Positions 1 through 53,085 of a stretch of DNA of 53,085 bases are shown piece after piece (position 1 is the first letter of the stretch; every line of letters starts with the position of its first letter). This DNA is from Betaproteobacteria bacterium (lineage in GTDB: Bacteria > Pseudomonadota > Gammaproteobacteria > Burkholderiales > SG8-39): the NCBI GenBank assembly GCA_016868105.1, contig VGIA01000004.1, positions 1 through 53,085 on the forward strand. Reading direction: 5' to 3'. The notes under the pieces are model-generated. The model had not been told where the DNA came from. It saw nothing but the letters and a program-made list of their open reading frames with translations, and did no database searches. Position numbers and translations under genes: made by a program.

Positions 1-320
1 CGGCGAGCGGCCCGGCCTACGTGTTCTGGTTCGTCGAGCAGCTCGAGGCGAGCGCGCTGGCGCTGGGCCTGGCGCCGAAGACGGCGCGGCTGCTCGCGCT
101 GGAGACGGTGCTGGGCGCGGCGAAGCTCGCCGCCGGCAGCGCGGAGGCGCCTGCCGTCCTGCGCCAGCGCGTCACCTCCAAGGGCGGGACCACGGCGGCG
201 GCGCTCAAAGTGTTCGCCGATGCTGGCATGGCGGAGAGCTTCCGGCGCGCGGTCCAGGCCGCCAGCCGGCGCGGCGCCGAGTTGGGCGCGATGTTCGGCA
301 AGGACAGCGGGCAGGACTGA
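1..320 (+). CDS. proC: Pyrroline-5-carboxylate reductase, C-terminal part (cut by window edge)
   Basis: This is the last ~105 residues of an NADPH-dependent pyrroline-5-carboxylate reductase, the final step of proline synthesis. The reading frame is open from base 3 and enters with SGPAYVFWFVEQLE. It continues through an LALETVLGAAKL helix and the RVTSKGGTT segment, which are the conserved dimerisation and active-site region of the ProC C-terminal domain. The N-terminal NADPH-binding Rossmann domain lies outside the window. The TGA stop overlaps the ATG of the next gene by one base, so the two are probably co-transcribed. The proC-yggT order is common in proteobacteria and supports the call. 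Confidence 0.93.
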   Translation, partial: ASGPAYVFWFVEQLEASALALGLAPKTARLLALETVLGAAKLAAGSAEAPAVLRQRVTSKGGTTAAALKVFADAGMAESFRRAVQAASRRGAELGAMFGKDSGQD

Positions 321-877
321 TGCTCTCCCAGATGGCCTCCCTGCTGGTGGAGGTGGTGGCGGGATTCTTCGCCTACACGCTGCTTGCGCGCTTCCACTTC
401 CAGTGGCTGCGGGTGCCGTTGCGCAATCCCATCGGCGAGTTCATCCTGGCGGTGACCAACTGGATGGTGGTGCCGGCGCGGCGCGTGATCCCGTCTCTGG
501 CCGGGTTCGACCTGGCCTCGCTGCTGCTCGCGTTCGCGATCCGGGGCGCCGCGATCTGGGCGCTGGCGGCGATCGCCGGGGTGCAGCCCGAGCCGGGCCG
601 CCTCTCGGGGCTGGCGGCGGTGACGCTCCTGCGCTACAGCCTGCACATCCTCGTGCTCGCAATCATCGTGCAGGCGGTGCTGTCCTGGGTGAATCCCTAC
701 AACGAGATGGCGGGCATCTTCAACGCGCTTACGCGCCCGTTCCTGGCGCCGATCCGGCGCTTCGTGCCGGTGATGGGGGGCCTTGACCTCTCGCCGCTGG
801 TGCTGCTGGTGATCCTGCAGCTGCTGTTCATCCCGCTTGAGCACCTGCAGGCGGCGGCGCGGGGGATTGCATTCTGA
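320..877 (+). CDS. YggT family integral membrane protein
   Basis: This 185-residue, very hydrophobic protein has about four to five membrane segments arranged as two similar halves. Each half has a hydrophobic helix followed by a loop of the type RNPIGEFI..TNWMVVPARRVIPSLAG and ALTRPFLAPIRRFVPVMGGLDLSPLV, the repeated signature of the YggT family. The ATG overlaps the proC stop by one base, typical of translational coupling. YggT proteins are linked to osmotic or ion-shock tolerance and to cell-envelope processes, but no biochemical activity is established; the family call is firm and the role is not. Confidence 0.9.
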   Translation: MLSQMASLLVEVVAGFFAYTLLARFHFQWLRVPLRNPIGEFILAVTNWMVVPARRVIPSLAGFDLASLLLAFAIRGAAIWALAAIAGVQPEPGRLSGLAAVTLLRYSLHILVLAIIVQAVLSWVNPYNEMAGIFNALTRPFLAPIRRFVPVMGGLDLSPLVLLVILQLLFIPLEHLQAAARGIAF

Positions 878-879
878 GC

Positions 880-905
880 GCGCAGCTGGCGCGTGCCGGC
901 TGCGC
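880..905. terminator. GC-rich hairpin between convergent yggT and aceA
   Basis: A 7-bp perfect stem (GCGCAGC at 880-886, GCTGCGC at 899-905) encloses a 12-base loop in the 37-base gap between the converging yggT and aceA genes. There is no U-run on either side, so it is at best a weak bidirectional terminator or mRNA 3'-end stabiliser. Confidence 0.3.
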
Positions 906-914
906 GAGCCTGGG

Positions 915-2240
915 CTAAGCGGCCATCTTCTTCGCGGCCTCACTGCCGTCTAAAAATTGCTCGTCCTCCGTCGAGCCGTGCAGCGCCTGCGTCGAGGCCT
1001 TGCCGGCGGTGACCACCTGGGTGACCTGGTCGAAGTAGCCGGTGCCCACCTCGCGCTGGTGCTTGACCGCGGTGAAGCCCTTCTCGGCGGCGGCGAACTC
1101 CTTCTGCTGCAGATCGACGAACGCGGTCATGTTGTTGCGCGCGTAGCCGTAGGCGAGGTCGAACATCGAGTAGTTGAGCGAGTGGAAGCCCGCCAGGGTG
1201 ATGAACTGGAACTTGTAGCCCATGGTGCCCAGCTCGCGCTGGAACTTCGCGATGGTGGCGTCGTCGAGGTTCCGCTTCCAGTTGAACGAGGGCGAGCAGT
1301 TGTAGGCTAGCATCTTGCCGGGATATTTCTTGCGGATGCCCTCGGCGAAGGCCTTGGCGAACGCGAGGTCCGGCGTGCCGGTCTCGCACCACACCATGTC
1401 GGCGTATTCGGCGTAGGCCAGGCCGCGCGACAGCGCCTGGTCGAAGCCCTTCCTCGTCTTGTAGAAGCCCTCCGAGGTGCGCTCGCCAGTGATGAACGGC
1501 TTGTCGTTATCGTCGATGTCGCTGGTCACGATGTCGGCGGCTTCGGCATCCGTCCTCGCCAGCAGCACCGTCGGCACGCCCATGACGTCGGCTGCGAGGC
1601 GCGCCGCGACCAGCTTTTGCACCGCTTCCTGCGTCGGAACGAGCACCTTGCCGCCCATGTGGCCGCATTTCTTCACCGAAGCCAGCTGGTCCTCGAAGTG
1701 CACGCCGGCGGCGCCGGCCTCGATCATGGCCTTCATCAGCTCGAAGGCGTTCAGCACGCCGCCGAAGCCGGACTCGGCGTCGGCGACGATGGGCGCGAAC
1801 CAGTCGATGGAGCCCGCCTTTTGATCCCCATCCGACTCCATGGTCTGGATCTGGTCCTGGCGGATGAGCGCGTTGTTGATGCGCTTGACGACGGTGGGCA
1901 CCGAAGTGGTCGCGTACAGCGACTGGTCCGGGTACATGGACAGCGAATCGTTGGCGTCCGCCGCCACCTGCCAGCCCGACAGGTAGATCGCCGGCACCCC
2001 CGCCTTGACCTGCTGCATCGCCTGGTTGCCGGTGAGCGCGCCCAGGGAGTTCACGAACGGCATCTCGTTGCACTTCTTCCAAAGCTTCTCGGCGCCCAGC
2101 TTCGCCAGCGTGTGCTCGATCTTCACGCTGCCGCGCAGGCGCACGACGTCCGCGGCGGTGTAGCCGCGCTTCACCCCGTTCCAGCGCGGGTTCTCGTGCC
2201 AGTCCTTTTGCAGCCGGGCGACTTCGTTCTGGCGATTCAT
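915..2240 (-). CDS. aceA: Isocitrate lyase
   Basis: This enzyme cleaves isocitrate to succinate and glyoxylate in the glyoxylate shunt, allowing growth on acetate and fatty acids. It has 441 residues, close to the usual proteobacterial length. The catalytic loop KKCGH is at residues 190-194, with Cys192 as the acid-base residue, followed by [12 protein letters not shown]. The Mg-binding segment [12 protein letters not shown] (150-161) and the C-terminal signature [10 protein letters not shown] are also present. The start is ATG preceded by GGAG six bases upstream. It is a single-gene unit, converging on yggT and preceded by a striking AT-rich region. Malate synthase is not in the window. Confidence 0.97.
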
Positions 2241-2315
2241 CCGTTCTCCGTGGGGGGGTGGAAATGGGGACCAAGGTCGAGACTACCACGGAGGAATGAC
2301 GCGGAGCAACATCAC

Positions 2316-2382
2316 TATTTCATATATATAAAAATATATAAAACAATGAATTATATGAAGTTATGTATCCTGTATTTCATAT
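2316..2382 (-). promoter_or_regulatory. AT-rich upstream region of aceA with repeated TATTTCATAT motif
   Basis: In a ~70% GC neighbourhood, 2316-2385 is almost entirely A and T. It contains a perfect 10-bp direct repeat TATTTCATAT at 2316-2325 and 2373-2382. A third, inverted copy of the core (TATATGAA) lies at 2352-2359 and pairs with TTCATATA at 2319-2326. It lies about 75-140 bases upstream of the aceA ATG, where promoter and operator sites are expected. Several TATA-like -10 candidates overlap, so I do not choose one. Reading as an operator cluster is inference. Confidence 0.45.
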
Positions 2383-2458
2383 TGTGGAGGATGCTTTCAA
2401 AATCGTGCTGCTCTGCGGCATGATCCGACCGGACCTTCACAGGTCCAGTTTCACAACC

Positions 2459-3583
2459 TCAGGTCTGCACCAGTTTCCGGTGCCGATGCACGCTGAGCAG
2501 GATGCCGATGCCCATGAACAGCGTCACCAGCGCCGTGCCGCCGTAGGAGATGAACGGCAGCGGCACGCCCACCACCGGCAGGATGCCCGAGACCATGCCC
2601 ATGTTGACGAAGGCATAGGTGAAGAACATCAGCGTGATCGCCGCGGCGAGCAGGCGCGCGAAGAAGGTGGGCGCGTTGGCCGCGATCAGCAGCCCGCGCG
2701 CGATCAGCGCGAGGTAGACGCCCAGCAGCACCAGGTTGCCGATGAGGCCGAACTCTTCCGAATACACCGCGAAGATGAAATCGGTGTGGCGCTCGGGGAC
2801 GAACTCGAGGTGGGTCTGGGTGCCGGCGAGCCAGCCCTTGCCGGTGATGCCGCCCGAGCCCACCGCGATGGTGGACTGAATGGTGTGGTAGCCCGCGCCC
2901 AGCGGGTCCTGGGCCGGGTCAAGCAGGGTCAGGACGCGCTGGCGCTGGTAGTCGTGCAGCATGCCCCACAGCGGCGCCAAGCTGGCCAGGCCTAGGATCC
3001 CAAGGCCGACCAGGATCTTCCAGCCGATGCCGGCGAAGAAAATGACGTAGAAGCCGACCGCTCCAACCAGCACCGCGGTGCCCAGGTCGGGCTGGCGCGC
3101 GATCAGGAGGACCGGCAACGCGAGCAGCACCGCGGCGATCGCGAAATCGCGCAGCCGCAGCATGGATTCGTTGCGCTGGAAGTACCAGGCGAGCATCAGG
3201 GGCAGCGCGAGCTTCATCGCCTCGGAGGGCTGGATGCGCGTCACACCGACGTGCAGCCAGCGCCGCGCGCCGTTGACGATGTCGCCGAACAGGGCCACCG
3301 CCACCAGCAGCGCGAGGCAGAGGACGTAGGCCGGCACCGCCAGGCGCATCAGCGTCTGGGGCGGGATCTGCGCCATCACCCACATCGCGCCCAGCGCCAC
3401 CGCCAGGTTCACCAGCTGCGCGTTGATGCGCCCTGTGGTCTCGTTGCTGGCCGAGTACAGCGCGGCCAGCCCGATCACGACCAGAAGCGCAGTGATCGCA
3501 AGCAGCGGCCCGTCCAGGCCTTGGCCCAGGCGCGCCAACGCGCGCTGGAAAATGCGGCGCGGGGAGAGCAGCGTCGCGTCCAT
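2459..3583 (-). CDS. rodA: Rod-shape peptidoglycan glycosyltransferase RodA (SEDS family)
   Basis: This inner-membrane SEDS glycosyltransferase polymerises lipid II for lateral-wall growth, paired with PBP2. It has 374 residues and about ten membrane segments. Recognisable SEDS landmarks are the large extracellular loop with VGSGGITGKGWLAGTQTHLE, the EEFGLIGNLVLL helix and the C-terminal PLPFISYGGTALV motif. Its ATG overlaps the TGA of mrdA by one base (TGATG), so translation is probably coupled and the pair is made together. It is the last gene of the mreBCD-mrdA-rodA unit; a small hairpin (2431-2446) without a U-run follows. Confidence 0.96.
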   Translation of the reverse strand: MDATLLSPRRIFQRALARLGQGLDGPLLAITALLVVIGLAALYSASNETTGRINAQLVNLAVALGAMWVMAQIPPQTLMRLAVPAYVLCLALLVAVALFGDIVNGARRWLHVGVTRIQPSEAMKLALPLMLAWYFQRNESMLRLRDFAIAAVLLALPVLLIARQPDLGTAVLVGAVGFYVIFFAGIGWKILVGLGILGLASLAPLWGMLHDYQRQRVLTLLDPAQDPLGAGYHTIQSTIAVGSGGITGKGWLAGTQTHLEFVPERHTDFIFAVYSEEFGLIGNLVLLGVYLALIARGLLIAANAPTFFARLLAAAITLMFFTYAFVNMGMVSGILPVVGVPLPFISYGGTALVTLFMGIGILLSVHRHRKLVQT

Positions 3584-5490
3584 CAGTCGCCTTCCTTGTC
3601 GTCTTCGTCCGCCGGCAGCGGCCCGGGCAGCACCCCGGGCACCTTGCCCAGCAGGTAGTAGTCGAGCACCGTGCGCGCGATCGGCGCCGCGGCGCGGGCG
3701 CCGAAGCCGCCGTTCTCCACGATCACCATCAGCGCGATGCGCGGGGCCTGCAGCGGCGCGAAGACGATGAACAGCGAGTGGTCGCGGTGGCGCTCGTTGA
3801 TCTTATTCTCGTCGTACTTCTCGCCCTGCTTGATGCCGATCACCTGAGCGGTGCCGGTCTTGCCGCCGCTGGTGTACTGCGCGCTGCCGAACGAGCGCGC
3901 GCCGGTGCCCTCCTTGTTGACATCCGCCATGGCGCGCTTCACGAACTCGACGTTCTCGGGCTTGAGCGCGAGGCGCTGCTGCAGCACCGGTTCGATATGG
4001 CGGCGCTCGCCGGTGCGCAGGTTGTCGATGTGCGAGACCAGGCGCGGCCGGTACATGTCGCCGTTGGCCGCGAGCGTCGCCATCGCCAGCGCGAGCTGCA
4101 TCGGGGTGTAGGCGTTGTAGCCCTGGCCGATGCCGATCGAGATGGTCTCGCCGGCGTACCACTTCTTCTGCTCGGGGCTGGCGAAGCGCCGCTGCTTCCA
4201 CTCCGGCGAGGGCAGCACGCCGACCGCCTCGCCCTCCAGGTCGATGCCGCTCTTCGAGCCGAAGCCGAACCTGCCGATGAAGCCGGCTATGGCGTCGATG
4301 CCCATGTCGTTGGCGAGCTGGTAGTAGAAGGTATCCGAGGACACCACGATCGACTTGTGCAGGTCGACGTAGCCGTGGCCGCCAGCCTTGGAATCGCGGA
4401 AGCGCCGGCCGCCGAACTCGAAGTAGCCCGGGTCGTTGATCGCGCTCTTGAAGTGGCGCTTGCCGGTCTCCAGCGCCGCCATCGCCATGAACGGCTTGAA
4501 GGTGGAGCCCGGCGGGTAGAGGCCGGCGATGGCGCGGTTGTTGAGCGGCCGGTCGGGCGAGCTGTTCAGCTCGGCCCAGCTCTGCGGGTCGATGCCGTCG
4601 ACGAACAGGTTGGGGTCGAAACCGGGCTTGGAGACGAAGGCGAGCACCCCGCCGCTGGAGGGCTCGATCGCCACCAGCGCGCCGCGGCGCGCGCCGAAGG
4701 CGGTCTCGGCGATCTGCTGCAGCTTGATGTCCACGGTCAGGGTGACGTTGTTGCCGGCTTGCGCCGGGGTGCGGGCGAGGGTGCGGATGCCGCGGCCGGC
4801 GGCGTCGATCTCGACCTGCTCGAAGCCGGTCGAGCCGTGCAGCTCCTGCTGGTAGCTTGCCTCCAGCCCTGACTTGCCGATGAAATCGGTGCCGCGGTAG
4901 TTCGCCTCCACCCCCAGCTTGGCGAGCTTTTCCTGGTCCCGGGTGTTGATGCGGCCGATGTAGCCGATGAGGTGCGAGGCGAGCTCGCCGTGCGGGTACT
5001 GGCGGAACAGGCGCGCCTTGATCTCCACCCCCGGGAAGCGGAAGCGGTTGGCGGCGAAGCGCGCCACCTCCTCGTCGGACAGGCGCGTCCGGATCGGCAG
5101 GCTTTCCGCGTTGCGCGTTTCCGCCAGCAGCTTGCGGAAGCGGGCGCGGTCCTTGGCCTGGATCCCGACCAACTCCGACAGCTCACCGATGGTGCGCTCC
5201 GGGTCTTTCACCTTGGCCGGGAAGATCTCCAGCGTGTAGGCGGAGAAGTTGCGTGCCAGCACCACGCCGTTGCGGTCGAGGATCAGGCCGCGATTGGGCG
5301 CGATCGGCACGATCGCGATACGGTTGTCCTCCGCCTTCGAGGCGTAGGTGGCGTGCTGCACCACCTGCAGGTAGAAAAAGCGCGCCGCGAGCAGGGCGAA
5401 GGCGAGCAGCACCACGAAGCTGGCGAAGCCCACGCGCAGCTGGAAGTTGTGCAGCTCGCGCTCGTGGTCGCGGATCTCGATGCCCCTCAC
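3583..5490 (-). CDS. mrdA: Penicillin-binding protein 2 (peptidoglycan D,D-transpeptidase)
   Basis: This elongation-specific transpeptidase cross-links new peptidoglycan together with RodA and is the target of mecillinam in relatives. It has 635 residues: a short cytoplasmic tail, one membrane anchor at about 20-43, a pedestal domain, then the transpeptidase domain. The active-site motifs are STFK at 329-332 (Ser329 nucleophile), SSD at 384-386 in the SxN position, and KTGT at 544-547. The start is GTG at 5488-5490, which lies inside a tandem 23-bp repeat that separates it from mreD. An ATG start in this frame is not available nearby, and the following MRGIEIRDHERELHNF is typical for the family. 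Confidence 0.96.
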   Translation of the reverse strand: MRGIEIRDHERELHNFQLRVGFASFVVLLAFALLAARFFYLQVVQHATYASKAEDNRIAIVPIAPNRGLILDRNGVVLARNFSAYTLEIFPAKVKDPERTIGELSELVGIQAKDRARFRKLLAETRNAESLPIRTRLSDEEVARFAANRFRFPGVEIKARLFRQYPHGELASHLIGYIGRINTRDQEKLAKLGVEANYRGTDFIGKSGLEASYQQELHGSTGFEQVEIDAAGRGIRTLARTPAQAGNNVTLTVDIKLQQIAETAFGARRGALVAIEPSSGGVLAFVSKPGFDPNLFVDGIDPQSWAELNSSPDRPLNNRAIAGLYPPGSTFKPFMAMAALETGKRHFKSAINDPGYFEFGGRRFRDSKAGGHGYVDLHKSIVVSSDTFYYQLANDMGIDAIAGFIGRFGFGSKSGIDLEGEAVGVLPSPEWKQRRFASPEQKKWYAGETISIGIGQGYNAYTPMQLALAMATLAANGDMYRPRLVSHIDNLRTGERRHIEPVLQQRLALKPENVEFVKRAMADVNKEGTGARSFGSAQYTSGGKTGTAQVIGIKQGEKYDENKINERHRDHSLFIVFAPLQAPRIALMVIVENGGFGARAAAPIARTVLDYYLLGKVPGVLPGPLPADEDDKEGD

Positions 5491-5547
5491 AGCGGCCTCG
5501 CGGTCGTTCTCACAGCGGCCTCGCGGTCGTTCTCACAGCGGCCTCGC
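5486..5547 (-). repeat. 23-bp tandem repeat at the mreD/mrdA junction
   Basis: Two full copies and one partial copy of a 23-bp unit lie at 5486-5508, 5509-5531 and 5532-5547. On the minus strand each copy carries GCGAGGCCGCTGTGAG, with an overlapping GTG start and TGA stop. The first copy in gene order supplies the mreD stop and the last supplies the mrdA GTG start. Because 23 is not a multiple of three, each extra copy shifts frame. The simplest reading is that mreD and mrdA once overlapped by GTGA and that slippage triplicated the junction, adding 46 bp. Confidence 0.9.
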
Positions 5548-6060
5548 CCGGTCGGGCTCGGGCGGACGCCGCTGCGGCAGCAGCAGCAGGGCGCTCACCA
5601 GGGGCCACAGTGCCGCGCCCGCCAGCGGGCCGAGGGCGATGGACCAGCCGGGGAAATCGGCGCCGGTGGCCAGCCGCACGGCGAGTCCCACCGCCTGCGC
5701 CAACATCAGCAGCGCGGCCACGTGCAGCGTCTGCCCCCAGAACGAGAACCAGAGGATGCGGCGCGACAGCGTGACGGCGGCGAAGGCGAGCAGCGAATAG
5801 GCGAGCGCGTGCTGGCCGAGCAGCACGCCGTTGCCGACGTCGGTGGCGAGGCCGAGGAACCAGGCCGCGCCCAGGCCCACCAGCCGCGGCTGGCGCACGC
5901 ACCAGAAGGCGAGCACCAGCGCCACGAAGTCGGGCACCACCGCGATGTTCTTCCAGGGCAGGAAGTTGAGCAGCAGCGCCGCGGCGAGCGAGCCGAGGAT
6001 GGTGCCGGCGCGCACCGGCAGCAGGATGCGCTGGTCGGCCGGCATGTCACCGAGCTGCAT
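5533..6060 (-). CDS. mreD: Rod-shape-determining membrane protein MreD
   Basis: This inner-membrane component of the elongasome links MreB/MreC to RodA-PBP2. It has 175 residues from the chosen ATG (6058-6060), with five to six hydrophobic segments; LVLAFWCVRQPRLVGLGAAWFLGLATDVGNG and the run ending LLLLPQRRPPEPDRARPL fit the family. The frame is open further upstream to 6135, but the chosen start follows MreD length and overlaps the mreC end by only 14 bases. The last codons lie in the first copy of the 23-bp repeat. MreD sequences are poorly conserved, so the call rests partly on gene order. Confidence 0.92.
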   Translation of the reverse strand: MQLGDMPADQRILLPVRAGTILGSLAAALLLNFLPWKNIAVVPDFVALVLAFWCVRQPRLVGLGAAWFLGLATDVGNGVLLGQHALAYSLLAFAAVTLSRRILWFSFWGQTLHVAALLMLAQAVGLAVRLATGADFPGWSIALGPLAGAALWPLVSALLLLPQRRPPEPDRARPL

Positions 6061-6988
6061 CGGGGTCCCGCGCGCTGTCCCTGCGGCGCGGCTTGCGTTG
6101 CTTGCCGGGGCCTTTCTCGCCGTCTGCGGCGGCACCGTCCGGATAGGCGGCGCCGCGCGCTTCCTGGGTCAGCACCAGCACGAAGCGCCCGGCGTCCACG
6201 CCCGCGGCCGGCTGGCAGGTGATGCGGGCGAAGGCATAGGCGGTGTCGCGCTCCACGCGCGCCACCGTGGCCACCGGCATCCCGGGCGGGTAGGTGCCGT
6301 CGATGCCCGAGGTCACCAGCCTGTCGCCGTTCTGGATCTCGGCGTTGGCGGCCATGAAGCGCAGTTCCAGCAGGCCGTTCGCGCCGCCGCCGAAGGCCAC
6401 CGCGCGCAGGCCGTTGCGCAGCACCTGAACCGGGATCGCCTGGTCCTTGTCGGTGACCAGCGTCACCTCGGCGACCATCGCGTGCAGCCGCGTCACCTGC
6501 CCGAGCACGCCGGTCGCGTCCACCACCGGCGAGCCCAGCGCGAGGCCGTGCTGCGAGCCGCGGTCGATCACGACCTTGCGGGAATAGGGATCGCGGCCGT
6601 TGTAGAGGATCTCGGCCGGCGTCGCCTGCACCGGCAGGCGCTCGGCCGCGCCGATCAGGCGCCGCAGCTGCGCGCTCTCGGCGCGGGCGGCCTCCTCGCG
6701 CTGCGCCGACTGCGAGGCCTCGAGCAGGCGCGCGCGCAACTCGGCGTTCTCCTGCCTGAGCTGGGACTGGCTGCCGAAGTAGCCGGCAACGCGCTCGGCG
6801 AGCAACACCGGCGCGGCGGCGGTTACCTGCAGCGGGTAGACGGCGAGGGCGAGGACGCCGCGAAGCCCCTCGGCGTAGCGAAAGCGCGCGTCCAGCACCA
6901 GCAGGGCGAAGGACAGCGAAGCGAAGAAGGCAAGGCGGACGAGGGGAGCCGGGCCGCTCTTGAAGAACGGTGGCGGCGTGTGCTCCAT
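6047..6988 (-). CDS. mreC: Rod-shape-determining protein MreC
   Basis: This periplasmic scaffold of the elongasome is anchored by one N-terminal membrane helix. Of its 313 residues, the helix is at about 15-35, followed by a coiled coil (SQLRQENAELRARLLEASQ...RAESAQLRRLIGAAE). Then comes the paired beta-barrel domain containing DRGSQHGLALGSPVVD, GVLGQVTRLHAMVAEVTLVTDKDQAIPVQV and GDRLVTSGIDGTYPPGMPVATV, all MreC hallmarks. The C-terminus ends in a Lys/Arg-rich tail (GKQRKPRRRDSARDP). It follows mreB by 29 bases on the same strand and is part of the elongasome operon. Confidence 0.95.
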   Translation of the reverse strand: MEHTPPPFFKSGPAPLVRLAFFASLSFALLVLDARFRYAEGLRGVLALAVYPLQVTAAAPVLLAERVAGYFGSQSQLRQENAELRARLLEASQSAQREEAARAESAQLRRLIGAAERLPVQATPAEILYNGRDPYSRKVVIDRGSQHGLALGSPVVDATGVLGQVTRLHAMVAEVTLVTDKDQAIPVQVLRNGLRAVAFGGGANGLLELRFMAANAEIQNGDRLVTSGIDGTYPPGMPVATVARVERDTAYAFARITCQPAAGVDAGRFVLVLTQEARGAAYPDGAAADGEKGPGKQRKPRRRDSARDPDAAR

Positions 6989-7017
6989 TTCACGCCTTCA
7001 TCGCGCCATCCGGGAAG

Positions 7018-8176
<1,159 letters not shown>

Positions 8177-8254
8177 GAGGCCCGATGGGGGCCGGTTCCC
8201 AGAGGGAAATCAGGCGCAACAATCTTCCACCGTTCCCGACCCGCATCGCCGCCC

Positions 8255-8554
8255 ATGTCCCTCACGCTCGATCAAGTCCGGCGCATCGCGCACCTCGCCC
8301 GCATCGAGGTCAGCGCGGAGGAGATCCAGGGCGTGATGGCGCGCCTGAACAGGGTGCTGGCGCTGATCGACCAGCTGCAGGCGGTGGACACCACCGGCAT
8401 CGAGCCGATGGCGCATCCGCTCGATGCCGAGGCCGCAGTCGTGCAGCGGCGACGGCCCGACCAGGTCACCGAGCGCGATCAGCGCGAGGAGTTCCAGCGG
8501 CGCGCCCCGGCCGCCGAGGCCGGCCTCTATCTGGTGCCGAAAGTGATCGAGTAA
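8255..8554 (+). CDS. gatC: Asp-tRNA(Asn)/Glu-tRNA(Gln) amidotransferase subunit C
   Basis: This small subunit stabilises GatA-GatB in the complex that converts misacylated Glu-tRNA(Gln) or Asp-tRNA(Asn) to the amidated form. It has 99 residues, the usual length, beginning MSLTLDQVRRIAHLARIEVS with the conserved NRVLALIDQLQAVDTTGIEPMAHP segment in the middle. The C-terminus is RAPAAEAGLYLVPKVIE, the family's typical VPKVIE ending. It is the first gene of gatC-gatA-gatB; its TAA is followed immediately by the GTG of gatA. Confidence 0.97.
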   Translation: MSLTLDQVRRIAHLARIEVSAEEIQGVMARLNRVLALIDQLQAVDTTGIEPMAHPLDAEAAVVQRRRPDQVTERDQREEFQRRAPAAEAGLYLVPKVIE

Positions 8555-10015
8555 GTGCTCAACGCGTCGCTCACCGAGCTGTCCGCCGCGCTGGCCGGGG
8601 GCAAGCTGTCCTCGGTCGAGTTGACTGGCGCTTTCATCAATAGAATCAAGTCATTGAATCAGAAGCTGAACGCCTTCATCACGGTCGACGAGGCCCGCAG
8701 CCTGGCCGAGGCCAGGGCCTCCGACGCGCGCCGTGCGCAAGGGGCGGGGCGAGCGCTGGAGGGCATCCCGATCGCCCACAAGGACATCTTCTGCACGCGG
8801 GGGATGCGCACCACCTGCGGCTCCCGGATGCTGGCGGAGTTCGACAGCCCCTACGATGCCCACGTGATCGAGCGCTTCGCCGGCGCCGGGGCGGTGATGC
8901 TGGGCAAGACCAACATGGACGAGTTCGCCATGGGCTCGTCCAACGAGACCTCGTGGTTCGGTCCGGTGCGCAATCCCTGGGATGCCGGCCGCGTGCCGGG
9001 GGGCTCCTCGGGCGGCTCGGCCGCGGCGGTGGCGGCGCGGCTGGCGCCGGGGGCCACCGGGAGCGATACCGGGGGCTCGATCCGGCAGCCGGCCGCCCTG
9101 ACCGGCATCTGCGGCCTCAAGCCCACCTACGGCGTGGTGTCGCGCTACGGCATGATCGCCTTCGCCTCGTCGCTGGACCAGGGCGGGCCGCTGGCCAAGA
9201 GCGCGGCCGACCTGGCGCTGCTCATGAACGCCATGGCCGGGTTCGACGCGCGCGATTCCACCAGCCTGGAGCGACCGGCGGAGGACTACGGGCGCGAGCT
9301 GGGCCTGCAGATCAAGGGCCTGCGCATCGGGCTGCCCAGGGAGTACTTCGGCGAGGGCCTGGAGCCCGAGGTGCGCGCGCGCGTCGGCGAGGCGGTGCGC
9401 TGGTTCGAGTCGCAGGGCGCCAAGACCGTCGAGATCACGCTGCCCAACACCGGGCTCGCGGTGCCGGTGTACTACGTCATCGCTCCGGCCGAGGCCTCCT
9501 CCAACCTGTCGCGCTTCGATGGCCTGCGCTACGGCCACCGCGCCAAGGAATTCAGCGATCTCGCCGACCTGTACCGGCGCACGCGCGCCGAGGGCTTCGG
9601 CGCCGAGGTCAAGCGCCGCATCCTCATCGGCACCTACGTGCTCTCGCACGGCTACTACGACGCCTATTACCTGCAGGCGCAGAAAATCCGGCGCCTGGTG
9701 GCGCGCGATTTCAAGCAAGCCTTCGGCCAGTGCGACCTGGTGATGGGGCCCACCTCGCCCGGCACCGCGTTCGCGCTCGGCGCCAAGGCCGCCGATCCGG
9801 TGCAGATGTACCTGAACGACATCTTCACCATCCCCGCGCCGCTGGCGGGCCTGCCCGGCTTGTCCATACCCTGCGGCTTCGACGCCGCCGGGCTGCCGGT
9901 CGGGCTGCAGATCATGGGCAACCACTTTGCCGAGGCGCGGATGCTGGGCGCCGCGCACCGCTACCAGCAGGCCACCGACTGGCACCTGCGCGTGCCCGCG
10001 GGGACGCCGCTGTGA
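8555..10015 (+). CDS. gatA: Asp-tRNA(Asn)/Glu-tRNA(Gln) amidotransferase subunit A
   Basis: This glutaminase subunit releases ammonia from glutamine and channels it to GatB. It is a 486-residue amidase-signature protein. The catalytic triad is visible as Lys76 (IPIAHKDIF), the cis-Ser in GGSSGG (Ser151/152) and the nucleophile Ser175 in [12 protein letters not shown]. The start is GTG immediately after the gatC stop, giving [17 protein letters not shown] second amidase-signature gene at 39061-40482 is unrelated in context. The TGA stop overlaps a GTG that opens a possible small gene (10012-10251). Confidence 0.97.
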
Positions 10016-10251
10016 GGCATCTTGCGCTCTGCGCCTGGCTGGCGCCGGCTGGAGCAGCGGCCGGACAATGGGGCCTGCGCGGCAGCCGGCGCTTTTGCTC
10101 GGGCAAGTGCGCGGTGAGGCTGCGCGACCTGGGCGATCTCGTGCGCGCCGTCGCCGGAGGCTGGGCCGGTTTCTGCGGCTCGCGGGGCTCCCCGGAGCCG
10201 CTGCCGGTGGGCCGGCGCGGCAACTGCCACCTGCCGCGCCCCCGGAGGTGA
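10012..10251 (+). CDS. Possible small protein between gatA and gatB (79 aa, unrecognised)
   Basis: An open frame begins at a GTG that overlaps the gatA TGA (GTGA). It ends six bases before the gatB ATG, so it would fill the whole gap between the two genes. The product starts [19 protein letters not shown], which resembles a short secretion signal, and continues with an Arg- and Gly-rich segment with several cysteines ([14 protein letters not shown]). Third codon positions are strongly G or C, as in neighbouring genes. That also happens by chance at this GC content, and I recognise no family. The exact junction-to-junction fit is the main argument that it is real. Confidence 0.4.
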
Positions 10252-10256
10252 CGCCG

Positions 10257-11687
10257 ATGGCCTGGGAAACCGTCGTCGGCATCGAGACCCACGCGCAGCT
10301 GCGCACGCATAGCAAGATCTTCTCCGGTGCCTCGACCGCGTTCGGCGCGCCGCCCAACACCCAGGCCTCGGCGGTGGACATCGCACTGCCGGGGGTGCTG
10401 CCGGTGCTCAACGGCCGGGCGGTGGAACTGGCCATCCGCTTCGGCCTCGCCATCGGCGCGACGATCGCGCCGAAGTCGGTGTTCGCGCGCAAGAACTACT
10501 TCTACCCGGACCTGCCCAAGGGCTACCAGATCAGCCAGTACGAACTGCCGGTGGTGCTGGGGGGCTCGCTCACCATCGCGCTGCCCGAAGGGGTAAAGAC
10601 GGTGCGGATCACCCGCGCTCACCTCGAGGAGGACGCCGGCAAGTCCCTGCATGAGGATTTTCACGGCATGTCCGGCATCGACCTCAACCGCGCCGGCACG
10701 CCGCTGCTGGAGATCGTCACCGAGCCCGACCTGCGCGGCGCGAAGGAGGCGCTGGCCTACGCGCGCGCGCTGCATGCGCTGGTGCGCTGGATCGAGATCT
10801 GCGACGGCAACATGCAGGAGGGATCGTTCCGCTGCGACGCCAACGTCTCGGTGCGCAAGGCGGGCGACGACCGGCTCGGCACGCGCTGCGAGATAAAGAA
10901 CCTGAACTCGTTCCGCTTCATGGAGAAGGCGATCGAGTACGAGGCGCGGCGGCAGATCGGGATCCTGGAGGCCGGCGGCAGCATCACCCAGGAGACGCGG
11001 CTGTACGACGCCGAGCGCGACGAAACGCGCTCCATGCGGTCCAAGGAGGACGCGCAGGACTACCGCTACTTCCCGGACCCGGATCTGCTGCCGCTGGCCA
11101 TTTCCGAGGAGGAGACCGCGCGCATCCGTGCCGGCATGCCGGAACTGCCGGCGCACAAGCGCGAGCGCTACGCGGCGCAGTACGCGCTGCCCTCCTACGA
11201 CGTCATGCAGCTCACCGAGTCGCGCGAGAAGGCCGATTACTTCGAGCGCGCGGCGGCCGCGGGGGCGCCGGCGAAGCTGGCGGCCAACTGGCTCAACGGC
11301 GAGATCGCCTCGCGCCTGAACGACGCAGGCCTGGAGTTCGGCGCCGTGCCGTTGCCGCCGGAGGAGCTGGCGCGGTTGCTGGCGCGGATCCAGGACGGCA
11401 CGGTATCGCAGAAGGCCGCCAAGGACGTGCTCGCGCAGATGTGGGCCGGCAAGGGCGGCGCCGACGCCATCATCGAGGCGAAGGGCCTGAGGCAGATCAG
11501 CGACCCGGGCGCAATCGAGGCGCTGGTGGACGGGGTGCTGGCGGCGAACGCGAAGCAGGTGGAGGACTACCGCGCCGGCAAGGAAAAGGCCTTCAACTCC
11601 CTGGTCGGACAGGTGATGAACCAGTGCAGGGGCAGGGCCAACCCGGTGCAGGTGAACGAGATCCTGCGCCGCAAGCTGGCGCGCTGA
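10257..11687 (+). CDS. gatB: Asp-tRNA(Asn)/Glu-tRNA(Gln) amidotransferase subunit B
   Basis: This subunit binds the misacylated tRNA, activates the side-chain carboxylate with ATP and transfers ammonia from GatA. It has 476 residues, the usual length. Landmarks are [13 protein letters not shown] at the N-terminus, [18 protein letters not shown], the GatB signature [17 protein letters not shown] and [17 protein letters not shown], plus the C-terminal YqeY-like helical tail ending [13 protein letters not shown]. The frame is open upstream, but the ATG at 10257 has a strong GGAGG ribosome site and the family's normal N-terminus, which decides the start. Confidence 0.97.
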
Positions 11688-11688
11688 C

Positions 11689-11825
11689 TGCTTCTTCGCG
11701 CCCCCGGCGAGCTCTAAGAAGCGGCGCTTGTGGTCCTCGTACTCGGCTGGCCGACGCCTTGCGGCGGCACCGCCTGGCCGTAATACTTCTTGCCCTCCTT
11801 GCCGGCGCAGCGATAGCACTGGCGG
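11689..11825 (-). pseudogene. Remnant of a DUF4124-type gene (two ends joined out of frame)
   Basis: On the minus strand, frame one reads YRCAGKEGKKYYGQAVPPQ, very like the N-terminal Cys-containing motif of small secreted betaproteobacterial proteins of the DUF4124 kind. About 20 bases on, a second frame reads AEYEDHKRRFLELAGGAKK, like the charged C-terminal end of the same family. The long middle part and an in-frame start are missing. This looks like an internally deleted, frame-broken gene between gatB and pyrE. The family match is from memory of its motifs, and the joining of the two ends is inference. Confidence 0.4.
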
Positions 11826-11874
11826 AGGCGGCCGGCGGCGGGGCGGCGCGGGGGGTTGACCGGCGCCGTGCTGC

Positions 11875-11880
11875 TAGAAT
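11875..11880 (+). promoter_or_regulatory. Extended -10 box of pyrE, eight bases from the ATG
   Basis: TGC-TAGAAT ends at 11880, and only eight bases separate it from the pyrE ATG at 11889. A normal start point six to seven bases downstream would give an mRNA with almost no leader. No good -35 sits at 16-18 bp; a TTGACC at 11856-11861 is too close (13-bp spacer). Confidence 0.45.
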
Positions 11881-11888
11881 CCCCCGCC

Positions 11889-12578
11889 ATGCGTTCCGCC
11901 GACCGTGCCTTCATCGCCCAGACCACGGCCAAGATGCTGCTCGAGGTGAAGGCGGTACTGTTCTCCGAGGGCAAGCCCTTCATCTTCACCTCCGGCTGGG
12001 CGAGCCCGGTCTACATCGACTGCCGCAAGCTCATCTTCTACCCGCGCATCCGCACCCAGCTGATCGATTTCGCCGCGGCGACGGTCGCGCGCGATGCCGG
12101 CTTCGAGCAGTTCGACGTCGTCGCCGGCGGCGAGACCGCCGGCATCCCCTACGCCGCCTGGATGGCCGAGCGGCTCGGCCTGCCGATGCAGTACATCCGC
12201 AAGAAGCCCAAGGGCTTCGGCCGCAACGCCCAGATCGAGGGCGACATCCGCGAGGGGGCGCGCACCCTGCTGGTGGAGGACCTCACCACCGACGGGCGCT
12301 CCAAGATCAACTTCTGCCAGGCGCTGCGCGCCGCCGGCGCGGTGGTGGAGCACGTCTACGTCAACTTCTACTACGACATCTTCCCGGAATCCAAGCAGGT
12401 CATGGCCGACCTGAAGGTGCGGCTGCACCATCTGGCCAGCTGGTGGGACGTGCTGGCGGTGGTCAAGCAGGGCAACTACCTCGGCAAGGGGCAGGTCGAC
12501 GAGGTGGAGAAATTCCTGCATGCGCCGGCCCAGTGGTCGGCGGCGCATGGCGGCGCCTCCAGCTTCCCCAGCGGCTGA
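11889..12578 (+). CDS. pyrE: Orotate phosphoribosyltransferase
   Basis: This enzyme makes orotidine 5'-phosphate from orotate and PRPP in pyrimidine synthesis. It has 229 residues from the ATG at 11889. The orotate and PRPP region [23 protein letters not shown], the flexible-loop segment [17 protein letters not shown] and the PRPP motif [14 protein letters not shown] are all present. The C-terminal tail is rather long but plausible. An upstream in-frame extension to 11856 would cross the -10 box and is unlikely. It is followed 31 bases later by the exonuclease III gene on the same strand. Confidence 0.96.
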
Positions 12579-12609
12579 CCGCGCCCTTCCCGTCGCGGCA
12601 GGCAGCGGC

Positions 12610-13398
12610 ATGCGGGTGGTCACCTTCAACCTCAACGGCATCCGCTCGGCCGCCAGCAAAGGCCTCTATCCCTGGCTCGCGGCGCACAGAGCCGACATCG
12701 TCTGCCTGCAGGAAGTGAAGGCGCATGAAGCGGACCTGGACCCGGCGCTCCTCAACCCCAAGGGCTACTTCGGCCACTTCCACTGCGCCCAGAAGAAGGG
12801 CTACTCCGGCGTCGGTCTGTACACGCGCATGAAGCCCGATGCCGTGGTGCGCGGCTTCGGCCTCAGGGAGTTCGACGCCGAGGGGCGCTACCTGGAAGCG
12901 CACTTCGGCCGGCTGTCGGTGATCTCGGTCTACCTGCCCTCGGGTTCCGCCGGGCCGCACCGGCAGGCCTCGAAGTTCCGGTTTCTGGACGCCTTCCTGC
13001 CGCACATGGCGAAGTTGAAGCGCTCGCGCCGCGAGATTCTGCTGTGCGGCGACTGGAACATCGCGCACAAGGAGATCGACCTGCGCAACTGGCGCTCGAA
13101 CCGGAAGAACTCCGGTTTCCTGCCCGAGGAGCGCGCCTGGCTGACCAAGGTGTTCGACGAGGTGGGCTTCGTGGACGTGTTCCGGCGCCTGAACGCGAAG
13201 CCCGAGCAGTACACCTGGTGGTCCAACCGCGGCCAGTCCTGGGCGAAGAACGTGGGCTGGCGCCTGGACTACCACATCGCCACCGCCGGCCTGGCGAAAA
13301 CCGCGCAGCGCGAGGCGATTTACCTGGGCAAGCGCTTCAGCGACCACGCGCCGCTGACCATCGACTACGCCGTCGGCGGGCTGCTGAAGCTGGGCTGA
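12610..13398 (+). CDS. xthA: Exodeoxyribonuclease III (AP endonuclease family)
   Basis: This DNA-repair enzyme cleaves at abasic sites and removes 3' blocks in base-excision repair. It has 262 residues of the exonuclease III/APE1 fold. Active-site motifs in order are VVTFNLNGIRSA, CLQEVKAH (catalytic Glu), GVGLYTR, LLCGDWNIAHKEIDL (Asp and Asn), YTWWSNRG and WRLDYHIA, with SDHAPLTIDY (Asp-His) at the end. The ATG at 12610 gives the usual N-terminus; the frame stays open upstream into pyrE but lacks conservation there. It sits just downstream of pyrE, an arrangement seen in many betaproteobacteria. Confidence 0.95.
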   Translation: MRVVTFNLNGIRSAASKGLYPWLAAHRADIVCLQEVKAHEADLDPALLNPKGYFGHFHCAQKKGYSGVGLYTRMKPDAVVRGFGLREFDAEGRYLEAHFGRLSVISVYLPSGSAGPHRQASKFRFLDAFLPHMAKLKRSRREILLCGDWNIAHKEIDLRNWRSNRKNSGFLPEERAWLTKVFDEVGFVDVFRRLNAKPEQYTWWSNRGQSWAKNVGWRLDYHIATAGLAKTAQREAIYLGKRFSDHAPLTIDYAVGGLLKLG

Positions 13399-13460
13399 GT
13401 CGGGCGGCGGCGGCGATGCCGGCCATGGCGGCGGGGCCGCCGCGGGTAATATTTGCCCGG

Positions 13461-13508
13461 ATGGCCCTCGCCGACTATGCCGCCGCATTCCATGCCTGCC
13501 GGCCCTAG
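13461..13508 (+). CDS. Possible 15-codon leader ORF overlapping the start of the AmpG-like gene
   Basis: MALADYAAAFHACRP starts at an ATG eight bases after a TAATAT (13447-13452), the same spacing seen before pyrE and uvrD. It stops at 13508, just inside the next gene in another frame. It may be a leader peptide, the true N-terminus of the transporter broken by a frameshift, or chance. No homology can be claimed for so short a product. Confidence 0.25.
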   Translation: MALADYAAAFHACRP

Positions 13509-14868
13509 CGCCGCCGGGGCCAGGCCGGGCTGGCGCGCGGCGCTGCGCGCCTACGCCGAGCCCCGCGTGACGGCGATGCTGTTCCTCGGCTTCTCGGCCG
13601 GGTTGCCCTTCCTGCTGGTGTTCGCCACCTTGTCGGCCTGGCTTGCGCAGGCGGGCATCGAACGCGGCACCATCGGGCTGCTGTCCTGGGTCGGGATCAC
13701 CTATTCCACCAAGGTGCTGTGGGCGCCGGTCGTGGACCGGCTGGCGCTGCCCCTGCTCACGCGCCGGCTCGGCCGCCGCCGCGGCTGGATGCTGCTGGCG
13801 CAGTTCGTGCTCGCCGCCGGGCTGCTCGGCCTGTCCGCGCAGGATCCGGCGCGCAACCTGCAGGCGGTGGTGCTGCTCGCGCTGCTGGTCGCGTTCGCCT
13901 CGGCGACGCAGGACATCTGCATCGATGCCTGGCGCATCGAAGCCGCACCCGCGGCGCAGCAGGGCGCCATGGCGGCCGCCTACCAGCTGGGCTACCGCGC
14001 CGGGCTGATCGCCGCCGGCACCGGCGCGCTGCTGCTGGCAGGCAGCTTCGGCTGGTCGAGCGCCTACCTGGTCATGGCCGCGCTCGCCGGCGTCGGCATC
14101 CTGACCACGCTGCTCATCCCGGAGCCCGAGCATGGCGGCGCGAACGCGGCGCCAGCGGTCGAGGCGCGGGTGGTGGACTTCATCGCGCGGCGCGCGGCCT
14201 GGCCGGCCTGGCTGCGCTCGGCCGGGGCCTGGTTCACCGGCGCGGTGCTGTGCCCGTTCCTGGACTTCTTCGCGCGCAACGGCGTGGCCACCGGTGCGCT
14301 GATCCTCGCCTTCATCGGCCTGTTCCGCGTCACCGACATCGCCATGGGCGTGATGGCGAACCCGTTCTACCTCGAGCTGGGATACTCGCTGGAGCAGATC
14401 GGCATCATCGCCAAGGGCTACGGCATCGGCATGACCATCCTCGGCGCGCTGGTGGGTGGCCTGGCGGTGGCGCGCTGGGGCACGCTCGCCTCGCTGGTGG
14501 CGGGCGGACTGCTGGTCATCGCCTCCAACCTGACCTTCGCCGCGCTCGCCTGGATCGGCTCGCCCGACCTTGCCTGGCTCGCACTGGTCATCAGCTGTGA
14601 CAACTTCAGCGCCGGCTTCGCCGGCACCGCGTTCATCGCCTACCTGTCCGGGCTCACCAACACCGCCTACACCGCGACCCAGTACGCGCTGTTCTCCTCG
14701 CTGTTCACCCTGCCCGGGAAGATCATCGCCGGCGCCTCGGGCTATGTCGCCGAGGCGATCGGCTGGCCGCTGTTCTTCGCCTATACATCATCCTTGGGGC
14801 TGCCGGCGCTGGTCCTGCTGGCGGTGCTGGTGCGGCGCCTGCGGCGGGACGGTGAGCGGGTTGGTTGA
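13477..14868 (+). CDS. ampG: AmpG-like muropeptide MFS transporter
   Basis: This is probably an inner-membrane permease that imports GlcNAc-anhydroMurNAc peptides for wall recycling. It has 463 residues from the ATG at 13477 (13492 is also possible) and about 12 to 14 membrane segments. AmpG-like landmarks are MLFLGFSAGLPFLLVFATLSAWLAQAGI, GLLSWVGITYSTKVLWAPVVDRL, RRGWMLLAQ, and AFASATQDICIDAWRIE with the conserved acidic DxxxDAWR segment. The C-terminal part FAGTAFIAYLSGLTN..YTATQYALFSS is also typical. Its last 81 bases overlap the 3' end of metW on the other strand. Confidence 0.88.
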   Translation: MPPHSMPAGPSAAGARPGWRAALRAYAEPRVTAMLFLGFSAGLPFLLVFATLSAWLAQAGIERGTIGLLSWVGITYSTKVLWAPVVDRLALPLLTRRLGRRRGWMLLAQFVLAAGLLGLSAQDPARNLQAVVLLALLVAFASATQDICIDAWRIEAAPAAQQGAMAAAYQLGYRAGLIAAGTGALLLAGSFGWSSAYLVMAALAGVGILTTLLIPEPEHGGANAAPAVEARVVDFIARRAAWPAWLRSAGAWFTGAVLCPFLDFFARNGVATGALILAFIGLFRVTDIAMGVMANPFYLELGYSLEQIGIIAKGYGIGMTILGALVGGLAVARWGTLASLVAGGLLVIASNLTFAALAWIGSPDLAWLALVISCDNFSAGFAGTAFIAYLSGLTNTAYTATQYALFSSLFTLPGKIIAGASGYVAEAIGWPLFFAYTSSLGLPALVLLAVLVRRLRRDGERVG

Positions 14869-15447
14869 GGCTGGCGACGTCACCCGGTACAGCGCCAGCG
14901 CCCCCAGCAGGTTGGGCAGGGTCGACACCGTGGCGCCTTCGGTCAGCACCACCCGCTCCAGGATGCTGAAGCCGAGCTTGCCGCACAGCGCCTCGAAATC
15001 CACCAGCGTGCAATGGTGCACGTTGGGCGTGTCGTACCACTGGTAGGGCAGTTCCTTCGACACCGGCATGTGGCCGGCGATGGCGATCTGGATGCGCGCC
15101 CGCCAGTAGCCGAAGTTGGGGAAGGAGACGATGGCCTCGCGCCCGACGCGCAGCATTTCCCTGAGCAGGTACTCCTGGCGGTGGATGGCCTGCAGGGTCT
15201 CGGAGAGGATGACGACGTCGAAGGACTTGTCGGCGAAGGCCGCCAGTCCGTCCTCCAGGTCCATCTGCAGGACGTTGACGTCGTTGCGGATGCAGCCCAG
15301 CACGTGCGCATCGGCGATCTCGACCCCGTACCCCAGCGCCTGCTTGGTCTGCCACAGCCGGCGCAGCAGGCGGCCGTCGCCGCAGCCAAGGTCAAGGACC
15401 CGGGCGCCCTGCGCCACCCAGCGCGCGATGGTCTCGAGCTCGGTCAC
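14788..15447 (-). CDS. metW: Methionine biosynthesis protein MetW
   Basis: This SAM-methyltransferase-fold protein is encoded with metX in many proteobacteria and is needed for homoserine acylation. It has 219 residues with motif [16 protein letters not shown], then [27 protein letters not shown] and [24 protein letters not shown], a typical MetW block. It overlaps metX by ATGA, so it is translationally coupled. After [10 protein letters not shown] the family normally ends. Here about 30 further residues rich in Pro, Gln and His run into the antisense of the AmpG-like gene, probably because the old stop was lost. Confidence 0.93.
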
Positions 15448-16550
15448 AGCGCGATGTTCCCGAAGTAGGCGCGCAGCGCGTCGTGGTAGCGCGGGTCCTC
15501 CAGCAGGAAGGCGTCGTGTCCCTGCGGGGCGTCGATCTCCAGGTACGAGACGACGCGGCGGTTGTCCAGAAGGGCCCGCACGATCTCGCGCGAGCGCGCC
15601 GACGAGAAGCGCCAGTCGGAAGTGAAGGACACCACCAGGAAGTCCGCCCTGGCGCGGGCGAAGGCCTTCGACAGGTCGCCGCCGAAGTCCGCCGCCGGGT
15701 CGTAGTAGTCCAGCGCCTTGGTGATGCGCAGGTAGGTGTTGGCGTCAAAGTAGGTGGAGAACTTGTCGCCCTGGTAGCGCAGGTAGCTTTCGATCTCGAA
15801 GTCGACGCCGAAGTCGAAGCCGCGCTCGCTGCGGCGCAGCTGGCGGCCGAACTTCTCCATCATGGCGTCGTCGGACAGGTAGGTGATGTGGCCGATCATG
15901 CGCGCGATGCGCAGGCCCCGCACCGGCACCACGCCCCTGTCGTAGTAGTGCCCGCCGTGGAAATCCGGGTCGGTCATGATCGCCTGCCGCGCCACCTCAT
16001 TGAAGGCGATGTTCTGCGCCGACAGCCGCGGCGTGGCGGCGATGACGATGGAGTTGCGCACCCGCTCTGGGTAGGACAGCGCCCACTGCAGCGCCTGCAT
16101 GGCGCCGAGGCTGCCGCCCATGACCGCGGCGAAGCGCTCGATGCCGAGGCGCTCGGCGAGGCGCGCCTGCGCCGCCACCCAGTCCTCCACCGTCACCACC
16201 GGGAAATCCGCGCCCCAGGGCCTGCCGGTGGCCGGATTGGTCGAGGCCGGGCCGGTGGAGCCGAAGCACGAGCCGATGTAGTTCGAGCCGATGACGAAGA
16301 AGCGCTCGGTGTCCAGCGGCTTGCCCGGGCCCACCATGTTGTCCCACCAGCCGACGTTGTCCGGGTCCCCGGCGTAGGTGCCGGCGACATGGTGCGAGGC
16401 GTTGAGGGCGTGGCAGACCAGCACGGCGTTGGAACGGGCGGCATTCAGCTCGCCGTAGGTCTCGTACGCGATCTCGAATTCGGGCAGCACCGCGCCGCTC
16501 GAGAGCCTGAGCGGTTCGGTGAAGCGTGCCGTGTGCGCGGTGACGATCAA
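15444..16550 (-). CDS. metX: Homoserine O-acyltransferase (MetX)
   Basis: This alpha/beta-hydrolase acylates the homoserine hydroxyl with an acyl-CoA, the committed step of methionine synthesis; acetyl versus succinyl donor cannot be read safely. Landmarks are [27 protein letters not shown], the nucleophile elbow [13 protein letters not shown], the Asp region [12 protein letters not shown] and the His region [12 protein letters not shown] choose the TTG at 16548-16550, with AGGGG seven bases upstream. Another TTG at 16571 would put the start against a terminator-like hairpin. There is no in-frame ATG or GTG before the upstream stop. The gene is preceded by a SAM-II riboswitch. Confidence 0.93.
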
Positions 16551-16567
16551 GCGGCGGCCCCTGAAAT

Positions 16568-16601
16568 GCAAAACCCGTCCAGCTTTGCGCGAGGACGGGT
16601 T
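16568..16601 (-). terminator. Terminator-like hairpin between the SAM-II riboswitch and metX
   Basis: On the minus strand, AACCCGTCC (16601-16593), a 12-base loop and GGACGGGTT (16580-16572) form a perfect 9-bp stem ending in TTTT then GC. It sits between the aptamer and metX, where an expression platform is expected. The U-run is short, so premature termination is likely but not certain. Confidence 0.6.
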
Positions 16602-16610
16602 GCGGAAGCC

Positions 16611-16665
16611 GTCTCTTTAGCGGTATTTGTAGAGCGCCCGCAAGCTGAACTTCAAATCGGCGCTG
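16611..16665 (-). ncRNA. SAM-II riboswitch upstream of metX
   Basis: On the minus strand the segment reads AGCGCCGATTTGAAGTTCAG, then CTTGCGGGCGCTCTACAAAT, then ACCGCTAAAGAG. This follows the SAM-II aptamer layout. A 6-bp P1 stem is formed by AGCGCC (16664-16659) and GGCGCT (16638-16633). The conserved GATTT follows the first strand, an AAAT block follows the second, and a GCTAAA block ends the fold and makes the pseudoknot. SAM-II elements bind S-adenosylmethionine and repress methionine genes such as metX. The position, directly before metX-metW with a hairpin between, fits. A covariance-model score was not computed. Confidence 0.82.
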
Positions 16666-16672
16666 TTCATGG

Positions 16673-16681
16673 AGTCTAGCA
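16673..16681 (-). promoter_or_regulatory. Extended -10 promoter box for the metX-metW transcript
   Basis: TGC-TAGACT on the minus strand (16681-16673) is an extended -10. A start about seven bases on, near 16666, would place the first transcribed base right at the 5' edge of the SAM-II aptamer. No clear -35 is seen, which is usual for extended -10 promoters. Confidence 0.5.
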
Positions 16682-16694
16682 CAAGGGGCGTGGC

Positions 16695-16906
16695 TCAGTG
16701 CAGCAGGATCCGGAATCGCCTGCGGCCGCGCAGCCGCTAGAGCGAGAAATCACGCTGATCGATGGTTGCGATGGCCGCGATCCCCGGCCCGGGATCAGGT
16801 CGGCGGCGAGCGCAAAGGCGCTGCCGCCGGATCCGGCCGCCTCCAGGTAGCCATCCAGGGCCCGCACCAGGACTTCGGTACGGGTCGCGCCGCTGCGGGC
16901 GCAGTA
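16695..16906 (-). pseudogene. Fused remnants of a toxin-antitoxin pair (ribbon-helix-helix antitoxin and PIN toxin)
   Basis: Directly after the CoA-transferase stop, and in the same minus-strand frame, comes YCARSGATRTEVLVRALDGY, then LEAAG..SAFALAADLIPG. This matches the second half of ribbon-helix-helix antitoxins. A second frame then reads GIAAIATIDQRDFSL, a stop, and RLRGRRRFRILLH before its own stop at 16695. That matches the C-terminal end of VapC-like PIN toxins (IATxDxRDF.xYR...RF), with the usual Tyr codon turned to TAG. The antitoxin N-terminus and most of the toxin are gone. Family assignment is from motif memory. Confidence 0.5.
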
Positions 16907-18097
16907 CTACAGCGCGGCTCCGCAGGCCATCATGCGCTCGATCGCGTCATCCGCATAGCCCGCTTGCCGCAGGATCTCCCGTGTGTGCTCCCCCAGCTGC
17001 GGCGCGTGGCGCCGGTACGCCGGCGGCGACTCCGACCACTCGCTGGGCACCGCCATGGTGCGGATGCGGCCCTCGGTGGGGTGCTCCCGCTCCTGGAAGT
17101 AGCCGATCGCGGCCAGGTGCGGGTCGGCCAGGATGTCCTGCAGCGAATTCATCTTCTGCACCGGGATGTCGGCCGCTTCCAGCGCCGCGAGCCACTCCGC
17201 GGTGCCGCGCTTCGCGATCTCTTCCGCGACCATGGAGTAGGCCCCCTGGTAATCGCGGCTGCGCGCTTCCTGGGTGGCGTAGCGCGGATCCTGCTGCAGG
17301 TCCGGCCGGCCGATGACGCCGAAGAACGCCTGCCACTGCTTGTCGTTGTAGACCAGCACGCAGAGGTAGCCGTCCTTCGTCCGGTAGGGGCGGCGCTCCT
17401 TGGCGAGCATCCGCCCGTAGCCCGGCGGCGCGGTGGGCGGCACGTAGGTCTGCCCGCCCAGGTGCTCGCCCAGCACCGACTGCAGCAGGCTCTCGAACAT
17501 CGGCACGTCCACGCGCTGGCCCAGGCCGGTCTTCTCCCGGCGGTAGAGCGCGGCGCAGACCGCGTTGGCCATGTGCAGGCCGACCGAGCGGTCGGCGATG
17601 ATCACCGGCGTGTAGCGCGGGGACTCGGCGCCGGCCGCCTCGGCGAGCCAGGGAAGGCCGGCGGCGCCCTGGATCAAGTCGTCGTAGGCGGCCTTGGCAG
17701 CATAGGGTCCGCGCTGCGAATAGCCGAAGCCGCCGAGGTAGATGAGGCGCGGGTTCACCGCCCTTACCTCGTCATAGGACAGCCCGAGCCGCGCCATCGC
17801 CTGCGGGCGGATGTTGTAGACCAGCACGTCGGCGGTCTTCGCCAGCGCGAGGCACGCTTCGCGCGCCGCGGGCTGCTTGAGGTCCAGCACGATGGAGCGC
17901 TTGTTGCGGTTGGCGTTGAGGAAGATGTGCCCCATTGCCCTGGAGCGCAGCGGCGCGTTGTATCGCATGACGTCACCCTCGGGGGGCTCGACCTTGATCA
18001 CGTCGGCGCCGAAATCGGCCAGGATCTGGGTGGCGTAGGGACCCATCACCACCGTGGTGAGGTCGAGCACGCGCACGCCGTCGAGGGGGCCGCTCAT
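16907..18097 (-). CDS. CaiB/BaiF family (class III) CoA-transferase
   Basis: This cytoplasmic enzyme moves CoA between carboxylic acids; the substrate is not evident. It has 396 residues. The N-terminus MSGPLDGVRVLDLTTVVMGPYATQILADFGADVIKVEPPEGD is diagnostic of the family. NRNKRSIVLDLKQP follows, then the region VIIADRSVGLHMANAVCAALYRREKTGLGQ, which carries the expected catalytic Asp. The C-terminal part has DIPVQKMNSLQDILADPHLAAIGYF. The ATG at 18095-18097 starts nine bases after ptsI ends, although no strong ribosome site is visible. Close linkage to the PTS genes does not by itself indicate a functional tie. Confidence 0.92.
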   Translation of the reverse strand: MSGPLDGVRVLDLTTVVMGPYATQILADFGADVIKVEPPEGDVMRYNAPLRSRAMGHIFLNANRNKRSIVLDLKQPAAREACLALAKTADVLVYNIRPQAMARLGLSYDEVRAVNPRLIYLGGFGYSQRGPYAAKAAYDDLIQGAAGLPWLAEAAGAESPRYTPVIIADRSVGLHMANAVCAALYRREKTGLGQRVDVPMFESLLQSVLGEHLGGQTYVPPTAPPGYGRMLAKERRPYRTKDGYLCVLVYNDKQWQAFFGVIGRPDLQQDPRYATQEARSRDYQGAYSMVAEEIAKRGTAEWLAALEAADIPVQKMNSLQDILADPHLAAIGYFQEREHPTEGRIRTMAVPSEWSESPPAYRRHAPQLGEHTREILRQAGYADDAIERMMACGAAL

Positions 18098-18105
18098 GGC
18101 TAGGC

Positions 18106-19833
18106 TCAGGCGTTCAGCTTCGCCAGCAGCACCCGCGCCCTGGCCGGGTCCGGCTGGCGCAGCACGCGCTGCGCCAGCGGCTGCGCCTGGGCCAGATTCG
18201 TCCTCAGCACGCGCTCCTTGATCGCCAGCAGCTGCGCCGGGTGCATGGAGAAGTTGCGCAGGCCAAGGCCGAGCAGGAGCCGCACCAGCGAGGGCTCGCC
18301 CGCCATCTCGCCGCACACCGCCACCGGGGTGCCGGCGCGGTTGGCGGTCCGGATCACCTGCGCGATCAGGTGCAGCACCGCCGGGTGCAGCGGGTCGTAC
18401 AGGTGCGCCACCGCGTCGTCGGTGCGGTCGATGGCGAGGGTGTACTGGATCAGGTCGTTGGTGCCCAGCGACAGGAAGTCCAGCTTCTTCATGAACATCG
18501 GCAGCGCCAGCGCGGCGGCCGGGATCTCGATCATGCCGCCCACTTCCACCCCGGGCTCGTAGGCAAGGCCCTTGTCCTGCAGCTGCTGGCGCGCCTGCTT
18601 CACCAGCGCCAGCGCCTGCGCGATCTCGTGCGCGTGCGCCAGCATCGGCAGCAGGATCCTGACGCAGCCGAACTTCGAGGCGCGCAGGATGGCGCGCAGC
18701 TGGGCCAGGAACACCTGCGGCTCGGCCAGGCAGTAGCGGATGGCGCGCAGGCCGAGCGCAGGATTGGGCATGTGCGGCTGCGCGCCGCCGCCGATTGCCT
18801 TGTCGGCGCCGATGTCGAGCGTCCGGATCACCACCGGCGCGCCTTGCATGGCGCGGGCGACGTCGCGGTAGGCCTCGAACTGCTCGTCCTCCGAGGGCAG
18901 GTCCTTGCGGTTCATGAACAGGAACTCGGTGCGAAACAGGCCAATGCCCATGGCGCCGGCTTCCTTCACCTCCACGGTGTCCTGCGGCAGCTCGATGTTG
19001 GCGAACAATTCCACCGGGGTGCCGTCCAGGGTCGCCGAGGGCGTGCTGCGCAGGCGCTTCAGCTTTTGCCGCTCCAGGCCGTGCTGCGACTGGCGCAGGC
19101 GGTATTCCGCCAGCACCAGGGGGTCGGGATCGACCACCAGCACGCCCTGGGTGCCGTCCACGATCAGGGTGTCGCCCTCGCGGATCATGTCGCGCGCGTG
19201 ATGCAGGCCGACGATGGCGGGGATGTCCAGGCTCCTAGCGACGATCGCGGTGTGCGAGGTGACCCCGCCGACGTCGGTGACGAAGGCGCCGAAGCGATGG
19301 CGCTTGAAGAGCAGCATGTCCGCGGGCGACAGGTCGTGCGCCACCACGATCAAGTCCTTCTCCGCCGAGGGCGGCGGCTCGGGCAGGCTCTGGCCGCCGG
19401 CCAGGGCCTTGAGGAGGCGTTCCACCGCCTGCTCGATGTCCTGGCGGCGCTCGCGCAGGTAGGCGTCCTCCATGGCCTCGAACTGCTCGGCCAGCTTCTC
19501 CATTTGCTGCACCAGCGCCCACTCGGCATTGCAGCGCCGCTCGCGGATCAGCGCCTTGGGCGCCTGCGACAGGGAGGAGTCATCCAGGATCATGCGGTGC
19601 AGGTTGATGAAGGCGCCGAATTCCCCGGGCGCCCCGCGCGGGATCTGGTTCTCCAGCGCCGAGAGCTCCTGCTTGGCGCGCGCGATGGCGGCCTCGAGGC
19701 GGAAGATCTCCCCCTGCACCGCGTTGTCCGGGATCTCGTAGTGCGCCACCTCCATCCGCGCGCTGGACACCAGGTGCGCCTGGCCGATGCTGATGCCGGC
19801 CGAGACCGGCGCGCCGTGGAGGACGAAGTTCAT
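18106..19833 (-). CDS. ptsI: Phosphoenolpyruvate-protein phosphotransferase (PTS enzyme I)
   Basis: This cytoplasmic enzyme transfers phosphate from PEP to HPr. It has 575 residues. The phosphorylated His194 lies in GGVTSHTAIVARSLDIPAIVGL. The PEP-binding signature LSLGTNDLIQYTLAIDRTDD and the active-site Cys in VCGEMAGEPSLVRLLLGLG are intact, as is FRTEFLFMNRKDLPSEDEQ. It follows ptsH by ten bases on the minus strand. With only an EIIA and HPr beside it and no sugar permease, this is probably a regulatory PTS, as in many betaproteobacteria. Confidence 0.97.
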   Translation of the reverse strand: MNFVLHGAPVSAGISIGQAHLVSSARMEVAHYEIPDNAVQGEIFRLEAAIARAKQELSALENQIPRGAPGEFGAFINLHRMILDDSSLSQAPKALIRERRCNAEWALVQQMEKLAEQFEAMEDAYLRERRQDIEQAVERLLKALAGGQSLPEPPPSAEKDLIVVAHDLSPADMLLFKRHRFGAFVTDVGGVTSHTAIVARSLDIPAIVGLHHARDMIREGDTLIVDGTQGVLVVDPDPLVLAEYRLRQSQHGLERQKLKRLRSTPSATLDGTPVELFANIELPQDTVEVKEAGAMGIGLFRTEFLFMNRKDLPSEDEQFEAYRDVARAMQGAPVVIRTLDIGADKAIGGGAQPHMPNPALGLRAIRYCLAEPQVFLAQLRAILRASKFGCVRILLPMLAHAHEIAQALALVKQARQQLQDKGLAYEPGVEVGGMIEIPAAALALPMFMKKLDFLSLGTNDLIQYTLAIDRTDDAVAHLYDPLHPAVLHLIAQVIRTANRAGTPVAVCGEMAGEPSLVRLLLGLGLRNFSMHPAQLLAIKERVLRTNLAQAQPLAQRVLRQPDPARARVLLAKLNA

Positions 19834-19843
19834 GCCCCGGCCT

Positions 19844-20113
19844 TCACTCGCCTTCGTCGAACTTGTCGGCGATCAGCTTGCGCAGCGCCGCCAGCGCCTC
19901 GGCCTCGCCCTCGCCGCTGGCCTCGATGGTGAGGCGCGCGCCCTTGCCCGCGGCCAGCATCATCACGCCCATGATGCTCTTGGCGTTCACGCGCCGGCCG
20001 TTCCTCTCCAGCCAGATCTCGCAGGCGTAGGCGCTCGCGGCCTGCGTCAGCTTGGCCGAGGCGCGCGCATGCAGCCCCAGCGTGTTGACGATCTCGACCT
20101 CAATGCTCGCCAT
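19844..20113 (-). CDS. ptsH: Phosphocarrier protein HPr
   Basis: This small carrier passes phosphate from enzyme I to EIIA. It has 89 residues. His15 lies in NTLGLHARASAKL, and the regulatory Ser46 lies in KSIMGVMMLAAGKG, the site used by HPr kinase in species that have one. It lies between the EIIA gene (four bases upstream) and ptsI, so the three are co-transcribed with gshB and gshA. Its sequence is typical of the betaproteobacterial HPr of the regulatory PTS. Confidence 0.97.
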   Translation of the reverse strand: MASIEVEIVNTLGLHARASAKLTQAASAYACEIWLERNGRRVNAKSIMGVMMLAAGKGARLTIEASGEGEAEALAALRKLIADKFDEGE

Positions 20114-20117
20114 TGCA

Positions 20118-20507
20118 TCAGTCCCGCGTCATATGCAGCACGCCCTCGGTGCCCCCCGACAAGGTCTTCTGCACCATCACTTGCAGGCCCTTGTCGCGGT
20201 AGGTGAGCGCGCGCACCAGCATCGGCAGGTTGACCCCGGAGACGCCCTCGACGCGACCCGGGTCGAGCAGCCTGAGGGCGATGTTGCCCGGCGTGGCGCC
20301 GTAGATGTCGGTGAGCACCAGCACCCCGCCGCCGTCGTCCAGCTCGCGCACCAGGCCCTGCGCCAGGCTGAACATCGCCTCCGGGTCGTCGTGCACCGTG
20401 ACCCCGACCTGGCGCAGGCGCAGCGGGCGCCTGCCCAGCACATGGCTTGCGGAATGGATCAGCGCCTCGCCGAAGGCGCCGTGGGCGACGATGAGGACGC
20501 CGATCAT
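20118..20507 (-). CDS. PTS system mannose-type EIIA component
   Basis: This 129-residue protein of the EIIA(Man) fold accepts phosphate from HPr on a His near the N-terminus (MIGVLIVAHGAFGEAL, His9). The core has GVLVLTDIYGATPGNIALRLL and the ending EGVLHMTRD. The ATG at 20505-20507 overlaps the gshB stop by four bases (ATGA); the frame continues upstream inside gshB but is not conserved there. There is no EIIB, EIIC or EIID in the window. The likely role is signalling of the PEP/pyruvate state rather than sugar import, which is inference from known betaproteobacterial PTS sets. Confidence 0.93.
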   Translation of the reverse strand: MIGVLIVAHGAFGEALIHSASHVLGRRPLRLRQVGVTVHDDPEAMFSLAQGLVRELDDGGGVLVLTDIYGATPGNIALRLLDPGRVEGVSGVNLPMLVRALTYRDKGLQVMVQKTLSGGTEGVLHMTRD

Positions 20508-21454
20508 GGCCCGGCCTTGACCCTTGACTCCAGCGCGGCGATGAACTGTCCCGAGACGTCGTGCCCGGTCTGGTCCTGGATCTCGCGAAAGCACGTCGGG
20601 CTGGTGACGTTGACCTCGGTGAGGAAATCGCCGATCACGTCCAGCCCCACCAGCAGCAGGCCGCGCGCGGCCAGCGCCGGGGCCACCGCCTCGGCGATGG
20701 CGCGGTCGCGCGCCGACAGCGGCTGCGCCACGCCGCGGCCGCCGGCGGCGAGGTTGGCGCGCGTCTCGCCGGGCTTGGCGATGCGCGCGAGCGAATACGG
20801 CACCACCGCGCCGTCGATGAGCAGGATGCGCTTGTCGCCGGCGGCGATCTCGGGGATGTAGCGCTGCGCCATCACCGAGCGCGCGCCGCCCTGCGCCATC
20901 ACCTCCAGGATGGCGTTGCGGTTCGGGTCGCCGCCGCGGACGCGGAAGATGCTCTCCCCGCCCATGGAATCCAGGCGCTTGAGGATGACGTCGTGCTGCT
21001 GGTCGATGAACGCCTGCAGGCGCTCGGGCTCGCGCGCCACCAGGGTGGGCGCGATCAGGCCGGGAAACTCGAGGATGCCGATCTTCTCGTTGGCGTCGCG
21101 CACCGCCGCCGGGCGGTTGAACACCCGCGCGCCTTCGCGCTCGGCCATGGACAGCAGCCAGGTGCTGGTGACGTACTCCAGGTCGAACGGCGGGTCCTTG
21201 CGCATCAGCACCGCGTCAAACCCGGCGAGGACGCCGTCCTGCGGCTCATCGGCGCTGTACCAGTCCTCATCGTCATTGGTGAGCGCGATGCGGGCGGCGC
21301 GGGCACGCACCGCGCCGGCCTCGAAGCGCAGGCTGTCGGTGCCGCAGACATGGACCGCGTGGCCGCGCGCCTGCGCCGCGCGCATCATCGCCACGGTGGT
21401 GTCCTTGTAGGCGTGCAGCGACGCCGGCGGGTCGATGATGAAAAGAAACTTCAC
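20504..21454 (-). CDS. gshB: Glutathione synthetase
   Basis: This ATP-grasp ligase joins gamma-glutamylcysteine and glycine. It has 316 residues from a GTG start at 21452-21454 that overlaps the gshA stop (GTGA). The start gives MKFLFIIDPPASLHAYKDTTVAMMRAAQARGH, the classic N-terminus. Further motifs are VLMRKDPPFDLEYVTSTWLL, VILKRLDSMGGESIFRV and LLVGLDVIGDFLTEVNVTSPTC, the ATP-grasp metal site. The reading frame stays open far upstream inside gshA, but only the GTG start yields the family's length. It is in an operon with gshA before it and EIIA after it. Confidence 0.97.
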   Translation of the reverse strand: MKFLFIIDPPASLHAYKDTTVAMMRAAQARGHAVHVCGTDSLRFEAGAVRARAARIALTNDDEDWYSADEPQDGVLAGFDAVLMRKDPPFDLEYVTSTWLLSMAEREGARVFNRPAAVRDANEKIGILEFPGLIAPTLVAREPERLQAFIDQQHDVILKRLDSMGGESIFRVRGGDPNRNAILEVMAQGGARSVMAQRYIPEIAAGDKRILLIDGAVVPYSLARIAKPGETRANLAAGGRGVAQPLSARDRAIAEAVAPALAARGLLLVGLDVIGDFLTEVNVTSPTCFREIQDQTGHDVSGQFIAALESRVKAGP

Positions 21455-22731
21455 GCGGTCGGCGCGGCGCGCTCCAGCTCCAGCGCCGCGCCCGCTGCGG
21501 CCAGCCGGCCGACCACGCCGTAGGCGTAGAAGCGGTTGGGCGGCGCATCGCACGATGCGCGCGGGTCGGGCAGGGTGCAGGATTCGGCGAAGGCGAGCGG
21601 CACGAAGTGCATGCCGGGGGCGTTCAGGTTGTCCTCGGCGCCGCGTGCGCCGTGCACGCGGTAGAAGCCGCCGATGACGTGCTGGCCGATCATGTAGACC
21701 ACCGGCTCGGCGACCTTGTCCTCGATGCGCTCGACGGTGTGCACGCCCTCCTGGATGATGACGTTGCTCACCACCAGGCCTTCCTTCACCACCGCCATCT
21801 TGTTGCGCTGCTTGCGGTTGAGGTCGCGCACCTCGCTTGCGTCGCGCACCATCATCACGCCCATGCCGTAGGTGCCGGCGTCGGCCTTGACCGCGACGTA
21901 GGGCGTGTCCCGGATACCGTACTCCAGGTACTTGATGCGGATCTTCTCCAGCAGCATGGAGACGTTCGAGGCGAGGCACTCCTCGCCGGCGCGCGCCTGG
22001 AAGTCGATCTCGCCGCACTGCGCGTGGTAGGGGTTCACCAGCCAGGGGTCGATTCTGAGCAGCTGCGCGAAGTCCGCCGCGACCTCGTCGTAGGCGTGGA
22101 AATGCCGCGACTTGGTGCGCAGCGCCCAGCCCGCGTGCAGCGGCGGCAGCAGCACCTGCCCGCTGAGGTCGCGCAGGATCTCCGGAATGCCGGACGAGAG
22201 GTCGTTGTTGAGCAGGATGGCGCAGGGGTCGAACCCCTCCAGCCCGAGCCGCGATCCGGCGCGCTTGAGCGGCTCGACCACCAGCTTCTTGCCGCCCGCG
22301 GTCGCCAGCTCGGTGGGCGCGGTGATCTCCGGGTTGAGGCTGCCCAGGCGCACCTCCAGCCCGGTCTGGCGCAGGATGGTCGCCAGCACCGCGACGTTCT
22401 CCAGGTACCAGCGGTTGCGGGTGTGGTTCTCCGGGATGAGCAGCAGGCTCCTCGCTTCGGGGCACAGGCGATCGATGAGCGAGGTCGCCGCCTGCACCGC
22501 GAGCGGGATGAGGGCCGCGTTCAGGTTGTTGAAGCCGCCCGGGAAGAGATTGGTGTCCACCGGCGCCAGCTTGAAGCCGGAATTGCGCAGGTCCACCGAG
22601 GTGTAGAACGGGGACTCGTGCGCCTGCCAGCGCAGGCGGAACCAGCGCTCGATGGCGCTGGAGCCCTCCAGGATCCGCTGCTCCAGCTCGAGCAGCGGGC
22701 CGTGCAGGGCGGTGGTGAGATGCGGAACCAA
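21451..22731 (-). CDS. gshA: Glutamate-cysteine ligase (betaproteobacterial type)
   Basis: This enzyme makes gamma-glutamylcysteine, the first step of glutathione synthesis. It has 426 residues, of the type found in Betaproteobacteria rather than the E. coli form. Landmarks are YTSVDLRNSGFKLAPVDTNLFPGGFNNL, SLLLIPENHTRNRWYLENV, YVAVKADAGTYGMGVMMV and IIQEGVHTVERI. It is the first gene of gshA-gshB-EIIA-ptsH-ptsI, with coupled overlaps. The cytochrome c gene just upstream ends nine bases before its start, so transcription may begin further up. Confidence 0.95.
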   Translation of the reverse strand: MVPHLTTALHGPLLELEQRILEGSSAIERWFRLRWQAHESPFYTSVDLRNSGFKLAPVDTNLFPGGFNNLNAALIPLAVQAATSLIDRLCPEARSLLLIPENHTRNRWYLENVAVLATILRQTGLEVRLGSLNPEITAPTELATAGGKKLVVEPLKRAGSRLGLEGFDPCAILLNNDLSSGIPEILRDLSGQVLLPPLHAGWALRTKSRHFHAYDEVAADFAQLLRIDPWLVNPYHAQCGEIDFQARAGEECLASNVSMLLEKIRIKYLEYGIRDTPYVAVKADAGTYGMGVMMVRDASEVRDLNRKQRNKMAVVKEGLVVSNVIIQEGVHTVERIEDKVAEPVVYMIGQHVIGGFYRVHGARGAEDNLNAPGMHFVPLAFAESCTLPDPRASCDAPPNRFYAYGVVGRLAAAGAALELERAAPTA

Positions 22732-22739
22732 GCCCGGGC

Positions 22740-23276
22740 TTATTTCTTGGCGGCGGGCTTGGCGGCGCCTCGGTCCGGGGCGGCCGCGGGCTCCTTCAGG
22801 TTGCCGCCAGCCTGGTTGGCCATGTGGATGATGGCGCGCGTGAGTTCCAGGTCGGTCGCCTCTGCGGCGCCCGCCCGCGGCGGCATGGCGCCCTTGCCGG
22901 CGATCACCGCCTTCAGCATCTCGGGCAGGCCGCGCTTGATGGCCGGCGCCCAGGCGGCCTGGTCGCCCAGCTTGGGCGCGTTGGCGACGCCGGCGGTGTG
23001 GCAGCCAGCGCAGACCGTCTTCACCAGTTCCTCGCCGCTGCGCTGGGCCGCGCCGGCGGCCGGGCCGGCAGCGCCGAACTCGAGGCGCCCCACAGGCTGG
23101 ATGCGGGCGGCGACCGCCTCGGGCGTCATGGCGCCGGGGTCCGCTTTCGGCTTGTTGGTCACCAGGTTCACGATCATGATGATGCCGAAGATCGACACCA
23201 CCAACGACAACACCACGACCGTGATCAGCTGCTGCCGCGTCTTGATGAAGGAGGAATGTTTATCGTGCTCGGCCAT
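22740..23276 (-). CDS. Membrane-anchored cytochrome c5-like protein
   Basis: This 178-residue class I cytochrome c has an N-terminal membrane anchor (LITVVVLSLVVSIFGIIMIVNLV, about residues 16-40). It has one haem site CAGCH (VKTVCAGCHTAGVANAPKLG), a distal-ligand region GAMPPRAGAAEATDLEL, and an Ala/Lys/Pro tail. It would carry electrons on the periplasmic face of the inner membrane, possibly to an oxidase. The ATG at 23274-23276 has AGGGGG seven bases upstream, which decides the start over an in-frame extension that would cross toward the tRNA gene. It is probably co-transcribed with gshA. Confidence 0.92.
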   Translation of the reverse strand: MAEHDKHSSFIKTRQQLITVVVLSLVVSIFGIIMIVNLVTNKPKADPGAMTPEAVAARIQPVGRLEFGAAGPAAGAAQRSGEELVKTVCAGCHTAGVANAPKLGDQAAWAPAIKRGLPEMLKAVIAGKGAMPPRAGAAEATDLELTRAIIHMANQAGGNLKEPAAAPDRGAAKPAAKK

Positions 23277-23337
23277 GCGGTCGCCCCCTGGGCGCTGCTG
23301 CTGGTAAAATGCTGATTTTAGCGCCACTTCCAGCGCA

Positions 23338-23414
23338 GCGCCCGTAGCTCAGCGGATCAGAGTATTGGCCTCCGAAGCCAAGGGTCGTGGGTTCGAATCC
23401 CGCCGGGCGCGCCA
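23338..23414 (+). tRNA. tRNA-Arg (anticodon CCG)
   Basis: A complete cloverleaf is readable: acceptor GCGCCCG pairs with CGGGCGC, the anticodon stem is TTGGC/GCCAA with loop CTCCGAA (anticodon CCG at 23372-23374), and the T-arm contains GGTTCGAATCC. The discriminator G is followed by an encoded CCA. A short T-run follows. It reads codon CGG. It marks the left edge of the accessory segment, and tRNA 3' ends are common integration targets. Confidence 0.97.
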
Positions 23415-23982
23415 CTTTTTCAGGCTTGCGCGCTTTGGCAGGTGGCCATGGACGCGAAGCCCTGATGCGCGGGGGATCGCCGTCCCGAGACCCCGTTACA
23501 CGATCGCAGGCCGCGCCGCGGGGCATTGATCACTTGTGCGCCTTTCCTTGGCGCCGCGCCTGCGCGCATGCGCGGTGCCATGGATACCGGCGAGTGCCTG
23601 CGGGTCATGCTCCTTCGCCCGGGGGGCTCGCGCAAAGGGGCGCCAGGCAAATAAAAATTTCCGCCCCTAGGCTGCATTTATCTCCAGCATAATCAAGGGC
23701 TAATCAACCTTCGCCAGCAGCTCGACGTAGCGATCTCGAGGATTCTTGACAAAATATTAAGGGCATCCAACACTGCCTGTGTTTTCCGCTGCCCGCAGAA
23801 AAAACAAGGCCGGGGCAGGCGTGGGTGAGCGAAACAACCAGCAGTGTAGTAGGCAAGCAAGTGCCCGGAAAAATCTGCCCGGCCGGGTTCGAGCAACATT
23901 GAAGGCGGTCGGCGCACGCGGCAGGGCGGACCGGCGCCGGTATTAGCCTGAGCACGAAGTAAACAGAAAGGAGGAGCTACAT
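23415..23982. other. 568-base gap between tRNA-Arg and the YeiH-type gene; no gene recognised
   Basis: No convincing gene is seen. GC drops noticeably from about 23640. A TTGACA lies at 23746-23751 reading right, but the 17-bp-spaced hexamer AACACT is a poor -10, so the promoter is uncertain. On the minus strand a 17-codon string ends VKNPRDRYVELLAKVD with a stop at 23700-23702; it looks like the natural C-terminus of a lost gene but I cannot name it. TGTTTTC...GAAAAAACA (about 23778-23806) can form a weak hairpin. No integrase and no repeat of the tRNA end were found by eye. Confidence 0.5.
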
Positions 23983-25500
23983 ATGGCTGCGCAAAAATGG
24001 CGTACCGAAGACTGGATCGCGGTCTATCTCGGCGGGGTGATCATCGCGGTCATCATTGCCGCCTTCAGCTGGAAACTCTTCGACTTGCGCGATGTCGTGT
24101 CCACCTTCCGGTGGACCACCGACGCCCAGATCGCGCAGAGCACGCCGGGCTGGATCAGCGCCCTCGACACCGTGATCAAGGATGCCACGGCCAAGGATCA
24201 GAAAGCGATACTGAGCCCAGCCACGGCGCTCAGGGAAGCACTGCAAAAAGCAGACCGGAAAGCGATCGACAAAGCCGGCCGTGCACTGGAAAAAGTCGGC
24301 GGCCGGTCGGTCGCGGGCGCGCTGGGCCGGGAGATACGCGGGCATGCCGGCTCCGAGGTCTCGAAGGTGTTCGCCTGGGACAACATCTCCAAGGTCCTCT
24401 ACGTGGGGATCGCCTGGCTCATCGTCGCGGCCATCGGATTCAAGGTGCTGGGCGGAAAGGTGGGCGCGTTCATCGTGGGCTTTCCGGTGGTCTTTCTCCT
24501 CGCCTGGCTGTCGCGGTGGCTGGCGGGCAACGGGATATTCATAGACTGGGGCATCGAGTACGTGTTGTTCGCGCTGTTCGTGGGACTGCTGATCAGCAAC
24601 ACGATCGGCACCCCCGACTGGCTCAAGCCGGCCGTGCAGACCGAGTACTACATCAAGACCGGGCTGGTGATCCTGGGGGCCGGACTGCTGTTCCTGGAGA
24701 TATTGCAAGCCGGCGCTTTGGGGATCATCCAGGCGGTCCTGGTGGTGTTCGTCGTCTGGTACGCCTGCTTCTGGATGTGCCGGAAACTCCGGGTCGACGA
24801 TGACTTCGCCGCGATCCTTTCCTCGGGGGTCGCGATTTGCGGTGTCTCGGCCGCTATCGCCACCTGCGGCGCGATCCAGGGCGACAAGAAGAAACTCTCG
24901 TACGTCACCTCGCTGGTGCTGATCGTCGCCGTGCCGATGATGGTAATCATGCCGTGGGTCGTGAAGGCGCTCGAGATCCCGGACCTCGTGGCCGGAGCCT
25001 GGATCGGCGGCACTCTCGATACCAGCGCCTCGGTGGTTGCCGCGGGCGCGTTGATCAGCGATGCCGCCATGAAAACGGGCGTGATCGTGAAATTTTCGCA
25101 GAACGCGCTGATCGGCGTGGCGGCCTTCATCCTCGTGATCTGGTGGACCATGAAGGCGGGCGCGACCACCGGCGAGCGGCCGAGCGCCGGCATCATCTGG
25201 GAGCGATTTCCCAAGTTCGTGCTGGGCTTCCTCGTGGCCTCCGCCATTTTCTCGTTCTTCCTGCCCGACGACGTGGTGAGAGGCACCCGGTCCGCGCTGA
25301 CCGAACTTCGCACGTGGTGGTTCGCGCTGGCGTTCGTGTGCATCGGGCTGGAGACCCGCTTCGTCGAGCTCGCGGGCATGGAAGGCGGTCGTCCGGCGCT
25401 GGCGTTCATCGCGGCACAGGCCCTGAATGTCTTCTGGACGCTGCTGCTGGCCTACCTGCTCTTTGGCGGGTACCTCTTCCCCGTGCCCGATATCAAGTAG
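23983..25500 (+). CDS. YeiH/UPF0324 family transporter (putative sulfate exporter family), N-terminally extended
   Basis: This 505-residue membrane protein has a C-terminal ~350 residues matching the UPF0324 (YeiH) family: GLLISNTIGTPDWLKPAVQTEYYIKTGLVILGAGLLF, ILSSGVAICGVSAAIAT and GAWIGGTLDTSASVVAAGAL. Ordinary members are about 340-350 residues. Here an extra N-terminal part carries one membrane helix (about 12-30) and a ~100-residue helical, charged soluble segment (DTVIKDATAKDQKAIL...KAGRALEKVGG). A strong AGGAGG sits eight bases before the ATG. The family is often labelled a sulfate or sulfite/cysteate exporter, but the substrate is not established. Base composition is lower in GC than the flanking chromosome. 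Confidence 0.85.
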   Translation: MAAQKWRTEDWIAVYLGGVIIAVIIAAFSWKLFDLRDVVSTFRWTTDAQIAQSTPGWISALDTVIKDATAKDQKAILSPATALREALQKADRKAIDKAGRALEKVGGRSVAGALGREIRGHAGSEVSKVFAWDNISKVLYVGIAWLIVAAIGFKVLGGKVGAFIVGFPVVFLLAWLSRWLAGNGIFIDWGIEYVLFALFVGLLISNTIGTPDWLKPAVQTEYYIKTGLVILGAGLLFLEILQAGALGIIQAVLVVFVVWYACFWMCRKLRVDDDFAAILSSGVAICGVSAAIATCGAIQGDKKKLSYVTSLVLIVAVPMMVIMPWVVKALEIPDLVAGAWIGGTLDTSASVVAAGALISDAAMKTGVIVKFSQNALIGVAAFILVIWWTMKAGATTGERPSAGIIWERFPKFVLGFLVASAIFSFFLPDDVVRGTRSALTELRTWWFALAFVCIGLETRFVELAGMEGGRPALAFIAAQALNVFWTLLLAYLLFGGYLFPVPDIK

Positions 25501-25566
25501 GCATCCGGGGTGCGCAACCGCCCGGCTCCTCCGGGCGGAGCCCCCCGCCGGGTTTCGGAATCGCGG

Positions 25567-25593
25567 GCCCCGCGGAAACGCGGGGCTTTTTTT
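25567..25593 (+). terminator. Intrinsic terminator after the YeiH-type gene
   Basis: A perfect 8-bp stem GCCCCGCG/CGCGGGGC closes a GAAA tetraloop and is followed by seven T residues (25587-25593). It is a textbook rho-independent terminator reading right, and also separates this gene from the oxidase cluster converging from the other side. Confidence 0.92.
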
Positions 25594-25628
25594 CGCTCTG
25601 GCCCGGTGCTCGGGTACGTGAAGAGGGC

Positions 25629-25982
25629 TTAGGATCTCGGCCCGAAGAATATGCCCCGCGTAATGAAGGTGTAGTCGCCTTCGAGCGCCCCGATGCCCAA
25701 AAGTACCAGCAACAGCAGCGGCGGGAGCACGATGGCATACACCAGGGCCAGCCGCTCCCAGATCATGTGCATGAAAACGGCAACGATCAACCCCGCCTTC
25801 AAAAACATGAAGATGACGATCAGGGACCACCTGAGGTAGCCCTGGAAGTGGAAGTAATCAACCAGATAAGAGAACACGCTGAGAACAAACAGCAATCCCC
25901 AGATCCACAGATAAACGCTAATCGGATGTTGTTGTTGTCCTTTTGCGTGCGCCGTGTGTTGTTGTCCTTCTGCGTGCACCAT
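25629..25982 (-). CDS. Cytochrome c oxidase subunit IV (small prokaryotic type)
   Basis: This 117-residue protein has a short His/Gln-rich N-terminus and three membrane helices. The middle segment FMFLKAGLIVAVFMHMIWERLALVYAIVLPPLLLL is the signature of the COX4/CyoD-like small subunit. It is the last gene of the oxidase cluster, with its start eight bases after the subunit III gene ends. The ATG at 25980-25982 is preceded by TAGGGGG, which decides the start over an upstream in-frame extension. The subunit aids assembly and stability and has no metal sites. Confidence 0.88.
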   Translation of the reverse strand: MVHAEGQQHTAHAKGQQQHPISVYLWIWGLLFVLSVFSYLVDYFHFQGYLRWSLIVIFMFLKAGLIVAVFMHMIWERLALVYAIVLPPLLLLVLLGIGALEGDYTFITRGIFFGPRS

Positions 25983-25990
25983 GTTGCCCC

Positions 25991-26713
25991 CTACCAAAGA
26001 TAGAAGAACGCAAAGATGAATACCCACACCAGATCGACGAAGTGCCAGTACAGGCCCATGACTTCGACCATTTCGTAGTTACCCTTCCGGCCGGTCAGGA
26101 AGCCTGGCGCCTCGCGATCCAGATCTCCGCGCAGCACTTTTATCGCCACGATGATCAGGAAAACCACCCCGACTGAGACGTGGAATCCATGGAAGCCGGT
26201 GATCATGAAAAAGGACGAGCCGAACTGCGCCGCGCCCATCGGGTTGCCCCAAGGACGCACCCCGTCCGCGATCAGCTTGCTCCATTCAAAGGCCTGCATG
26301 CCGACGAAGGTGGCGCCAAAAAATGCGGTCACCAGCAACAGGATCGCCGACATTTTCTTGTTTCTTTCATATCCGTACTTGACGGCCATGGCCATCGTCC
26401 CGCTGCTGCTGATCAGGATGAAGGTCATGATGGCGATCAGGATGAGGGGAATGCTCTCGCCGAAGAAGGTCAAGGCGAAAACCTCGCTGACGTTCGGCCA
26501 GGGCACGGTGGTGGACGCCCGCACCGTCATGTACGAGATCAGAAAACTGCCGAAGATGAAAGTATCGCTGAGGAGGAAGATCCACATCATCGCCTTGCCC
26601 CAGGAAACATTCTTGAACGCCCGCTGGTCCGAGGACCAGTCGGCGACGATGCCTGGCAAGCCTTCAGGCAACGGGAGGGCTTCTCCCGTACCCGTGCGCA
26701 CGGGTTGAGTCAT
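25991..26713 (-). CDS. ctaE: Cytochrome c oxidase subunit III (first copy)
   Basis: This membrane subunit of an A-type haem-copper oxidase supports proton uptake and stability. It has 240 residues and about five to seven helices. Conserved blocks are WGKAMMWIFLLSDTFIFGSFLISYM near the N-terminus, AFEWSKLI, ITGFHGFHVSVGVVFLI and the C-terminal GLYWHFVDLVWVFIFAFFYLW. These are full-strength COX3 motifs. It lies between a second, divergent subunit III gene and subunit IV on the minus strand, in a compact cluster with 8-15 base gaps. Confidence 0.94.
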   Translation of the reverse strand: MTQPVRTGTGEALPLPEGLPGIVADWSSDQRAFKNVSWGKAMMWIFLLSDTFIFGSFLISYMTVRASTTVPWPNVSEVFALTFFGESIPLILIAIMTFILISSSGTMAMAVKYGYERNKKMSAILLLVTAFFGATFVGMQAFEWSKLIADGVRPWGNPMGAAQFGSSFFMITGFHGFHVSVGVVFLIIVAIKVLRGDLDREAPGFLTGRKGNYEMVEVMGLYWHFVDLVWVFIFAFFYLW

Positions 26714-26728
26714 GGACTTCGATCCCCT

Positions 26729-27391
26729 TTATGTAGACAACAGCAGAGCGAACAAAACCAGCCAGACCAGAAGCAAGTAGTGCCAGTACAGCGCGCACAG
26801 CCCCACGCTCAAGCGTGCCGCGCCGAGTGCGACGCCGCGCTGCACTCCGGCGGTGGTCCTGCCCCAGGCCACCAGGCCGCCCAACAGGTGCAGACCGTGC
26901 AGCGCGGTGAGCACGTAAAAGAAATCGTTGGCCGGGTTAGCCCCCAGGAAATAACCCGAGGCGTGCAGTTGTTGCCAGACCACGAGCTGCCCGGCGAGGA
27001 AGGCAACGGTGAGAACGCCCGCGGCAAACAGGCCGGTTCGCACGCCGTCTTTCTGTCCCCGGTTCGCCGCAGCCCGCGTCCATTCCATGACTGCGCTGGT
27101 CAGGATCAGCACGCCTGTGTTCAGCCACAGCAGGCCTGGTTCCGGCAAGGGGTTCCAGTCCCCCAGTTTCATGCGCATGGCATAGGCGCTGATAAAGAGC
27201 GCAAACAGGGACGTCACCACGGCAAGTAATACCCAAAGCCCGAGCTTCAGCGTCGGCTGGACCAATACGCTCCCATGAACGTCTTCGGTCGAGCCCCCCG
27301 CCACCCAGGGCTGGACATTTATGGATTGTTTTACCAGCCACCATACAACGACGGCCAGTAACAGAGCCAAGAATACTAATGTAATCGTCAC
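26729..27391 (-). CDS. Second, divergent cytochrome c oxidase subunit III-like protein
   Basis: This 220-residue protein is built on the COX3 plan: ALHGLHLLGGLVAWGR corresponds to the HGxH block of subunit III, and LCALYWHYLLLVWLVLFALLL to its C-terminal YWHFVD block. It lacks the Asp and Phe of the ordinary motif. I use the GTG at 27389-27391 (MTITLVFLALLLAVVVWWLV), preceded by GGGGA. An ATG at 27445 in the same frame has no ribosome site and would put a strong hairpin inside the gene. Two unlike subunit III genes side by side occur in some caa3-like clusters. Its separate role is unknown. Confidence 0.82.
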   Translation of the reverse strand: MTITLVFLALLLAVVVWWLVKQSINVQPWVAGGSTEDVHGSVLVQPTLKLGLWVLLAVVTSLFALFISAYAMRMKLGDWNPLPEPGLLWLNTGVLILTSAVMEWTRAAANRGQKDGVRTGLFAAGVLTVAFLAGQLVVWQQLHASGYFLGANPANDFFYVLTALHGLHLLGGLVAWGRTTAGVQRGVALGAARLSVGLCALYWHYLLLVWLVLFALLLST

Positions 27392-27408
27392 GTCTTGGTT
27401 CCCCGGGA

Positions 27409-27434
27409 GTCTGTCGGACTTGAGTCGGACAGAC
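27409..27434 (-). other. Hairpin between oxidase subunit I and the second subunit III gene
   Basis: GTCTGTCGGACT and GTCGGACAGAC form an 11-bp stem with one G-G mismatch and a tiny loop. It has no U-run, so mRNA processing or 3'-end protection between ctaD and the following gene is more likely than termination. Confidence 0.5.
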
Positions 27435-27466
27435 CTCTTATGCACGAAAACACTGGAGGATTCCGG

Positions 27467-29245
27467 CTAGGCCCTGTCCCTGGCACCGGTGGCTGCCTCG
27501 GGCGGCGGAACGTTTTGCGGGATGAAGTCCTGCGGAGCACCCGGCACGCTGAAATCGTAGGCCCACCGATAAACCACCGGCAGCTCGCGGCCAAAGTTGC
27601 CGTGCGTCGGCGGGGTGTGCGGAGTCTGCCACTCCAGCGTGGTGGCCTCCCAGGGGTTGCCACCCGATGGCTTGCCCTTGAAATAGCTCCGGACCAGGTT
27701 GTAGAAAAACACCATCTGGGCGGCGCCCACGATCAGGGCTGCTATGGTGATACCGGCGTTCATGCTCTGCACCGACTCCGGGATGAAGTCCGTGCCTCCA
27801 ATTGCATAATACCGGCGTGGCACGCCCAGAAAGCCCAGGTAGTGCATCGGATAGTAGATCGCGTAGGACCCGACGAAGGTGAACCAGAAGTGAACCTTGC
27901 CCAGGGTATCGTCCAGCATGCGCCCGGTGATCTTGGGGTACCAGTGATAGATCGCCCCGAATACAGCCAGGACCGGGGCTATGGCCATCACCATATGAAA
28001 GTGGGCGACCACGAACATGGTGTCCGAAAGCGGCACATCCACGGTCACGTTGCCCAGGAACAGGCCCGTCAATCCGCCGTTGATGAAGGTGAAGATGAAC
28101 CCGATCGCAAACAGCATCGGGACGTTGAGGTGGATGTTGCCGCGCCACAGCGTCAGCACCCAGTTGTAGACCTTGATGGCCGTGGGAACTGCGATGATCA
28201 GCGTGGTGGTGGCGAAAAAGAAGCCGAAGTACGGGTTCATGCCGCTCACGTACATGTGGTGCGCCCACACGATGAAGCTCAGGCCGCCGATGGCCACGAT
28301 CGCCCACACCATCATCCGATAGCCAAAGATGTTTTTTCGCGCATGCACACTGAGCAGGTCGGAGACAATGCCGAAGGCGGGCAGGGCGACGATGTAGACC
28401 TCGGGATGACCGAAAAACCAGAACAGGTGTTGAAACAACACCGGGCTGCCGCCCGCGTATTCAAGCTTCTGCCCCATCGAGACGATGGCGGGCATGAAGA
28501 AACTCGTGCCCAGCGTCCGGTCCAGTATCATCATGATGGCGCTGACGAACAGCGCGGGGAAGGCCAGCAGCGCCAGGATGGTGGCCATGAAAATGCCCCA
28601 TACCGTCAAGGGCAGCCGCATCAGCGTCATTCCCCGTGTGCGCGCCTGCAACACCGTCACCACATAGTTCAACCCGCCCATGGTGAAGCCGATGATGAAG
28701 ACCGCCAGGGAAACGAGCATCAAGATAATTCCCCAGCTCTCCCCCGGGGTACCCTGCAGGATCGCCTGGGGCGGGTACAGGGTCCAGCCGGCGCCCGTGG
28801 CCCCGCCGGGAACGAAGAAACTCGCGACCAGTAACAGCACGGCGACAAGATAGACCCAGTAACTCAACATGTTGACGTAGGGGAAAACCATGTCCCGGGC
28901 GCCGATCATCAGCGGGATCAGGTAGTTGCCAAACGCACCCAGGAACAGCGCGGTGAGCAGGTAGATCACCATGATCATGCCGTGCTGGGTGACAAACTGA
29001 AGGTAGTTGCTGGGGTCGATGAAGGAGAAGGTGTTCGGAAACCCCAGTTGCAGCCGGATCAGCCACGAGAACACCAGCGCCACCACCCCGATACTGATCG
29101 CCGTGATCGCGTACTGGATGGCGATGACTTTGGCGTCCTGGGAAAAGACATATTTACCCAACCAGGTTTTGGGGTGGTAAAGCTCCACTTCCCGGACTTC
29201 GGCGGGCGGGGCGAAAGCCGATGCGTCATGCGCAACGTACGACAT
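27467..29245 (-). CDS. ctaD: Cytochrome c oxidase subunit I (A-type haem-copper oxidase)
   Basis: This catalytic membrane subunit reduces O2 to water and pumps protons. It has 592 residues and 12 or more helices. The metal ligands are intact: QHGMIMVIYLLTALFLGAF (low-spin haem His), FWFFGHPEVYIVALPAFGI (CuB His cross-linked to Tyr, with the A1-type Glu), WAHHMYVSGM (CuB His-His) and VVAHFHMVMA (haem ligands). The GHPEVY motif places it in the A1 subclass. Start ATG with GGAAA upstream. It lies 41 bases after subunit II. GC content is visibly lower than the surrounding chromosome, and no haem a synthesis or Cu-assembly genes are in the window. Confidence 0.96.
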   Translation of the reverse strand: MSYVAHDASAFAPPAEVREVELYHPKTWLGKYVFSQDAKVIAIQYAITAISIGVVALVFSWLIRLQLGFPNTFSFIDPSNYLQFVTQHGMIMVIYLLTALFLGAFGNYLIPLMIGARDMVFPYVNMLSYWVYLVAVLLLVASFFVPGGATGAGWTLYPPQAILQGTPGESWGIILMLVSLAVFIIGFTMGGLNYVVTVLQARTRGMTLMRLPLTVWGIFMATILALLAFPALFVSAIMMILDRTLGTSFFMPAIVSMGQKLEYAGGSPVLFQHLFWFFGHPEVYIVALPAFGIVSDLLSVHARKNIFGYRMMVWAIVAIGGLSFIVWAHHMYVSGMNPYFGFFFATTTLIIAVPTAIKVYNWVLTLWRGNIHLNVPMLFAIGFIFTFINGGLTGLFLGNVTVDVPLSDTMFVVAHFHMVMAIAPVLAVFGAIYHWYPKITGRMLDDTLGKVHFWFTFVGSYAIYYPMHYLGFLGVPRRYYAIGGTDFIPESVQSMNAGITIAALIVGAAQMVFFYNLVRSYFKGKPSGGNPWEATTLEWQTPHTPPTHGNFGRELPVVYRWAYDFSVPGAPQDFIPQNVPPPEAATGARDRA

Positions 29246-29286
29246 GGTAATTTCCTTTTCGCTAATTACTTATTCGAGCGGGCCGG

Positions 29287-30642
29287 TCATCGCAAGGTAT
29301 TGATGTAGGCAACGAGGTCATTGACTGCCTGGTCGTCGCGCAGAATCGCGGCCATCAATGCCATCTGGACCCCGTACTGGTCCTGCGGATGGGTGCCGCG
29401 AATGCCCTGTTTGTAATTTTTCAATTGAGTTACCAGATACCAATCACTCATACCCGCCAGCCCGGGGGCATTCATTGCCTGTACGCCACGCCCATCCGCA
29501 CCGTGACAGGCGCCGCAGGTCACGTAGCGCTGTTTACCGTTGCTCGCGTTGCCCTTCACTGTGGCCGGGGCAGGACGATCCGGCAGCGTCTTGATATAAG
29601 CGGCGACGTTGTCGATCGCGGCGTCATCCACCAGGGTCGCCGCCATCGGCACCATCACTTTACCGAAAACATCCTTGTCGTGCGTGCCTCGGGCACCTTG
29701 CTTGTAATATTTCAATTGCCGCTTCAGGTACCAGTCTCCTTGCCCGCTCAATTTCGGCGCATGCAGCGCGGGGGTGCCCTCGCCTTGCGCGCCATGGCAC
29801 GCGGCACAGGCTGCGTAGAGTGGCTTGCCCGCGGCAGCATCGCCGGCTGCTTGCGCCGAGGTTTGCGCGAACGTCGGATGGCGGCTCAACCAGGCCTGAA
29901 ACGCGGCCTCTTCCTCCACCACCACGCTGCCGCGCATGGCGAAATGCCCGATGCCGCATAATTCCTGGCAGAGGAGGTCGAATTTCCCGGCCCGGGTTGG
30001 GGTTAACCAGATATAGGTGACCAGGCCCGGCACCAGATCCATTTTGACCCGGAACTGCGCCACGGTGAAGTTGTGCAGGACGTCTTTGGAGCGGAGCAAC
30101 ATTTTCACCGGCTTGCCGATGGGGAGATGCAGCTCCTGGCTCGATATCAGGATGTCGTCGCGTCCGTTGGGATCGTCCGGATTCATGCCAAACGGGTTTT
30201 TATCGCTGACGTAGCGGGCATCCACGGTACCCAGTACGCCATCCTTCCCGGGGAAGCGATAGCTCCAGTGCCACTGCTGGCCCACGGCCTCAACGACCGG
30301 CGCATCGTCCGGGACGTCGACGAATTTCGCCCATACATATAAACCGGGGGCCAACATGGCAACGATGCCCACCGTGGTCAGTCCGGTGAGCCACCATTCC
30401 AGCTTCTTGTTCTCGGGTTCGTACTCCGCCCGTCTGTCCTTGCGGTAACGGTAGCGGATCACGGCCCAAGCCATGAACAAATTGACGGCAACGAAGACGA
30501 TCCCCGTGACCCAGAACGTGATGCTGATCGTGTCGTCGATCGTGGTCCAGTTGGAGGCGATCGGCGTAAAATACCACGGGCTCAGGAGATGAAACAGGAC
30601 AGAGCCAACGATCAACAATATCAATACGATTGCTACGACCAT
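29287..30642 (-). CDS. ctaC: Cytochrome c oxidase subunit II fused to two cytochrome c domains
   Basis: This is the electron-entry subunit of a caa3-like oxidase, 451 residues long. It has two N-terminal helices (about 1-20 and 40-62), a further hydrophobic stretch near 86-104, and a periplasmic cupredoxin domain with a complete CuA site: His190, Cys225, Glu227, Cys229, His233, Met236. Two cytochrome c modules follow, with haem sites CAACH (279-283) and CGACH (376-380). The two modules share DWYL..QLK.YKQG.RGTH, so they arose by tandem duplication. The ATG at 30640-30642 overlaps the end of the decayed coxB frame by ten bases. Two c-type haems on one subunit II is unusual. Confidence 0.93.
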   Translation of the reverse strand: MVVAIVLILLIVGSVLFHLLSPWYFTPIASNWTTIDDTISITFWVTGIVFVAVNLFMAWAVIRYRYRKDRRAEYEPENKKLEWWLTGLTTVGIVAMLAPGLYVWAKFVDVPDDAPVVEAVGQQWHWSYRFPGKDGVLGTVDARYVSDKNPFGMNPDDPNGRDDILISSQELHLPIGKPVKMLLRSKDVLHNFTVAQFRVKMDLVPGLVTYIWLTPTRAGKFDLLCQELCGIGHFAMRGSVVVEEEAAFQAWLSRHPTFAQTSAQAAGDAAAGKPLYAACAACHGAQGEGTPALHAPKLSGQGDWYLKRQLKYYKQGARGTHDKDVFGKVMVPMAATLVDDAAIDNVAAYIKTLPDRPAPATVKGNASNGKQRYVTCGACHGADGRGVQAMNAPGLAGMSDWYLVTQLKNYKQGIRGTHPQDQYGVQMALMAAILRDDQAVNDLVAYINTLR

Positions 30643-31202
30643 AGCGGTGGTCCCGGTTGATTGGACAAAATCGCGCGTCTTGTTGCCCCCGATGTTGCGC
30701 GTGCAGATTCGAGCAGGTAGTGCCGGCCCGTGGGAGCGCGGTTCCCGACCCGGCCGCGCGGCGCGGCCAGCTCGCTGCAAAAGCCGATGCCTTCCTGCGC
30801 GCAGTCGTAGCCCCACTTCGACTGATCAGCGGCGGCCTTGATCTTGACCTCGGGGCTGGGGGAGTCTGACATCGCGATTACGGTCTTGATCGCGGGGTAG
30901 GCCGTGCCGATGAGGATCAGGAGCGGGATGACGGCCCAGACGATTTCCACGGTGATGTTCTCGTGGAACGGCTCGGCCTGGCGGCCGGCCGACTTGCGGT
31001 GCCTGATGATGGCGCAGGTCATCGCGCCGAACACCACGATGAAAATCAAGACGATGGCCCACGTGATCAAGGCGTGAAGGTCGTAGATCTGCCGCGCGAT
31101 GATGGATTGCGGCTCTGGCAGGTGGTACTGGCCGGCGAGCGCTGAATCCGCCACCAGACACGCGTTGGCGCCGGTGAACGGTCGAAAACACCTCCGGATC
31201 AT
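30633..31202 (-). pseudogene. Truncated and decayed resident coxB (ordinary oxidase subunit II)
   Basis: The frame begins with a normal subunit II N-terminus: YHLPEPQSIIARQIYDLHAL, then the two membrane helices around FHENITVEIVWAVIPLLILIGTAYP. It continues into KWGYDCAQEGIGF..ELAAPRGRVGNRAPTGRHYLLE, matching the family up to about residue 165. After that the sequence loses all resemblance (SARATSGATRRAILSNQ). The CuA domain is absent, and the conserved QWKW has become QSKW. The break at about 30690 is where the acquired oxidase cluster begins. The start, leader and probable promoter (ATATAGT near 31309) survive. Confidence 0.85.
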
Positions 31203-31377
31203 GCGACTCTCACCTGAATATCGGTACGGTTCCGCGCTCGGCTGGTTAGACGCGCTTGGTTGTTAAGAGTTTCCTTGATATCCGCGTCGAGCGGCGGCGA
31301 CTATATCACAGGCACCCGCGCCAGGGCAACAAAAAACCGTGCCCAAACCCGAGCCTGATGCGCAGTTCGGCGCGGCC

Positions 31378-31710
31378 TCAGGCCAGCGGCTCCAGATCGG
31401 GTAGCGCAGCGACATCCGCGCTGTCGATTTCATGCCGGAACGCGATGAGGGCAAGCCGCGGCGCGCCGATGCGCTCCTTGAGCGCGTGCACGCTCTGGTC
31501 GGCGACCGCCATCTCCGGGTCGATGTAGTTGGCGATCCAGCCGGCGAGCGTGACCCCGGGCGCCCGCACCGCCTTTGCGGTGAGCAACGCATGGTTCAGG
31601 CAGCCGGGCCGCATCCCCAGGACCGGAATTACCGGCAGGCCGAGGCGCTGCGCGAGCTGGCCCAAGTCCGCATCCTTGCCGAGGGGCACGCGAAAACCGC
31701 TGGGACTCTA
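31378..31710 (-). pseudogene. 5'-truncated dethiobiotin synthetase (bioD) remnant
   Basis: The frame ending at 31378 reads GFRVPLGKDADLGQLAQRLG, then LPVIPVLGMRPGCLNHALLTAKAVRA and PGVTLAGWIANYIDPEM, the C-terminal half of dethiobiotin synthetase. The N-terminal half, with the P-loop GTDTxxGKT, is missing. Upstream of GFRVPL the frame hits a TAG and the similarity stops at about 31710, just before the TRAP operon begins. A GTG at 31689 could start translation, but the product would lack the ATP site, so this is a dead gene. It marks a rearrangement border. Confidence 0.85.
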
Positions 31711-31775
31711 CTGATGGCAAATAAGGGCGGGTTTCGTTATCCTCCGGGCTCTTTCCAACCCAACGGGAGCATCGC

Positions 31776-32798
31776 ATGCACACCGTTCGTCGACACCTGG
31801 GCCGCCTGGCCCTTGCCGCCCTCGCCACCGTCACGCTCGCCTCCGGCGCCCTGGCGCAGGTCGAGTGGAAGTTCAACAACAGCTACGCGCCGACCCGGCC
31901 TGAGTCGGCACATATCCGCGCCTTCGCCGCCGACGTCGAAAAGCGCACCGGCGGCAAGATGAAGATCTCGGTCGCCGAGGGCGGCGCGATGGGCCTGAAG
32001 GACGCCGACGCGCTGCGCTTCATGCAGGCCGGCACGCCCGAGCTGGGCTTCATCTGGCCGCCCTTCCTGGGCCGCGACGCGCCGGCGCTGGCCAACCTGT
32101 ACGTGTACGGCCTGGTGTCCAGCGCCGAGGACCACCAGAAGGCGCTGCCGGCGCTCAAGGTCGTGCTCAAGGAAGGCATCGCGAAGTGGAACGTCGAGGT
32201 GCCGGGCTTCCTGGGCTTCTCGATCGTCGACGCCTCGCTGTTTTGCCGCGAGCCGGTGCGCACGCTCGACGAGCTCAAGCGCAAGAAACTGCGCGTGGGC
32301 AGCCGCGAGCAGGTCGAGACCTTCAAGCGCCTGGGCGTGGCGGCGCAAATCGTGCCGCAAAACGAGCTGTACGCCGCGCTTCAGACCGGCGTCGTCGATT
32401 GCGCGTTGTACGCGCCGCGCTTCGCCAACTCGATCTCGCTGCAGGAGGTGGCCAAGCACGTCACGCCGACGGGCTTTCCGTTCCCGCCGGCGCCCTACGC
32501 GCTGCTGGCGCACAAGGCCAAGTGGGCGGCGCTGCCGGCGGACCTGAAAAAGGGCTTCGGCGACGCGGTGACCGAGCTCGAGCGCGTCAGCTTCAACTTC
32601 GGCGAGGACGTCACCACCGAAAAGGCCGCGCGTGAGAGGCTGACCAGCCAGGGCGTGACCTTCCACCCGCTGATGCCGGCGGCCGACCGCGCCGCGCTCA
32701 AGCGTTCGGCGCTCGAGACCTGGGACGTGCTGGCCAAGGAAGCGGGTGGCGACGCCGTGGCCTACCGCCAGCGCATCCTCGACGCGCTCCCGAAGTGA
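31776..32798 (+). CDS. dctP: TRAP transporter substrate-binding protein, DctP family
   Basis: This periplasmic binding protein captures an organic anion for a TRAP (Na+- or H+-driven) importer. It has 340 residues, with a Sec signal peptide (MHTVRRHLGRLALAALATVT, cut after SGALAQ at about 27-28). The DctP fold follows: WKFNNSYAPTRPESAHIRAFAADVEKRTGGKMKISV, then REPVRTLDELKRKKLRVGSREQVETFKRLGV, containing the usual LDELKGKKLRV-like block. The ATG has GGGAG eight bases upstream. It is the first gene of a four-gene operon with dctQ, dctM and an M24 peptidase. The ligand is not evident. Confidence 0.94.
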   Translation: MHTVRRHLGRLALAALATVTLASGALAQVEWKFNNSYAPTRPESAHIRAFAADVEKRTGGKMKISVAEGGAMGLKDADALRFMQAGTPELGFIWPPFLGRDAPALANLYVYGLVSSAEDHQKALPALKVVLKEGIAKWNVEVPGFLGFSIVDASLFCREPVRTLDELKRKKLRVGSREQVETFKRLGVAAQIVPQNELYAALQTGVVDCALYAPRFANSISLQEVAKHVTPTGFPFPPAPYALLAHKAKWAALPADLKKGFGDAVTELERVSFNFGEDVTTEKAARERLTSQGVTFHPLMPAADRAALKRSALETWDVLAKEAGGDAVAYRQRILDALPK

Positions 32799-33340
32799 GC
32801 GTGGGCAGGGCCGGGCCAGCAGCTGGCCCGGCCCATGTCGGCAGCGTCGGGGCGTGGATCGAACGCGGCCTGTTGCTGCTCTCAGGTGTGGCGGCGGTGC
32901 TCGGCGCCGTCGCGCTGGCGGGCCTGTTTGTCGTGGTGCTGGTGGCCGTGGTGATGCGCTACGCCTGGGGCCGGCCCTACGCCGGCAGCGAGGAACTGGC
33001 CGGCCTGCTGATGACGGTGGCGGTGTTCGCGTTGCTGCCGGTGACGCTGCTGCACGAGCAGCACATCCGCGTCAGCGTCGTCGCCGACCGGCTGGTGGGT
33101 TGGCGGCGGCGCGCGACCTTCCTGCTCGGGCAGGCCGTGCTGCTCGCCTTCATCGGCGCCTTCTTGTGGCAGGCCTGGGCCATCGCCGCCTTCACGGCGC
33201 AACTCAAGCTGCTGGCCGAGCAGTCGCAACTGCCGCTGGCGCCCTTCCTCTACGTGAGCCTGTTCGCGATGGGGCTGGCCGGCCTGGTCGCAGCCTGGCG
33301 CACGGTCGCGCCCCGTGCGCCGACAGGCCACGCACCATGA
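32795..33340 (+). CDS. dctQ: TRAP transporter small permease, DctQ family
   Basis: This 181-residue membrane protein has four helices, matching the DctQ subunit. Landmarks are VVVLVAVVMRYAWGRPYAGSEELAGLLMTVAVFALLP and the E-QHIRVSVVADRL segment, a DctQ hallmark. It starts at a GTG that overlaps the dctP TGA and ends overlapping dctM by four bases, so the three transporter genes are translationally coupled. The last ~25 residues form a basic, Pro-rich tail. Confidence 0.93.
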   Translation: MSVGRAGPAAGPAHVGSVGAWIERGLLLLSGVAAVLGAVALAGLFVVVLVAVVMRYAWGRPYAGSEELAGLLMTVAVFALLPVTLLHEQHIRVSVVADRLVGWRRRATFLLGQAVLLAFIGAFLWQAWAIAAFTAQLKLLAEQSQLPLAPFLYVSLFAMGLAGLVAAWRTVAPRAPTGHAP

Positions 33341-34626
33341 CCGCGTCGCTGCTGGGCGGGTTGCTCGTCTTCAACGTGCTGAGCGGCGCGGTGCTGGGCG
33401 CCGCGCTAGGCCTCGCCGGACTGGCGATCCTGGAGTTTGGCGCCGGCGGCGCGCAGCGCCTGGGCGTTCAGGCGGTGTTCAACGTGCTGGGCGAGTTCAC
33501 GCTCACCGCGATTCCGCTGTTCATGCTGCTGGGCGAGGTGCTGGTGGCCAGCGGCCTGGCGCGTGGCGTGTACCAGGCGCTCTCGCCGCTGTTCGCGCGC
33601 CTGCGCGGCGGCCTGCTGCACACCAACATCGCGGTGTGCACGGTGTTCGGGGCGGTGAGCGGCTCGTCGATGTCGGTCTCGGCGGCCGTCGGCGCCGTGG
33701 CCTACCCCGAGCTGTCGCGGCGCGGCTACGAGCGGCGCTTGGTCGTCGGCTCGCTGGCAGGTGGCGGCACGCTGGGCCTCTTGATCCCGCCCAGCCTGTC
33801 GCTGCTGATTTATGGTGCGCTCACCGACACCTCGATCGGCAAGCTGTTCCTGGCCGGGGTCGTGCCCGGGTTGCTGATGGCGGCGCTCTTCATGCTCTAC
33901 ATCGAGTGGGCGACGCGCCGCCTGCCCGGGCTGGCGCCGCGCGTGGCGCCCGAGCCCTGGGGCCCGACGCTGCGCGCGGCGCTGTCGGTCTGGCCCATCG
34001 TGCTGCTCATCGTGGCCGTGCTGGGCAGCCTCTTTGCCGGGCTCGCCACGCCCACCGAGTCGGCGGCGGTGGGGGCGGCGGCGGCGGCCTTGCTCGGCTT
34101 CACCCGCGGCGAGCTGACGCTGCGCGGGCTGTTCAAGGCCTTCGGCGACTCGGCGCGCGCGTTTGCCGTGGTCGCGCTGGTGTTCATCGGCGCGGTGATC
34201 CTGGCGCAATCGATCAGCCTGCTGCAACTGCCGCAGAAGATGCTGGCGGCCATCGCCGAGATGGGCTTGTCGCCGGTGCTGCTGCTGGCGACGATCGTCG
34301 TCGTCTACCTGCTGCTGGGCATGGTGTTCGACGGCCTATCGATGATGGTGATGACGCTGCCCGTCGTGTTCCCGCTGCTCACCGGCGTGGGCTACGACGC
34401 GGTCTGGCTCGGCGTGGTGGTGACCATCCTGATCGAGATCGGCATGCTCACGCCGCCGGTGGGGATGAACCTCTTCGTGCTGGTCGGCATTGCGCGGGGC
34501 GAGGTCGATCTGCCCGCCGCCGCGCAGGGTGCGGTGCCGTTCTGGGCCTTGCTGCTGCTGGGCATGCTGCTGCTGACGCTGTTCCCGGCCATCGCCACCT
34601 GGCTGCCGTCGATCTCGATGGCCTGA
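33337..34626 (+). CDS. dctM: TRAP transporter large permease, DctM family
   Basis: This is the ion-coupled transport subunit of the TRAP system, 429 residues with about 12 helices. DctM family blocks are IPLFMLLGEVLVASGLARGVYQALSPLFARLRGGLLHTNI, CTVFGAVSGSSMSVSAAVG, PPSLSLLIYGALTDTSIGKLFLAGVVPGLLM and LLGMVFDGLSMMVMTLPVVFPLL. The end is the usual GVVVTILIEIGMLTPPVGMNLFVLVGIA. The chosen ATG overlaps the dctQ stop (ATGA). Seventeen bases separate it from the M24 peptidase gene. Confidence 0.95.
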   Translation: MTASLLGGLLVFNVLSGAVLGAALGLAGLAILEFGAGGAQRLGVQAVFNVLGEFTLTAIPLFMLLGEVLVASGLARGVYQALSPLFARLRGGLLHTNIAVCTVFGAVSGSSMSVSAAVGAVAYPELSRRGYERRLVVGSLAGGGTLGLLIPPSLSLLIYGALTDTSIGKLFLAGVVPGLLMAALFMLYIEWATRRLPGLAPRVAPEPWGPTLRAALSVWPIVLLIVAVLGSLFAGLATPTESAAVGAAAAALLGFTRGELTLRGLFKAFGDSARAFAVVALVFIGAVILAQSISLLQLPQKMLAAIAEMGLSPVLLLATIVVVYLLLGMVFDGLSMMVMTLPVVFPLLTGVGYDAVWLGVVVTILIEIGMLTPPVGMNLFVLVGIARGEVDLPAAAQGAVPFWALLLLGMLLLTLFPAIATWLPSISMA

Positions 34627-34642
34627 CCAAGGGACCCCCACC

Positions 34643-35896
34643 ATGACGCCGCTGCTGCGCGAACGCGCCGAGCGCCTGATGCGCGAAGCCGACCTGGACG
34701 CGCTGGTGCTGGCCAAGCCCGAGAACTTCCAGTGGGCGACGGGCGCCTTCGGCGGGGTTGCGACCTTCTTTCGTAGGGCCGGCGCGGCGCTGGCGCTGGT
34801 GCCGCAGTCGGCTACCCAGCCGCTAGGCGCCGTGATCGCGCCGCTCTTCGCCGACGCCTTGCGCACGCGCATCGGCGCCGAGCGGGTGCGCACGCATGTC
34901 GACTGGATCGAAGCGGTGGACATCCGCGCCACGGCTGACGACAGCGACGACGCAGCGCAGGCGGTCGAGCGCGCCTGGTCGCGCCAGGGCCGGTCGCGCG
35001 ATTTCACGCGACCGGCCGCATTCGACGCCCGGGCCGCCTTCCAGGCGCTGGGCGAATTGCTGGCGCAGGACGGCCTGGGTCGCGCGTGCATCGGCCTCGA
35101 TCTGGACTTCTGGCCGGTGCTGGACCACGCCTGCCTGCGCCAGGTGCTGCCCGGCGTCGAGTGGGTGGACGCAAGCGTGACCATCGGCCGCATCCGCGCC
35201 GTGAAGTCGGCCGACGAGATCGAGCGCCTGCGCCTGGCCGCGGCGGTGGCCGAGGACGGCATGCGCGCGGCCATCGCGCAGGTGCGCGAAGGCGCCAGCC
35301 GCGAAGCCATCGCCGCGGCCTGGTCGACCGGCGTGGCCGCGGGCGCAACGGCGCGCGGAGCCCGCATCAAGGGACAGTGGGAGTACATCAGCGTCGGGCC
35401 GCTGCCCTGGCAGAGCGCGGGCGTGGTGGCGCGGCGTGGCGACGTGGTGAAGTTCGATGTGGGTTGCCTGATCGACGGCTACAGCTCGGACTGCGGCCGC
35501 ACCTTCAGCGTCGGCCCGGCGCGGCCCCGCGCGCGCCAGATCATGGCCGCGTTGCACGAAGCCTTCGAACGCGCTCTGGAGGTCCTCAGGCCCGGCTTCC
35601 CGCTGCGCGCGGTGCACGAGCAAGCGACGCAGGCCATGCGTCGCCACGGCTTCGAGCGCTTCGCGCGCGGGCATTTCGGCCACAGCCTGGGCCTGGACAC
35701 CTTCTGCGAAGTGCCGCCCTTCATCGCGGCGCAGGCCGACGATCCGATTGAGGCCGGCATGGTGCTGTCGTTCGAGACGCCCTTTTACGTCGACGGCGAG
35801 GGCGGCTTCATCATCGAGGACCAATTCACGATCACCGCGGACGGCGCGCAGGCGGCGTGGACGCTGCCGCGCGGCCTGCTCGAGCTGCCGGTGTAG
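34643..35896 (+). CDS. M24 family metallopeptidase (Xaa-Pro dipeptidase / creatinase fold)
   Basis: This is a 417-residue cytoplasmic enzyme of the pita-bread fold. The N-terminal creatinase-like domain is at about 1-185, and the catalytic domain carries all five metal ligands: Asp272 (KFDVG), Asp283 (SDCGRT), His347 (GHFGHSLGLD), Glu378 (LSFETPFY) and Glu392 (IIEDQF). It is the last gene of the TRAP operon and starts 17 bases after dctM. Such pairs suggest that the imported compound is an amide, a proline-containing dipeptide, or a compound like ectoine or creatine that is hydrolysed after uptake. The exact substrate cannot be read from sequence. Confidence 0.88.
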   Translation: MTPLLRERAERLMREADLDALVLAKPENFQWATGAFGGVATFFRRAGAALALVPQSATQPLGAVIAPLFADALRTRIGAERVRTHVDWIEAVDIRATADDSDDAAQAVERAWSRQGRSRDFTRPAAFDARAAFQALGELLAQDGLGRACIGLDLDFWPVLDHACLRQVLPGVEWVDASVTIGRIRAVKSADEIERLRLAAAVAEDGMRAAIAQVREGASREAIAAAWSTGVAAGATARGARIKGQWEYISVGPLPWQSAGVVARRGDVVKFDVGCLIDGYSSDCGRTFSVGPARPRARQIMAALHEAFERALEVLRPGFPLRAVHEQATQAMRRHGFERFARGHFGHSLGLDTFCEVPPFIAAQADDPIEAGMVLSFETPFYVDGEGGFIIEDQFTITADGAQAAWTLPRGLLELPV

Positions 35897-36291
35897 CGCG
35901 CGGCGCTCAGGGCCTGGCCGGTCGGCGCGCCCGCCGGCGGTGGCCGGACCTAGGTTGCTGAGCGGCCGCTAGTGCCACAATTGGTCAAGCACTTGGGTTT
36001 GGAGCTGTCGAACAAGGGGCTGTATGGCAAATGAGAAGTGGAGGCGAACGGGCGCCTCGTGCTGCGCGGCGCACCCGGCCCGAGGCGCCCAGTTCCGGCA
36101 GGTGCCGGCGCACGCACTGCCACAACGGGCTTGCGCGCGGCCTGCGGGCACGATAGATCGCGGGGCGAGCGGCATCGATGCGCAGACCAACGCTCCGCGC
36201 ATCCTGGTAGATGGATTCACGGCCCTGCCCGACGACATGGCGATCCGCCGGTCAACGCGGATGGGCGGCACCGGCGTTGAAGCATCGAGGG
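35897..36291 (-). mobile_element. 395-base gap with a possible IS91-type transposase N-terminal scrap
   Basis: No intact gene is present. On the minus strand, at about 36040-36160, one frame reads YRARRPRASPLWQCVRRHL then PELGASGRVRRAARGA before a stop at 35985. The YRxRxPxASPLWQC pattern resembles the N-terminal zinc-binding region of IS91-type transposases. There is no start, no catalytic Tyr domain and no terminal repeat. It lies exactly at the right border of the TRAP segment, consistent with mobile-element activity. The family match is from motif memory and is weak. Confidence 0.35.
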
Positions 36292-37176
36292 CTACGCCAC
36301 GCCGTGCTTCTTGAACCAGGCCAGCATCCGCTTCCAGCCGTCCTCGGCCGCCTGCTGGCGGTAGCTCGGCCGGTAGTCGGCGTGGAAGGCGTGCGGCATG
36401 CCCTCGTAGACGTGGATCGGGTTGCGCTTGTCCTTGCCGAAGGCGAGCAGGCCGGCGCGCATGCGCTCGACGTGCGCCATCGGAATGCCCTGGTCGGCGC
36501 CGCCGTACAGGCCCAGCACCGGCGGCATGATCTTGTCGGTGACATCCAGCGGCCCCTGCGGCATCGCGGTGCCGATCGGCATCAGCGAGCCGTACCAGGC
36601 CACCGCCGCCTTGATTTTCTTCTGGTGCGCGGAGTACATCCAGACCATGCGGCCGCCGCGGCAGTGGCCGGTGAGGCCCAGCTTCGCGGCGTTGGCGCGC
36701 TTGTGCTTCCCGGTCCAGTCCACCACCGCGTCCAGGTCGGCGAAGGCCTGCTGGTCGGTGAGTTGGTTGGCCAGCCCAATCACCTGTTTGATCTCGGTCA
36801 TCTTCGCCAGGTCGCCCAGGCGGAAGAACGGATCCAGCGAGACGCCGAAGTAGCCCGCGTGCGCCAGGCGCCGGCACATGTCCTTCTGGTACTCGTGCAG
36901 GCCGAAGATCTCCGGCACCACGAGCACCACCGGCCGCTTGCCGCCGCCCCTTTTCACCGCGTAGTAGGCCGGGATGTCGCCCACCTTGGTGTCGCCGCCC
37001 TCCAGCCCGTCCATCGGGGTCTTGATGGCCTGGCCGGGCACCGGCTCGGCGGTGACGGCCAAGCCCGCGGCGATCGCGGCGGCGATGAAGCCGCGGCGGT
37101 TGACCGGGGTGTCGGGGACGAGGCTGTTGAAATGATCGTCCTGCCACAGCCGTTGCGGGGGGAAATCTTTCAGCAT
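36292..37176 (-). CDS. Dienelactone hydrolase family protein with Tat signal
   Basis: This 294-residue alpha/beta-hydrolase has the dienelactone-hydrolase triad: Cys172 in the elbow GHCRGG, Asp228 in YGGADQ and His262 in EGMPHAFH. The N-terminus holds a twin-arginine signal (VNRRGFIAAAIAAGLAV, Arg27-Arg28), which implies folded export to the periplasm. DLHs open lactone rings in chlorocatechol breakdown, but many relatives act on other esters. The ATG at 37174-37176 is chosen because the Tat motif then lies at the usual distance. It is divergent from the AhpD-like gene, whose start lies 81 bases away. Confidence 0.88.
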   Translation of the reverse strand: MLKDFPPQRLWQDDHFNSLVPDTPVNRRGFIAAAIAAGLAVTAEPVPGQAIKTPMDGLEGGDTKVGDIPAYYAVKRGGGKRPVVLVVPEIFGLHEYQKDMCRRLAHAGYFGVSLDPFFRLGDLAKMTEIKQVIGLANQLTDQQAFADLDAVVDWTGKHKRANAAKLGLTGHCRGGRMVWMYSAHQKKIKAAVAWYGSLMPIGTAMPQGPLDVTDKIMPPVLGLYGGADQGIPMAHVERMRAGLLAFGKDKRNPIHVYEGMPHAFHADYRPSYRQQAAEDGWKRMLAWFKKHGVA

Positions 37177-37256
37177 GGTCGGATCTCGGGCCAGGGTTGT
37201 TGGGGCGGTGGATAGAATACGCATTCCGCTGCCCATTATTCCGCCGGGACCCTTGA

Positions 37257-37853
37257 ATGAGCGCAACAGCCATCAGCCGTTTCCCGGTCCCGGACCTGAA
37301 GGACCTGCCGCCGGATATCCGCCAGCGCATCGAAGCGGTGCAGCAGAAGGCGGGGTTCGTCCCCAACGTGTTCCTGGCGCTGGCGCACCGCCCGGCCGAA
37401 TGGCGGGCGTTCGTCGCCTACCACGACGCGCTGATGGAGAAGGATCCCGGCCCCGGCGTCACGCTCACCCGCGCCGAGCGCGAAATGATCGTGGTCGCCA
37501 CCTCGGGGGCCAACCAGTGCCAGTACTGCGTGGTGGCGCACGGCGCCATCCTGCGCGTCCGGGCGAAGAATCCCCTGATCGCCGACCAGGTCGCGATCAA
37601 CCACCGCAAGGCGGACCTGGAGCCGCGCCAGCGCGCCATGCTCGACTTCGCGCTGCGGGTGGCGCTGGAATCCCACACCGTCGAAGAGGATTCGCTGCGG
37701 GCGCTGCAGGCCTACGGCTTCACCCGGGATGACGCCTGGGACATCGCCTCCATTGCCGCGTTCTTCGCCATGTCCAACCGGCTCGCCAATGCGGCGAGCA
37801 TGCGGCCGAACGACGAGTTCTACCTGATGGGGCGGGTGCCGAAGGCGAAGTAG
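37257..37853 (+). CDS. Carboxymuconolactone decarboxylase / AhpD-like peroxidase-related protein
   Basis: This 198-residue helical protein of the CMD family has the redox motif NQCQYCVVAHG (Cys88, Cys91, His95) of the AhpD-like branch, preceded by LTRAEREMIVVATSGAN. The C-terminal half has RQRAMLDFALRVAL...LRALQAYGFTRDDAWDIASIAAFFAMSNRLAN, as in uncharacterised peroxidase-related enzymes (TIGR01926-like). It probably has weak alkylhydroperoxidase activity or a redox-partner role. Its last 34 bases overlap the 3' end of the TPR gene on the other strand. Confidence 0.9.
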   Translation: MSATAISRFPVPDLKDLPPDIRQRIEAVQQKAGFVPNVFLALAHRPAEWRAFVAYHDALMEKDPGPGVTLTRAEREMIVVATSGANQCQYCVVAHGAILRVRAKNPLIADQVAINHRKADLEPRQRAMLDFALRVALESHTVEEDSLRALQAYGFTRDDAWDIASIAAFFAMSNRLANAASMRPNDEFYLMGRVPKAK

Positions 37854-39094
37854 GGCGGGACCGCCCGATTGCGCGCGCCGAGCAGGTCGCGCGCGAGCGC
37901 ATCGTTTCCGGACCGCCGCGCGGCATCCACCAGCAGCAGCGTGAACAGGTCGCGCTGCGCGTGGCTGCCGCCGATGCGCCACAGCTCGCCCAGCACCGGT
38001 TGCAGCAGCCGCACCACCCGCGCATGGCCCCCTGAGCGCCAGGCGACGACGGCATCGCACAGCGCGCGCCCGACCGTGTCGTTGACGCGCGCGGTGGCGC
38101 CGCGCGCCTCTCCCCGCGGCGGCGCGCCGGTGGCGAGCGCATAGTGCGCGTCGACGAAAGCGAGGATTCCGCCGCCGGACTGCTCGCGCACCACCTCAGC
38201 CGCCGACCGCCAGCGATCGCCCACCTCCGCCCCGGCGAGTTCCAGCCGCGCGAGCATCGAGATGTCGTTGCACAAGGACAGGTTCTCGCTGGAACCCTCG
38301 GCCCAGACGCGCTCGTCGTAGAGCCGGAGGGCATCTTCGATCCGGCCTTCATCCCAGTGCATCAGCGCGAGGTGCCACCACAGGTGGTGGCGGAAGAAGT
38401 TGGTGCCCTCGCAGGCCGGCGCATGCTCCCCGATCCAGCGCACGCCCTCGGCGGCGCGGTCCTGCATCTCCATCACGTGTGCCACCGCGTGCACCGCCCA
38501 GGGATCGGCCGGGTTGAGTTCCGTGGCGCGGCGCCCCTGGCGCTCGGCGGCGGCGTAGTCGCCGGACTCCTCCAGCCCGAAGGCATGCAGCGCGAGCAGG
38601 TGGCCGTAGCCGGGCAAGCCCTCGTCCCAGTGCTCCAGCGCGCGCGCCGGCCCGTCGCGCACGTTGGCCGCGTCGCCGAGGTAGAAGTAGAGGTAGTTGG
38701 CGATCTTGAGCGCGAGATAGTCGCGGGGATGCTCGGCCAGAACGGCATCCAGAACGACCGCCGCGCGCTCCAGTTCGCCGTCGCACCAGGCGCCCAGGGC
38801 GGCGAGGTGCGCCTGCTCCCGCGGCGTCATCGGCGTCTTCGCCGCGATGGCGTGCGCCGCGCGCGCCGCCGGCACCAGGTGCGGCTGGCCCATGAGGTGC
38901 ATGAAGTAGCCCTGCAGGATGTTCGCCATCGGCATCGCCGGGTCGGCCTGCAGGGCGCGCTTGAGCGGGACGCCCGGCTCGCGCGAAAAGCCGACGTAGG
39001 CCCAGACCGCGTCGTCCAAGGCGCGCGCCGCCTCGCCGCCGGCGGCGGTGAGGGCGAGCCCTAGGCGGTCGCGATGGGCGGGCGCTGCCGCCAT
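37820..39094 (-). CDS. Tetratricopeptide-repeat protein, TTC38-like
   Basis: This 424-residue, all-helical protein has repeating 34-residue units such as HLLALHAFGLEESGDYAAAERQGRRATELNPADPWAVHAVAHVMEM and RHHLWWHLALMHWDEGRIEDALRLYDERV. The order of blocks (PMANILQGYFMHLMGQ, REQAHLAALGAWCDGELERAAVVLDAVLAEHPRDYLAL, HVMEMQ, FFRHHLWWHLAL) is that of the TTC38 family, which is conserved from bacteria to animals and has no established function. No signal peptide, so cytoplasmic. Its start overlaps the end of the amidase gene by 34 bases, so the two are probably co-transcribed. Confidence 0.85.
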   Translation of the reverse strand: MAAAPAHRDRLGLALTAAGGEAARALDDAVWAYVGFSREPGVPLKRALQADPAMPMANILQGYFMHLMGQPHLVPAARAAHAIAAKTPMTPREQAHLAALGAWCDGELERAAVVLDAVLAEHPRDYLALKIANYLYFYLGDAANVRDGPARALEHWDEGLPGYGHLLALHAFGLEESGDYAAAERQGRRATELNPADPWAVHAVAHVMEMQDRAAEGVRWIGEHAPACEGTNFFRHHLWWHLALMHWDEGRIEDALRLYDERVWAEGSSENLSLCNDISMLARLELAGAEVGDRWRSAAEVVREQSGGGILAFVDAHYALATGAPPRGEARGATARVNDTVGRALCDAVVAWRSGGHARVVRLLQPVLGELWRIGGSHAQRDLFTLLLVDAARRSGNDALARDLLGARNRAVPPYFAFGTRPIR

Positions 39095-40482
39095 GCGCCG
39101 GTTTCCTGCTCGAAGGCGTGCGCCAGCTGCAGCACGCCGAAATCGTCGCGGTAGCGGCCGACGATCTGCAGGCCCACCGGCAGCGGCGTTGCCTCGGAGG
39201 TGAAGCCGGCGGGCACCGAGATCGCCGGATGGCTGGTGATGGTGATGTAGTAGCAGCTCTTCATCCAGTCGAGGTAATTGGTCATCTTCGTCCCCGCGAT
39301 CTCCAGCGGGTAGTCCAGCTCGGTGGCGAAGGGCGGCAGCTGGTTCACCGGGCAGAGGAAGAACGCGTAGTCCTCCAGGAACACGCGCATGCGGTGGAAG
39401 AGGGCGCTCCTCAGGCTCTCGGCGCGCGCGATCTGCTCCGGCGCCAGCTTCCAGCCCTGCTCCACGTTCCAGATCACCGTGTCCTTCACCTCTGCCTTGC
39501 GCGACTTCACCAGCGGGCCGTAGTTCTGCACGAAGGAAAGCGCGCGCAGGGTCTCGAAGGCCTCGGTGGCGCCGGTGAACTCCGGGCAGGCCTCCTCAAC
39601 GATGCAGCCCAGGGACTTGAACACCGCCTTCTGTTTCTCCAGCACGGCGGTGACGCGCGGGTCCATCGGCAATCCGCCCAGGTCCGGGCTCCAGGCCACG
39701 CGGACCTTGCGAAAGCTGCGCTGCAGCGGTCGGTTGAAGACCGCACCCGGTTCTTGGATCGAGGTCGGCGCGCGGCCGTCGGGCCCGGCCATCGCCGAGA
39801 GCAGGAGCGCGGCATCCGACACCGTGCGGGCGATCGGGCCCAGCGCGGCGAGCGAGCTCCAGGCGTTGGGCGCCGGCCAGTGCGGCACGCGGCCCGGGGA
39901 GGGCCGGAAGCCGACCACGTTGCAGTAGTTGCCCGGGTTGCGCAGCGAGGCGGCGAGATCGCCGCCGTCGGCGAAGGGCAGCATGCCGCAGGCCACCGCG
40001 GCCGCGGCGCCGCCCGAGGAGCCGCCGGCGCTCTTGGTGAGATCGTAGGGATTGAGCGTGGCGCCGAACACGGTGTTGAAGGTGTGGCTGCCGGCGGCGA
40101 ATTCCGGCAGGTTGGTCTTGCCCAGCGTGATCGCGCCGGCGGCCGTCAGCCGCTCGACGATGACATGGTTTTCCTTCGGCACGTTGTTCCGGTAGACAGG
40201 CGAGCCCGAGGTGGTACGGATGCCCCGCGTGGGAACGTTGTCCTTGTAGGCGATCGGCAGGCCGGCGAGCGGGGGAACCGCCGCGCCCTTCCTCGCCAGC
40301 CGGCGGTCCAGAGCCTTCGCCGCCTTGAGCGCCTGCTCGGGCAGGAAGGTGACGATGGCGTTCACCTTCGGGTTGAGGCGCTGCACCTGGGCGATGAAGG
40401 CGCGCATCACCTCGGCCGCCGAGAGCTTGCGCGTGCGGATCAGGGCGGCGAGCCTGCGCGCCGGGAGGTAGGGGATGTCCAT
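39061..40482 (-). CDS. Amidase (amidase-signature family)
   Basis: This 473-residue hydrolase of amide bonds has the Lys-Ser-Ser triad: Lys80 (GLPIAYKDN), the cis-Ser in SAGGSSGGAAAAVA (Ser155/156) and the nucleophile Ser179 in DGGDLAASLRNP. The Leu-Ala-Ala before the nucleophile differs from the TGGSIR of GatA and fits the non-GatA amidases. The substrate is unknown. It lies upstream of the TPR gene, and its ATG sits only six bases after a TACACT -10 box, so the mRNA may be leaderless. Confidence 0.92.
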   Translation of the reverse strand: MDIPYLPARRLAALIRTRKLSAAEVMRAFIAQVQRLNPKVNAIVTFLPEQALKAAKALDRRLARKGAAVPPLAGLPIAYKDNVPTRGIRTTSGSPVYRNNVPKENHVIVERLTAAGAITLGKTNLPEFAAGSHTFNTVFGATLNPYDLTKSAGGSSGGAAAAVACGMLPFADGGDLAASLRNPGNYCNVVGFRPSPGRVPHWPAPNAWSSLAALGPIARTVSDAALLLSAMAGPDGRAPTSIQEPGAVFNRPLQRSFRKVRVAWSPDLGGLPMDPRVTAVLEKQKAVFKSLGCIVEEACPEFTGATEAFETLRALSFVQNYGPLVKSRKAEVKDTVIWNVEQGWKLAPEQIARAESLRSALFHRMRVFLEDYAFFLCPVNQLPPFATELDYPLEIAGTKMTNYLDWMKSCYYITITSHPAISVPAGFTSEATPLPVGLQIVGRYRDDFGVLQLAHAFEQETGAWRQRPPIATA

Positions 40483-40488
40483 GGCGCG

Positions 40489-40494
40489 AGTGTA
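40489..40494 (-). promoter_or_regulatory. -10 box TACACT six bases before the amidase ATG
   Basis: GGCTACACTCG on the minus strand places the -10 hexamer at 40494-40489. Only GGCGCG-complement bases (six) separate it from the ATG at 40482-40480. Transcription would start at about the A of the ATG. No convincing -35 hexamer is seen. Confidence 0.35.
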
Positions 40495-40504
40495 GCCCGG
40501 CTGG

Positions 40505-41980
40505 CTACATCAGGACGATGTCGTACTGCTCCTGGGTGTAGGAGGTTTCCACCTGCATCGACACCGGCCGGCCGATGAAGTCGGTGAGCATCGCGAGCGC
40601 GCCGGACTCCTCCTCCATGAACAGGTCGCACACCGGCTGCGCGGCGAGCACCCGCAGTTCCTTGGCCGGAAAGGCGCGCGCCTCGCGCAGCACCTCGCGC
40701 AGGATCTCGTAGCACACGGTGCGCGCGGTCTTCAGCTCGCCGCGGCCGCCGCAGACCGGGCAGGGCTCGCACAGCACGTGGGCGAGCGACTCGCGGCTGC
40801 GCTTTCGGGTCACCTCCACCAGCCCAAGCGTGGTGAAGCCGCTGACCGTCATCCGGGTGCGGTCGCGGGCGAGCGCGCGCTTGAACTCCTCCAGCACCGC
40901 CACCCGGTGCTCCGCTGATCCCATGTCGATGAAGTCGACGACGATGATGCCGCCCAGGTTGCGCAGCCGCAGCTGGCGCGCGATCGCCTGCGCTGCCTCC
41001 AGGTTGGTCTTGAACACGGTGTCGTCGAGAGTGCGGCTGCCGATGAAGCCGCCGGTGTTGACGTCGATCGTGGTCATGGCCTCGGTCTGGTCGATCACCA
41101 GCGTGCCGCCCGATTTCAGGGCGACGCGGCGGGACAGGGCCTTCTCGATCTCGGGCTCGACGTTGTACAGCTCGAACAGCGGCCGCTCGCCGGTGTAGTG
41201 CTCCAGCTTGGCGAGCAGCGCGGGCATGTAGGCCTCGGCGAACGCGGCGAGCTTCTGGAAGTTCTCGCGCGAGTCCACGCGCACCACCTTGACCCCGTCG
41301 GTGGTCATGTCGCGCAGCACGCGCTGCGCGAGCGACAGGTCCTGGTAGAGCAGCGCGGCGGGCGCGGCGCCCAGCGAACGGGACTGGATGTCGCGCCACA
41401 GGCTGCGCAGGTAGGCGATGTCGGCGCGCAGGTCCTCGTCGCTCGCGCCCTCGGCGAGGGTGCGCAGGATGAAGCCGCCTTTTTCGTCCTCCGGCAGCAG
41501 CTTCTTCAGCCGGTCGCGCAGCTGCTGGCGCCCGGCCTCGTCCTCGATGCGCTGCGAAACGCCGATGTGTCCATCCTGCGGCAGGTGCACCAGCATCCGG
41601 CCGGCAAGCGAGATCTGGGTGGACAGGCGCGCGCCCTTGCTGCCGATGGGGTCCTTGGCCACCTGCACCAGCAGCGGCTGGCCCTCGGCCAGCATTGCCT
41701 CGATCGGTCTGGGCCCCGCCTCGCCGGGGGCGCGTTCCTGCGCCTGGCGGCGGTGCTCGAACAGGTCGGCCACGTGCAGGAACGCGGCGCGCTCCAGTCC
41801 GATCTCGACGAACGCCGACTGCATCCCGGGCAGCACCCGCGCCACCTTGCCCATGTAGATGTTGCCCACCAGGCCGCGGCTCGCGGTGCGCTCGACCAGC
41901 AGCTCCTGCACCTGGCCGGCGCCCAGCACCGCCACCCGGGTTTCCTGGGGGGTGACGTTAACGAGTATTTCTTCGTTCAC
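40505..41980 (-). CDS. rng: Ribonuclease G
   Basis: This endoribonuclease of the RNase E/G family processes the 5' end of 16S rRNA and some mRNAs. It has 491 residues, the length of RNase G without the RNase E C-terminal scaffold. The N-terminus MNEEILVNVTPQETRVAVLGAGQVQELLVER is typical. An S1-like domain follows (NIYMGKVARVLPGMQSAFVEIG), then the catalytic core TTIDVNTGGFIGSR (metal Asp) and IVVDFIDMGS. The zinc-link CEPCPVCGGRG is intact and needed for dimer formation. It overlaps maf by 23 bases on the minus strand. Confidence 0.96.
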   Translation of the reverse strand: MNEEILVNVTPQETRVAVLGAGQVQELLVERTASRGLVGNIYMGKVARVLPGMQSAFVEIGLERAAFLHVADLFEHRRQAQERAPGEAGPRPIEAMLAEGQPLLVQVAKDPIGSKGARLSTQISLAGRMLVHLPQDGHIGVSQRIEDEAGRQQLRDRLKKLLPEDEKGGFILRTLAEGASDEDLRADIAYLRSLWRDIQSRSLGAAPAALLYQDLSLAQRVLRDMTTDGVKVVRVDSRENFQKLAAFAEAYMPALLAKLEHYTGERPLFELYNVEPEIEKALSRRVALKSGGTLVIDQTEAMTTIDVNTGGFIGSRTLDDTVFKTNLEAAQAIARQLRLRNLGGIIVVDFIDMGSAEHRVAVLEEFKRALARDRTRMTVSGFTTLGLVEVTRKRSRESLAHVLCEPCPVCGGRGELKTARTVCYEILREVLREARAFPAKELRVLAAQPVCDLFMEEESGALAMLTDFIGRPVSMQVETSYTQEQYDIVLM

Positions 41981-42596
41981 GCCGGCCCGGGATGCGCTCG
42001 ATCAGTTGCGCGGTTTCGTACAGCGGCAGGCCGACGATCCCGGAGTGGCTGCCGCGGATCCCGGTGACGTAGCGCGCCGCGCGCCCCTGGATGGCATAGG
42101 CCCCGGCCTTGTCGTCGGCCTCGCCGGTGGCGAGGTACTCGCGGATCTCCGCTTCGCCCAGCTCGCAGAACCGGACCTCGGATTCCGACAGCGCGACCTC
42201 GAGCTGCGTGTCGTACTTCAGCGCCACCGCGGTGAGAACTTCGTGGCGCCTGCCCGAGAGCGCGGCCAGCATCTCGGCGGCCTGCTTGCGGTCGGCCGGC
42301 TTGCCGAGGATCCGGCCCTGCAGCGCGACCGTGGTGTCGGCGGAAAGTACCGGCGCGCGCGGCAGGTTGCGCTGCTCCAGGCGCGCCCAGCCGGCCTCGG
42401 CCTTGGCGCGCGCCACGCGCTTCACGTACACCGCCGGCGTCTCGCCGCCTAGCACGGTCTCGTCCAGGTCCGGATCGGGTTCAGGGTCGGCGCGGAACAG
42501 CAGCAGGTGGAAGCGCACGCCGATCTGCGCCAGCAGCTCGCGGCGGCGCGGGCTGCGCGATGCGAGATAAATGGAACGTTCGGCGGGCCTCGTCAT
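41958..42596 (-). CDS. maf: Maf family nucleotide pyrophosphatase
   Basis: This enzyme hydrolyses dTTP/UTP or related non-canonical nucleotides, preventing their incorporation and affecting septum formation. It has 212 residues: YLASRSPRRRELLAQIGVRF at the N-terminus (the substrate-binding SRSPRR motif), VLSADTTVALQGRILGKPADRKQAAEMLAALSGRRHEVLTAV in the middle, and YLATGEADDKAGAYAIQGRAA. The DKAGAYAIQG block is shared by the family. It is transcribed with rng, and possibly from its own TACACT box (42607-42612) ten bases before the ATG. Confidence 0.95.
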   Translation of the reverse strand: MTRPAERSIYLASRSPRRRELLAQIGVRFHLLLFRADPEPDPDLDETVLGGETPAVYVKRVARAKAEAGWARLEQRNLPRAPVLSADTTVALQGRILGKPADRKQAAEMLAALSGRRHEVLTAVALKYDTQLEVALSESEVRFCELGEAEIREYLATGEADDKAGAYAIQGRAARYVTGIRGSHSGIVGLPLYETAQLIERIPGRRERRNTR

Positions 42597-42606
42597 GTCG
42601 CGGACG

Positions 42607-42612
42607 AGTGTA
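42607..42612 (-). promoter_or_regulatory. Extended -10 box TGC-TACACT ten bases before the maf ATG
   Basis: Within the 22-base gap between rlmH and maf, TGCTACACTCG on the minus strand places an extended -10 at 42612-42607. A start near 42599 would leave a leader of about three bases. The box shares CTACACTCG with the one before the amidase gene. Confidence 0.3.
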
Positions 42613-42618
42613 GCAAAG

Positions 42619-43032
42619 CTACTCGCGGTGGTAAGGATGTCCGCTCAGCAGGGTCGCGGCGCGGTAGAGCTGCTCGCACAGCATCACTTGCGCCAGGGCA
42701 TGGGGCAGCGTCAGCGAGGACAGCTTGAGCAGCATCGCCGCGCGTTTCCTGATCTCCGGGTCCAGCCCGTCGGCGGCGCCGATGACGAAGACCGTGGGCT
42801 CGGCGAGCAGCTTCGCGAACTGCGCCGTGGCAAGGTCGCGGCCGCGCTCGTCCAGCGCCACGACGCGCGACCCCGGCGGAAGCCTTCCGGGCAGGCTTGG
42901 CGCCGCGCTCGGCCTCACCTGGATCAGTCCGACCTCATAGCCGCGCGGCATGCGCGACAGGTACTGGTCGCGCGCTGCCTGCGCCCAGCGCGGCAGCCTA
43001 TTGGCGACGGCGGCGAGGTGCAGCCTTGGCAC
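42619..43032 (-). CDS. rlmH: 23S rRNA pseudouridine-1915 N3-methyltransferase
   Basis: This SPOUT-class methyltransferase modifies pseudouridine 1915 in helix 69 of 23S rRNA. It has 137 residues, shorter than the usual 155, because the segment before GSRVVALDERGR is compressed. Core motifs are intact: VVALDERGRDLATAQFA, VFVIGAADGLDPEI and the trefoil-knot C-terminus LPHALAQVMLCEQLYRAATLLSGHPYHRE. The start is GTG at 43030-43032, inside the end of rsfS (35-base overlap). It is the usual partner of rsfS. Confidence 0.93.
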   Translation of the reverse strand: MPRLHLAAVANRLPRWAQAARDQYLSRMPRGYEVGLIQVRPSAAPSLPGRLPPGSRVVALDERGRDLATAQFAKLLAEPTVFVIGAADGLDPEIRKRAAMLLKLSSLTLPHALAQVMLCEQLYRAATLLSGHPYHRE

Positions 43033-43435
43033 GGCGGGGCGGGGCCTTGGTTTTCGCCCTTGCCTTCGGTTTCTTCTTTTCCGCGGCGGATTGGGCGGGC
43101 TTGAGCTTCACTTCCTTGCCGCCCCAGAGTTCCTCGAGGTTGTAGTGGCTGCGCACCGCCGGATGCATGACGTGGGCCACGATGTCGCCCAGGTCCACCA
43201 GCGCCCACTCGCCGTTGCGCCGGCCTTCGACGCCCCGGATGGCGGCGCCCATCGCCTTGAGCTTCTCCTGCACGCTGTTGGCGAGCGCGTTCACCTGCCG
43301 GCTGGAGTCGCCGCTGGCGATGACGACGCGCTCGAACTCCGCGGTCTGGTGCGCGACGTTGAACACGACGATGTCGCGGCCCTTGACGTCCTCGAGCGCC
43401 TCGACCACGGCGCGCTGCTTCTTGCGTATGTCCAT
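42998..43435 (-). CDS. rsfS: Ribosome silencing factor RsfS
   Basis: This protein binds ribosomal protein L14 and blocks subunit joining in starvation. It has 145 residues, longer than the typical ~110-120. The core is DIVVFNVAHQTAEFERVVIASGDSSRQVNALANSVQEKLK, then GEWALVDLGDIVAHVMHPAVRSHYNLEELWGG, the full family signature. The last ~30 residues form a Lys/Arg/Ala-rich tail (AEKKKPKARAKTKAPPRRAKAAPRRRRQ), likely unstructured and RNA-binding. ATG at 43433-43435 with GAAGGA upstream. It follows nadD by 13 bases. Confidence 0.95.
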   Translation of the reverse strand: MDIRKKQRAVVEALEDVKGRDIVVFNVAHQTAEFERVVIASGDSSRQVNALANSVQEKLKAMGAAIRGVEGRRNGEWALVDLGDIVAHVMHPAVRSHYNLEELWGGKEVKLKPAQSAAEKKKPKARAKTKAPPRRAKAAPRRRRQ

Positions 43436-43448
43436 CAATGCTTGTCCT

Positions 43449-44042
43449 TCAGTAATAGAGCCTGTGCCGTTGGATGTACTCCAGCACCGGCGCCGGCACC
43501 ATGCCGGCGAGGCTTTCGCCGCGCGCAATGCGAGCGCGTATGCTGCTTGCGGAGACCGGCATCGGGTCCAGGGCGAGGTGGATGACCCCGCCCTCTGGCA
43601 CCTCTTGCGGGCCTGCGCCCTCGCCCGGGCGCGCGAAGACGGCGAGGCGGGCGAGGCCGAACAGTTCCTTCCAGCGGTGCCATCCCGCCAGCCTTGCATA
43701 CTGATCGCCGCCCACCAGCATGACCAGCGGCACGCCGGGGCCAAGCTCGGCGCGCAGCGCCGCGAGCGTGTCGTAGGAATAGCCGGAGTGCCCCGGCGCC
43801 AGCTCGCGCGGGTCGATGCCGTAGCGCGCCTCGTCCGCGACCGCGAGCCGCAGCATGGCGAGGCGGTGCTCGGCGGAGGCCAGCGGGGGGCGCCGGTAGC
43901 CGGGCGCGCCGGTGGGCAGCCACAGCACGCGCCGCGCGCCGAGCGCCGCCAGCGCGCGCGCCGCGATCGCGAGATGGGCGTTGTGAACCGGGTCGAAGGT
44001 GCCGCCGAAAACGGCGACCGGGCCGATCGAGGATGACGACAC
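43449..44042 (-). CDS. nadD: Nicotinate-nucleotide adenylyltransferase
   Basis: This enzyme adenylates nicotinate mononucleotide in NAD synthesis. It has 197 residues: the nucleotidyltransferase motif AVFGGTFDPVHNAHLAIAARAL near the N-terminus (HNAH as the HxGH box), MLVGGDQYARLAGWHRWKELF, and SASSIRARIARGESLAGMVPAPVLEYIQRHRLY at the end. The start is a GTG at 44040-44042, sharing its G with the proA TAG stop; no ATG is available. The order proA-nadD-rsfS-rlmH is common in proteobacteria. Confidence 0.96.
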   Translation of the reverse strand: MSSSSIGPVAVFGGTFDPVHNAHLAIAARALAALGARRVLWLPTGAPGYRRPPLASAEHRLAMLRLAVADEARYGIDPRELAPGHSGYSYDTLAALRAELGPGVPLVMLVGGDQYARLAGWHRWKELFGLARLAVFARPGEGAGPQEVPEGGVIHLALDPMPVSASSIRARIARGESLAGMVPAPVLEYIQRHRLYY

Positions 44043-45325
44043 TACCGACGCACTTCTCCGTGCCCCAGCACCACGTACTTCTGCGTGGTGAGGCCCTCGA
44101 GCCCCACCGGCCCGCGCGCGTGCAGCTTGTCGGTCGAGATGCCGATTTCCGCGCCCAGGCCGTATTCGAAGCCGTCCGCGAACCGGGTCGAGGCGTTCAC
44201 CATCACCGAGCTGGAGTCCACCTCGCGCAGGAAGCGCTCGGCGCGCGAGCGGTCCGAGGTGACGATGGCGTCGGTGTGCTGCGAGCCGTAGCGGGCGATG
44301 TGCGCCATGGCTTCGTCCAGCCCCTTGACGACGCGGATCGACACCACTGGCGCCAGCCACTCGGTGTAGTAGTCGTCCTCGGTCGCCGCCTTGGCGCCCG
44401 GCAGCAGCCGGCGCGAGGCCTCGTCGGCGCGCATCTCGACGCCCTTGTTCGCAAAGATGGCGCCGATCTCCGGCAGCACCTTCGGCGCCATGGCCTCGGC
44501 GACCAGCAGCGTCTCCATGGTGTTGCAGGTTCCGTAGCGCTGCGTCTTGGCGTTGTCGGCGATGCGCACCGCCATCTCCGGGTCGGCGGCCTCGTCGATA
44601 TAGACGTGGCAAACGCCCTCCAGGTGCTTGATCATCGGGATACGCGACTCGCGCGCGAGGCGCTCGATCAGCTCCTTGCCGCCGCGCGGCACGATGATGT
44701 CCACGTACGCGTTCATCGTGATCAGCGCGCCCACCGCGGCGCGCTCGGCGGTGGCGACCACCTGCACCGCGGCCTCGGGCAGGCCCGCGGTCCTGAGCCC
44801 GGCGCGCACGCAGGCGGCGATGGCCTGGTTGGAATGCAGCGCTTCCGAGCCGCCGCGCAGGATGCAGGCGTTGCCCGCCTTCAGGCACAGTCCGGCCGCG
44901 TCCGCGGTCACGTTCGGGCGCGACTCGTAGATGATGCCGATGACGCCGATCGGCACCCGCATGCGGCCGACCTCGATGCCGGTGGGGCGGCGGCGCAGCC
45001 CGGTGATCCTGCCCACCGGGTCATCGAGCGCGGCGACCTGCTCGAGCCCTTCGGCCATCTGCTCGATGGCAGGGGTATCGAGGGTCAGCCGGTCCACCAA
45101 TGCTGCATCCTGGCCATTCTTCCTCGCCTGCTCGAGGTCGGCGCGATTCGCTTCCTGCAGCTCCGCCGCGCGGGCGCGGATCTCGGCGGCCATGGCGCGC
45201 AGCGCGCGGTCCTTGGTCGCGGTGTCGGCCCGCGCCAGGGCGCGCGCGGCCTCCCGGGCCGCGCGGCCCAGCTCGCGCATGTAGCCGGCGATGTCGCCGG
45301 TGACGCTCCTATCGCCCTGATCCAT
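44042..45325 (-). CDS. proA: Glutamate-5-semialdehyde dehydrogenase (gamma-glutamyl phosphate reductase)
   Basis: This enzyme reduces gamma-glutamyl phosphate in proline synthesis, the step before ProC, whose gene is at the window's left end. It has 427 residues: [60 protein letters not shown], the catalytic-Cys region [16 protein letters not shown], and [44 protein letters not shown]. It overlaps holA by 17 bases, so it is translationally linked. ProB is not in the window. Confidence 0.97.
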
Positions 45326-46325
45326 GGGCGAATTCTAAACCCAGGCGCAGCAGCTCATCCCAGGGCGCCACGCTGCCCACGCCCTTGCTGGCGCGCTCGA
45401 TGCGGGACATCCGCACCACCGCCTCGCGCAGGCGCGCCGCGGAATGCCGGCGCAGCGCCTTCTCGCAGCGCGGTTGCGCGGCGCGGAAGATCCGGTTCTC
45501 CGTGAACAGCTGGTCCTGGCGGCGCCCCCGGGCGAGGCCGGTCTTCACGCGCGCCAGCGCCGCCAGTTCCTCGCCCAGCCGCCAGGCGATGCCGGCGATG
45601 CTCTCGCCCTCGCCGCGCAGCCCGGCGAGGGCGCGGGCGAACTGCGGGAAATCGCCGCCGTGCAGAGCTTCCGCAAGCGCCTCGAAATCGTAGCGCGCGA
45701 CGTTGGACACCGCGGCGCGCAATTGCTCCAGCCCGATCTCGCCCGCGGGCGCCAGCAGCGCGAGCTTGGCGATCTCCTGCCGCGCGGCGAGCAGGTTGCC
45801 CTCGACGTGCTCGGCGAGGAAGGCGAGCGCCTCGGCCGAGGCCTTCTGGCGCTGGCGCGCCAGGCGCCCCGCGATCCACTGCGGCAGCGCGGCGCGCGCC
45901 AGGGGCTGCGCCTCGAGGACGATGCCGCCGGATTCGAACGCGGTGAACCAGCCCGCCTTCCACCAGTTGCTGCCTTCGGGCCTGGGCATGCTCATCAGCA
46001 GCAGCAGGTCGGGGCCGGGCCGGGACAGGCAGGCCTCGATGGCCTGTGCCGCGGCGGCCGGCACGCGGCCCGCGGCGAGGCGCAGCTCCAGCAGCTTGCG
46101 CTCGCCGAACAGCGACTGGCTGGCCCCGGCGTGCACCAGGGCGCTCCAGTCGAAGCCCGCCTCGGCGAACATCACTTCGCGTTCGGTGAAGCCCTTGCTG
46201 CGCGCTGCGGCGCGGATGGCATCGGCGGCCTCCAGGGCGAGCAGCGGCTCGTCGCCGTGGATCAGGTAGGCGGGGGCAAGGGATTTCTGAAGCTGGGCGT
46301 CGAGCTCCCCGGCGCGCAGGCGCAT
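45309..46325 (-). CDS. holA: DNA polymerase III subunit delta
   Basis: This clamp-loader subunit opens the beta clamp. It has 338 residues: [46 protein letters not shown] at the N-terminus (a degenerate nucleotide-binding region), the block [13 protein letters not shown], and [42 protein letters not shown] in the middle. The C-terminal collar domain has the [20 protein letters not shown] segment. It sits between lptE and proA, with lptE-holA in the order usual for proteobacteria. Start ATG three bases after lptE ends. Confidence 0.93.
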
Positions 46326-46328
46326 CGA

Positions 46329-46813
46329 CTACTGGGTCCTGGGCCGCTGCGCGGCGGCCATGCGCCGCATGATCTGCTGCATCATGTCGAACTGCATTTC
46401 GCGGTACAGCAGCTGGTCCTCGGTTTCCTTGGCGAGGATGTCGGCGTCGGCGTAGGTCACCTCACGGGTCAGCTCGATGAGGTTGACCGGCAGGAACTCG
46501 CCGCCCTTGCCGTCGTGCAGGCGGAAACCGACCCGGTAGCGCAGCTGGTATTCGCGCACCCGCCCGGTGCCGGTGAGCGACAGGATGTGCTTTTCCCGCG
46601 TCTCCTGCGTGAAATCCAGCACCGCCTGTGCCGCCCGGATGTCGTCCACCACCCGGGTGCGGGTGCCCGACTGGATGTTGCGCTTCAGATCCAGCGCCAC
46701 GCCCTGATTCGCCGAGGGCACGAAGACGGACTCGAACGGCAACTCGGCGGTGCCGCGCAGCTGGAAGCCGCAGCCCCATAGCGCGAGGGCGAGAACGACG
46801 GCGAGCGCGCGCA

Positions 46814-46814
<1 letters not shown>
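46329..46814 (-). CDS. lptE: LPS-assembly lipoprotein LptE
   Basis: This outer-membrane lipoprotein plugs the LptD barrel for lipopolysaccharide export. It has 161 residues, with a lipoprotein signal ending LALALWGCGFQLRGTAELPF, where Cys15 is the lipidated residue. The GFxLRG block just after the Cys is the family's hallmark. The rest has the KHILSLTGTGRVREYQLRYRVGFRLHDG and YADADILAKETEDQLLYREMQFDMMQQIMRRM motifs. Its ATG shares one base with the leuS stop (TGATG). leuS-lptE-holA is a conserved proteobacterial order. Confidence 0.95.
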
Positions 46815-49384
<2,570 letters not shown>

Positions 49385-49414
49385 TCGGGCGAACCGATCC
49401 TTGGCGAACGTGAG

Positions 49415-49420
49415 ATTATA
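49415..49420 (-). promoter_or_regulatory. Consensus -10 box of leuS
   Basis: TATAAT on the minus strand (49420-49415) lies 30 bases before the leuS ATG, in the 71-base gap between the divergent leuS and the Bug-family gene. No good -35 is seen at 17 bp (CTCGCT). The perfect hexamer in a very GC-rich region makes it the likely leuS promoter. Confidence 0.5.
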
Positions 49421-49455
49421 CGGGCGGCACCAGACCAAGCGAGGAGGGTTGCCCG

Positions 49456-50406
49456 ATGCGCAAGCTGACTGTTGCGTTCATGATCCTGGCCTGCTCCTCT
49501 GCCTTGGCGCAGAGCTGGCCGGCGAAGCCGATCCGGATGGTGATCCCGTTTCCGCCGGGCGGCGCAACCGACGTCGCCGGCCGGGCGGTGGCCGACCGGA
49601 TTTCACCCGCGCTCGGCCAGACCGTACTGGTGGAGAACCGCGCCGGCGGCAACGGAAACATCGGCGTCGAAGCGGTGGTGCGCAGCGCAGCGGACGGATA
49701 CACGATCCTCGTCGTTCCGGACCAGATCGCGAGCAATCCCCATGTCTACAAGCTTTCGTTCGACGCGCAGAAGGAGCTGATGCCGGTGATCCAGCTCTCG
49801 CGCCAGCCTGTCGTGCTCGGGGTGCACCCGTCCCTGGGCGTCAACAGCGTTGCCGAGTTCATCGCAAAGGCAAAGCAGAAGCCCGGCGCCATCGCCTACG
49901 CGACCTCCGGCGCGGGCTCGCAGCAGCACATCGCCGCGGAGTGGTTCTCGTCCCTGGCGGGGATCAGCCTGACGCACATACCATACAAGGGCGGCGGCCA
50001 GGCGATCACGGACTTCATCGGCGGGCAAGTGCAGGCGGCCTCTCTGGGCTCCACGCCGGTGATCCCGCATCACAAGGCGGGGAAGGTGAAGATCATCGCC
50101 CAGACCACGCGGAACCGGGCGCCGACGCTCCCCGATGTGCCGACCTACCTCGAGTCCGGCTTCAAGGATCTGGTTCTGGACCAGTGGCTGGGCGTCTTCG
50201 TGCCGACGGGGACGCCGCGGGAGATCGTCGACCGCCTGCATGCCGAGATTGCCAAGGCCCTGACCGATCCCTCGGTGACGGCGCGCTTCGAGCGTGCGGC
50301 GATGGAGCCGGTGGGCGGTACCACGGAACAGTTTGCGCAGCTGGTGCGCGAGAATCACACGATGTACGCGCGCCTGGTGAAGGACCTGAAGATCAGGGCA
50401 GAGTAG
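49456..50406 (+). CDS. Bug-family (tripartite tricarboxylate) substrate-binding protein
   Basis: This periplasmic binding protein of the TctC/Bug family has 316 residues, with a Sec signal peptide [19 protein letters not shown]. Family blocks are [91 protein letters not shown] and [30 protein letters not shown]. The ATG has GGAGGG upstream. No TctA or TctB permease genes are nearby, so this is one of the orphan Bug proteins that are common in betaproteobacteria. It would bind an unknown carboxylate or aromatic ligand. Confidence 0.95.
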
Positions 50407-50443
50407 CGGGGAGAATGGCGAGGGCTCTGCCGGCGCGCGAAGA

Positions 50444-50449
50444 TATAAT
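50444..50449 (+). promoter_or_regulatory. Consensus -10 box eight bases before the uvrD TTG start
   Basis: TATAAT at 50444-50449 is followed by only eight bases before the TTG at 50458. A start point six to seven bases on would leave a leader of one to two bases. No TTGACA-like -35 is found at the right distance. Confidence 0.5.
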
Positions 50450-50457
50450 CGCGCACC

Positions 50458-52638
50458 TTGTCGCTGCGCCTCGAACACCTCAACGCGGAACAGCTCGCCG
50501 CCGTCACCGCCGGGGACGAGCACATGCTCGTGCTCGCCGGCGCCGGCAGCGGCAAGACGCGCGTGCTCACCACGCGCATCGCCTGGCTGCTCAAGTCGGG
50601 CAAGGTCTCCCCAGGCGGCCTGCTCGCGGTCACCTTCACCAACAAGGCGGCGCGCGAGATGTTCACGCGCCTGGCCGCGATGCTGCCGGTGAACCCGCGC
50701 GGGATGTGGGTCGGCACCTTCCACGGCCTCGCCAACCGCATGCTGCGGGCGCACCACCGGGAGGCTGGCCTGCCGCGCGAGTTCCAGATCCTGGACACGC
50801 AGGACCAGCTGGCCGCGGTGAAGCGGCTGGCACGCTCGATGAGCGTGGACGAGGACCGCTTGCCGCCGCGGGCGCTGCAGTACTTCATCAACGCGCGCAA
50901 GGAGGAGGGCTTGCGCGCGGCCGACATCCAGGCCCCGGACGAGGCGACGCGCAGGCAGGTGGAGTTGTACGCCGCCTACGACGAGCAGTGCCGGCGCGAG
51001 GGGGTGTCGGATTTTGCCGAGCTGTTGTTGCGCAGCTACGAATTGCTGATGCGCAACGAGCCGCTGCGGGAGCATTACGGGGCGCGCTTCCGCCACATCC
51101 TGGTGGACGAGTTCCAGGACACCAACCGCCTGCAGTACCGCTGGCTGAAGCTGCTCGCGGGCGAGGCGAGCCGCATCTTCGCGGTGGGCGACGACGACCA
51201 GAGCATCTATTCGTTCCGCGGCGCCAACGTCGGCAACATGGCCGACTTCGAGCGCGAGTTCCGCGTCGCGAAGGTGGCGCGCCTTGAGCAGAATTACCGT
51301 TCGCAGGGCAACATCCTCGATGCCGCCAACGCGCTCATCGCGCACAACCGCAACCGCCTGGGCAAGAACCTGTGGACCGCGGACGGCGCCGGCGAGCCGC
51401 TGCGGGTGTTCGAGGGCGAAAGCGATTCCGAGGAAGCCCGCTTCATCGCCGAGGAGGTGAAGGCGCTGCAGCGTGAAGGGCTCAAGCTCGCCTGCATCGC
51501 GGTGCTGTACCGCTCCAATGCCCAGTCGCGCGTGATCGAGCATGCCCTGTTCGGCGCCGGGATCGCCTACCGCGTCTACGGCGGCCTGCGTTTCTTCGAA
51601 CGCGCCGAGGTGAAGCATGCGCTCGCCTACCTGCGCCTGGTAGCCACGCCGGAAGACGACAATGCGCTGCTGCGGGTGCTCAATTTCCCGCCGCGCGGCA
51701 TCGGCGCGCGCTCGCTGGAGGGGCTGCAGGACGCGGCGAAGGCGCGCGGCTCCAGCCTGTGGGCGGCGCTGGACGGACTCACCGGCCGCGCCGCCGCCCC
51801 GGTGGCCGCGTTCCGCGGCCTGATCCGCAGCCTGCAGGAGCAGACCGCGACCCTGCCGCTGCCGGAGAAGGTGGAGCATGTGCTCTCGCGCAGCGGCCTC
51901 ATCGAGCACTACAAGAACGAGCGCGAGGGCACCGACCGCATCGAGAACCTGGGCGAGCTGGTGAACGCGGCGGCGGTTTTTTCGCAGGAGGACCGCAGCA
52001 CCGGCCTTGCCAGCGGCGAGGGCGACGAGGACGGCGTGGTGATGGACCCGCTCACCGCATTCCTGGCCCATGCCGCGCTGGAGGCGGGCGAGCACCAGGC
52101 GGGCGAGGGCCAGGACGCGCTGCAGATGATGACGGTGCACTCGGCCAAGGGGCTGGAATTCGAGGCGGTGTTCATCTGCGGCCTGGAGAAGGGCCTGTTC
52201 CCGCACGAGCAGGCGCTGCTGCAGAAGGACGGCCTGGAGGAGGAGCGGCGCCTCGCCTACGTCGCCATCACGCGCGCGCGCCAGCGCCTGTACCTGTGCC
52301 ATGCGCAGACGCGCCTGCTGCACGGGCAGAGGCGCTACAACCTGCCGTCGCGCTTCCTGCAGGAGATTCCCGAGGGCCTGATGAAGTGGCTGACGCCGCG
52401 CTACGCGCCCCCGGCGCCGATGGCCTTCGGTGCGGCGCCGAAGAAGGCGCCCGGCTTCGCCAAGGCGAGGGAAGCGGGCGGTTTTCGCATCGGCCAGAAC
52501 GTGATCCACGCCAAGTTCGGGCCCGGCGTGATCCTGGATGCCGAGGGCATGGGCGGCGAGGCGCGGGTGCAGGTGAATTTCGGCCGCGGCGGCATCAAGT
52601 GGCTCGCCGTGGCGGTGGCGAAGCTGCAGGCGGCCTGA
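50458..52638 (+). CDS. uvrD: UvrD/PcrA-type DNA helicase
   Basis: This superfamily 1A 3'-5' helicase acts in nucleotide-excision and mismatch repair. It has 726 residues. Motifs in order are Q motif LNAEQLAAV (Gln12), Walker A GAGSGKT (28-34), Ia VTFTNKAA, II VDEFQDTN, III GDDDQSIYSFRGA, IV QNYRSQGNIL, V TVHSAKGLEFEAVFICGLEKGLFP, VI RRLAYVAITRARQRLYL. The C-terminus ends in a Tudor-like fold (VIHAKFGPGVILDAEG...VNFGRGGIKWL), as in UvrD. A TTG start is forced: no ATG precedes the Q motif, and the next ATG (50524) would remove it. Confidence 0.95.
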   Translation: MSLRLEHLNAEQLAAVTAGDEHMLVLAGAGSGKTRVLTTRIAWLLKSGKVSPGGLLAVTFTNKAAREMFTRLAAMLPVNPRGMWVGTFHGLANRMLRAHHREAGLPREFQILDTQDQLAAVKRLARSMSVDEDRLPPRALQYFINARKEEGLRAADIQAPDEATRRQVELYAAYDEQCRREGVSDFAELLLRSYELLMRNEPLREHYGARFRHILVDEFQDTNRLQYRWLKLLAGEASRIFAVGDDDQSIYSFRGANVGNMADFEREFRVAKVARLEQNYRSQGNILDAANALIAHNRNRLGKNLWTADGAGEPLRVFEGESDSEEARFIAEEVKALQREGLKLACIAVLYRSNAQSRVIEHALFGAGIAYRVYGGLRFFERAEVKHALAYLRLVATPEDDNALLRVLNFPPRGIGARSLEGLQDAAKARGSSLWAALDGLTGRAAAPVAAFRGLIRSLQEQTATLPLPEKVEHVLSRSGLIEHYKNEREGTDRIENLGELVNAAAVFSQEDRSTGLASGEGDEDGVVMDPLTAFLAHAALEAGEHQAGEGQDALQMMTVHSAKGLEFEAVFICGLEKGLFPHEQALLQKDGLEEERRLAYVAITRARQRLYLCHAQTRLLHGQRRYNLPSRFLQEIPEGLMKWLTPRYAPPAPMAFGAAPKKAPGFAKAREAGGFRIGQNVIHAKFGPGVILDAEGMGGEARVQVNFGRGGIKWLAVAVAKLQAA

Positions 52639-52639
52639 T

Positions 52640-53065
52640 TCAGAGCGTGGCGACCACGAGGTAGCGCGCAAGGCGCCCCGCGGCCATGAACAGGAGCGCC
52701 GGGAGCCACGCGATCCGCAGCCAGCCCGCCGCGACGCACAGCGCATCGCCGACCACGGGCAGCCAGGCGAGCAGCGTTGCCGGCGCGCCGTGGCGCCGCA
52801 GCCAGCCGAGCGCCCGCGGCTGCAGCTTCTGCTCGGCCTTCGCCGGCAGGAAGCGCCCGATGGCGTAGCTCGTCATGCCGCCCGCGGTGTTGCCGAGCGT
52901 CGCCAGCGCAAGCGCCGCGACCGATTGCTCCGGATGCAGGCGCAGGTACGCGAACAGCACCGCCTCCGAGGAGAACGGCACCACCGTGGCGGCGAGGAAC
53001 GCCGACAGGAACACGCCGGCGAGCCCGCCCTCGGGGGTCAGCAGCGTCGAGGCAAGCGTATTCAA
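52640..53065 (-). CDS. YqaA-like small membrane protein (DedA/VTT family), start near the window edge
   Basis: This 141-residue membrane protein matches the YqaA branch of the DedA/VTT (SNARE-associated) family: SAFLAATVVPFSSEAVLFAYLRLHPEQSVAALALATLGNTAGGMTSYAIGRFLP, then LRRHGAPATLLAWLPVVGDALCVAAGWLRI. The motif [F/Y]xxR and the re-entrant Pro-Val-Val-Gly-Asp loop are typical. The apparent start is TTG at 53063-53065; the frame stays open to the window end, so an upstream start outside the window is possible. It converges on uvrD with a one-base gap. DedA relatives move lipid carriers across the membrane, but YqaA's role is not established. Confidence 0.88.
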   Translation of the reverse strand: MNTLASTLLTPEGGLAGVFLSAFLAATVVPFSSEAVLFAYLRLHPEQSVAALALATLGNTAGGMTSYAIGRFLPAKAEQKLQPRALGWLRRHGAPATLLAWLPVVGDALCVAAGWLRIAWLPALLFMAAGRLARYLVVATL

Positions 53066-53085
53066 TGTGATAGGCTTTTTCGATG

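Follow-up and report, generated by a model that had tools for sequence, protein, structure and literature searches.

We report that a ccaa3-type cytochrome c oxidase operon in a Betaproteobacteria bacterium (GTDB lineage Burkholderiales; SG8-39) was very probably acquired horizontally together with a second-hand scar, from a donor resembling genomes of another family of the order (f46; the bacterium's own family is f1). The scar is the 5' part of a coxB gene that stands directly in front of the operon. On the sequence comparisons below, it appears to mark where the operon came from and not the wreck of the bacterium's own oxidase. The window is the whole stretch of DNA analyzed, 53,085 nucleotides of contig VGIA01000004.1 (C4). 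A search by title found no paper on its junction between stub and operon.

A ccaa3-like oxidase operon of low GC

The cluster comprises five genes on the (-) strand, all present and intact as judged by Pfam. The first, coxB2 (CoxM-like, 29287-30642), encodes a subunit II of 451 aa that matches PF00116 and, in two stretches, PF00034, with intact CuA ligands (C.ELCG.GH..M) and two C-terminal haem-c motifs (CxxCH at 279 and 376). It is followed by ctaD2 (CoxN-like, 27467-29245), encoding a subunit I of 592 aa (PF00115, E 1.1e-137) whose histidine motifs are intact (HPEVY at 280, HHMY at 329, HFHMV at 415), then by two subunit III genes encoding PF00510 proteins, ctaE2a (CoxO-like, 26729-27445) and ctaE2b (CoxP-like, 25991-26713), and by ctaF2, encoding the COX4_pro subunit IV (25629-26027, PF03626). 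An earlier sequence-only reading of the window had called the cluster caa3-like: with two CxxCH haem-c motifs in subunit II, ccaa3 is the better name for the oxidase. The intact metal-site and haem-c motifs suggest that the imported operon would yield a working enzyme, with ctaA, ctaB and Sco genes present elsewhere in the genome.

These features fit a CoxMNOP-type operon. In the consulted excerpts of the report on Pseudomonas pseudoalcaligenes KF707 (PMC5492768), CoxMNOP is an accessory ccaa3 oxidase operon whose subunit II has a CuA site and two C-terminal haem-c motifs; the window operon resembles it in this double-haem subunit II and in the clustering of subunit I with further cox genes. 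It differs in the foreign coxB stub in front, in the block's position beside a tRNA-Arg gene, and in that no second oxidase was seen in the assembly. Among the best 80 of 590 confirmed related loci, subunit I is 72-88% identical, nearly all are in records named Alpha-, Beta- or Gammaproteobacteria, and the gene order is that of the window as far as contigs reach. The coxMNOP genes of Bradyrhizobium were reportedly described by Bott and colleagues in 1992, a work cited in the KF707 paper. Bradyrhizobium loci share the gene order of the window operon, with 77-80% identity in subunit I, whereas the best match of two rhizobial loci in our coxB2 tree covers the first 266-269 residues only, the double haem-c tail not being seen in these two.

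The cluster has a GC content of 0.591. Values of 0.69-0.71 hold for the TRAP part of the variable stretch described below and for the contig beyond that stretch (0.684 for the whole contig), which agrees with the lower GC noted in the sequence-only reading.

The operon sits within a variable region next to tRNA-Arg

By comparison with relatives and profile searches, the operon and its scar belong to a strain-variable region (23415-36289), together with a gene of the YeiH family, genes for a TRAP transporter and one for an M24 peptidase. Its left edge is a tRNA-Arg(CCG) gene (23338-23414, (+) strand). All nine relatives compared, eight of the same genus and one of the same family (G016), cease to resemble the window at 23414-23421, at this tRNA's 3' end; similarity returns at 36290-36293 or 37257-37263 in seven of them, while the contig ends in G002 and no return was seen within the stretch fetched from G010. 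The nearest relative, G008, is 93% identical in DNA at 20713-23416 and 36290-37576 and carries between these parts 7 kb of other genes, including a methylmalonyl-CoA mutase gene and a CoA-transferase/MeaB gene. Since similarity breaks at the tRNA end in all nine and G008 has other genes there, we place the operon in a variable region. The sequence-only reading had proposed looking in close relatives for an intact ordinary cox operon at this site; the native cox locus lies elsewhere.

Genomic islands associated with tRNA genes are likewise of variable content from the 3' end of the tRNA gene. The window differs in that no integrase was found among the ORFs scanned, which are part of those in the region, and no direct repeat of at least 10 bases of the tRNA end (23338-23430) was found up to 38000.

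The coxB stub and its junction with the operon

The dead coxB frame is open over 30633-31202 on the (-) strand (189 aa), matches Pfam COX2_TM at residues 25-106 and lacks the CuA motif in all of its 189 aa. It aligns with intact CoxB up to about codon 165, which puts the break near 30707. The stub proper (30708-31202; codons 1-165) thus consists of the leader, two membrane helices and the first part of the periplasmic loop, as the sequence-only reading had described. That reading had the gene break at about 30690 and the new cluster begin there. The gene is indeed broken here, but beyond the break comes a piece of about 25 bp (30680-30705, (-) strand), out of frame with the stub, whose codons TRN..NKT resemble by eye the coxB C-terminus kept in G530 and which we tentatively take as a coxB 3' end; the new operon's own 5' flank runs from about 30680 on. 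A read-through tail (30633-30707, (-) strand) closes the dead frame with a TAG ending at 30633. With the coxB2 ATG at 30642-30640, the two frames overlap by ten bases, exactly as had been noted. The f46 genome G532 has the same tail and identical letters in the 3'-like piece.

Stub and operon both point to another family

Among 399 genomes drawn from the order, of which 275 had a match, the best match to the stub outside its own genome is in G349 of family f46, at 58% identity; matches from the same genus stand at 46% in that list and at 43-50% in another comparison. A tree of 47 rows, in which G321, G058 and the sequences closest to the stub represent other families, groups the stub with two f46 rows (support 98/93). 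The AU test rejects a grouping with five rows of the genus (p 1.7e-4); this test omitted G007, whose coxB falls away from the rest of the genus in the tree. With more f46 coxB genes added (71 rows, bootstrap not settled), it pairs with the stub of G532 (100/100) and then with that of G530 (95/88). The stub trees are based on 146 columns.

The operon tells the same story. At 78% identity or more, coxB2 is found in 6/74 f46 genomes, and that of the window is 95% identical to the coxB2 of G532, in another family, versus 78% to that of G010, in its own genus. In the coxB2 tree, the window pairs with G532 (100/99), and pairing it with G010 is rejected by the AU test (p 1.6e-5). The flanks of the window are matched in two further f46 genomes, G349 and G321, at only 64-70%. 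The horizontal acquisition proposed in the sequence-only reading is thus upheld: neither GC nor phylogeny equals that of the host, coxB2 pairing with that of G532.

In G532, bioC is followed by a bioD of full length, then by the identical 189-codon frame of the stub, by coxB2 and by the beginning of ctaD2, in which its contig breaks off. Its DNA is 94.6% identical to the window over 29076-31700, and homology stops inside bioD. Because of that contig end, the match on the operon side is limited to coxB2 plus the first 55 codons of ctaD2; that the remaining genes came with them is an assumption. The window keeps a 3' fragment of bioD (31378-31700, (-) strand; PF13500/TIGR00347), the C-terminal part of dethiobiotin synthase; it is donor DNA truncated at its 5' end at 31700, where the bioD of G532 runs on full length, and its best match among the loci compared is from f46. 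The f46 loci seen have the order bioC-bioD-coxB, and those of f1 bioC-coxB without bioD. Since bioD is found close to coxB in further families of the order as well, gene order alone does not name the donor.

Taken together, the stub phylogeny, the bioD neighbor and the near-identical scar in G532 contradict the earlier view that the stub is the resident's own coxB and place the displacement in the donor lineage. Most likely, the old oxidase was displaced there, and the operon and its scar moved later. In the f46 genome G532, the start of the operon stands immediately after the leading part of an f46-type coxB and downstream of bioC-bioD, where coxB is normally found in the f46 loci seen. A block reaching from about 25.6 to 31.70 kb of the window would then have moved from the f46-like donor to the variable region beside tRNA-Arg(CCG), with bioD cut on the way. 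As the sampled relative of the donor, G532, differs from the window by 5% of its DNA, the actual donor lies outside the sample.

Stubs in front of oxidase operons in two families

In the window's family, coxB2 at 64% identity or more is found in 18/98 genomes, the window counted, plus a contig-end piece in G453; 2/13 genomes of the genus have it, the window's and G010. For 25 operon loci, 18 from f1 and 7 from f46 and not counting G453, we inspected as much as 1.5 kb of upstream DNA. Six are preceded by a coxB stub: those of the window, G532, G530, G517, G454 and G010. These six loci show five different junctions, only the window and G532 being alike. In G530, the CuA part is lost and the helices are joined in frame to the haem-c domain (239 aa); in G517, and by eye in G454, a ctaD piece follows the stub; in G010, coxB is directly truncated. 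Mapping the stub label of the five other stubs on the tree takes at least four changes, a count that cannot tell gain from loss. G517 has another, intact coxB. No intact coxB is among the matches listed for G532, G530, G454 and G010; for G532 this is the coxB2 match list, which reaches matches far weaker than an ordinary coxB and covers coxB but not ctaD.

Gene displacement in situ, or xenologous operon replacement, describes several of these loci. In G010 and G454, the new operon and a coxB stub lie between the native flanks bioC and ctaB, and the 5' side looks alike in G530 and G532 until their contigs end. In G010, of the same genus, an analogous operon has taken over the site of the resident one and left a resident-type stub behind. 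The window differs: its scar was imported ready-made and is found apart from the native flanks. In G027 and G016, no stub separates the operon from bioC, and the old oxidase genes stand next to the new ones in G016, G487, G019, G408, G481, G483, G013, G030, G461, G514 and G058. The arrangement in G013 suggested deletion between tandem oxidases, which is possible in other lineages, but not at the window's site.

Genes in relatives were named by eye from translations and then checked by Pfam and NCBIfam on examples from six loci (L041, L033, L186, L332, L185 and L130). The check bore out CoxB, CtaG, COX3, SURF1, CtaB, Sco, RpoH, BioC, BioD, the amidase and a Sco-PCuAC fusion. For BioC, the protein of L033 and the piece on contig C73 of the window's genome scored below the model's curated cut-off, and that of G532 scored above; the comF match was also below the cut-off for its own model. 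The names grxC, secB, gpsA, trmL, ftsX and ftsE rest on translations read by eye.

The stub evolves like a dead gene

Might the stub be a small membrane protein or leader peptide that the new oxidase requires? Both helices are kept in the stubs that precede 6/25 operons, and in the window and G532 the reading frame has stayed open and extends into coxB2. We nevertheless consider this improbable, as the substitutions do not look like those of a protein under selection. Between the window and G532, nonsynonymous differences number 24 in the stub and synonymous ones 5 (dN/dS ~1.6, which does not depart from neutrality, p 0.40), versus 22 of each in coxB2 (dN/dS 0.29, p 1e-4; Fisher p 0.006 for stub against coxB2). 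By part, with few changes in each, dN/dS is 2.9 in the leader, 0.72 in the helices (10 changes) and 3.2 in the loop. Over its first 56 codons, ctaD2 does not show the same constraint as coxB2, with 4 nonsynonymous and 1 synonymous differences (dN/dS 1.2), too few to judge. In 400 simulations of neutral evolution that ignored indels, 17% of runs had no stop; the open frame is unremarkable, and the idea that selection keeps it open finds no support. The remaining 19 of the 25 operons have no stub within 1.5 kb upstream. The earlier description of this coxB as dead stands: judged by its substitutions, the stub is probably not itself a selected protein.

A chimeric contig, in which a piece of the cox locus of a G532-like organism was joined to a host contig at assembly, would mimic such a transfer. 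Both the window's genome and G532 are fragmented drafts, the former in 190 contigs, and the block has lower GC and two sharp joins about 6 kb apart. Yet host backbone lies on both sides, in the parts shared with G008, so that the foreign block is internal to the contig. Its bioD is cut and lacks the continuation seen in G532, and the 5% divergence excludes G532 itself as the contaminant. We regard a chimera as quite improbable and favor transfer from an f46-like donor.

The resident oxidase locus lies elsewhere in the genome

The sequence-only reading had the cluster enter the resident cox locus and break the resident coxB. G010 documents such an event in the same genus, with the order bioC-coxB stub-operon-ctaB-rpoH and a stub that groups with resident-type coxB, and the window's assembly has no COX1 other than that of the cluster. 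That this happened at the window's site is very improbable. In the window's genome, contig C73 ends inside bioC and contig C154 inside ctaB, and the resident bioC-coxB-ctaD-...-ctaB locus falls between these two ends; the cluster thus lies outside the native flanks, with bioC and ctaB-Sco-rpoH on contigs other than its own. Moreover, the cluster sits at a site that varies among the nine relatives compared, its stub groups with f46 and not with the genus, and the identical type of scar is present in G532. On the stub phylogeny and the G532 match, we reject a resident coxB broken by insertion.

The ordinary cox operon is seen in 5/13 genomes of the genus (G002, G003, G004, G007 and G012), with coxB and all or most of ctaD. 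It is whole to rpoH in G012 and G003, reaches Sco at the contig end in G002 and is on two contigs in G004. A DNA search of the window's assembly with the G012 locus returned nothing of the interval between C73 and C154 except short matches to the window's cox genes and to unrelated places. The sequence-only reading had found no ordinary ctaG and companion genes after the cluster, and the whole assembly bears this out, containing no ctaG, COX2_TM or other COX1 beyond the window's own matches; the resident locus would fall in the gap between the two contig ends, and may be kept or lost. Contig breaks within or close to bioC-coxB-ctaD occur in G004, G005, G006, G009 and G011 as well; in G011, the stretch upstream of ctaB, which may be a further locus with a rearrangement, had no match among the 8 loci used for comparison.

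A captured promoter may have travelled with the operon

In G481, G483 and G408, the operon shares an upstream stretch, partly present in G019, that is absent from the window and G532, where about 38 bp of common flank are left (by eye). With so little of its own 5' flank remaining, we infer that the operon is transcribed from the imported bioD-coxB upstream region. It is plausible that the operon lost its own upstream region, and likewise plausible that promoter capture took place, first in the donor. Between bioD and the coxB stub lies a weak promoter-like site, TTGCCC-18-TATAGT with a TG before the second hexamer (31300-31329, (-) strand); two such sites occur in 7 kb, versus 1.6 expected from shuffles, which on its own does not speak for a promoter, and G532 has TACATT in place of the second hexamer. 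Just upstream of the stub's ATG, the sequence resembles by eye that in front of intact f46 coxB genes.

A wider pattern can be imagined, though we think it rather unlikely: CoxMNOP operons arriving at the bio-cox-rpoH locus may repeatedly displace the native cox genes while keeping the native coxB promoter and translated 5' part as an expression module, and this unit of promoter plus stub may then travel between families with the operon as a single functional whole, the window being an instance. The six stub loci with their five junctions form a natural series on whether operon replacement favors keeping the old promoter. A remnant beside an acquired operon is easily taken for the host's own wreck. 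Here, phylogeny and a relative of the donor indicate that the wreck was imported, and the displacement it records would belong to another lineage.

Flanks of the oxidase block

At the ctaF2 end of the operon, many relatives carry a small c-type cytochrome gene and a gene for a Sco-PCuAC fusion protein involved in copper delivery (e.g., locus L033, 4446-5975). Behind ctaF2 in the window (25500-25629), we found neither of these two genes; here, a YeiH-family gene converges on the oxidase operon. At the other edge of the block, the truncated bioD adjoins a divergently transcribed TRAP transporter gene (31378-31776), with about 76 bases between the bioD cut and the DctP start. Gene content after tRNA-Arg(CCG) differs among the relatives compared (window 23338-36290; L253 1290-8333): in G008, the nearest relative, the site is occupied by methylmalonyl-CoA mutase, a CoA-transferase/MeaB gene and a TctC-type receptor.

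Remnants and possible rearrangements of cox genes in relatives

In the related genome G530, coxB (L334 4726-5445) has lost its CuA part in frame, leaving a 239-aa product in which the membrane helices are fused to the haem-c domain, and this shortened gene adjoins the CoxMNOP operon on its upstream side. G517 carries a coxB stub, a small piece of ctaD and then the new operon, in that order (L336 9100-10000); contig C248 of this genome holds a second copy of CoxMNOP. In G013, broken pieces of ctaB separate the old ctaE from the new coxB2 (L288 1136-1405). The frames 5' of ctaB in G011 (L262 1-1052) had no match in any of the eight loci compared; one of them, judged by eye, resembles an acetyltransferase. 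In the G011 species, the cox locus may also have been rearranged.
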